The notes beneath the pieces are model-generated. The model was not told the origin of the DNA, ran no database searches, and was given only the letters and a program-made list of their open reading frames with translations. A stretch of 35,699 nt of DNA from Kiloniellaceae bacterium. GTDB lineage: Bacteria; Pseudomonadota; Alphaproteobacteria; Kiloniellales; J153. The stretch covers positions 1 to 35,699 of the forward strand of contig JAJFGO010000068.1 of NCBI GenBank assembly GCA_021776095.1. Direction: 5' to 3'. The position numbers and the translations under genes were made by a program. Numbering within the stretch: the first letter of the stretch is position 1; every line of letters begins with the position of its first letter. Positions 1 through 35,699 of this stretch are shown piece after piece.

Positions 1-415
1 TCTTCCAGATCGAATTCATAGAAAAGACGGTCTTGCTGACCAACTGGCGCGCCCATCATCGTCGCAATCCCCTCGCCGATTCAGCAACTCAAGGGAATCA
101 CGACAATCCGAGCAGATCAAACGACTTCTTCAACAGCCTCAGCCAAACCCGGTCATTCAGCTTGGTCGAGGCTGCGCACCGCTCGAACGAACAGAGGGCC
201 GTCTGCATCAAAGGAAATACGAGCGAGCTCCTTCCGGAGGCATCCCAGATCACGTCTGGCGAAGCGGTCGTTGCCGTCAAGAGCTAGCCCGCCCAATACG
301 AAACGGAGTGCGACGGCCGGGTCTTCGCCTGACCGCTACAATCCTTGCGAACATCTCGTACACCAATGAGGACGCGCGCGGCTTTGGCACCCTCACAACG
401 GGCGCTCGCCGCGGG
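1..415. other. No supported gene; decayed intergenic sequence
   Basis: Open frames here are short, overlap on both strands and match nothing I recognise. The only structure I see is an IS-end-like stretch at 122-151, listed separately. The left part of the window may be the edge of a decayed insertion. Confidence 0.5.
122..151. repeat. IS-end-like repeat, copy 1
   Basis: The stretch reads ACTTCTTCAACAGCCTCAGCC followed by AAACCCGG. Nearly the same sequence occurs at 20955-20983 (TTTTTCAACAGGCTCGGCTAAACCCGG), and its inverse occurs at 20823-20840. TTTTTCAACAGsCTC is typical of the terminal inverted repeats of several transposases' target elements, so these are probably relics of one IS or MITE family. 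No transposase gene lies next to this copy. Confidence 0.45.
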
Positions 416-700
416 TCAACGTTCCGGAGGCAGGATCTCCTGGACGCAGACCTCGTCAATCAGATGCTCGCGGCCAATATCGGCCAGATGGGCCCGCTTT
501 TCGTCGGCGGTCAACGTGGCACCGATTCCTTGCGTCATCGCCAGGACCAGAGAGCGATCGCTCATATCCAGCCAGAAGCCGCGCCGAACTAATTTGCCGT
601 CGTCGCCGCGCGCGAACGGATCATCGGGATTGGCGCCAAGATCGGGCTGATAGTATCGAAACATCGGATACGGATCTGATTCTGCTGTGCTTGTGGTCAT
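416..700 (-). CDS. Small hypothetical protein
   Basis: This frame of 94 codons starts with ATG at 700 and ends with TGA at 416. I do not recognise the protein. It is acidic and fairly hydrophilic, with no membrane segment or signal peptide, and has an N-terminal run of polar residues followed by DPFARGDDGKLVRRGFWLD, which looks like real protein composition. Upstream of the start I see only weak ribosome-binding sequence. The gene stands alone in a decayed region and could be a fragment of a longer lost gene. The call rests on composition only. Confidence 0.35.
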   Translation of the reverse strand: MTTSTAESDPYPMFRYYQPDLGANPDDPFARGDDGKLVRRGFWLDMSDRSLVLAMTQGIGATLTADEKRAHLADIGREHLIDEVCVQEILPPER

Positions 701-974
701 CCTAGCACCGCATCAGATTTGGGTCACGCAATCTACACCATGCCGCTGGCATCAATCAGCGCCACTGGGAGGTCAGCCGCCATAATCTGCCCAAGAGCAG
801 ACATCTGCACCGGAAGGTCCGCAGTTGAAGCCATTCCGGCCGTGCTGCGGACATGCCTAGGAGGGCAAGAATGTGCCAAGAGGCGACATCGCGCAACAAA
901 CTCAACTAGTAGTCAGTTAGATGGGATTGGTTTGTTTGCCCCATCAAGATACGACCTAGTATACCGAGCAGCGA
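701..974. other. Gene-free stretch
   Basis: I see no frame with convincing coding character and no hairpin or repeat of note. It separates the small hypothetical gene from the HNH endonuclease gene. Confidence 0.4.
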
Positions 975-1943
975 CTACGAATAGTCATCAATAGACTCAT
1001 CCAAGGGGACATCGACTAGCTTGCAGTGCTCCTTCATCGCACCTTGCAATCTGAAGTAAGTGCTGATCGACTCGTGGAAGAACTTCCCTTCTTCAACGGT
1101 CACCCTGGTCAATGCCCATTCCTTTATCGGATTGCCGGTCAAGCTACAGAGCACGCTGAGAAGCTCATCGCCCTGTTCGGCTACGACGGTAAGGGATTCT
1201 CCAAACGAATTCCTTGAGAATACCGTTCCAAACTCCAGGCTATTAGCATACTCGCAGAGCGGCTCAGATCCGATTCCATCCGGGCACATCGGGAACTCGC
1301 TGGGCATCTTCCAGTTTCGCTGCATTGCCATCGGCGTTAGAGACTGTTTATCTGGTATCTCCTCTACAACTGGTTCCTCTGGCCGCTGCCCACCATACAC
1401 CCAATCGCCAAGTTGACCGCCTTTGGGTATCTGGCCGGAGTCCGCCCATGTCAGAAGCCGATTGCGACTTTCCTGTGCTTCCTCCTTCGACACGGTTTTC
1501 ATCCACTCGAAGCTGCTGATCGATCCCGCGTCTCTGGCTGCGCCAGGGTTCTTGAAGAACTCGTCCAGAGAGCCATAGGCGATGACGATCCGCCGCAATG
1601 TGATCGGATTGAGAAGTAGGTTGTCCAGCCGCGTGATCCAACGCAGGTTCTCTGCACGGTTGTTCCTGCGGTTGGTGTCGATGTGATCGACGATGTGCTT
1701 CTCTGACGGCTGCTCACCATGAAAAGCCGTGGCCACAATCCGATGCACGACCTCATAAGCAACGCGCATGTAGCCATTCGAAGCGCTCGGGTGCCCAAAT
1801 GTCCAAACATCATCGAGCCGACGCTTTCGCTGGTCCGGTTTGACCTGTCGGCATACAGCACCATTGTCGCGCGCATGGTACACTTCACCGCGATACTCGA
1901 CGTCCACTTCCCGATCGAACTGATCAAGCTGTCCTGTTTCCAT
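975..1943 (-). CDS. HNH endonuclease domain protein
   Basis: The 322-residue protein carries an HNH_3-type nuclease core at about residues 75-120: VHRIVATAFHG, then VDHIDTNRRNNRAENLRW, the His-Asp-His-Ile-x-x-Asn pattern of free-standing homing-type HNH nucleases found in phages and mobile DNA. The rest (about residues 130-322) matches nothing I know; it includes a region rich in Glu and Pro, then a possible C-terminal effector or binding domain. I chose the ATG at 1943 because GGAG lies 9 nt before it; an upstream TTG at 1970 would add nine residues. It stands alone, with no methyltransferase beside it, so a restriction role is not supported. It is probably a selfish or mobile-element nuclease, or one that cuts invading DNA. 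Confidence 0.8.
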   Translation of the reverse strand: METGQLDQFDREVDVEYRGEVYHARDNGAVCRQVKPDQRKRRLDDVWTFGHPSASNGYMRVAYEVVHRIVATAFHGEQPSEKHIVDHIDTNRRNNRAENLRWITRLDNLLLNPITLRRIVIAYGSLDEFFKNPGAARDAGSISSFEWMKTVSKEEAQESRNRLLTWADSGQIPKGGQLGDWVYGGQRPEEPVVEEIPDKQSLTPMAMQRNWKMPSEFPMCPDGIGSEPLCEYANSLEFGTVFSRNSFGESLTVVAEQGDELLSVLCSLTGNPIKEWALTRVTVEEGKFFHESISTYFRLQGAMKEHCKLVDVPLDESIDDYS

Positions 1944-2767
1944 TGCTTTATCTCCATAAATCGCCGCCAACGCACGGTCGCAGGCCGTCAGCGGGGCATA
2001 ATGGTTCTAGGATTGACGATGGGAGGGGAGGCGGCTGGATCACCACTTCGAAATTTTTAGGGCCCGTTAATCCGGCTCTTGTTGTTTCTTAAACCATCGT
2101 TACGAAGTTGATCGAACATCGAATCGCCCAATGTGTCAACATAAGCGAAACCACGCCAACGCCACCGCGGAACTCTCCCGCCACGCATGTCCGGGACGGT
2201 CAACTGCTGTCGCTGATCCGCGAAGCCGAGGGCGCCAACGGCCACACCGGGGCGCATCGCCTCATAGCTGTTGCTGTGGTCCTGAAAGCTCGGCACTTCC
2301 GCAATGGGTCAAAATCTGCCGAAAACGCCCTACCTGCAAAAGGTCGGCTTTCTGGGGTAGAACGGTCAAAATTAGCCAGGAACAGACTTGCGAGCTTTAG
2401 TTTCTCGACCCCGATATCCTCGCTAATCGGATGTAAGGAAAGACTCCCTCCCGAGATCCGGGCTCAGCCCCAAATTCACTGCGAACCATGCGTCGGTCGT
2501 TTGGCGTTACGATAATGGTTGCGATACCGTACATGACGATCAGGATGGTATTACCGTGCTCCAATCGCACGCACCATTCGGCCTTACGAGCGGGGACCGG
2601 GGGAAGCGTAGCGAGGCTGCGCTCGGCAGCAGCGCAGCGACATTTAGACACAAGAATCCAAACGTCGGTGCTGCATACCGCCGCGCCCAAGTCCACGGTG
2701 CGGATACTATTTCTTCGCCCTTAACTGTTCCACTTATTATGCCACGGTTAGCTATCTCCTTCAACGT
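1944..2767. other. Gene-free stretch with degenerate open frames
   Basis: Frames of 70-135 codons exist on both strands but overlap each other and have no plausible start signals. The stretch at about 2110-2340 reads like a spurious translated intergenic sequence of a kind common in alphaproteobacterial genomes. I find no gene that I can support; the last 90 bases probably contain the promoter of the CBS gene. Confidence 0.4.
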
Positions 2768-2781
2768 CTGACGCAGGTCAA
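2768..2781. promoter_or_regulatory. FNR/FixK-type half-degenerate box before CBS gene
   Basis: CTGACGCAGGTCAA matches the TTGA-N6-TCAA box of the FNR/FixK/Anr family in seven of eight conserved positions. It lies about 70 bp before the ATG of the CBS-domain gene, a usual place for activation. One-mismatch matches are common by chance, so the evidence is the position and the similarity to the box at 10293-10306. Confidence 0.35.
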
Positions 2782-2851
2782 TGCACAGAACCCCTGAATC
2801 ATGGTAGGCGAAAAGGATCTTCTAGGCAGTCAAAGAAAAGGAGAGGTGACC

Positions 2852-3319
2852 ATGCCAAGGAGAGAGTTGGATTGGAAATCCAGACACAAATGGGCGCGTA
2901 TCACGGTTAAGGAAAATATGTCTAGCGATGTGGTGTCCGTCGACATGGAAGCCTGCCTCATGGATATTGCGAAGCTCATGCGAGATCAGGATGTCGGGTG
3001 CGTTCCGGTCAAAGAGAACGGTAAGGTGATCGGGATGATTACAGACCGGGATATCACCTGCCGTGTAACCGCTAGTGGCCGCGATCCGGGAACGACTACC
3101 GCCAAAACGATCATGACGAGCGATGTTAGTTGCTGCTTCGAAGACGACCTTTTGTTCAAAGCCGCAGAGGTTATGGCCGAAAAGCAAGTCCGCCGCTTGC
3201 CAGTGCTCAATCGGAATGAAGAATTGGTGGGCTTACTGACTGTGGATGATCTTGCATGGCACACCGATCACTTGCTTCTCGGCACGGTGATCCAGAGTGT
3301 TTACGAGGCCCACGAATAG
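2852..3319 (+). CDS. Two-CBS-domain protein
   Basis: The 155-residue soluble protein is a Bateman module: one CBS domain at about residues 20-75 (ending in the signature KENGKVIGMITDRDI) and a second at about 85-145 (LNRNEELVGLLTVDDL). Such modules bind adenine nucleotides (AMP, ATP, SAM) and act as sensors. Alone, without an enzyme domain, the partner cannot be read from the sequence. I chose the ATG at 2852 because AAAGGAGAGG precedes it by 5 nt; an in-frame start at 2801 would add 17 unlikely residues. The gene is convergent with the molybdoenzyme operon, and the FNR-like site before it suggests expression at low oxygen. Stand-alone CBS proteins are often induced with anaerobic respiration in proteobacteria. 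Confidence 0.85.
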   Translation: MPRRELDWKSRHKWARITVKENMSSDVVSVDMEACLMDIAKLMRDQDVGCVPVKENGKVIGMITDRDITCRVTASGRDPGTTTAKTIMTSDVSCCFEDDLLFKAAEVMAEKQVRRLPVLNRNEELVGLLTVDDLAWHTDHLLLGTVIQSVYEAHE

Positions 3320-3732
3320 TGGCGCTAGGCAGGTTCAGAGCGTCCTGGCCGATGTTTATGAGGCGATGGGAAACCTAGGCCATCAAACAGACGGTTAGGC
3401 GATGAGAGCGAGTGATGGCGAAATTTAGGAATGCAAAGTCGCTTCGGATACGTGCCTCGATCCAGAATCGCTTCAACCAGGAACGTCATCTTTATGACCG
3501 CGAGATCTTTAACTGAACCGCTCCGCTGCCTTGGCGGAGTGGCGTCAACTTGCTGCCCAAAATCTACCAATTACGGAATTGTACAGGCCAGTTTTAGTTT
3601 GTCTGAAATTGCCCTTGAAAACGTTAGTGTCGGTCATGACGTATCACGCCTTCAGTGGAAACGCAGAGACGTCGAATACTCTCACGACACGCCTCTTGCC
3701 CCGTCACGTCGTCACTAACTTCGGCGCAGAGA
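3320..3732. other. Intergenic region between convergent genes
   Basis: No gene is supported. A hairpin is possible at 3518-3542: CCGCTCCGC, a 7-nt loop, then GCGGAGTGG (nine pairs, one G-U). It has no T-run on either side, so it is a weak candidate for termination of the molybdoenzyme operon, which ends 190 bp away. Confidence 0.4.
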
Positions 3733-6267
3733 TCATACCTTTCTGACCGAAACCACTGTATCCATCCAACGCTGCTGGCCGCTTATGGGCTCGGCCGCGT
3801 TGTCGATGATCCAGTTTGGGTGGGCGCCTCCATCGGTCCACCACTTGAGCTTCTCGTATGGAGAGTCTCGCTCGATACCGTATGGCGCCTTCTTGCCCGA
3901 GGCGTACCGCCCGTATTCCCATCGGCCGCCATGGCTCGAAAAGGCGATGACCCCCGGAACGACGTCCTCGGTCACCTTCGCCGAAGTTTCGATCTCGCCC
4001 AGCCGCGATTCGATTTTGATTTGGTCGCCATCGCCGATCCCCCTGGCCGCCGCGGTTTCGGGATTGATCCAGGCCGAATCACCGCCTCGGATCTCGTCCA
4101 GCCACCGGCAGTTCTGCGTCCTGGAAAGGGTCTGCACGTTGATCCTGAAGGTGGTGAGAATCAGGTCATCGGCCTTCATGTCCCGATGTTCGGGTGTGGC
4201 CCGGTAGCTCGGCAGCGGCGGCAGGCCCTTTCCCTCCAAGATCGCCGAGTACAACTCGAAACGCCCCGACTTGTTGATCGTATCGGGCCTAAAACCTTCG
4301 TAGACCGCACCCCCGACCATCTGTCCGACGTAGCCTTTATAGGCCCCGGGTGTGTCCCGGTAGCCCAGCCTCCGGGCTTCGCTCTCGCTGGATACCTCAG
4401 CGGTCTTCCAGTTCCAGAAGACGCCCGTTGCTTCGTCGCGGATCACCCCGTCTTCTTGAAGCGCCTCGGCGCCGACGGCTCTCTTATAGGAATAATAGGC
4501 CGGCTCGGCCTTGTCGTTGTGCCACACGCCGCGTTTCTTCATGCCGCTGAATCCGCCGGCCCCTTGCTTCACATCCGGGGTCAGCGCGCAGGATTGCTTG
4601 ACGAACTCTTCGGCGGACTTGAAACCCAACGGGAATCCCATTCTTTGCGCCAAATCGCAGCAAACGTCCTTGAAGTCTCTGGCCTCGCCTTGCGGTGGAA
4701 CCACCGGCTGGCGGATGTAGTATTCGGGCACCTGGGTGGGCGAGATTCCGTCCTCGAAGTCGTAGGTCTCAAGGTAGGTGGCATCGGGCAGGATAAGATC
4801 GGCCAGGGCCGCCGATTCGTCGTAGAACGGCGTGACCGCAACGCTGTAGGGGATGAGCGATTGGTCTTTGAGGATGTCCAGGTTCTCCCGAATGTTTCCG
4901 TTTGAGAGCACCGGATTGTAGTTGTACCATAGGTAGACCTCCGGCCGGCCCGCACGGCCGTCCTTGATCATCCTCAAGACCTGGTGGCCGACGCCATGAA
5001 CCGGCAGCGCGGCGTTGCCCTCGAAACCCTCAAGGATGTTCAGCCGCCTGGGAGCGGGCTTGTCCTCCGGGCCCGTCGGATAGCGCCACTGCGGCGCCAC
5101 GCCCAGACATCTGCCGCCGGGATTGTCGATGTTGCCGGTGATGGCGGCCAGCATCTGGATCGCGCGCTCGGCGTCGACGCCGTTGTACTGCGCGCTGGCT
5201 CCTCTCGAGCTGATCACGCAGGCCGGTCTCGCGCTCGCGAATTCGATGGCAACGTTTCTGATCAAGTCGGCGCCCACGCCGCTGATCTCCTGCGCCCATT
5301 CGGGCGTGTAGGCGGCGAGGTGGTCGTTCAGCGCCGCCACCTTCTCCTCGATAGAGGCATTCGGGTTCGGCGTGATCAGGCAGAACTCGAGGAAATCCTC
5401 GCCCTGGCCCCGGTAGAGTTCCTCGGCCATCACTACGTTGCACATGGCCAGGACGACGGCGGCATCGGTGCCGGGTCTGATTTGAACCCAGGAATGCGAT
5501 TTGGCGGCGGTATTGGACAGCCTGACATCGAAGGTGACCATTCTCAGGTTGCGGTCGGTCAGGGCGAAAGACAGCCGCCGGGCCAGCGCCACGTGGTTGG
5601 TGTCGGCTTCCATGACGTTGCTGCCGAAGTTCAGGATGAACCGCGTGTTGTCGAAGTCCCAGTTGTCGAAGTTGCCGCCCCAGGTCAGTTCGTGGGCGAC
5701 GAGTCGGGCGCTCTGACCGAGGCAGGAGGTGTCGGCGATGGTGGCGGTGCCGTAGGTTGCTAGGAAGACCTTGTTGATCAAGCTTTTGGCGCTGGCCGAG
5801 ATCCATCCGTGGTGGAACATGAAGCTCTCGGGACGGCCCTCGTCGCGAAGTTTTTGGAGGCGCCCGGTGAGCTCGCCGAGGGCGGTGTCCCAGGATATCT
5901 TCTCCCATTTTCCCTCGCCCCGCTGCCCAACACGCTTGAGGGGCTGGAGAATTCGATCCGGGTCGTAAATCTGGTTGACCCCCGCCTGCCCCTTGGCACA
6001 CAGCGTTCCCATTGTCCTTCGCGAATCGGGATGGCCTTCCACTTTGACGACGTAACCGTTCTCCACGTACCCAATGGCGGCACAGCGGCTGGCGCAGAGC
6101 GCGCAGGCGGTGGCAATGGGCTCGCGTTCCGTGCCGCTCAGGTAGGAGAAATCCTTGCCCCCGGTTTTCAGATTGGTTTCGTGCGCAAGGGCCTTGTTGG
6201 CCGCCAGCGCCGGCGCGCCCGCCGCGGTGGCGGCGCCCAACTTGAGGAAATCTCGACGGCTAACCAT
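3733..6267 (-). CDS. Molybdopterin oxidoreductase, catalytic subunit
   Basis: The 844-residue protein belongs to the DMSO-reductase superfamily, nearest in layout to the PsrA/PhsA/TtrA/ArrA group. It begins with a Tat signal (SRRDFLKLGAA), so the folded enzyme is exported to the periplasm. A [4Fe-4S] site follows with C55, C58, C62 and C90 (CxxCxxxC-x27-CAKGQ). The molybdenum ligand is probably C182 in DTSCLGQSARL. The molydopterin-dinucleotide-binding domain is at the C-terminus (about 700-840). The substrate cannot be read from the sequence: polysulfide, thiosulfate, tetrathionate and arsenate/arsenite enzymes share this architecture. It is the last gene of a five-gene operon, 18 bp after nrfD; GGAGG lies 6 nt before the ATG. 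The accompanying NrfD subunit implies electron exchange with the quinone pool. Confidence 0.9.
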   Translation of the reverse strand: MVSRRDFLKLGAATAAGAPALAANKALAHETNLKTGGKDFSYLSGTEREPIATACALCASRCAAIGYVENGYVVKVEGHPDSRRTMGTLCAKGQAGVNQIYDPDRILQPLKRVGQRGEGKWEKISWDTALGELTGRLQKLRDEGRPESFMFHHGWISASAKSLINKVFLATYGTATIADTSCLGQSARLVAHELTWGGNFDNWDFDNTRFILNFGSNVMEADTNHVALARRLSFALTDRNLRMVTFDVRLSNTAAKSHSWVQIRPGTDAAVVLAMCNVVMAEELYRGQGEDFLEFCLITPNPNASIEEKVAALNDHLAAYTPEWAQEISGVGADLIRNVAIEFASARPACVISSRGASAQYNGVDAERAIQMLAAITGNIDNPGGRCLGVAPQWRYPTGPEDKPAPRRLNILEGFEGNAALPVHGVGHQVLRMIKDGRAGRPEVYLWYNYNPVLSNGNIRENLDILKDQSLIPYSVAVTPFYDESAALADLILPDATYLETYDFEDGISPTQVPEYYIRQPVVPPQGEARDFKDVCCDLAQRMGFPLGFKSAEEFVKQSCALTPDVKQGAGGFSGMKKRGVWHNDKAEPAYYSYKRAVGAEALQEDGVIRDEATGVFWNWKTAEVSSESEARRLGYRDTPGAYKGYVGQMVGGAVYEGFRPDTINKSGRFELYSAILEGKGLPPLPSYRATPEHRDMKADDLILTTFRINVQTLSRTQNCRWLDEIRGGDSAWINPETAAARGIGDGDQIKIESRLGEIETSAKVTEDVVPGVIAFSSHGGRWEYGRYASGKKAPYGIERDSPYEKLKWWTDGGAHPNWIIDNAAEPISGQQRWMDTVVSVRKV

Positions 6268-6285
6268 AGCGTCCTCCGAGGATCT

Positions 6286-7248
6286 CTAGAGTCCCACCGG
6301 CCCAGTGACCTGGCCGGCGACCACGATGACATAACGCAGCATGAACCCGCCGATCAGCACCGCGATCGACACTGCGATCTCGATTGCTTTGGGCGCCGCG
6401 TAGTCCCGGTGATAAAGCAGCTTGGGCACGACATAGATCAGCTCGGCCAGCCCCGGCAGAAGAAGTCCGACCAGCACCACCCATACCCAGAACATCGTTG
6501 CCATGTCGCCGCCGGGCAGAATTATCGACACCGCGTACTTCACGTTGCCGATCGTCAAATGGGCGAACATGACGAAGAGGAATATCACCATCAACTCGAA
6601 GCCGATGAGCATGAGGTCGGAAGCAGTCAGCAAGTACGTGCCCTGATGGTAGCCGTGCTCGACATCGGAACTGGCGGCCTTTCGGTGGAATAGGGTGCGA
6701 GCCAGGATGATCGTGGCGACGCCGGTGGAGAGGGCGGAAATCAAGAACAGGAGCGCAAGGATGGGCGAATTCCAAAGCGGCCGCGCCGGCATCGCCCCCA
6801 GCATGACGCCCGTGTAGATGGCGACGCCGATTCCCAGGGGGACGTTGATCCAGGCCAGCGCCTCCCGGACCGGGGCCAGCCGGCTGCTCAAACGTTCGAG
6901 CCGTGGCAAAAAGCTCGGCAAGAAGGCCAGCGCGTAGAACAGGCTGAGGAAGATAAACAGGAGCAGCACCCACGACCCGATATTCATCGGAGACAGGTTT
7001 ATGACCTTGAACAGGTTCATCATCCTGAACGGCCGGCCCAGCTCGAAGACGATGAGGAAAGTGCCAAGCATCACCGGGATTGGGCCGATAAGAGCGCCGT
7101 AACGGGCCAAGGTGAAATGGCCGCCGCCGAATCCCCCGCCGCCGCCGCGCAATAGAACGGAGGAACTGACGGTCACGGCGCCCGCGCCGACCCCGGCCAG
7201 AAACAGGTACAGGATCACGGGCAGGCCCCACGTAAGCTCCGGTGCCAT
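6286..7248 (-). CDS. NrfD/PsrC-type quinone-interacting membrane subunit
   Basis: The 320-residue protein is almost wholly hydrophobic, with eight to nine predicted membrane helices from the N-terminal ELTWGLPVILYLFLAGVGAG onward, the usual NrfD/PsrC start. This subunit anchors the complex and exchanges electrons with menaquinol or ubiquinol. A glycine run (RGGGGGFGGGHF) lies in the first periplasmic or cytoplasmic loop. The frame stays open upstream to 7593, but the ATG at 7248, two bases after the stop of the ferredoxin gene, gives the proper family N-terminus; the extra residues are arginine-rich shadow translation. The tight spacing implies translational coupling with the ferredoxin subunit. 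Confidence 0.9.
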   Translation of the reverse strand: MAPELTWGLPVILYLFLAGVGAGAVTVSSSVLLRGGGGGFGGGHFTLARYGALIGPIPVMLGTFLIVFELGRPFRMMNLFKVINLSPMNIGSWVLLLFIFLSLFYALAFLPSFLPRLERLSSRLAPVREALAWINVPLGIGVAIYTGVMLGAMPARPLWNSPILALLFLISALSTGVATIILARTLFHRKAASSDVEHGYHQGTYLLTASDLMLIGFELMVIFLFVMFAHLTIGNVKYAVSIILPGGDMATMFWVWVVLVGLLLPGLAELIYVVPKLLYHRDYAAPKAIEIAVSIAVLIGGFMLRYVIVVAGQVTGPVGL

Positions 7249-7250
7249 GC

Positions 7251-8090
7251 CTACCGCCTTTCCTCGTGCCGTCGGTGGGTAAGAACGCGCACCGTCCGCA
7301 CCTCGGGCCGTTCGGCGTCGATTTCGTCGGTATAGTCGGCACCGATGTAATAGACGTTGGGTAAGGTTCCCATCTCCCGCCTCAGGACCGTAACCCGGTT
7401 GCTGGCGACGAGTTTCGATATCTCGCTCTCGGGATCGCCGAGGTCGCCGAAGATTCGAGCGCCGCCCACGCAGGTGTTGACGCAGGAAGGCACCAGGCCT
7501 TTCGAAACCCGGTGGATGCAGAAATCGCATTTGTCCGCGAAGCCGGTAACGGGATTGAGAAAACGTGCATCGTAGGGACAAGCCAGGATGCAATACTTGC
7601 AGCCGATGCAGAGGCCGTCATCGATAACCACGATGCCGTCCTGCTCGCGCTTGTAGGTGGCGTTGGTCGGACAGACGGTTACACAGGGCGGCTCGGAGCA
7701 GTGATTGCACAGCCTGGGCAGGAAGCTTCGGCCCACGTTCGGATATTCGCCCTTCTCAACATACTCCACCCAGGCCCTGTTCTCTCCCAGCGGAACGTCG
7801 AACTCGCTTTTGCAAGCAACTGTACAGGCGTGGCAGCCGATGCACCGCCGGACGTCAATGACCATGCCATACTGGACTTTGCGCGCCTTCGTCTCGCCCC
7901 CACGCCCAGTCGCACCATTCGACTTGGCCGCCGTCGATGGCGACACGGAAGTAGCGATGGCGGCGACGGCCGTCGCGACGGCACTGACCACCGCCGCCAC
8001 GAATTTCCTGCGGCCGCTAGACGATTTATCCGGCTCGCCTGCGCCGACTTCCTGGACCAGCGGATCGCCGGATTGCTCCGTTTCAGCCAT
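7251..8090 (-). CDS. Four-cluster ferredoxin subunit (PsrB/TtrB-like)
   Basis: The 279-residue protein has the four cysteine groups of the electron-transfer subunit of molybdoenzyme complexes: CIGCHACTVAC, CNHCSEPPCVTVCP, CIGCKYCILACP and CDFCIHRVSKGLVPSCVNTC, enough for four [4Fe-4S] clusters. It carries electrons between the catalytic subunit and NrfD. An N-terminal stretch of about 60 residues holds RRKFVAAVVSAVATAVAAIA, a twin-arginine-like signal, as in TtrB; so it may have its own export signal rather than only travelling with its partner. I chose the ATG at 8090, 14 bp after the tetraheme cytochrome gene; the frame extends further upstream without good reason. A disordered Ser/Gly-rich linker follows the signal. 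Confidence 0.9.
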   Translation of the reverse strand: MAETEQSGDPLVQEVGAGEPDKSSSGRRKFVAAVVSAVATAVAAIATSVSPSTAAKSNGATGRGGETKARKVQYGMVIDVRRCIGCHACTVACKSEFDVPLGENRAWVEYVEKGEYPNVGRSFLPRLCNHCSEPPCVTVCPTNATYKREQDGIVVIDDGLCIGCKYCILACPYDARFLNPVTGFADKCDFCIHRVSKGLVPSCVNTCVGGARIFGDLGDPESEISKLVASNRVTVLRREMGTLPNVYYIGADYTDEIDAERPEVRTVRVLTHRRHEERR

Positions 8091-8104
8091 TTCAATGCGA
8101 CTCC

Positions 8105-8701
8105 CTATTTCTCCGCCACTTCCGGCTTCTGGAACGCGGTCTCCCGCAGCTCCACGTACCGGTGGATCATGTTGTCGTGGCACTCGATACAGGTTTCCTT
8201 GTTCTCCAGGGCCTTGGCGTGCGCCCGCTGGCCGCGCTTGCGCTTCGGCTTAATCTCGGACTCGATGTGGCAGGTTCGACACGTGACGCTGTCGTATTCG
8301 AAGAGGCGATCGCGCGTTCTGTGGGCGCGGGCGGCGCTTTGCGGTATCCAGTCCCCGGCCCGTTCGGCGTCGCGGTCGCGGAAATGCCCGAACAGATCCG
8401 TGATGCTGGCGAAGTGCAAATACGCGAAGGTCGTTCCCCATAAGCCCTCGGGAACGTGACAATCCACACAGCGCGCCACCTCCTCCCCTTCCTTCGGGGT
8501 GGCGGGATGCGGCTTGGAAAACGACAGCCTGGCGGTGGGCTGGTATTCGGTCTCGAGGTGGCAGTAGGTGCACACGAACTCCGTGGCCACCAGGTTTCGG
8601 GTCACCGGCTCATAGGCGAAAAACAAGCCGACCAACATGACAGCGACAAGGACAGCGGATAGGAGCGCGAAGCGATACCCGAAGCGTCCGAAAATTCGCA
8701 C
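8105..8701 (-). CDS. NapC/NirT-type tetraheme cytochrome c
   Basis: The 198-residue protein has one N-terminal membrane helix (about residues 10-30, LLSAVLVAVMLVGLFFAY) and four haem-c sites: CTYCH, CVDCH, CRTCH and CIECH. This is the NapC/NirT/NrfH layout, a membrane-anchored quinol dehydrogenase that passes electrons to periplasmic partners. The start is GTG at 8701 with GAGGAGG 6 nt before it. In this operon an NrfD subunit already offers a quinone link, so having both suggests either two electron inlets or a route from the molybdoenzyme to the large cytochrome encoded just upstream. Confidence 0.9.
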   Translation of the reverse strand: MRIFGRFGYRFALLSAVLVAVMLVGLFFAYEPVTRNLVATEFVCTYCHLETEYQPTARLSFSKPHPATPKEGEEVARCVDCHVPEGLWGTTFAYLHFASITDLFGHFRDRDAERAGDWIPQSAARAHRTRDRLFEYDSVTCRTCHIESEIKPKRKRGQRAHAKALENKETCIECHDNMIHRYVELRETAFQKPEVAEK

Positions 8702-8747
8702 GGCTGCCTCCTCAGTCCATACGTGATCGGTTATCGAAGTAGCCGGC

Positions 8748-8766
8748 GGGGCCCAACCCGGGCCCC
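8748..8766. promoter_or_regulatory. GC hairpin between cytochrome gene and rest of operon
   Basis: GGGGCCC and GGGCCCC form a perfect 7-bp stem with a 5-nt loop (AACCC). It lies in the 79-bp gap between the first and second genes of the respiratory operon, with no T-run after it. Such a hairpin can protect the upstream message or partly attenuate downstream transcription, giving more of the periplasmic cytochrome than of the membrane complex. The role is inferred. Confidence 0.5.
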
Positions 8767-8780
8767 ACCATTAGTACGCG

Positions 8781-10109
8781 CTACTTGAGGGTGACCGCCT
8801 GGATCTCCGCTTCAGTTCCGATCCCCACGGTTATCGGCCAGGAGACGTGATGGCCCCTTGTGGTGATGTTGTCGTCGTGCACGGCGAAGCCGACCGTGTA
8901 GACGCCGCCGACCTTCATGATCTTGTCGTCCTCCGGATGCCCGGTGTTGAGCTTGCGGGTCCAAAGAACCGTCCATATCCCGTCCTTCCAGGTACCCTTG
9001 ACCTCCTGATTGTCGGCGGCCGATCCCTTGGCGCCCGTACGGCTGGTGTAGTATTCAGGGATCATGTCGCCTTCCTTCCAACCGGCGTTCGGGTCGAACG
9101 CCACAGCGTTCTCCTCCGAAATAATCGAACTCGGCTGCGAGGTGTCGCGGATCTGCTCCATGGTCCGCGATTTGAACCCGACCTTCTTCTCGTCGAACAT
9201 GTACTTCGGCCGCTTCGCCGCCTTGTCCCAGTTCTTGGAGAAGACGTTCTTGCCGGCGTCGGTCAGACGGTATTGAAGGACATAACCGTCGTCGGCCATG
9301 CCGATGGGCCGAGAGCGATGCCCGCGCCACTGCATCAGGCCGACGAATCCACCGGCCGCCTTGATTTGGGCGATCTCCTCGACGGACTTGGTCATATTCC
9401 ACGTTGCATCGTCGTCGCTGCGCGAGGCCGGCAGGTACTTCCGCACGTCCTTCTTTTTTAGGACCTTGCCCAGCAGCGGATGCGCCTTGACGTCGGCCGT
9501 CTCGGCCAGATCCGGCATATCGCGCATACCGTCGTGACAGCTCAGCCAACAGCCCTGCTCGGCGAACATGGGTACGCTGCCGTCGTCGACCATCACCGAC
9601 AAGCGGTCTTCATAGATCGCCGGTTGGCCCTCATCCCACACCTTTTTGTGCAGGCGCGGCCATCCCATCGCCTTCCATTCCTTGCCGTCGAAGCGCCAGT
9701 GCGGATGCGCGGTGCCGGGGAAGGGATTGCGCGTCTTCCACTGGAAGCGGAGATATAGGTTATCGCTGTCGTGGGCGGCCTGTACCGCCAGGTCGATGAC
9801 GGCCTGCTTGCCCTCGATCGGGTGCGGCTCCAGCCTCTCTCCGCTGACGATCACCTGCCCGATCTCCTCTTCCTCGCCTTCGTGGCAGGAAACGCAGCTG
9901 TCGCCCTGCAAGGTCTTCCTGTGGGCGCGCTTGTGTTCCGGGCTGCGCAGCCATTGAAAGCTGGACTGCCCCGGGTAGAAGAGCTTCACATTCTCGGTCG
10001 AGATTACCGACCAATCCGATGGTGCTGCAGCTCCTGCCGGCATCGAAACAGCCATCGACAGCATTAAGGAAGCCGCAATGGAGGTTGACTTCCAAATTGG
10101 TGGTTTCAT
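8781..10109 (-). CDS. Periplasmic c-type cytochrome with ethylbenzene-dehydrogenase-type haem domain
   Basis: The 442-residue protein has a Sec signal peptide (about residues 1-30, ending near MPAGAAAP). A haem-c site CVSCH follows at about residue 73. The central and C-terminal part matches the EB_dh family, the haem-b-binding beta-sandwich seen in the gamma subunits of ethylbenzene dehydrogenase and related type II molybdoenzymes. A second site reads CWLSCH, a CX3CH pattern instead of CXXCH. Met and His residues for axial ligation are plentiful. The start is the ATG at 10109 with AAGGAG 8 nt before it; upstream in-frame codons are not coding. It is the first gene of the operon, behind an FNR-type box, and is probably a periplasmic electron partner of the molybdoenzyme or of the tetraheme protein. 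Confidence 0.8.
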   Translation of the reverse strand: MKPPIWKSTSIAASLMLSMAVSMPAGAAAPSDWSVISTENVKLFYPGQSSFQWLRSPEHKRAHRKTLQGDSCVSCHEGEEEEIGQVIVSGERLEPHPIEGKQAVIDLAVQAAHDSDNLYLRFQWKTRNPFPGTAHPHWRFDGKEWKAMGWPRLHKKVWDEGQPAIYEDRLSVMVDDGSVPMFAEQGCWLSCHDGMRDMPDLAETADVKAHPLLGKVLKKKDVRKYLPASRSDDDATWNMTKSVEEIAQIKAAGGFVGLMQWRGHRSRPIGMADDGYVLQYRLTDAGKNVFSKNWDKAAKRPKYMFDEKKVGFKSRTMEQIRDTSQPSSIISEENAVAFDPNAGWKEGDMIPEYYTSRTGAKGSAADNQEVKGTWKDGIWTVLWTRKLNTGHPEDDKIMKVGGVYTVGFAVHDDNITTRGHHVSWPITVGIGTEAEIQAVTLK

Positions 10110-10543
10110 GTGATATCTCCTTATCCAATGCCTCTCGTCTGCGTCTGCGGAAGCGCCAAGTTGCGACGCACGAACAAATCTCCATTCCGATCGAATCTGG
10201 AAAAATCCACTTTCGATCGCTCGCGCATCAAATCTCTTTTTGTGGGCGCACCAGATTCTTATGCTAAGAAGTATATTCGCTGGCGCATTACATTGATCCA
10301 AGTCAAGTGAGTTTTATCTGACGGCGGTAAGGCAGCGCTGAGCGCGATGTTGGTTCAATTCTGAAATCGAAACCTAGTCCGGATAGATCCAGGGTCAGAC
10401 TTTTCCCGATATACTCCTGCCAGCGGAGCCTAAACAACTTGATCGGGGCTACAGAATGTAGCCTCTGGTTCCACCTGCGTATCTAGACCGCAGCGACGAT
10501 AGAAGCTCCAGCGTCAGATCGGCAGGAGGCTCCGCTTGGCTGA
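10110..10543. other. Upstream region of the respiratory operon and remnant border
   Basis: The first 200 bp hold the promoter region of the respiratory operon, including the FNR-type box listed separately. At 10447-10463 GGCTACA-GAA-TGTAGCC forms a perfect 7-bp hairpin of unknown role. From about 10500 the sequence belongs to the decayed recombinase region. Confidence 0.4.
10293..10306. promoter_or_regulatory. FNR/FixK-type box of the respiratory operon
   Basis: TTGATCCAAGTCAA is a perfect TTGA-N6-TCAA palindrome, close to the FNR consensus TTGAT-N4-ATCAA. It is centred about 190 bp before the start of the cytochrome gene. If it activates from the usual -41.5 position, transcription would begin near 10258, leaving a leader of about 150 nt. 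This fits induction of the molybdoenzyme operon at low oxygen. Confidence 0.6.
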
Positions 10544-11164
10544 CGTCTGCAGCGGGTCAAAAGTTCCCGTAAGGGCCAGGCCTATCCCGGCGAGCACGAG
10601 GCCATCATCGACCGGAAAACCTGGGACAGGGTTCAGGCGATTCTGGTCGAGAACACCCGGGCCCGAGCCAACCGCACCCGGGCCCAGACCCCGGCCCTGC
10701 TCAAGGGGATCATCTTCGGGCCGGCGGGCCGGGCCATGAGCCCGTCCCACACCCGCAAGAATGGCCGCCTCTATCGCTATTACGTCACCACCGAGGCGAT
10801 TCGGCGGGGCTATGACACCTGCCCGCTGGGCTGCGTCCCGGCCGCCGAGATCGAGGGGGCCGTGATCGCCCAGGTCCGGGCTCTGATCCGCACCCCGGAG
10901 CTCATCGCCCGGACCTGGGCCGCAGTCCGGCGCCAGTCCAGATCATCCATACCGGAGCGCGAAGTGCGCGAGACCCTGATTGCATTCGAGCCCCTTTGGG
11001 ACGAGCTCTTCCCGGCCGAGCAGGCCCGGCTCGTCCGACTCCTAGTCGAGCGGGTCGATGTGCAGACTGACGGCATCGAAGTCCGGCTGCGCACCGAGGG
11101 CCTGGGCAGGCTGGTCGAAGAACTCCGACGTGCGCAACCCCAAAGCAACCAGGACGCTGCGTGA
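10544..11164 (+). pseudogene. Serine recombinase, C-terminal remnant
   Basis: From 10574 the frame reads GQAYPGEHEAIIDRKTWDRV, a signature of the recombinase domain of large serine recombinases, followed by the zinc-ribbon region (residues LLKGIIFGPAGRAMSPSH, then YYVT and CP) and a coiled, charged C-terminus ending at TGA 11164. The N-terminal resolvase domain with the catalytic serine is missing; a TGA at 10541 closes the frame and no upstream match was found. So this is a 5'-truncated gene. It overlaps the next pseudogene by one base, as in intact two-gene modules of this type. Confidence 0.75.
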
Positions 11165-11594
11165 TGGCCGAGGTGCCCGCCACCAGCCCGGCCTGGCGCC
11201 TGGAAAACCATAGCGTCACGGTTCACATCCCGATGCGGCTCCAGCGCCGCGGCGGGCGCAAGCTCATCGTCGCGCCCAAGGGCTCGGAGGCCTGGGCCCC
11301 GGCGGTCCCGACGCCGGACAACATCCTGATCCGGGCCCTGGGCCGCGCGCACCGCTGGCGCCGGCTGCTCGAAAACGGCACCTATGCCACCGTCTCGGAA
11401 CTGGCCAAGGCCGAGAAGGTCAACGATCCTACGTCTGCCGCATCCTGCGGCTCGCCCTGCTGGCGCCCAGCATCGTCGAGGCGACCCTCGATGGGCGGCA
11501 GCCGAAAGGGCTGCAGCTCAGAAACTTGATGGGCATTTTGCCGGCCGAGTGGCCGGAGCAAGAAAAGGCGCTTGCTCTTCCAGCCCGGCGGTAA
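11164..11594 (+). pseudogene. Serine-recombinase partner protein, frameshifted
   Basis: The ATG at 11164 overlaps the recombinase stop (TGATG). The frame runs through RLENHSVTVHIPMRLQRRGG and TYATVSELAKAEKVN. At about 11425-11430 one base is missing; after it, the other frame continues the expected family sequence YVCRILRLALLAPSIVEATLDG and ends at TAA 11594. Intact homologues of about 140 residues usually follow large serine recombinases in alphaproteobacteria; their function is not known to me. Both genes are dead, so this is an old insertion. Confidence 0.7.
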
Positions 11595-11856
11595 GCGGAA
11601 ACCACTTCAATAGCCTCAGCTCGAAAGCGAAGTGCGGACCTTAGTATACGCTAGGTCCGGAACGCCCCTCCCTTTAGACATTCCAGTCACGATGTCCGGA
11701 ATCGATCCGATATTGTCCGCTTAGCCCGCAGGTTCGGACGTGCAGGCTAGACCCGGCGATCGTCGCATTTTGACCCGAAGTGGTCATCGAGCGTCATGAA
11801 CTGTTCCCTAGGGGGTATGGAAAGTACAGAGATTAGCGTATCGGCAATTCTGCCGC
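11595..11856. other. Intergenic region with a dispersed repeat
   Basis: No gene is supported. It holds one copy of a 61-bp repeat (11677-11737, listed separately) and the 3' flank of the 2-oxoglutarate oxygenase gene. I see no clear terminator. Confidence 0.4.
11677..11737 (+). repeat. Dispersed 61-bp repeat, copy 1
   Basis: This stretch begins GACATTCCAG and contains GTCCGCTTAGC near its middle-right. It aligns without gaps to 21030-21090 with 48 of 61 bases identical. Both copies lie beside remnants of mobile DNA. The element has no coding capacity and may be a conserved piece of an old insertion or a short intergenic repeat family. Confidence 0.55.
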
Positions 11857-12834
11857 TTATGACTTGCGATAGGCGAATGCCGTGTCGAAGCGTTCCCGCA
11901 CGTAGTCGCCGCAGCGCACTGGTGGATAATGTGGTTTCTCGCCATCGCGGCAGACCACCACCGGATCGACCAGCGTCTCGAAGTCGGGATCGACCGCCAG
12001 CACCAGGGAATAACGCTCGCGCCCGCCTTTGTTGACCACGCGGTGCGGCGTCGAGGCGAAGCTGTCGTTGGTCCAGCGGGTCAACAGATCGCCGACGTTG
12101 ACCACGAAGGTACCTTCTATGGGATGGGCGGTCACCCACTCACCCGCTTTGGTCTGGACCTCCAGTCCGCCGACATCATCCTGGCACAGCACGGTCAGGC
12201 AGCCATAATCGGTATGGGGCGCGACGCCGAACTGCTCGCGGCCCATCTCGGGCGGTTGCGGCGGATAATAGATGAGCGCGCCCCGGGCGATCGGGTGCCG
12301 CCAGTGCTTGGTGAAGGTATCGCGCGGCAGGTCCATGCTGACGGCGAAAACGTTCAGCAGCCGCTGGCCGCAGTCCAGCGTGGCCTCGTAGTAGGGATAG
12401 ACCGCCCCTTTTAGCTCGGGCATGAAGGCGGGCCAGTTGTTCGGGCAGATAAAGGGATTGTCCGGCGTCATCGCCGGATCGCCGGGCGGCACCTCGAGAC
12501 CCCAGACGAAGCTTTCCTTCAGGTCCGGTTGGGCATAGTCAGCCATCTTCGCCTCGCCAACACGTAGGAAGCCGCGGTGGTTGGCGTTGACCCGGACCTC
12601 GGTCTTCTGGTCCAGCGGCAGGGCGAAAAAGGCGCGCGCGGCCGCCCGTGCCTGTTCGATCAAGGACCAGGGGACGCCATGGTTCTTGACGTAGAAAAAC
12701 CCGACCTCCGTGGCCGCCCGGCGGAACCCGTCGGCAACCTGGCGCTCTCCCTCGGGCGAGCCGTCGAGGGCCGGCCCCATATCGATGACCGGAATGTGGA
12801 AAACATCGATGGCCTTGGACTCCGCATAGTTCAT
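11857..12834 (-). CDS. Fe(II)/2-oxoglutarate oxygenase, isopenicillin-N-synthase family
   Basis: The 325-residue cytoplasmic protein has the DIOX_N domain (about residues 10-130) and the 2OG-Fe(II) core (about 180-290). The iron ligands are H207, D209 (APHTDYG) and H264 (STPHRVV); R274 and S276 (RYS) would hold the 2-oxoglutarate carboxylate. That pair argues for a true 2OG-dependent hydroxylase rather than an oxidase. The ATG at 12834 has AAGGTG 7 nt before it; the frame's further upstream start overlaps the preceding gene. It closes an operon with an ABC importer, an HD-domain oxygenase and an AhpD-like protein, so it probably hydroxylates the imported compound or an early intermediate. Substrate unknown. 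Confidence 0.85.
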   Translation of the reverse strand: MNYAESKAIDVFHIPVIDMGPALDGSPEGERQVADGFRRAATEVGFFYVKNHGVPWSLIEQARAAARAFFALPLDQKTEVRVNANHRGFLRVGEAKMADYAQPDLKESFVWGLEVPPGDPAMTPDNPFICPNNWPAFMPELKGAVYPYYEATLDCGQRLLNVFAVSMDLPRDTFTKHWRHPIARGALIYYPPQPPEMGREQFGVAPHTDYGCLTVLCQDDVGGLEVQTKAGEWVTAHPIEGTFVVNVGDLLTRWTNDSFASTPHRVVNKGGRERYSLVLAVDPDFETLVDPVVVCRDGEKPHYPPVRCGDYVRERFDTAFAYRKS

Positions 12835-12859
12835 GTCCGTCACCTTGTCGTGGGTTCCA

Positions 12860-13438
12860 TCAGTCGTAATAGCCGATGCTGTCGCCCTTGGTGCTAACCC
12901 CAAGGCCGTTCAGCAAGCGGTTGGAGTAGTTGAAGTAGGCGCAGACCTGGTTCACCTCTAGAATCTCGCCGTCGTCGGCTCCCGTAGCGCGTAGCGCCTC
13001 GACGTCCGCCTGCTCCATGGCGCCGACCTCCGCGGTCAGCTTGCCGGCGTAGCGCAGCAGCGCCAGTTCCTTACCGTCGAAGGCCTGTTCGGGCCGGCAG
13101 GCGAGGAGCGCCCCGTAAACCGCCTCGGCGCGCGCCGCGTCGCCCATCAGCTGCCGGGCGTTGCGGAAGTGATGGGTCAGACTGTAGTCGCAGGCATTGA
13201 TCATGCTGACGTAGGAGGCAATCGTCTCCAGGAACCACAACGGCAAGACGATGTCCTCGGCGTGCAAGACGCTTCGATAGAGTGCCAGGTGGCCTTCCAT
13301 GGTGCGCGGGCGCAGGCTGTGCGCCTTCATCACGTTGTCCACGGTGCCCTGGGGCGTTTTCGCTTGCTCGTAGGCCAGCGCAAGCGGGCCGCTCGCGTCC
13401 TCGGGCTCGATGGTCTTGATCCAGGCGATGGGGGGCAT
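12860..13438 (-). CDS. AhpD/carboxymuconolactone-decarboxylase-like protein
   Basis: The 192-residue all-helical protein belongs to the AhpD-like (CMD, peroxidase-related) family. The usual redox motif is CxxC followed by HH; here it reads NACDYSLTHH, with C83 kept, the second cysteine replaced by S86, and H89/H90 kept. So a disulfide-based peroxidase reaction looks impossible in its standard form, though a single-cysteine or non-redox role (for example lyase or decarboxylase) remains possible. It lies 12 bp after the HD-oxygenase gene and 25 bp before the 2OG oxygenase gene, all in the same direction, and is probably part of the same pathway. Confidence 0.75.
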   Translation of the reverse strand: MPPIAWIKTIEPEDASGPLALAYEQAKTPQGTVDNVMKAHSLRPRTMEGHLALYRSVLHAEDIVLPLWFLETIASYVSMINACDYSLTHHFRNARQLMGDAARAEAVYGALLACRPEQAFDGKELALLRYAGKLTAEVGAMEQADVEALRATGADDGEILEVNQVCAYFNYSNRLLNGLGVSTKGDSIGYYD

Positions 13439-13450
13439 GGTTAGGTTCTC

Positions 13451-14074
13451 TCAGTCGATGGGGACCGGGCGCGGCGGGCGGGCGAAGAATCGCCGTACCA
13501 TGGGTTCGAACACCTCGATCGGCGCCGTGTCGTAGTCTGGTTGAATCGCATTCTGGTCGTACTTGGCGACGAACTCGGCGGTCCACTCGAAATGTGGATG
13601 GCCGCGCCAACGCTCGCGCGCATCCCGGTCAAGGCCCGGGTAGCCCTCGACGTGTACCTGCTGAAAGATCGCATGGCGCTGCAGCATCCAGCGGTTGGCC
13701 TCGGAGATGTATGCCCCCAGGAAAGCCGCCGCGAACTCGCCGTGGGTGTCCGGGCAGGTGATGAAGCCCAGATCGTGGAATAGGGCGACCACGACGGTCT
13801 CCTCGTCGCAGCCGTCGCGCATGGCCATGGTCGCCGACTGCAGACAGTGCAGGTAGTTGTTGATGCGGTAGCCGAATGTCGCGTCGTCCTTGGACTCGGT
13901 GAGCGCGCGTAACGCCTGGCGGGCCTGCTCCTCGGCCATATAGGGTTCGCGCTGGCGGTTCAGGATCGCCCAATCCTCGGCCCGGAAATCGTCGAGTGCC
14001 GGCTTGTCGATGTAGCGCCAGTCCGGGTTCTTAAGCGGGCTCGGGGCGGAGGGGCTGTTCTCGGTCACGGGCAT
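13451..14074 (-). CDS. HD-domain diiron oxygenase-like protein (PhnZ/TmpB/MIOX type)
   Basis: The 207-residue protein has an HD fold with six candidate metal ligands: H76 (NYLHCLQ), H100-D101 (ALFHDLG), H111 (DTHGE), H134 (LQRHAIF) and D173 (KYDQNA). Plain HD phosphohydrolases often carry only H-HD-D, while the set H-HD-H-H-D is that of the mixed-valent diiron oxygenases MIOX, PhnZ and TmpB, which cleave C-C or C-P bonds. The 24-residue step from the first His to the HD pair and about 23 between the next two histidines fit that group. The ATG at 14074 lies 13 bp after the ABC ATPase gene. Next to a 2OG oxygenase it repeats the hydroxylate-then-cleave pairing of PhnY/PhnZ. A hydrolase role is the alternative. 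Confidence 0.7.
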   Translation of the reverse strand: MPVTENSPSAPSPLKNPDWRYIDKPALDDFRAEDWAILNRQREPYMAEEQARQALRALTESKDDATFGYRINNYLHCLQSATMAMRDGCDEETVVVALFHDLGFITCPDTHGEFAAAFLGAYISEANRWMLQRHAIFQQVHVEGYPGLDRDARERWRGHPHFEWTAEFVAKYDQNAIQPDYDTAPIEVFEPMVRRFFARPPRPVPID

Positions 14075-14087
14075 TCCTTTGTCCAAC

Positions 14088-14843
14088 TTAGTGGGACAGT
14101 ATCTGGCTGAGGAAGAGCTTGGTCCGTTCGCTCTTCGGGTTGGAGAAGAAATCGGCGGGCGTTGCCGCCTCGACGATCTGGCCGGCATCCATGAAGATCA
14201 TCTTGTCGGCCACGGTCTTGGCGAAGCCCATTTCGTGGGTCACGCAGATCATGGTCATGCCCGTCTCGGCCAGTTCGATCATGACATCCAGCACCTCCTT
14301 GATCATCTCGGGGTCGAGCGCGGAGGTCGGTTCGTCGAACAACATGACTTTGGGGGTCATGCACAGCGAGCGCGCGATCGCGACCCGCTGTTGTTGCCCG
14401 CCCGAGAGTTGGCTCGGGAACTTGCCCGCCTGTTCGGGGATGTGTACCTTTTCCAAGTACTCCATGGCTAGCTTTTGGGCTTCGGCACGGCCGATGCCAC
14501 GCGCCTTCATGGGGCCAAGAGTGCAGTTCTCCAGCACCGAGAGGTGCGGGAATAGGTTGAACTGCTGAAACACCATACCGACTTCGGCGCGGATGTCGGC
14601 AATGTGCTTGGTGTCGTCGTCCATTACGATGCCATCGACGACGATGCGGCCCGACTCGTGCTCTTCCAAGCGGTTGATACAGCGGATCAGCGTCGACTTT
14701 CCGGAACCCGATGGACCGCAGATCACGACCCGCTCACCCTGGTCGACGGTGAGGTCGACATCGCACAGAGCCCGGAAATTGCCGAACCACTTACTCACGC
14801 CTTCCAGCCTGATCATCGCGTTGTCGCCGGTGTTGCGCGCCAT
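14088..14843 (-). CDS. Polar amino acid-type ABC transporter ATPase
   Basis: The 251-residue protein has Walker [10 protein letters not shown] (about residues 37-45), signature [15 protein letters not shown], Walker [14 protein letters not shown] and the H-loop histidine in VTHEMGF. It is the GlnQ/AapP/HisP kind that powers uptake of polar amino acids with family-3 binding proteins. The ATG at 14843 gives MARNTGDN before the conserved [11 protein letters not shown]; an internal ATG at 14816 would also do. It lies 24 bp after the second permease gene and 13 bp before the HD-oxygenase gene. Confidence 0.93.
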
Positions 14844-14867
14844 ACCTTGGTCCCTAAGCTGAGCCGC

Positions 14868-15761
14868 TCAGCGCCTGTACGCGCCCATCCGTCGCTCCAG
14901 CCGGCCGAAGGCCAGGGCGCAGGCGTAACAGACAACGAAATACATGATGCCGGTGAAAATCCAAACTTCGAAGAAGCGCTGCTCGGAGATCGCGATTTCC
15001 ATGGCCAGGAACGACAATTCCTGGATCGAGATCAGCGCGACCAGCGAGGAGTCTTTGATCAGGGTAATGAACTGTCCGGCGAGCGGCGGAACAACGCGCT
15101 CGACGGCCTGGGGCAAGATGACGTAGCGCATGACCGCGAAATGGGATAGGCCAACTGTCTGCCCGGCCTCGCGCTGACCCTTTGGAACGGCTTGAATTCC
15201 AGCGCGGACGATCTCGGCGATGTAGGCCGCCGACATCATCGACAGACTGATCATACCCGACACGAAGTTGGTCATGAGGTTTGCCGGGCCAAACAGGAAT
15301 TCCGCCACAGTCAAGGTTCCGGGCGAAGCACTGTGAATGAATTCGTCAATGCCAAGCAGCGGGATGATCTGGCTGCTGATGAAGAAGTAGAACAGAAATA
15401 GAAACGGCACCGGCGGTATGTTGCGGATGAACTCAACATAAGCCCAACTCACCAGCCTCGGAAACAAGCGCTCGCTAGTTCGCGCGATGCCCAGGATTAC
15501 GCCCAGGATCGAAGCCACCACCATGGCCCAGATGGCGATGCGGATGGTCGTCACCAGGCCCTTGATCAAGAGGTTGGGCACCAAGGTCCCAGTCTTCTCG
15601 TCCCAACGGAACAGGTAACTGGGAATTGCCGACCAATCCCACTTGTAGACCAGAACCGAGTCCACCCGGTAGGCGATGTAACCAACCAGCGTAATCACGG
15701 CCGCCAGGACGATTATGTCGAGGGCATGGATGCGGCGCTTTTTCCTGCTCGGTGCGGCCAT
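14868..15761 (-). CDS. ABC transporter permease, polar amino acid type (second)
   Basis: The 297-residue protein has a basic N-terminus, a first membrane helix at about residues 15-35, a long periplasmic loop and then the five-helix HisM/GlnP core with the EAA loop (EIVRAGIQAVPKGQREAGQT-x-GLS). It is the AapM-like long type. The ATG at 15761 is separated by one base from the stop of the first permease; upstream in-frame residues are shadow sequence. It forms the channel with the first permease. Confidence 0.9.
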   Translation of the reverse strand: MAAPSRKKRRIHALDIIVLAAVITLVGYIAYRVDSVLVYKWDWSAIPSYLFRWDEKTGTLVPNLLIKGLVTTIRIAIWAMVVASILGVILGIARTSERLFPRLVSWAYVEFIRNIPPVPFLFLFYFFISSQIIPLLGIDEFIHSASPGTLTVAEFLFGPANLMTNFVSGMISLSMMSAAYIAEIVRAGIQAVPKGQREAGQTVGLSHFAVMRYVILPQAVERVVPPLAGQFITLIKDSSLVALISIQELSFLAMEIAISEQRFFEVWIFTGIMYFVVCYACALAFGRLERRMGAYRR

Positions 15762-15762
15762 A

Positions 15763-16608
15763 TCAGCGGTGCCGCCTGACACGGCGTTCCAGCCACCCGA
15801 CCAGTGTCGACAGCGAAATGGTGAGCACCAGATACATGGGTCCAACTACGAACCAGACCTCGAAGCTCATGAAGGTGTCGCCGATCATGTTCCGGGCTTC
15901 GGTGGTCAGTTCGAAGACCGCCACGAAGCTGAGTATCGCCGAATGCTTGATTAGATTGATGAGTGTGCCGGTCATCGGCGGCAGCATGAGCGGGATCGCC
16001 TGAGGCAGGATCACGTATAAGTAAGTCTTGGTCTTGCTAAGCCCGATACTAGTGCTGGCCTCCCACTGGCCCCGGTGCACCGAGTTGATGCCGGCGCGGA
16101 TGATCTCGGAAGCGAAAGAACCTTCGAAGAACGCGAGGCAAAGGATGCCGGTCCACAGCGGGTTGTTGATCCCTAGGATGGGCTGAAGCACGAAATAGAA
16201 GATAGATACCTGAACCAGAAGCGGCGTGTTGCGGATCGATTCCAGATAAACCTTTGCTAGCACCCGTCCTCCGACGGACTCGGACAGGCGCAGGATCGCG
16301 GTTATCAGGCCGATGATCAGGGTCAGCACCATACCCCAGGCGGCGATCTCCAGAGTCACAAACAGGCCGTTGATCAAGGGACCCCAGATAAGTTCGCCGT
16401 CGATGACCCGATAGAAGTATCGCGGCAGCCGATACCATTGCCAGCGGTAGTCCATGGAGGCGGCGCCGCGCCAGGTGATCCAGATCAGGAGTCCGGACAG
16501 CAAGACGAACTGGACGACATCGAACCACGCCGATTTCCACCACGCCACCCTTCGCTTGAGCCGTTTTGGCGCGGCCAAGCCGTCCGTTGTCGCGTCTACG
16601 GCACTCAA
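15763..16608 (-). CDS. ABC transporter permease, polar amino acid type (first)
   Basis: The protein of about 281 residues has an N-terminal helix (FDVVQFVLLSGLLIW), a periplasmic loop and the HisQ/GlnP core with EAA loop EIIRAGINSVHRGQWEASTS-x-GLS. The start is uncertain: the frame is open back to an ATG at 16770, which overlaps the binding-protein gene by 40 bp and adds about 50 residues of non-family sequence. I prefer TTG at 16608, with GGAAGGC upstream. A hairpin lies between this gene and the binding-protein gene. Confidence 0.85.
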   Translation of the reverse strand: MSAVDATTDGLAAPKRLKRRVAWWKSAWFDVVQFVLLSGLLIWITWRGAASMDYRWQWYRLPRYFYRVIDGELIWGPLINGLFVTLEIAAWGMVLTLIIGLITAILRLSESVGGRVLAKVYLESIRNTPLLVQVSIFYFVLQPILGINNPLWTGILCLAFFEGSFASEIIRAGINSVHRGQWEASTSIGLSKTKTYLYVILPQAIPLMLPPMTGTLINLIKHSAILSFVAVFELTTEARNMIGDTFMSFEVWFVVGPMYLVLTISLSTLVGWLERRVRRHR

Positions 16609-16687
16609 CTGCAGGCTGCCTTCCGTAACCTGCCCGGCCGGACATCGCGGCCACCCGGCAGAGAAAACTGGGTCCAGCGGCAAGACA

Positions 16688-16717
16688 CGGCCCGCAGCAA
16701 TACAAAGCCGCGGGCCG
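16688..16717. promoter_or_regulatory. Hairpin after the binding-protein gene
   Basis: CGGCCCGC and GCGGGCCG pair over 8 bp around a 14-nt loop. It lies just after the stop of the binding-protein gene on the minus strand, without a clear T-run. Hairpins here commonly keep the binding-protein message stable and lower transport-subunit expression; the role is inferred from position. Confidence 0.5.
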
Positions 16718-16730
16718 CGTATAGTACGGG

Positions 16731-17558
16731 CTATTCGACCTGGGACTTCCAGTCCCGACCCTTGAACCACTTGTCATGCGTCTTTTCGAGCCAGCCGTCC
16801 AGCTCCCGATACAAGATCCAGTTGTTGAAGAAATTGAGCGCATCCGGGTCACCCTTGCGTAGGGCAAAGGCGGAAGCGGATGGATCCCAAGGGCCAATCC
16901 CGAATGGATTAAAGAGCACGTCCTTATTGTCGATCACGTAGTAGGTCGGCTTCGGTTCGGATGTCAGGAAGGCGTGGGCGTTCCCGTTCAGCACGTCCTG
17001 CAAGGCCTGGGCATCGTCATCGAACTGCCGCAGCTTAGCTTTGGGGAACAACCGCTCCACGGTTTCACCGGGCGCCGTCGCGCGCTTGATCGTGAGGATC
17101 ACGTTCGGGTTGTTCCAGTCTTCGAGAGTCTTGAGGTTCATCTCTTCGGCCAGCTTCTTGTTCGCCGCCATTCCGACTGCCAGGTATGCATAGGGCCTGG
17201 AGAAGTTCACCGTGAGGTTTCGTTTTGGCTTCATCACCATGCCGGTGATGATGACGTCGAACTTCTTAGCCAGTAACCCAGGAATGATGCCGTCCCAGGC
17301 GGTCGGTACGAACTCCACATCGACCCCCATGTCCTTGGCCAACTGTGTAGAGACGTCGATTTCGAAGCCGATCATCTCGCCGTTCTTGTTGCGCATCGCC
17401 CAGGGGACGAAGGTCGACAAGCCGACCACGAGCTTGCCGCGTTTGAGGATGTCATCGACGACGCTTTGCGCGGTGGCTTGGCCCGCGAACCCGCCCAAGG
17501 TTCCGAGGACCATGGCCATGGCCAGGAGCATGCCGAGGGTTTTTCGTGTGATTGCCAT
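16731..17558 (-). CDS. Family-3 periplasmic substrate-binding protein
   Basis: The 275-residue protein has a Sec signal (about residues 1-30, cleavage near GQATAQS) and a SBP_bac_3 fold, with the usual early segment LKRGKLVVGLSTFVPWA and GFEIDVSTQLAKDMG. It binds a polar amino acid or related zwitterion for the ABC importer. The PWA motif before the GE-x-IGFEIDV segment is typical of general or arginine/lysine-type binders but does not fix the ligand. The ATG at 17558 has AAAGG 7 nt before it. It is the first gene of a seven-gene operon that ends at 11857, and is divergent from a LysR-type regulator across 188 bp. Confidence 0.9.
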   Translation of the reverse strand: MAITRKTLGMLLAMAMVLGTLGGFAGQATAQSVVDDILKRGKLVVGLSTFVPWAMRNKNGEMIGFEIDVSTQLAKDMGVDVEFVPTAWDGIIPGLLAKKFDVIITGMVMKPKRNLTVNFSRPYAYLAVGMAANKKLAEEMNLKTLEDWNNPNVILTIKRATAPGETVERLFPKAKLRQFDDDAQALQDVLNGNAHAFLTSEPKPTYYVIDNKDVLFNPFGIGPWDPSASAFALRKGDPDALNFFNNWILYRELDGWLEKTHDKWFKGRDWKSQVE

Positions 17559-17720
17559 TGTCTGCCTTTCCCCATTTTTAAGGCCACGGGTTTCGCCGCG
17601 ACTGCTTGTCTATTTGTCTATTGTTTTTCGCTCCGCCATTCGCCACGGCAGGGCGCCATACGCCGGAAAGTCTAGAGCCTCTGCCAATCCGAGGACAGTT
17701 CCGATATACTCATGAGGAAT

Positions 17721-17735
17721 ATTAGTATTACTAAT
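17721..17735. promoter_or_regulatory. Putative LysR-type operator
   Basis: ATTAGTATTACTAAT is a perfect palindrome with 7-bp arms around one base and contains the T-N11-A LysR box. Its CTAAT half-sites are those bound by GcvA, the subfamily to which the neighbouring regulator seems to belong. It lies 11 bp before the regulator ATG in the shared divergent promoter, so it probably serves autoregulation and may also control the ABC/oxygenase operon. Confidence 0.6.
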
Positions 17736-17746
17736 GGATTGACGCC

Positions 17747-18667
17747 ATGTTCAAAAACGTCCCGACAGTCCCGGCCTTACGTGCTTTCGAGGCGGCGGCA
17801 CGCCTTGGCAGCTTCACCGCGGCGGCCGAGGAACTGGACGTGACCCAAGGAGCGGTCAGCCAGCACGTGAAAGCATTAGAGAAATACATGGACCGGCCGC
17901 TGTTCCTCCGCCTGCCCCGCGGCGCGACACTAACCCCCGAAGGACGCCGGGCGGCCGAAGCGGTGCGCGACGGGTTGGAACGGATCGCCACCGCTTTGGG
18001 GCCGGGCGAGTCGGAACGGGCCTTGACCATCAGCGTTCTGCCCGGCTTTGCGGTGAAATGGCTGTTTCCCCGCCTCATCAAGTTCGACCAGCAGCACCCG
18101 GAGATCGAGGTGTCGATCTCCACCAGTGCCCGCATGATGGATTTCGCCGGCGGCGAGGCCGACATCTCGATCCGCTATGGCCGTGGCGGTTATCCCGGAC
18201 TGGCTGTCGAGCATCTTTTGGACGACGCCATGTTTCCGGTCTGCAGCCCGCGCCTGCTCGAGGACGGGCCAGCGCTGCGCGATGTCGACGATCTCGAACA
18301 TCACGTCCTGTTGCACGACGAGATCAGGGAAATTGACGGTATTCAGCCGAGCTGGGTGAGCTGGTTTCACCATTGCGGGCTGCGTGCGCCTCGGGCCGTC
18401 AACCACCGCCGCTTCGGCCAATCCAACATGGTGATTCAGGCCGCCATTGAGGGCATGGGGGTGGCGCTCGGCCGGGGACCGCTCGCTATCGACGACTTGA
18501 GCGCCGGGCATCTGGTGCGGCCGTTCGGGGCCGCGGTTCCATCGGGCTTCGCCTACTACCTGGTGTGCCCGCGCGGCGCGCTGGATCGGCCCAAGGTCAA
18601 GGTGTTCCGGGATTGGCTGCACGCCGAGGCGGCGCGCGTTCAGCCGTTGCCCGACCCGCTTTACTGA
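17747..18667 (+). CDS. LysR-family transcriptional regulator, GcvA-like
   Basis: The 306-residue protein has an N-terminal winged helix (residues 5-65; FEAAARLGSFTAAAEELDVT, then GAVSQHVKALE) and a periplasmic-binding-like effector domain (about 90-300). The AVSQHVKALE recognition helix and overall spacing are those of GcvA/AmpR-type regulators. It is divergent from the ABC transporter operon and followed after 86 bp by a Rieske oxygenase gene in the same direction, so it is the likely regulator of both units, with the transported compound or a breakdown product as effector. Confidence 0.9.
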   Translation: MFKNVPTVPALRAFEAAARLGSFTAAAEELDVTQGAVSQHVKALEKYMDRPLFLRLPRGATLTPEGRRAAEAVRDGLERIATALGPGESERALTISVLPGFAVKWLFPRLIKFDQQHPEIEVSISTSARMMDFAGGEADISIRYGRGGYPGLAVEHLLDDAMFPVCSPRLLEDGPALRDVDDLEHHVLLHDEIREIDGIQPSWVSWFHHCGLRAPRAVNHRRFGQSNMVIQAAIEGMGVALGRGPLAIDDLSAGHLVRPFGAAVPSGFAYYLVCPRGALDRPKVKVFRDWLHAEAARVQPLPDPLY

Positions 18668-18753
18668 AAAGATCGGGGCGCGCCCGCGTGGCCCACCCGA
18701 TGGACAACCTTTGGCCCGTGCGGCATTATTCGGCCCAGTGAGCGAGCGAGGCC

Positions 18754-20097
18754 ATGTCGGATACCGCAGGTAGGACCGGGCGCCCCTTTGGCGGCTATCT
18801 GCGTCGCCACGACCACGAGGCGGACGCGGAACTGACCAGCGTCGGGCCGGGCACGCCCTGCGGGGACTACCTGCGCCGTTTCTGGCAACCCGTCGCACTG
18901 TCGGACCAACTCGGCGAGCTTCCCCTTGCCGTGCGCATGCTGGGCGAAGATTTGGTGCTGTTCCGCACCAAGGGCGGCGATGCCGGCTTGCTGGAGCGCC
19001 ATTGCAGCCATCGCGGTACTTCGCTCGAGTACGGCATCGTGACCGAGTGGGGCCTGCGGTGTTGCTATCATGGCTGGCTTTACGGCACCGATGGCGCGCT
19101 CCTGGAAACCCCGAACCACCCGGGCAGCCGGCTCGCGGGCCAGTTCTACCATCCGGCCTATCCGTTGCGCGAGACCAAGGGGATCCTATTCGCCTATATG
19201 GGGCCGCCGGATAGCGTGCCGGCTTTTCCCGAATTCGACACCTGCGTGGAACCGGGCAACGATCTGGTGCCGTTCTCCCTGCACTACCCCTGCAACTGGC
19301 TGCAGGTGCTGGAAAATACCCAGGACCCGGTTCACAGCGTTTTCCTGCACACCCGCATCAGCGGGGTTCAGTTCGCGCCGTCCTGGGGCGAGTTGCCGGA
19401 GTTGGATTACGTCGAGACGCCGCTGGGCATGATGAACGTCAACATGCGCCGCTGGAAATCCTCGGTCTGGCTGCGCACCACGGAAGTCATTTTTCCGAAT
19501 ATCAACCAGGCCGGCGCGTTATATGAAACCGGCGAGCAGGAGAAGACCCTGGCGCGAATCAGCCTGACGCGCTGGATGCGGCCCTGCGACGACACCGGCA
19601 CGGCAATCATCGGCTGGCGTCATTTCAACGACCGGGTCGACGCCGGACTGGGAGACCGGGACCAGGTCGGCCTGGGCAAGATCGACTTTGTCGGCCAGAC
19701 CCAGGCGCGCTCCTACGAGGAGATGCAGCGCGTGCCCGGCGATTTCGAGGCCATCGCCTCGCAGCGGCCGATCGCGATTCACGCCCTGGAGAATCTCTGC
19801 GCCTCCGACAAGGGCGTCGCCATGCTGCGCCGGCTCCTGCGCCGCCAGATTCGCGCGCTCCGCGACGGCAAGACCGCCGCGCCACCCCCTTACCCGGACA
19901 GCGGGGCGATTTCGACCTTCACCCAGGATACGGTCCGGGAGATCCCGGCCCGTGACGAAGCGGAGCGCGACCGGGAGCTTCTACGCGCCGTCGGCGCGGC
20001 CGGCATGCGCAGCTTGCTTGACAGCGCGGGCAGACCACCGGATGAGCGGGCGCGGCTCTTGGATGAGGCCCTGCAGCACTTCAGTAACGCCACATAG
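18754..20097 (+). CDS. Rieske non-haem iron oxygenase, alpha subunit
   Basis: The 447-residue protein has a Rieske [2Fe-2S] domain (C84-x-H86 and C103-x2-H106, in ERHCSHRG and LRCCYHGW) and a catalytic domain with the mononuclear iron ligands in N188-x2-D191-x2-H194-x4-H199 (ENTQDPVHSVFLH). It resembles the phthalate 4,5-dioxygenase/LigX-type oxygenases, a group with many O- and N-demethylases. No reductase or ferredoxin gene lies nearby, so a housekeeping reductase must supply electrons. It precedes a RidA-family gene by 17 bp; N-dealkylation or another amine oxidation giving an imine would explain that partner. Confidence 0.87.
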   Translation: MSDTAGRTGRPFGGYLRRHDHEADAELTSVGPGTPCGDYLRRFWQPVALSDQLGELPLAVRMLGEDLVLFRTKGGDAGLLERHCSHRGTSLEYGIVTEWGLRCCYHGWLYGTDGALLETPNHPGSRLAGQFYHPAYPLRETKGILFAYMGPPDSVPAFPEFDTCVEPGNDLVPFSLHYPCNWLQVLENTQDPVHSVFLHTRISGVQFAPSWGELPELDYVETPLGMMNVNMRRWKSSVWLRTTEVIFPNINQAGALYETGEQEKTLARISLTRWMRPCDDTGTAIIGWRHFNDRVDAGLGDRDQVGLGKIDFVGQTQARSYEEMQRVPGDFEAIASQRPIAIHALENLCASDKGVAMLRRLLRRQIRALRDGKTAAPPPYPDSGAISTFTQDTVREIPARDEAERDRELLRAVGAAGMRSLLDSAGRPPDERARLLDEALQHFSNAT

Positions 20098-20114
20098 GAA
20101 AAGCGGAGACCGAC

Positions 20115-20507
20115 ATGCGAAAACTGGTTTCCAGCGGCCGGCCCTGGGAGGAAAAGGCCGGGTACTCCCGCGCGGTGCGGGTCGGCAATATGGTGGAGAT
20201 CGGGCTGACCTCGCCGTCGGCGCCCGACGGCAGCATCCTGCACAGCGGCGACGTTTATCTGCAAACCAAGGAATGCCTGAAGATTATTGACGAGGCCCTC
20301 GCCCAGGCCGGCGCGTCCTTCGAGGACGTCATCAAGACCAACATCATGATGCTGGACACCAAAAAATGGGCGCAGGCGGGCCGCGCCCACGCCGAGGTTT
20401 TCGGTCATGTCCGCCCGGCGCTCTCCTTCGTCGGAGTGAGTGGATTTTTCGACCCTCTGATCGAGGTCGAAGTAGAAGTCACCGCCTATATCGATGCGGA
20501 CAAATGA
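20115..20507 (+). CDS. RidA/YjgF/UK114-family protein
   Basis: The 130-residue protein is a full-length Rid-family member: N-terminal segment GYSRAVRVGNMVEIGLTSP, then DVIKTNIMMLD, and near the end VRPALSFVGVSGFFDPLIEVEVEVTAY, with the arginine and glutamate positions of the active RidA pocket. RidA hydrolyses enamine/imine intermediates to ketoacids and ammonia. The ATG has GGAG 8 nt before it. As the last gene of the LysR-Rieske unit it probably deals with a reactive imine made by this pathway. Members of other Rid subfamilies have different roles, so the exact reaction is open. Confidence 0.87.
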   Translation: MRKLVSSGRPWEEKAGYSRAVRVGNMVEIGLTSPSAPDGSILHSGDVYLQTKECLKIIDEALAQAGASFEDVIKTNIMMLDTKKWAQAGRAHAEVFGHVRPALSFVGVSGFFDPLIEVEVEVTAYIDADK

Positions 20508-20822
20508 CCGCGCGGCGGCTAATCGGGGGCAGAGAGTCAGCGACCAACATAGTCGATGGATTCTTCCTGCTCGGCTGCTGATTGGGGCTATACACCGCAA
20601 ATCGGTAGCTTAACGACACCAGGATGCGGTGCCCTCATATCTTCGAGCCGATCAATACACGGCGCGACCCCGACTGCACCAGACGCTACCCCGCTGGGTG
20701 CGCCGGATAGGCGGGGCTCAAGTCCAAAATAACAACAGCACCAATGCAGCCCTCTGTGAGGGGCCACATCCTAAAACAGACTGGGTATGATTTCTGACGC
20801 ATGCCCATTGGTCCGGTCTTGG

Positions 20823-20974
20823 CTGAGGCTGTTGAAGAAGGCGGAGCCGTCAGATTTTTTGCAACTATCGTTCCCGTAAGCTGAGCCTGAAGTAATATCG
20901 ATTCAACATCACCCAGGATTTTGAATCATTGTTTCAAGAATTCTGGTCCTCGGGACTTTTTCAACAGGCTCGGC
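20823..20974. repeat. MITE-like element with inverted ends
   Basis: The left end CTGAGGCTGTTGAAGAAGG and the right end GACTTTTTCAACAGGCTCGG are imperfect inverted copies of each other, about 150 bp apart, with no open frame between. The right end continues into AAACCCGG as in the copy at 122-151. This fits a non-autonomous IS relic. Exact ends and a target duplication were not resolved. Confidence 0.45.
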
Positions 20975-21029
20975 TAAACCCGGTCGTGCCGATCATGTCT
21001 GCGCCACGACCGGAATGCCCTCAGCTTCG

Positions 21030-21090
21030 GACATTCCAGCGCAGATGTCTGGAATCTGTCGGATTTCGTCCGCTTAGCGCTCAGGCTCGG
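21030..21090 (+). repeat. Dispersed 61-bp repeat, copy 2
   Basis: Partner of 11677-11737; 48 of 61 bases agree without gaps, including GACATTCCAG at the start and GTCCGCTTAGC inside. Confidence 0.55.
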
Positions 21091-21396
21091 TCGTGTCCGG
21101 CCTCGGCTCCTGACGGCAAGGTCTGACCCTAACCAGACATCGATGAATCGTGTCACTAAGATACTGGAGACGCAGCGCCAGCGCTCGCCGGCTTGGCTGT
21201 CAACGGCGGAGCAATAGCGGACTAGGTGTCGGAGCAATAGTGTACCATTTTGGCTGGATGGGAGCTTGTCACCGAAGGCCACGGTAGCGGCCGCTGGTTT
21301 CATCCCAGCCACGCCCACCACACCGACTGCGAACCGAAGGTGGCACAGAACCGCGCTGTCCGTGTCTGGCCGGATCTTACGATCGAACGTGACTGC

Positions 21397-21828
21397 CTAT
21401 GCTGCCCGGCGCAACCGGCCCTGACAGGCGATCTCGTCGAATAACTCCGCGTTCGGGCAAAAAATTCTTGGGGCATCATTTCTCACGCCCCAAGAATTCC
21501 AGCTACGGCATCTCCTGACGTTGGGACATTGAACGCAGACTTTGTCCGCATGTCTCAATGCGCTCCAAAAACTATGGGTCGCGAAGTCAGGATCCACGCC
21601 GAAGTGATGCAACATCAACGCCATGCGTTTGCGGTGACCTGCGTTGCCCTTGAATACGGTGAAAAGATCGCCCCGGCTCTTGCCGATTGAGCGCAAGGTG
21701 CGATCCACCTCGTCGCTAGGTATAAGCATGAGACTCCGTTTCAGCCGGTGTCTCGATTTGATTTGGGCCAGCAGACTCGCCAAACGAGAGAGCGATGCAG
21801 CCGGCGTCCGTACCTTAGGCCTTTGCAT
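21397..21828 (-). CDS. DUF6455-like protein
   Basis: The 143-residue protein ends with a cysteine pattern CVQCPNVRRC, then W and FCPNAELF, which recalls the DUF6455 family (CRRC, then a W, then FCPNA). Four cysteines (CVQC, RRC, FC) could bind a metal or a cluster; the function of the family is unknown to me. The first half is basic. I prefer the ATG at 21828 because GGAG lies 7 nt before it; ATG at 21840 would add four residues. It stands alone among repeats. A terminator-like hairpin overlaps the codons for FCPNA. Confidence 0.6.
   Translation of the reverse strand: MQRPKVRTPAASLSRLASLLAQIKSRHRLKRSLMLIPSDEVDRTLRSIGKSRGDLFTVFKGNAGHRKRMALMLHHFGVDPDFATHSFWSALRHADKVCVQCPNVRRCRSWNSWGVRNDAPRIFCPNAELFDEIACQGRLRRAA
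21463..21498 (-). terminator. Terminator-like hairpin inside DUF6455 gene
   Basis: AATTCTTGGGGC and GCCCCAAGAATT form a perfect 12-bp stem with a 12-nt loop. On the minus strand the 3' arm runs directly into TTTTTTG, so it has the shape of an intrinsic terminator. It lies inside the reading frame, 65-100 bp before the stop codon. Confidence 0.45.
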
Positions 21829-22045
21829 TGCAATCTCCATCGTTAGAGGGAGTCAAGCTCCCATACCACGGAATGTATTAACTTTTCGTTAACCATATTA
21901 TTGTTGTGGGATTCGGTTCGTTACAATCTTCGCTTGCGGGAACTCAAGCTATGCGAATGTAACCTTGGCACTAATGCACCCATGGCACCGGTCCGACCGT
22001 CGTCCGGGCAGGGATGGATCCGGGACCCGGGACGTAAGTCCTGGT

Positions 22046-22879
22046 ATGTGCATGATCTGGACGGCCCGGCGGACGCTGACGATGCTCGCGCTAGCAGCCC
22101 TTGTTGCGTCCGACATGGTGACACTGGCGCGGGCCGAGGTTCCGGCACGGCTCTCGCTGACCTATGAAGTGTGGTCCAGCGGATTCAACAGCCTCGGCCT
22201 CGAAGCGAATCTGGTCCGCTCGGCGACCACGTACCGGGTCAACCTGGCGGTCGAGTCCAAGGGCGTTGTCGGATGGCTGTTTCCGTTCAAGTTGATGCTC
22301 AGGTCATCGGGCGTCGTCGAGGGGACGATCCTGAAGCCCTGGCGGTTCCAAAGCGCCGCGGTCGAGCCGGGCAAAACTCGGCGCCGCGAGATTCTCTACG
22401 GCAACAACGGTATCCTCGAACTGAAGACTGATGGTCGACCGGACGCCGAGGCACGCAAGAGAGTCCCAGACCATCTGACGCGAGACTCGCTGGATCCAGC
22501 GAGCGCGATCTATTCCGTCATTGAGTTCCTTGCCCGGGGGCGGCGATGTGCCGGCGACTTCCCAGTTTTCGATGGCAAGCGGCGGTATGACCTGAGACTA
22601 GAGGAGATGGGCAGGCGGACCCTGGGCCCCAGCGGCTACGCGATGTACAGCGGGGCGGCAACCCTCTGCCGGGTCGCGATCGACCGTCGGGCCGGCTTCC
22701 CGGAGCGCGGGCGGAAGGTCAATCGCTTTCCCTCGCGGGTCGATGTCTGGCTCGCGGCCGTGGGCGACGGAATCCCGCCGCTACCAGTCCGCATCGAGAG
22801 CCGCAACGACATAGGCGTCCATGTCGGACACCTGGTTGGCTTGCGGGTCGATGGCGCCGCCCATCAGGTCCTGCGCTGA
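22046..22879 (+). CDS. DUF3108 periplasmic protein
   Basis: The 277-residue protein starts with a Sec signal (RRTLTMLALAALVASDMVTLARA) and continues with the DUF3108 beta-rich fold: LSLTYEVWSSGFNSLGLEAN, then KGVVGWLFPFKL, then FDGKRRYDL. DUF3108 proteins are periplasmic or outer-membrane-associated, of unknown exact function. I chose ATG 22046, with another at 22052; the frame is open further upstream but not coding-like. It is followed after 5 bp by an alpha/beta hydrolase gene and probably cotranscribed. Confidence 0.8.
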   Translation: MCMIWTARRTLTMLALAALVASDMVTLARAEVPARLSLTYEVWSSGFNSLGLEANLVRSATTYRVNLAVESKGVVGWLFPFKLMLRSSGVVEGTILKPWRFQSAAVEPGKTRRREILYGNNGILELKTDGRPDAEARKRVPDHLTRDSLDPASAIYSVIEFLARGRRCAGDFPVFDGKRRYDLRLEEMGRRTLGPSGYAMYSGAATLCRVAIDRRAGFPERGRKVNRFPSRVDVWLAAVGDGIPPLPVRIESRNDIGVHVGHLVGLRVDGAAHQVLR

Positions 22880-22884
22880 TCGCC

Positions 22885-23835
22885 ATGGGCCGGCGGTGGC
22901 CAAAGTGGCTGTTGGTCGCCCTCACGGTGGTGCTGGTGCTGCCCGCGCTTCCCGTCCTGTTCCCGCGGTCGTCCCCGGGCGACTCCCTGGCCGCCCTGCC
23001 GCGCGGCGGCGAGCCGGCCATTGTGATACCGCGCCAGACACTGCATGAGGGTGGCCGGGTGATCCAGCAGGTCACGATCGAGGATCCCGTGCTCGGACAC
23101 ATTGGGCTGGTGGTCAGCCTGCCAGACCCGTTGCCGGACCACCCCTTGCCGGTCGTCGTCGTCTTGGGAGGGCTTGGCACCGGCCTGAAGAACATCCGCC
23201 ACATGCCGCCCGCCGGCGACAATGCGGTGGTTGGCTACGATTGGCCAATCCCGCGCAAGATTCCGCGCGGCTTCGATTTGTTGCGCCAGGTGCCGGAACT
23301 CTACGATCGCGTCCTCGCCGTCCCGGGCCAGATTGCCGTGGCCGTCGAATGGGCCGTCGCTCGGCCCTGGGCGGAGCGCGGGCGAATCAGCCTGCTCGGA
23401 TTCTCCTTAGGCGCCGTGGCCGCGCCTGCGGCTCAGCGCATTTTGGGTTCGCGCGGCCTAGCGGTCGGCTGGACGGTCCTCGCTTACGGCGGCGCCGACA
23501 TCGGTAACCTGCTGGCGCACCATCCCCGGGCCGGACCGGAATGGACGCGGCCCCTGCTCGGCTGGCTTGCAGGCCGGTTGTTTCACCCAGTCGATCCGGC
23601 CGGGCATCTGCCGTATCTGTCCGGCCGCTTCCTCGTGATCGGCGGTACGGACGACGCCCTGATCCCGGAGCGCTCGGCGCGGCTCATGCGCGACCTCACG
23701 CCGGAGCCGAAAACGGTCCTGCTGCTGCGCGGCCGGCACATGGGCGTCGGCCAGGGCCAGGAGGCGTTGCTGCAGGCGATTCTCCAAGCCACAGAGGACT
23801 GGTTGACGGACCAGGGCGCGGTCAACCCCGGCTGA
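22885..23835 (+). CDS. Membrane-anchored alpha/beta hydrolase
   Basis: The 316-residue protein has an N-terminal hydrophobic anchor or uncleaved signal (WLLVALTVVLVLPALPVLF) and an alpha/beta hydrolase core: VVVVLGGLGTG (oxyanion region), nucleophile elbow GFSLGA, acid in GGTDDALIP and histidine in RGRHMG. So Ser-Asp-His are all present. It would act in the periplasm as an esterase, lipase or peptidase. The pairing with DUF3108 five bases upstream suggests a shared envelope role. The gene is convergent with the PHB-depolymerase-like gene. Confidence 0.8.
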   Translation: MGRRWPKWLLVALTVVLVLPALPVLFPRSSPGDSLAALPRGGEPAIVIPRQTLHEGGRVIQQVTIEDPVLGHIGLVVSLPDPLPDHPLPVVVVLGGLGTGLKNIRHMPPAGDNAVVGYDWPIPRKIPRGFDLLRQVPELYDRVLAVPGQIAVAVEWAVARPWAERGRISLLGFSLGAVAAPAAQRILGSRGLAVGWTVLAYGGADIGNLLAHHPRAGPEWTRPLLGWLAGRLFHPVDPAGHLPYLSGRFLVIGGTDDALIPERSARLMRDLTPEPKTVLLLRGRHMGVGQGQEALLQAILQATEDWLTDQGAVNPG

Positions 23836-24092
23836 GGAAGGCGCGGCGTTCGCGGCGCGCAGATTTGCCCGACTGGAAAATGGACCCGGGGCCTACCCTT
23901 AGGACCGGTGGTGGCCGGCGCCGTGACCCAACGGGAACTATTGACCCGAAGCCAAAATAGCAGACGGTCGGGACATTGGTCCCTACAAAGTTTTCGCAGA
24001 TATCTTGGGCCTCGTCGACTGGCTCAGAGCGAAGCCCACCTTCAGACGATGTAGGGCGCTGGATCGCGACGTGTCGCGGGTTCTGGACTAGA

Positions 24093-25301
24093 TCATGAAG
24101 TGCAGGGCGTCGTTGAGAAGGCGCCCTCGGGGCTTTCATAAAGGGTCGATGACGAATAGAAAAAGCCGACAAAATCGCCGGAACCCACGACGCAGACGGA
24201 GAACCAACCGCACATCACAGCCCGGTCCTCAAGCCAGTGGCTCCAGTTCCAGTCATCGTCCATTTCGCAGAAGGAGGACGGCAGTTCGGCGGCGAAGGGG
24301 GCGCCAAGACGAGCGGCCATCCTTGCGATGGCGGCCATTTGTCGACCCCGTTTGGTGTGATAGGCGGGGTCGTCGTAGCCCCACCAATCCCAGCAGCCAT
24401 TTGGATTGCCACTGGAAACGCTCGATTGTGGATAGAGAATCACCAGGCGATTTGTCTCCGCCCAGCGATTGTAGCCGGTGGCGCGCGCATAAAGATCGCC
24501 AATGTCGGCCGGCGTCTGCTTGCAGCCGGCGAACGCGATGTGTAGCCGGCAAGGTTCGCCTGCCGCACAGGTGGCAGGTATGTAGATGAAGCCGCTGGAT
24601 GCCATGCCGTGGATCTCGGGATCGGCCAGGAATTCTGACTGATCGAACTCCAAGAGGCGGCTTTCGCCCATCGCTGAGGGGGGCTCTAGCGCGCCGTAGA
24701 GATGCCGCAGGATATCCCCCGCCTGGTCGTAGTCGCAGTCATTGATGAACGGATTCCCGGTTATGCCACACGCGTTTGCCGCTTCCTCGACGATGAAGGC
24801 GTGGCCGGCCGGGATATCGTTGACGTATTTGATGCTTTGCTCTGCGATTCCCGCTTGCCGGTAGAAGTCGCGCGCGGAATCCATCACGGGCCGTGTCACA
24901 GTGCCGTCCTGAGTGCCACTGAAGAGATAAACCCGGTCGTTCGCGAGGCTCGCCAGAGGATCGATGCGGCCGGCATCGGCGAGCGCGTGGGCGCGCGAGA
25001 GAAGTGCGCGTGTGTCCGGTTGCCCTATGAGTGTTTGCATGCAGCGATTGAGCGCGGTCAGCAATTGACCTTCCGCACAAAAGTACGGACCGCCTGCTAC
25101 CACGCCGGCGCCGATGATGCTCCTAGAGTTGGCAATATGCAACTGCACGGCCATGTAGGCGCCGCTTGACAGACCGGAAGCCGTCGTGCCGATCGGGTCC
25201 AACTGCATTCCAGGCAGCGGCTCCGCGGAATTGGCCACCGTTGGTCCTGCGAACGCCGAGAGACCTACAAACATAACAAGTAAGCGAAGAGTGGCGCACA
25301 T
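24093..25301 (-). CDS. PHB depolymerase-like periplasmic esterase
   Basis: The 402-residue protein has a signal peptide (LRLLVMFVGLSAFAGPTVANS) and a lipase box G43-L-S45-S-G47 (TASGLSSGAYMAVQ), then an Asp in SGTQDGTV and a His in IPAGHAF. This matches the short-chain PHA depolymerases with an early catalytic serine, as in the periplasmic PhaZ1 of Rhodospirillum rubrum. The second half has CNGCWDWWGY-like residues (NGCWDWWGYDD), a conserved trait of the group. It probably cleaves 3-hydroxybutyrate esters. The last 40 residues look atypical and may be replaced sequence. I chose the ATG at 25301. A weak FNR-like site lies 60 bp upstream. Confidence 0.8.
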   Translation of the reverse strand: MCATLRLLVMFVGLSAFAGPTVANSAEPLPGMQLDPIGTTASGLSSGAYMAVQLHIANSRSIIGAGVVAGGPYFCAEGQLLTALNRCMQTLIGQPDTRALLSRAHALADAGRIDPLASLANDRVYLFSGTQDGTVTRPVMDSARDFYRQAGIAEQSIKYVNDIPAGHAFIVEEAANACGITGNPFINDCDYDQAGDILRHLYGALEPPSAMGESRLLEFDQSEFLADPEIHGMASSGFIYIPATCAAGEPCRLHIAFAGCKQTPADIGDLYARATGYNRWAETNRLVILYPQSSVSSGNPNGCWDWWGYDDPAYHTKRGRQMAAIARMAARLGAPFAAELPSSFCEMDDDWNWSHWLEDRAVMCGWFSVCVVGSGDFVGFFYSSSTLYESPEGAFSTTPCTS

Positions 25302-25360
25302 GGCCGCCCCTGTTGCGTCGCGAACCAAGCCATATTGTGGGCCAATCTATAGCCGGATCA

Positions 25361-25374
25361 TTGATACAGGTCAG
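25361..25374. promoter_or_regulatory. Weak FNR-type box before the esterase gene
   Basis: TTGATACAGGTCAG matches TTGA-N6-TCAA in seven of eight positions and lies 60 bp before the ATG of the esterase gene. Chance matches of this quality are frequent, so this is only a hint. Confidence 0.25.
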
Positions 25375-25532
25375 CTTGAGGGGCCATATGCTCTGATTGC
25401 CGATATGATTAAGGCGTCGGGTGGACGATCTCGAACGTCGCATGTTGGCTAGAACTCGCCTCTTTGGTCCACTCCGCCTCACGTGGGAATTGTATACTTT
25501 ACAAACCCAGGCAGCCCGTATAAGTTGAGTTT

Positions 25533-25817
25533 ATGTCGCAGGCATTCATTTGTGACGCTATCGCCAGCCGTAGCGTCATTTCGTTCTGGTACGAGGGCCG
25601 CCAACGCGCCGTTGAGCCTCATCTAGTTGGGGTCGATAGCGACGGAGACGTGACACTAAGCGCATGGCAACTTTCTGGAGGTAGCGGGCAGGGCTGGCGT
25701 GACTTTCACTTAGATAAACTCTCCGGGCCTGCCACAACTGGGCAAAATTTCGCAGGGCCACGACCAGGCTATAACCCTGCCGATAAGACCCTTGACCGGA
25801 TAATCTGCCGATTGTGA
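25533..25817 (+). CDS. Small WYL-like domain protein
   Basis: The 94-residue protein matches a single WYL-type module: ISFWYEGRQRAVEPHLVGVD, then GDVTLSAWQLSGGSGQGW, RDFHLDKLSG. WYL domains sense ligands in transcription factors, often in phage-defence and CRISPR regulators; here there is no DNA-binding domain. A TATACT -10-like sequence lies 40 bp upstream, and the gene stands alone next to the IS1595 region. A stand-alone regulatory or sensor role is possible. Confidence 0.65.
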   Translation: MSQAFICDAIASRSVISFWYEGRQRAVEPHLVGVDSDGDVTLSAWQLSGGSGQGWRDFHLDKLSGPATTGQNFAGPRPGYNPADKTLDRIICRL

Positions 25818-25905
25818 TGCCACCGCAATCGCAGGCATGCGGCCATCGTGCCGGTCCGCTGTGCAGCGCACAGCTTGACCAGTGGCTCTTGAACAGAGCG
25901 ACCTC

Positions 25906-26061
25906 CTATTTGTCTTTGTCGTCTTTCTCAGACGGCTTTGGACGAGCAATCTTGCCCAGCTTGTCCTTAAACGCGCGCTCGTCTTCGTCGGCCTCAACCT
26001 CGCGTGCGAGGCGCCTGAATTTTTCAGATTGAGATTCTTTCTTATCGATCGTCTGGGTCAT
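25906..26061 (-). CDS. Small charged protein overlapping the PIN gene
   Basis: The 51-residue protein is extremely hydrophilic and rich in Lys, Glu and Asp (DKKESQSEKFRRLAREVEADE), probably helical. It overlaps the PIN-domain gene by 20 bp, which points to translational coupling. It could be an antitoxin to the PIN protein, but I know no family it belongs to. The same frame continues upstream to 26157 without a better start. Confidence 0.55.
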   Translation of the reverse strand: MTQTIDKKESQSEKFRRLAREVEADEDERAFKDKLGKIARPKPSEKDDKDK

Positions 26062-26566
26062 TAAGGTTCTTTTTCCCACTAAACAATGGCCCATACACCG
26101 TTTCATCTGGCATGTGAATTTGCAGAGGCTTGCCGTTTCTGCAACGCTCTTTGCCACTCAAAACAGTCAAATTTTCGTCGTCATACGTATGCATCGCGTC
26201 ACAATCCCAGAACAACGCTGTCGCCAAATGTATTGCGTCAGGCGCCTTCTTAAGCTCAGGATGTTTTCTCAGTAGGGCTCGCGCGCTTTCCGCAACGATG
26301 GCGTCTAGTTGTGCAACAGTCACATGTGGTTGCAGGAAAATTTCGGCAATGGCTTGGTCATTTTCCTCTGACAACGGTTTGGAATCTTGCCCCTCACACT
26401 TTTTCTTAAAGACCTCAACTTGGCTTAGAGCAGAAGTTAAAATCTCACACTCGCTGCGCTCTGCGGCCTTCCAAACGATTTCTAATTCGCGGTGTTTGGC
26501 AAACTCAGTATTGAGAAGGCCCAGCCACGCGCAAGCGTCCCAATAGTACCGCTTACCCTTCGCCAC
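26042..26566 (-). CDS. PIN-domain protein
   Basis: The protein of 174 residues has the PIN fold with four acidic residues in place: D in YYWDACAWLG, E in SQVEVFK, D in KAPDAIHLATAL and D in HTYDDENL. PIN domains are RNases, mostly VapC-type toxins. Starts are uncertain: TTG at 26632 and GTG at 26566; the latter overlaps the previous gene by only 14 bp. It sits between an unknown gene and a small charged gene, both overlapping it, in a three-gene unit behind an IS1595 transposase. Confidence 0.75.
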   Translation of the reverse strand: MAKGKRYYWDACAWLGLLNTEFAKHRELEIVWKAAERSECEILTSALSQVEVFKKKCEGQDSKPLSEENDQAIAEIFLQPHVTVAQLDAIVAESARALLRKHPELKKAPDAIHLATALFWDCDAMHTYDDENLTVLSGKERCRNGKPLQIHMPDETVYGPLFSGKKNLNDPDDR

Positions 26567-27416
26567 CGGGGCCGTCCCATAGTTCGTCAAGGTATTCGCG
26601 AGCGCCCTTTCCACCTGTGAAATTCGGATCAACCACCTCAGCCAAGGTCGATGTCAGCGACTCAATTTTCATCAAACTATCTGCGGTGATAAGAGTTATT
26701 TCACCGGCCACATTTCGTTTGATCCGGCCCGAAATTCTAACCCTTTCGCCACCCCATACGTCTCGCCAATCATGGCTCTGTCCAATGGCGTCAGCAATTT
26801 CCGCCGGGATCACGCAAACAATTCGATTTTCAGTCAGCCTATCCCTAATCCGCAACGCGGGGCGCCCATAATAAGTAGTTGCATCAAGAACGTGGGCATC
26901 AATTGACCCCAATTCTTCGCCAGAGAAATCCGGGGCTGATGCTCTATGCGTCGCCTCATTTTGCTCGATACGATCAAGCGCCTGTCTTGCGCGCCGCTCA
27001 ACAATTACAACGGGTGCCTTCTCATCACCTAGTCGAAGCGTTGTCTTGCCAACGCCATTCAAATTACGACGGAAAATGCGCTTAAACTGATCCGCGCCAC
27101 GCTCAGACAACCATTCAGGCATAGCTCCGGTTTCGGGCACGTTTCGCAACGCCGTATCAACCCGTGATTTAGCTTCACGGGCGTACTGATCGGCGGGCCA
27201 CTCTGGGTCCAGGCTGAACGCCTCAGCCACTGCCTCAAACGGACTATTCGTGGTTGCGCTAATAAGTTTCCAACCAAACTTTGCGCGCGCGTCATCGCTC
27301 GCAGCGGCGGCTACCACTTCGACAAAATCGAGAACCTGGCGCATGGCATCCTGAACAGTCAGAACGCCGCCATGCTCCAAGCTTGGCTCGACAATGATGG
27401 TTATACGCTCAGCCAC
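26553..27416 (-). CDS. Unknown protein of the transposase-linked cassette
   Basis: I do not recognise this 287-residue protein. It is soluble and has no signal peptide. Residues 1-60 carry a valine-rich segment (RITIIVEPSLEHGGVLTVQD). The C-terminal part (about 170-250) looks like a small beta barrel or OB-like fold (ARHVLDATTYYGRPALRIRD-like stretch, then VWGGERVRISGRIKRN). The start is GTG at 27416 with GGAGG 6 nt before it; the gene lies 12 bp after the transposase stop and overlaps the PIN gene, so it is cotranscribed with both. It may be a regulator or antitoxin of the PIN protein. Confidence 0.6.
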   Translation of the reverse strand: MAERITIIVEPSLEHGGVLTVQDAMRQVLDFVEVVAAAASDDARAKFGWKLISATTNSPFEAVAEAFSLDPEWPADQYAREAKSRVDTALRNVPETGAMPEWLSERGADQFKRIFRRNLNGVGKTTLRLGDEKAPVVIVERRARQALDRIEQNEATHRASAPDFSGEELGSIDAHVLDATTYYGRPALRIRDRLTENRIVCVIPAEIADAIGQSHDWRDVWGGERVRISGRIKRNVAGEITLITADSLMKIESLTSTLAEVVDPNFTGGKGAREYLDELWDGPGGEG

Positions 27417-27428
27417 GCCGCCTCCGCT

Positions 27429-28355
27429 TTACGCCGTGGCGATTGGTGAGCCACGGTAGGTAAGCCGCTTCCCAACAATGCCAGACAACGCAGATTCCGT
27501 ACGCTGACGGTCATCGATACCCAATGCTACGCGATGATTGTAGCGGAAATCAAACTCTCCCAGATACCTCTTAAGATGCTGTTGACTACAGTGCTGATAC
27601 ACGCCGCCAATCCCACGCTTAAGAATAGAGAAATAGCCCTCGACAGTATTGGTGTGCCAAAACTTGCCGCGCACATATTCCTCAATCGAGTGATTGACAG
27701 AGCCGTGCCCGGCAAACTCGCGACCGACCGACTTATACGCCCCGGCCTCATCAGTCATTAGATACGACTTCCGGTCAACATGCGAAACCAGAACCGGGCG
27801 CAAGGTCTTGGCGTTGACGGCAGGCACATGATGCGACGAAACGCGACCATCGCGCTCAACTAACGAAAGAACCGCCTCTTTAGTCGGGATCGGCTTGCCG
27901 CGCTTTGCATTCTTGGCCTTTCCGCCAATAAAGGTTTCGTCGGCCTCAACAACCTTATTCTCGCCACCAAGCCCGCCCGGCACTTTGCCCGCGCGCATCG
28001 CTTCGCGAATGCGGTGTGCTAGGAACCAGGCAGTCTTGTATGTGACTTCTAGCGCCCGGTGTAGCTGGTGAGCCGAAACGCCCTTCTTGCTAGAGCACAT
28101 GAGATAAGTTGCCTGAAGCATCTTATGGAGCGGGATACGCCCATGCTCGAACACGGTCCCGACCTTGACCGTGAACTGCTTCCGGCACTCATAGCATTTC
28201 CACAGGCCAAGTCGGGTGCTTTCGCCATTCAGCTTACCCGCGCGGTCAACAACGCCGCAATGGGGACATTGGGGACCATCGGGCCACAAAATAGACTCTA
28301 GATAGGCGAAAGCCGCCTTTTCGTTGTGGAAATGCTTTTTGGAGAGAATCGACAT
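27429..28355 (-). CDS. IS1595-family transposase
   Basis: The 308-residue protein has an N-terminal zinc ribbon (CPHCG, then CYECRKQF) and the ISXO2-like DDE domain: VVEADETFIGG, LMTDEAGAY and HTNTVEGYFSILKRG. All catalytic residues and the usual N-x-H/E context are present, so it looks intact. IS1595 elements often carry passenger genes behind the transposase; three genes follow here in the same direction with almost no gaps. I could not find a convincing pair of terminal inverted repeats by eye. Confidence 0.9.
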   Translation of the reverse strand: MSILSKKHFHNEKAAFAYLESILWPDGPQCPHCGVVDRAGKLNGESTRLGLWKCYECRKQFTVKVGTVFEHGRIPLHKMLQATYLMCSSKKGVSAHQLHRALEVTYKTAWFLAHRIREAMRAGKVPGGLGGENKVVEADETFIGGKAKNAKRGKPIPTKEAVLSLVERDGRVSSHHVPAVNAKTLRPVLVSHVDRKSYLMTDEAGAYKSVGREFAGHGSVNHSIEEYVRGKFWHTNTVEGYFSILKRGIGGVYQHCSQQHLKRYLGEFDFRYNHRVALGIDDRQRTESALSGIVGKRLTYRGSPIATA

Positions 28356-28446
28356 AACCGTAACCCCATAGACTCGTTCCTAGAATCTTATATGGGATCA
28401 CTTATTGGGTGTGCAAGGTATATATTTCCCAATTATAAAGGGGCTG

Positions 28447-28578
28447 ATGGGTATCGAAATTCAAGAAAAACGGCCAAGAAATCCAGAAGGATCGAATAAA
28501 AACGCTGCCAAACAGAGAATAGAGAGAAGACTGGGGACACCTACCCCCCACATATTGTTATCCGGCTTTTGTTATTAA
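28447..28578 (+). CDS. Possible small basic protein
   Basis: The 43-codon frame has AAGGGG 4 nt before its ATG and encodes a basic, hydrophilic N-terminal half (EIQEKRPRNPEGSNKNAAKQ), then a different C-terminal tail. It may be a truncated start of a DNA-binding gene, such as a phage-type protein, or part of the IS border. It is divergent from the transposase gene. Confidence 0.3.
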   Translation: MGIEIQEKRPRNPEGSNKNAAKQRIERRLGTPTPHILLSGFCY

Positions 28579-28725
28579 GGGGGGAGTAACCATGATCTTC
28601 TTTGATAGCGCTCGTTTTATTTGACCTTAACCAAACATCCTAACGACTCATTAAGAGCTTATCTTGTATAGTGTCACTGTCAGATCAAGAAACAGTCATT
28701 TAGCAATGAGACACACAGCCATGTA

Positions 28726-28740
28726 TTCGCAGTTTTCTGC
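28726..28740 (+). repeat. 15-bp direct repeat flanking the resolvase gene, copy 1
   Basis: TTCGCAGTTTTCTGC occurs here and at 30113-30127, on either side of the resolvase gene. It contains GCAG-TTTT-CTGC, a small hairpin. Role unknown. Confidence 0.45.
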
Positions 28741-28943
28741 CAAGTGTTCGGCGCATAGCGGCTCTGGCCTTCGCCTTAGCTGGGTACGTGATCTGTCGTA
28801 CCCACTCCGGCGGATTGCGCAGTCTCTCTAGATCGAAAATCGAATCTCTCTCACCGCTGCACCCATGAACCGCACTCGCAACTGAATTGAAAAACATCAT
28901 GACCCAAGGCATCGCCAAGAACCGGATCGCCAATACCATGCTA

Positions 28944-29035
28944 GCAAGCTGCCTCAACTCTTGCAGGCAAGCTGCCCCGGTCCAGGCATGCAAGCTGCCC
29001 AGACCCTTGCAGGCAAGCTGCATAAAATCGTGAAA
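28944..29035 (+). repeat. Four tandem 23-bp repeats before the resolvase gene
   Basis: GCAAGCTGC begins at 28944, 28967, 28990 and 29013, exactly 23 bp apart. Copies 1 and 3 also share the unit end CTTGCAG; the fourth is conserved only in its first nine bases. At the unit junctions CTTGC-AG-GCAAG forms an inverted repeat (28960-28971 and 29006-29017). The array ends about 10 bp before the resolvase ATG and overlaps its Shine-Dalgarno region, so it is placed to act as an operator, or as a resolvase binding or recombination site. Confidence 0.8.
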
Positions 29036-29046
29036 GGAGTTGAACG

Positions 29047-29763
29047 ATGAAAGCCATCGCTTATTACCGTGTGTCAACGGATCGCCAGGGCAAGAGTGGC
29101 CTTGGTCTAGCTGCACAAAAAGAAGCTGTGCAACACCACCTAGGCCGTGATGCCAATATCGTCGCTAGCTACACAGAAACCGAAAGTGGTAAGCGCGATG
29201 ATCGACCTGAGTTGCGTAAGGCTCTGGATCACTGCCGTAGGTCCAATCTCGTTCTCTGTGTCAGCAAGTTGGACCGGTTGGCGCGCTCGGCTCATTTCTT
29301 GCTGACCATTCTCAATTCTGGCGTTGAGGTCGTTTTTTGCGATCTTCCGCAAGTGAGCGGGCCTCAAGGCAAATTCCTCTTAACATCTATGGCGGCGGTA
29401 GCAGAGTTGGAGGCCGGGCTGATTTCGGAGCGCACCCGTGCCGCATTGAAGGCAGCGAAGGCCAGGGGTACGAAACTCGGCAACCCGGATCGCGGCGCGG
29501 CTCTAGTGGCGTATGTGAAGGCCAACGGCAACGGGCAGGCCCTAGCGGGGAAAAAGCGGGCGGCTGATGCCAGGGCAGAATCATGGAGGGGGGAGATTTC
29601 GGACATGCTGGCCAGCGGTCTGGGCAATTGTGCGATTGCCAGGGATTTGAATGCTAAGGGAGAGGTCACGGTGAAGGGCGGGCGTTGGACGGCCACAGCG
29701 ATTAGGCGGCTACGGGAGCGGCTGGGGCTGACTGAGGCCACAGTGACGGCTCAAGCGGCATGA
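29047..29763 (+). CDS. Serine recombinase (resolvase/invertase family)
   Basis: The 238-residue protein has the resolvase domain at residues 1-140 with catalytic S10 (AYYRVSTDRQGKSG), SKLDRLARS and EAGLISERTRAALKAAKARG (the long helix E). The C-terminal part has a helix-turn-helix (MLASGLGNCAIARDLNAKGE, then GGRWTATAIRRLRERL). It is a small serine recombinase, such as those that resolve multimers or invert DNA. The ATG has AAAGGAG 7 nt before it, at the end of the 23-bp repeat array. The substrate site is unknown; the tandem repeats just upstream are an obvious candidate. Confidence 0.9.
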   Translation: MKAIAYYRVSTDRQGKSGLGLAAQKEAVQHHLGRDANIVASYTETESGKRDDRPELRKALDHCRRSNLVLCVSKLDRLARSAHFLLTILNSGVEVVFCDLPQVSGPQGKFLLTSMAAVAELEAGLISERTRAALKAAKARGTKLGNPDRGAALVAYVKANGNGQALAGKKRAADARAESWRGEISDMLASGLGNCAIARDLNAKGEVTVKGGRWTATAIRRLRERLGLTEATVTAQAA

Positions 29764-29974
29764 TTCGTGAGTCTGATCCCGCATTGCCATTTCTTACATC
29801 AACGGCGGGAGCCACGGCGGCCAAATTATCCACGGACTCACGCGCCCGCGCGGAGGCGAATATATGGGGCCAGTATAGGCCAAAACGAGGGGGTGTTTCC
29901 CGTCGCTGGATTTTTGAGTTTTCAACTGCCAGACAAGTTCGTTTGGGGTGGTGGTGGACCCGGAAGGATGGAGG
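29764..29974. other. Leader of the hexamer repeat region
   Basis: A frame from ATG 29760 (overlapping the resolvase stop) runs 81 codons to 30005, but its second half falls in the repeat array and reads as low-complexity, so I do not call it. No other signal is seen. Confidence 0.35.
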
Positions 29975-30169
29975 TGGTCACCATCCACCAAACCCTAGGA
30001 AGTGACCACCCGTGACCACCTGTTAACCCATTGACAAATTTGCTAATTTATCTGGTCACGCAGTTAGGTGGTCATGCGGATTTCGTGACCACCCTGACCA
30101 AATCAATAGTTTTTCGCAGTTTTCTGCGGTGGTCATAGTGGTCATGACCACATATGACCAGCGTGACCA
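29975..30169. repeat. Array of twelve TGACCA/TGGTCA hexamers; candidate origin
   Basis: TGGTCA occurs at 29975, 30053, 30069, 30130 and 30139; TGACCA at 30003, 30013, 30086, 30095, 30145, 30155 and 30164. About 0.1 would be expected in 195 bp by chance. Neighbours are 9-10 bp apart in five cases, one helical turn, and TGGTCATGACCA is a full palindrome. Most copies extend to GTGACCAC. An AT-rich segment (TTGACAAATTTGCTAATTTA, 30031-30050) lies inside. One more copy (AGGTGGTCACG) covers the stop codon of the prim-pol gene at 31022-31032. This has the form of iterons for a replication initiator. Confidence 0.75.
30113..30127 (+). repeat. 15-bp direct repeat flanking the resolvase gene, copy 2
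   Basis: Second copy of TTCGCAGTTTTCTGC, here inside the hexamer array; see 28726-28740. Confidence 0.45.
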
Positions 30170-30267
30170 GGGGTGAATGGCAGCCCCTTCCCCAAAACCG
30201 TTACTTGGGTGGTTCGCCGCGTGGTAGCCTCGTTGACGAACGGGCTGGACCCAACAAGGCTACTCGC

Positions 30268-30912
30268 ATGTTCGCGGACCTAAATACCATCGTCCAACTG
30301 ATCCGTACGGGCGTCACCGACGTACGGAGGTACAGGAAGCGGGAGAAACGCGAGGAGATCGTCCTCAACCTGCTGAAGATGTACTTCCTGCTCAAGGACT
30401 GCGTGGAGGAGGGCGAGAGCCTGATCGCGGAGGCGGGACCGGGGCCCGTCGAGACCATCAGGGCCATGGACACGTGGAAGGCGGACGCCACGCTCAAGCG
30501 TTGGGAAGCGGCGCTTCAGCGGCAGGCCGTTCGCCTCAGGTCGCTCGAAGGGTTCGTATATGGGGACTCCAAGCTCGCGGTGATCAACCCCGCGCTACAG
30601 GACAGGATCGGCGAGGTGATCGGTTACAAGTTCGAGCGCGCCAACTCCCTCCACGAGATCGGGGCGGCCCTGTTCATGCGCGTGATGTTCCCGCTGGACC
30701 TGTCGAACGAGGAAGTGGCCAGGTACGTGTCCACCATGGCGGGTTCGGAGGACGACCTGGTAGACGTGGAGAAGGCGAAGGCCGAGATCGCGGAACTACG
30801 AGACAGCTTGGTCCAGTACAGGGCCTACGTCGAACGCCTGTTGTCCGACGACGAGATCGTGGAGCTTTCGCGGACGGCCAGAAATCAGACCCTCTTTCCC
30901 GCCGAGACGTAG
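30268..30912 (+). CDS. Unknown soluble protein of the integrated element
   Basis: I do not recognise this 214-residue protein. It is helical and highly charged, with RRYRKREKREEIVLNLLKMY near the start and a C-terminal coiled segment (VDVEKAKAEIAELRDSLVQY). I chose ATG 30268 with AAGG 10 nt before it; the frame stays open to ATG 30154, but those codons run through the repeat array and look non-coding. Codon use is more GC-rich than that of the surrounding element, so it may have come from elsewhere. It is convergent with the prim-pol gene. Such accessory genes in satellites and islands often serve in defence or helper interference, but nothing here proves it. Confidence 0.65.
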   Translation: MFADLNTIVQLIRTGVTDVRRYRKREKREEIVLNLLKMYFLLKDCVEEGESLIAEAGPGPVETIRAMDTWKADATLKRWEAALQRQAVRLRSLEGFVYGDSKLAVINPALQDRIGEVIGYKFERANSLHEIGAALFMRVMFPLDLSNEEVARYVSTMAGSEDDLVDVEKAKAEIAELRDSLVQYRAYVERLLSDDEIVELSRTARNQTLFPAET

Positions 30913-31026
30913 GGCGGATACACCCGACACGGCCCCGGCCCGTACAGGATCGCGAGAGGACTGGCCCTCCCAAAAGTGCTGATGCGCAAGTTGCAGTTGG
31001 TCAGCGCCGAGCGCTCGGACAGGTGG

Positions 31027-33156
31027 TCACGCCCTCTTGATCACCCATTCGTCCCTAATCTTACGGCCCCTCAGTTCCACCGGCCTAACGCTGGCGATCA
31101 ACTTTTCATTGTTCTCGCAGCCGATCTGCATACCGTGCCACTGGAAAGTTGCCTGGATTGCGCGCCTAACCGTGGTGACGTTGTTTGGCACCATCTCCAC
31201 CCGGCCCGTGGCGTCGTCACGGTACTCGACCCCCTTGATCTTCTTGGCCAGTGCCGACAATGACCAGGACGTGGCGTCGTCTTCCACCGTCGCCATGTCC
31301 AAGGCGACAGCCACCGGCTTGGCGTGGTCGGGTGCTTCAAGACCACCCCTGGCCACCGCAATCCGGTCAGGGTCAACTTCACCACCCACGGGCTCCAATA
31401 CCAGAGTGGTGCGCGCCTTCCCGTGCTTGTCTACCAGGGTAACGGGCTGACCGTCTTCGATCTTGATCAAGCCCACGCTGCGCCGCCGAAACTCCACATA
31501 AGAGCCTTCGCCTTCACCCTTCATGCGGGTGACGGTCATCTTGTGGCCCTGTGCGGTCTTCTCCAGAACCAGCAGACAAGACGACGTGTCTTCCTGTTCC
31601 CCCGCACCCTTCACAGTCATACGGCCGTCCTTCGGCGGATGGGCGGCAATCAAGAGGGCTGCGTTCAACGCCCTGCATAAGCCGTCTGCATACTCCACAG
31701 CCTTGTCCATGTTCTCCTGATCGCTCCTGGACCAGCCGGACGTGGTGCGTTGCCAGGTGTCCAGCACGATCAGCACCGGTTCACCCTTCGCCCACTGGGC
31801 AATGGCACGGCTGAGCCGAGTCATATCTGACGCGCTCATGATCTTTAGCGATTCTTCCACTGCCATGAAACGGTCGGGGTCCGGCTGCTGCTGTTCCTGC
31901 ATCCAGGCACGGCAACTCATGCGCACCCCGTCCGCGTCCTCCAGCGCCAGGAATACTACGCGGTATCCCTTCAGGGTGGGACGGTCGCACCAATCGAGAT
32001 CGCAGGCGATGTGCATTCCCATATCCACACAGGTGGTGGACTTGCCGGTGCCGCGCTTCGAAATCATCCAAGTCTGGCCGAACGCGGGCAACGTGCGCCA
32101 GACAAGAAACTCGCGAAACCGTTCAACCATCGCCCATTCGCGAACATCCTTCAGCAATCCATCTGCCGGGTCTTCATCGGTTGGCACATCATCGCCCTGT
32201 TCCTGCGCTGCGTTCGCCAGAACCTTTTCAAAGGACGGGTGGAACAGTTCATGGATAGCCTGCGAAGTCAGTTGTGCGGCCCACACGTCGCCACCATGCG
32301 TCAAATTGATCCGCCGGGCTTTCCACGTAGGGCTCTTGACCCCAGGACGGTTCTGACCGTAGCTCCAGGCGTTCTTGATCTTCGCCAGCAATTCCTCATG
32401 ACCCCACGGGGGATCACAGCGGCCATTCCATTCAACATTCACCGTCTCGAATATCTTGTCTTGAGATAGACCGAAGTCGCGGAGAAACTGAACCGTCTCG
32501 TAAGTGTGGTCGTCGCCATTCTGACCCTGGAGAGCCGGTTCACGATCCTTCAGCCAGTCGAGTGCATACTGAACGTTCTCGTCCAGGTCCAACTCAACAA
32601 CCGGTACATCGTGGTTCGGGTCCTTGTGGCCGGGTGGACGCACATAGTCAGCCAGAAAGTCAGGCAACTCGGCAATCGGCGCATTAGGATCAATCAGTTT
32701 CCACTCACCCCGGCTATCTTGCGATCCTGCTCCTACGGTGTATCCATTCACTCCCCGAACGTCGATGCCCTTGGGGAAGTCATTGGACAGGCCGCACGGA
32801 AACGGAGCCTGGAAAATCAGGTGATATCCGCCACCGGGGGTCTGTACAATGAGCGTATCGAGTTCCAACAAGAAGTTGTCGATGCCATGTTCCGCGCAAA
32901 TCTTTTCGAACTCGCGCACACCGTTATGCTGTGGCTTGATATCAAGGTCGATAGCCACATACTCAGCACCCCAATGGCAGCCAAAATTCGCATTTGGTAC
33001 CTGCTCGAACCATGTGGCAATCGTGGCCGCGTCGGTAGTCTGCCTGAGATACCAGGACTGGCCTTCCAGGGGGCGTTTTGAGTTTGGCTCGACAACAAAG
33101 ACGCTGATGCCTTTTTCAGCGAACCACTGCGCAAGCTCCAACCGGGACTTGTCCAT
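31027..33156 (-). CDS. Primase-polymerase/RepA-type helicase fusion
   Basis: The 709-residue protein joins two replication modules. Residues 5-170 form an archaeo-eukaryotic (prim-pol) primase domain with D70-x-D72 (AIDLDIK), the GGGYH motif with H112, and the later IDVRGVNGYTVGAGS. Residues about 340-560 form a RecA-like AAA_25/RepA-type ATPase with Walker A SKRGTGKST (K372) and Walker B VLIVLD (D466). The C-terminal 80 residues look like a winged helix (SLSALAKKIKG, then TTVRRAIQATF), suited to origin binding. Such proteins start replication of plasmids and phage satellites. GGAGG lies 7 nt before the ATG; the Xis gene ends 2 bp upstream. Confidence 0.9.
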   Translation of the reverse strand: MDKSRLELAQWFAEKGISVFVVEPNSKRPLEGQSWYLRQTTDAATIATWFEQVPNANFGCHWGAEYVAIDLDIKPQHNGVREFEKICAEHGIDNFLLELDTLIVQTPGGGYHLIFQAPFPCGLSNDFPKGIDVRGVNGYTVGAGSQDSRGEWKLIDPNAPIAELPDFLADYVRPPGHKDPNHDVPVVELDLDENVQYALDWLKDREPALQGQNGDDHTYETVQFLRDFGLSQDKIFETVNVEWNGRCDPPWGHEELLAKIKNAWSYGQNRPGVKSPTWKARRINLTHGGDVWAAQLTSQAIHELFHPSFEKVLANAAQEQGDDVPTDEDPADGLLKDVREWAMVERFREFLVWRTLPAFGQTWMISKRGTGKSTTCVDMGMHIACDLDWCDRPTLKGYRVVFLALEDADGVRMSCRAWMQEQQQPDPDRFMAVEESLKIMSASDMTRLSRAIAQWAKGEPVLIVLDTWQRTTSGWSRSDQENMDKAVEYADGLCRALNAALLIAAHPPKDGRMTVKGAGEQEDTSSCLLVLEKTAQGHKMTVTRMKGEGEGSYVEFRRRSVGLIKIEDGQPVTLVDKHGKARTTLVLEPVGGEVDPDRIAVARGGLEAPDHAKPVAVALDMATVEDDATSWSLSALAKKIKGVEYRDDATGRVEMVPNNVTTVRRAIQATFQWHGMQIGCENNEKLIASVRPVELRGRKIRDEWVIKRA

Positions 33157-33158
33157 CG

Positions 33159-33410
33159 TTAGCCCTCCCGCTTGATACGCGCGATGCGGGAACGCTCGGC
33201 AATGCGCGCGGCTGTCCTTGCGGCCTTGGCCGTGCGCTTCTCATTCCACTTACGCAGGTCGCGCAGACGGTAGATTGCATGGCCGGTACGGCTTTCAGCC
33301 GACTTGATAAATTTTGGACCCGTACCGCGCGCGTGATACTCGACAAGTGTGTGAATGCTCAAGCCGAGGTACGCGGCGGCTTCCTCGCGCGAATAATAAT
33401 GGTGCTCCAT
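33159..33410 (-). CDS. AlpA/excisionase-type DNA-binding protein
   Basis: The 83-residue protein is a MerR-like HTH_17 domain: YSREEAAAYLGLSIHTLVEY, HARGTGPKFIKSAE, IYRLRDLRKWNEKR, followed by a basic arginine/alanine-rich tail. Proteins of this size act as excisionases or AlpA-type regulators of integrase genes. AGGAG lies 7 nt before its ATG. It is translationally coupled to the prim-pol gene (2-bp gap) and divergent from the integrase gene across about 500 bp, the usual layout of an integrase control region. Confidence 0.85.
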   Translation of the reverse strand: MEHHYYSREEAAAYLGLSIHTLVEYHARGTGPKFIKSAESRTGHAIYRLRDLRKWNEKRTAKAARTAARIAERSRIARIKREG

Positions 33411-33907
33411 CGTCCAACTCCTAGCGTTGCGCGCCAGGGTTTGGAGACAGCTACCGTAATGGCAGGCGGATTCCAGGCCCGGCGCTAAGTGCGCAAAATC
33501 AACATCGTGATTTCCTTGGATTTGGGAGGGCGGCGTCCGGTGCTACGGATGCCCTTACCAAGCCGAGCCATCATGCAGAACGGGAACGCTGCACGCGCTA
33601 CGACTGCCCTCAATGTTTAGCGTCCCCAGCCGCGCGGACGATATCTCAATCTAGGGGTTTTATTACCACAATCGGGAGCGAGAGTCAATCTTGGTGTATT
33701 GATAAATCGTACTAGCTAGTGTACTAGAAATGAGATTCTAGGATTTTTTTATCAATAAAAATAATGGTTTAGAATCTGGCGGAGGGAGAGGGACGCTCCG
33801 CCAAGGGTGTCAGAAACGGCAGAATACCTTGAAATATGACCTTTTAACGTCTCATTGTGTGTGGTAAACGTATGTGGTAGCGACCAATTTCCTGGGATAC
33901 TTTGGTC
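33411..33907. other. Integrase/Xis divergent control region
   Basis: No gene is supported. The right half is AT-rich and carries the palindromic cluster at 33697-33757 listed separately. This is where promoters for both directions and any attachment or arm sites should lie. Confidence 0.5.
33697..33757. promoter_or_regulatory. Nested palindromes: putative integrase/Xis binding region
   Basis: TATTGATAAA (33697-33706) and TTTATCAATA (33748-33757) are perfect inverted copies. Between them lie ACTAGCTAGT (33711-33720, a perfect palindrome), GTACTAG twice (33709 and 33721) and a fourth CTAG in ATTCTAGG. CTAG is usually rare in proteobacterial DNA, so four within 30 bp is notable. Likely sites for Xis, integrase or a master repressor. 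Confidence 0.5.
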
Positions 33908-35161
33908 ATGCCCTCGTACCTCCAAAAGCGCCGTCACCTTTGGTACGCCGTCCTAGAGATACCAAAGTCACTTTGCCCCCGCTTCGGCAGGCCCCGGTAC
34001 GTGAAATCGCTCGAAACTGATAGCCGCACTGTTGCGGAACGCCGTGTGATGCCGATTGTCGTTGCCTGGAAGAAAGAGATCGCCACCGCCAGAAATGAGC
34101 CTGTTGACGATGACGCGGCATATTGGCGGCGCGCACTTCGCAACGCCAAGAACGAAAAACAGCGACAAATGATCCTGGAGCAAATCGATGACGCGGCGTG
34201 GGATATCGGCGCGATCAACGTCGAAAACATCGGCGACGCCCCGTCCAGCGATCCCGAGGCGGTGCGCTTCTATTTCAGTGCCACGGGGGCGCTGGTCCCG
34301 TTCGCCGAACACCTTGATGAATGGCTTAGTACGTCGCGAGCCACGGCCAAGACGCAGGATATGCAGCGCTCCGACGTGAAACGCTTCGCGGCCAAGTTCG
34401 CGATGGTGCAGGATGTGACACGGCCAGAGGTGCGGCGCTGGATAACCGAACTCATGAACGACGGTGGTCTGAAGCCCAAAACCGTCCAGCGCATCCTGAG
34501 CGCCCTCAGGGGCTACTGGCGCTATCTCCAAAGCATCGGGGTATCGGGTGAGGATCACGAGCCCTTTAGCAAGCTAGATGTGGCGCGACAGAACCAACGC
34601 AACGAGCCGCGATCAGCCCGGCAGCCGTTTGAGCCGGGTGACGCCGTGAAACTACTCAACGCGGCCTTAGGGCGGGGCGACAACCAGCTAACGGACCTGA
34701 TCCGGCTCGGTATGTGGACCGGCTGCCGGATTGAGGAGCTTTGCGCGTTAAAGATCGAGCAAGTAAAGGACGATCATTTCTCTGTTGGCGATGCCAAGAC
34801 GAAAGCAGGTTGGCGTGACGTCCCAATACACCGGGAATTGGCACAGACAATGGCGCGGCTGATCGAGGACAGCAAAAAAGGCTATGTGCTGTCGGGCCTG
34901 ACCGCGAACAAGTATGGAGACCGTTCTAACGCCATCGGGAAGCGCTTCGGCCACCTAAAAACGGAACTGGGTTTCGGCACGCAGTTTGTCTTTCATTCGA
35001 TCCGCAAGACGGTCGTAACGATACTGGAGAACGCGGGTGTGCCGGAAAATGTCGTGGCCGATATCGTTGGGCACGAGAAGACCACCATGACTTACGGACT
35101 TTACTCGGGCGGGGTATCGCTCGCGGTGAAGCGTGATGCGCTGGCCAAGCTGGCTTACTGA
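33908..35161 (+). CDS. Tyrosine recombinase (phage-type integrase)
   Basis: The 417-residue protein has an N-terminal segment YLQKRRHLWYAVLEIPKSL resembling the DUF6538 head of alphaproteobacterial phage integrases, a SAM-like core-binding domain (about 125-215) and the catalytic domain with R274 (GCRIEEL), H363-x2-R366 (HSIRKT), H389 (GHEKTTM) and nucleophile Y399 (TYGLYSGG). All catalytic residues are present, so it should be active. I chose ATG 33908; a TTG two codons earlier is possible. It is divergent from the Xis and prim-pol genes and lies at the right edge of the element. Confidence 0.93.
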   Translation: MPSYLQKRRHLWYAVLEIPKSLCPRFGRPRYVKSLETDSRTVAERRVMPIVVAWKKEIATARNEPVDDDAAYWRRALRNAKNEKQRQMILEQIDDAAWDIGAINVENIGDAPSSDPEAVRFYFSATGALVPFAEHLDEWLSTSRATAKTQDMQRSDVKRFAAKFAMVQDVTRPEVRRWITELMNDGGLKPKTVQRILSALRGYWRYLQSIGVSGEDHEPFSKLDVARQNQRNEPRSARQPFEPGDAVKLLNAALGRGDNQLTDLIRLGMWTGCRIEELCALKIEQVKDDHFSVGDAKTKAGWRDVPIHRELAQTMARLIEDSKKGYVLSGLTANKYGDRSNAIGKRFGHLKTELGFGTQFVFHSIRKTVVTILENAGVPENVVADIVGHEKTTMTYGLYSGGVSLAVKRDALAKLAY

Positions 35162-35699
35162 GTGACTAGCATACATTCCATAAGCCTGCTTGGCCACGGT
35201 ATTACCGCGTTAGAGCGCACCGACATAACTGAGAATACGGTGGCAAGACATTGTAGGTTATGAGCGCTCGGCACTCACAGGGAGTACCTTCAGCGGCAAG
35301 AGCACGCTCGAAATTTGGCATAAAGCGCTGGCTCGACTGGCTTACTGACTTCCGCTTTGGGGCGCATAGCAGACCAACCTGTGGATGAATTTCTGCTTCT
35401 GACAACGACTCATTGCGGACTCGGAGGCCGTGGGGGTTGGCATTAGAATTGCCGAATGACGAACGGGGTAGGGCGAGAACTTCGGGAGGCCACAGATCGG
35501 ATTCTAAAGTCGTTTATCGACCCTTCACGCTAGGGTGACTGAATCTATCAACCGGTACACGGTGATTGTGACCTATACGGACAAATGGATTGATCGCTTG
35601 GTCGAAGAAGTTGCTGACGCTAAGCTTCGCGGGTTTCAGAATATCTACGCTTGACTCTTATCATTTTTCTGTTCTGTGGCGTCGTACGGGGTGAACACC
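35162..35699. other. Right flank of the integrated element
   Basis: No tRNA or convincing gene is seen. A frame with GTG at 35535 and TGA at 35654 encodes 39 residues (ESINRYTVIVTYTDKWIDRL within it) but has no clear ribosome-binding site and may be a remnant. Attachment site sequence could lie here but needs the other end for comparison. Confidence 0.4.

Follow-up and report, generated by a model that had tools for sequence, protein, structure and literature searches.

A TGACCA iteron array as the probable replication origin of a small integrated element in a Kiloniellaceae bacterium, and repeat arrays beside related helicase genes

A contig of a Kiloniellaceae bacterium (assembly GCA_021776095.1, contig JAJFGO010000068.1) carries twelve copies of a short word within 195 bp, in the neighbourhood of a gene for a fused primase and helicase, and this raises the question as to what the repeats are for. 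A first-pass annotation of the stretch (35,699 nucleotides, referred to here as the window) had read them as the iterons of a replication origin. Its description of the array holds: exact TGACCA/TGGTCA hexamers, seven in the first orientation and five in the second, lie at 29975–30169 around two AT-rich spacers (Table 1). Shuffling the whole window gives an expectation of 13.88 copies, that is ~0.076 per 195 bp, and the array lies ~160-fold above this, where about a hundredfold had originally been estimated. In any 195 bp of the window every other hexamer stays below 12, the runners-up, GACCAC and ACCACC, having 8 copies each. From start to start, neighbouring copies are 28, 10, 40, 16, 17, 9, 35, 9, 6, 10 and 9 bp apart, five of the eleven spacings being the 9–10 bp already noticed for several neighbours. 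The AT content of the 30 bp starting at 30024 is in the top 0.2% of the window.

The extended consensus of the array is approximately C(G/A)TGACCACC. From the 12 array sites we derived a weight matrix of 13 columns and ran it over the window on both strands. Outside the array the top site, with 15.88 bits, scores above ten of the twelve array members and covers the stop codon of the prim-pol gene, as had been reported; its hexamer is at 31024–31029 and the TGA at 31029–31027. The annotation had also placed the array close to the primase-helicase gene. This stands for the stop-codon iteron but not for the main array, which is ~860 bp away behind an ORF and not directly beside the gene. TGACCA occurs 24 times outside the array, a mild over-representation given that shuffles of the whole window average 13.9. 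The single-strand DNA fold of 29960–30180 is better than that of shuffles (z-score −6), as expected from inverted iterons, and the array may contribute a stem-loop. There is no second array in the same genome (4.98 Mb, 122 contigs), where, apart from itself, the array significantly matches only its own inverted half. We also observed an exact 15-bp match, TTCGCAGTTTTCTGC, at 28726–28740 and 30113–30127, flanking the resolvase gene on both sides; the copy within the array belongs to a short inverted repeat whose loop is TTTT.

Table 1 Features of the array and of the element around it (window coordinates)
Feature	Position	Strand	Remarks
Main iteron array	29975–30169		12 exact TGACCA/TGGTCA in three groups: 29975–30018, 30053–30100, 30130–30169
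First AT-rich spacer	30019–30052		68% AT; candidate melting region
Second AT-rich spacer	30101–30129		62% AT; inverted repeat CGCAG-TTTT-CTGCG inside
Nested inverted iterons, part of group 3	30130–30160		TGGTCATGACCA central, one more copy each side
Outlying iteron GCGTGACCACCTG on prim-pol stop codon	31020–31032	−	Best window site outside array
Extra plain TGACCA near prim-pol 3′ end	30998–31003	−	Outside the 15 best non-array sites listed
Prim-pol (PF09250) fused to RepA/RecA-fold helicase (AAA_25)	31027–33156	−	709 aa; proposed initiator
ORF between array and prim-pol gene	30268–30912	+	214 codons; putative start at ATG 30268
Small AlpA/excisionase-like HTH protein	33159–33410	−	HTH_17 below curated cut-off; phage MerR-like, excisionase families
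Tyrosine integrase of element	33902–35161	+	Family matches
Serine resolvase/invertase	29047–29763	+	23-bp repeat cluster upstream
Four direct repeats, 23-bp spacing, GCAAGCTGC core	28936–29044		Directly upstream of resolvase gene

From the contig end inwards, the genes of what looks like a small integrated element are those of the integrase, the HTH protein, the prim-pol-helicase and ORF 30268–30912, followed by the array and the resolvase. At E ≤ 0.01 the prim-pol-helicase matches two Pfam families, Prim-Pol and AAA_25, and the PDB entries matched by a profile of it and four relatives include pRN1 ORF904 and a RepA helicase (1g8y), which we take to be RSF1010 RepA. Pattern searches of genome contigs and viral contigs found no close relatives of the prim-pol. 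The serine resolvase has viral relatives at 9 loci; it perhaps serves in dimer resolution, and the four 23-bp-spaced repeats before its gene are perhaps its binding site. Neither a tRNA scan of the window, which has no tRNA, nor comparison with 8 other family genomes revealed the ends of the element. In those genomes we saw no empty attachment site and no match to 35150–35699, and 24000–31000 gave partial matches in the IS1595 region only. No Rfam family was found in 28400–35699. The last codons of the integrase (35118–35161) are imperfectly repeated (70%) at 35305–35348, 187 bp downstream; the repeat is perhaps left over from an earlier integrase end, or else it belongs to the attachment region.

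The origin reading is supported by arrays beside homologous genes. The annotation had named homologous elements without the array as a ground for rejecting it, and a search on this point turned out in favour of the reading. A single-protein search, at the thresholds used, gave matches in 10 of 58 relatives and 4 of 385 class genomes, the window's own genome being in both counts; eight weaker matches (L012–L019) were left out. A profile built from five prim-pol-helicases (window, L023, L024, L025 and L027, all five also among the loci tested) was run against 61 genomes of the order, 385 of the class and 398 of the phylum, and all its matches were taken up. Excluding L039, which has no such gene and is another part of the L026 contig, and L028, whose gene runs off its contig, the loci L023–L067 together with the window number 44. 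The densest canonical heptamer in 250 bp was determined for each locus, and an array was counted at a log10 score of −7 or lower within 300 bp of the gene 3′ end, a threshold set after the shuffle null, in which the best of 135 shuffles gave −7.1. The controls were 216 ends of other ORFs of at least 250 aa, taken from these loci at distances of 1500 bp or more. A repeat array is present at the helicase gene 3′ end in 24 of the 44 loci, which are not fully independent (L048, L049 and L061 are related), against 3 of the 216 controls (Fisher p ~ 8e-19). The best cluster of the locus is centred within 135 bp of the gene 3′ end in 25 of 45 loci. Many different words are used, for example GCGGACA ×10 (L027), CTTTCGA ×6 (L025), GGCGACA ×11 (L056) and, in the same genus as the window, GTGCGCA ×5 (L024). 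The best-scoring array among the bacterial relatives, at 9366–9588 of L055, consists of GGGGACA ×12 over 223 bp and follows a gene that fuses prim-pol to DUF927.

A hand count by profile coverage gives arrays in 10 of 12 loci where both halves of the protein are matched, in 13 of 23 with the helicase half only and in 1 of 9 with the prim-pol half only. L056 is counted here as both halves by the profile and has no Pfam Prim-Pol match. The sole array in the prim-pol-half-only class is that of L055, which carries a DUF927 domain. Taken together, these rates and the DUF927 domain indicate that the array follows the helicase. The two misses in the both-halves class are the window and L023, a fused protein of the same order with no array within 300 bp of its 3′ end; 20 of the 44 loci lack an array in this test. 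The window fails it because its main array is 860–1050 bp from the prim-pol 3′ end. Such displacement may not be unique, as L042 and L054 have clusters 545–622 bp downstream of the gene. An AT-rich spacer as a general feature is not supported: among 31 arrays its mean percentile is 0.65, and it reaches 0.9 or more in 7. Dense heptamer clusters were also seen far from the helicase gene in L033 (13133–13377, CGGGAAG ×9) and in L030 (3225–4182, ATAAGAG in three blocks).

Arrays of this kind extend to phages. Of 16 phage and plasmid records selected among the matches, seven have an array at the helicase gene 3′ end and nine have none. Rhizobium phage 16-3 (L078) carries CGTGACA ×11 from the stop codon of its prim-pol-helicase gene onward (5373–5614), and this cluster is a candidate origin of the phage; among the open-access papers listed for phage 16-3, no title concerns its origin. 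Rhizobium phage RHph_X2_25 has an array of 12 copies and Roseobacter phage CRP-811 has CTACAAA ×11. The other array-bearing records are the uncultured phages MW202867 and MW202898, Wolbachia phage WO and EBPR siphovirus 5.

The association can be approached from the word as well as from the gene. Scanning viral contigs for three TGACCA at short spacing gave at least 120 stretches, and among the 120 matches listed 25 are two-orientation arrays. Within the same matches, the 3′ end of an ORF of at least 300 aa adjoins 13 of these 25, against 12 of the 95 others. Twelve of the 13 abutting ORFs were scanned (L132 was left out), and 10 of the 12, among the matches listed, are VapE, D5-like or AAA_25 helicases: seven of VapE type (L101, L106, L112, L153, L188, L211 and L212, with a Toprim domain also in L188), two DUF5906/D5-like (L122, L210) and one AAA_25 (L114). 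L101, L112 and L132 look alike and thus are not independent. L109 has a weak DEAD match below the cut-off, and L170 has no match. Thus, the same word is found in arrays beside helicases of several families. The remaining 12 of the 25 two-orientation arrays among the viral matches listed abut no long ORF. Arrays away from long ORFs lie, for instance, at L180 4576–4856, L201 8661–8909 and L119 6340–6597, with genes for a terminase (L201) and a GP88-like protein (L119) nearby. The reversed word, ACCAGT, gave 3 two-orientation arrays among the 120 viral matches listed, 1 of them abutting a long ORF; its clusters lie inside ORFs of at least 200 aa in 83 of the 120 listed, compared with 34 of 120 for TGACCA. 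In genome contigs an exact-pattern scan (at least 118 stretches) gave one two-orientation locus among the matches listed, L248 (Pseudoalteromonas).

We compared C-termini and iterons in 30 of the 33 array-bearing proteins, leaving out L034, L055 and L092 as well as the viral VapE/D5 cases. Over all pairs the correlation is weak (Spearman 0.09; a value this high or higher came up in 347 of 5000 permutations). For the 12 pairs with related C-terminal 120 residues (at least 38 bits), mean word similarity is 3.2 against 1.9, and none of 10,000 permutations reaches this mean. Three bit thresholds were chosen after the all-pairs test, and at these 6, 0 and 1 of 10,000 permutations are at or above the observed mean. 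CGTGACA, for example, is common to phage 16-3, RHph_X2_25 and the bacterial locus L047. Iteron similarity correlates with the helicase core too (0.25, against 0.34 for the C-terminus), a comparison in which shared whole-gene ancestry is still included. These sequence comparisons suggest that helicases with related C-termini tend to share words. The window C-terminus gave no convincing match among 36 others (best E 0.19), and a structure model of it alone was unusable (mean pLDDT 38).

Other readings of the array have to be set against these data. It might be an origin that is read by another protein, as in classical iteron plasmids, where rep follows the iterons, and ORF 30268–30912, which begins ~100 bp past the array and has no function assigned by family searches, would be in the right place. 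It has no family in Pfam, PHROGs, NCBIfam or PADLOC, finds only itself among 58 genomes, and has no relative in viral contigs (pattern scan) or phage records. Its GC3 of 0.87 is atypical, compared with 0.61–0.71 in the resolvase, prim-pol, HTH and integrase genes, and fits the later insertion or cargo gene that we propose it to be. The arrays of the relatives adjoin the helicase gene itself, and the strongest outlying iteron of the window sits on the prim-pol stop codon. We therefore regard a separate reader as unlikely.

The position of the array between two genes and just upstream of ORF 30268–30912 would also suit a cluster of operators, bound by a repressor or activator of that ORF or of the resolvase. 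For an operator, twelve sites facing both ways would be a large number. A search of 29700–31100 found no sigma-70-like promoter where 0.4 were expected, which is a weak test, and the arrays of the relatives stand at the 3′ ends of helicase genes, so that regulation of this sort seems quite improbable. Centromeres are sometimes short-repeat arrays too, and the array could in principle serve partition. As far as the available text of one paper goes, parS direct repeats adjoin a phage repA gene (PMC7157519), and the HTH protein matches a partition RepA model very weakly (15 bits against a cut-off of 348). The nine window proteins scanned with Pfam include no member of the ParA, ParM or ParB families, and the recurrence of arrays at helicase genes also speaks against a centromere, which we consider very unlikely. 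A recombination site of the resolvase, or an att/Xis region, is the least probable reading: only 211 bp separate the end of the resolvase gene from the array and the 15-bp array word recurs on the far side of that gene, but the four 23-bp-spaced repeats directly upstream of the gene are a likelier site, for which reason the pure resolvase-site reading was set aside, and in the relatives, whose loci were chosen by the prim-pol-helicase profile, the arrays adjoin helicase genes.

We thus think it probable that the array is the iteron replication origin of a small integrated element comprising an integrase, an AlpA-like protein, the prim-pol-helicase, an extra ORF, the origin and a resolvase. Judged from its genes, the element is best read as PICI-like or plasmid-like, with an origin that would be used by its own prim-pol-helicase. 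By analogy with the published cases of SaPI Rep, SCCmec Cch2 and the E. coli PICIs, on which the binding, melting and priming steps are modelled, the element would first be excised and the prim-pol-helicase would bind the TGACCA iterons, probably via its C-terminal region, and melt an AT-rich spacer between iteron groups. A RepA-type ring would then be loaded and unwind the DNA, the prim-pol domain would prime, and a host polymerase would complete the circle. The stretch of ~830 bp that holds ORF 30268–30912 may have pushed the array away from the prim-pol gene.

How new is this arrangement? The annotation had called the origin one not seen described, and here it has to be corrected: iterons directly 3′ of the initiator gene are known in SaPIs and PICIs (PMC7581432, PMC6092414), whose published descriptions, like the others used below, are drawn on here for the portions available. 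The kind of origin is already known, and the variant features of the window are the RepA-type helicase fused to a prim-pol, a word of its own and the displaced array. SaPIs and PICIs resemble the window element in having integrase, AlpA or Xis and primase/helicase genes (the AlpA-like match of the window being below the Pfam cut-off) and in having short iterons. Their origin begins right behind the 3′ end of the initiator gene (PMC6092414, PMC7581432); in the window it is the stop codon that bears the best outlying iteron and the main array is ~860 bp off. The iterons of E. coli PICIs form two sets, one on each side of an AT-rich region, and plasmid replication was tested there with a rep-ori segment (PMC6092414); the first two iteron groups of the window are similarly placed around the first AT-rich spacer. 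Gram-negative PICIs are transcribed in one direction (PMC6092414), unlike the window element with its integrase on the plus strand and the HTH and prim-pol genes on the minus strand; the divergent integrase is as in Gram-positive PICIs (PMC6092414). The terS, packaging and phage induction of the SaPIs and PICIs have no noted counterpart in the window element.

As to the initiators, the window helicase is of the RepA-type AAA_25 family, unlike the DUF927- or D5/Primase_Cterm-related initiators of SaPIs and SCC (PMC7581432); the DUF927-containing Cch is related to the SaPIbov1 Rep helicase, according to the same description (PMC7581432). SCCmec Cch2, an initiator helicase whose isolated C-terminal domain binds a putative origin of short repeats downstream of its gene (PMC7581432), resembles what is proposed for the window and differs, from what is given there, in its separate primase, its three iterons with AAGTG and its Primase_Cterm/D5-type helicase domain. 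ORF904 of the crenarchaeal plasmid pRN1 is likewise a prim-pol-helicase fusion. An essential putative origin lies just downstream of its gene, with a stem-loop in place of iterons, and the helicase is of SF3 type (PMC4234260), where the window has AAA_25 and iterons. The window gene carries the PF09250 prim-pol, and its putative origin would consist of an iteron on the stop codon with the main array further downstream. The alpha protein of phage P4 primes, unwinds and binds repeats via a winged helix, all in one protein, and is set apart, by its description, by a Toprim-type primase (PMC4234260). RSF1010 is linked to the window by the profile match to the RepA chain 1g8y; in its RepA/RepB′/RepC system, as outlined in the available account, a separate RepC reads the iterons (PMC4234260), and no RepC-type iteron binder was recognised among the nine window proteins scanned with Pfam. 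Also similar is p101 of Rhizobium phage 16-3, a prim-pol+AAA_25 gene with a repeat array from its stop codon onward; there the word is CGTGACA rather than TGACCA, the array is not displaced, and the carrier is a full phage. Among the matches listed from the open-access literature, no title or abstract opening mentions iterons at RepA-type prim-pol-helicases. A paper on prim-pol-type proteins describes RepA helicase fusions, and the word iteron is absent from the main text as available (PMC5862659).

A sequence curiosity has thus become a testable origin, and a simple rule is suggested for finding origins in integrated elements and prophages, namely to search the 3′ end of the primase-helicase gene for its densest short word. 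This array rule across elements is the part likely to interest specialists. More generally, the RepA-type (RecA-fold) AAA_25 helicases found in mobile elements, whether fused to a primase or not, could be self-specific initiators whose variable C-terminus reads a private word arrayed at the 3′ end of their own gene. VapE, D5 and DUF927 proteins could behave likewise, which would make helicase-plus-iteron cassettes, with a readable code between C-terminus and word, a replicon type general to bacterial mobile elements, TGACCA being one recurrent word; we hold the chances for and against this generalisation to be about even. The helicases that, in the accounts cited, bind iterons of their own belong to SaPIs, PICIs, SCC or P4, and in RSF1010 the iterons are left by RepA to RepC; with respect to these, recognition of its own iterons by a RepA-type helicase would be new. 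If the pairing of C-terminus and word holds, the incompatibility of satellites and prophages and the specificity of their origins might be predictable from sequence.
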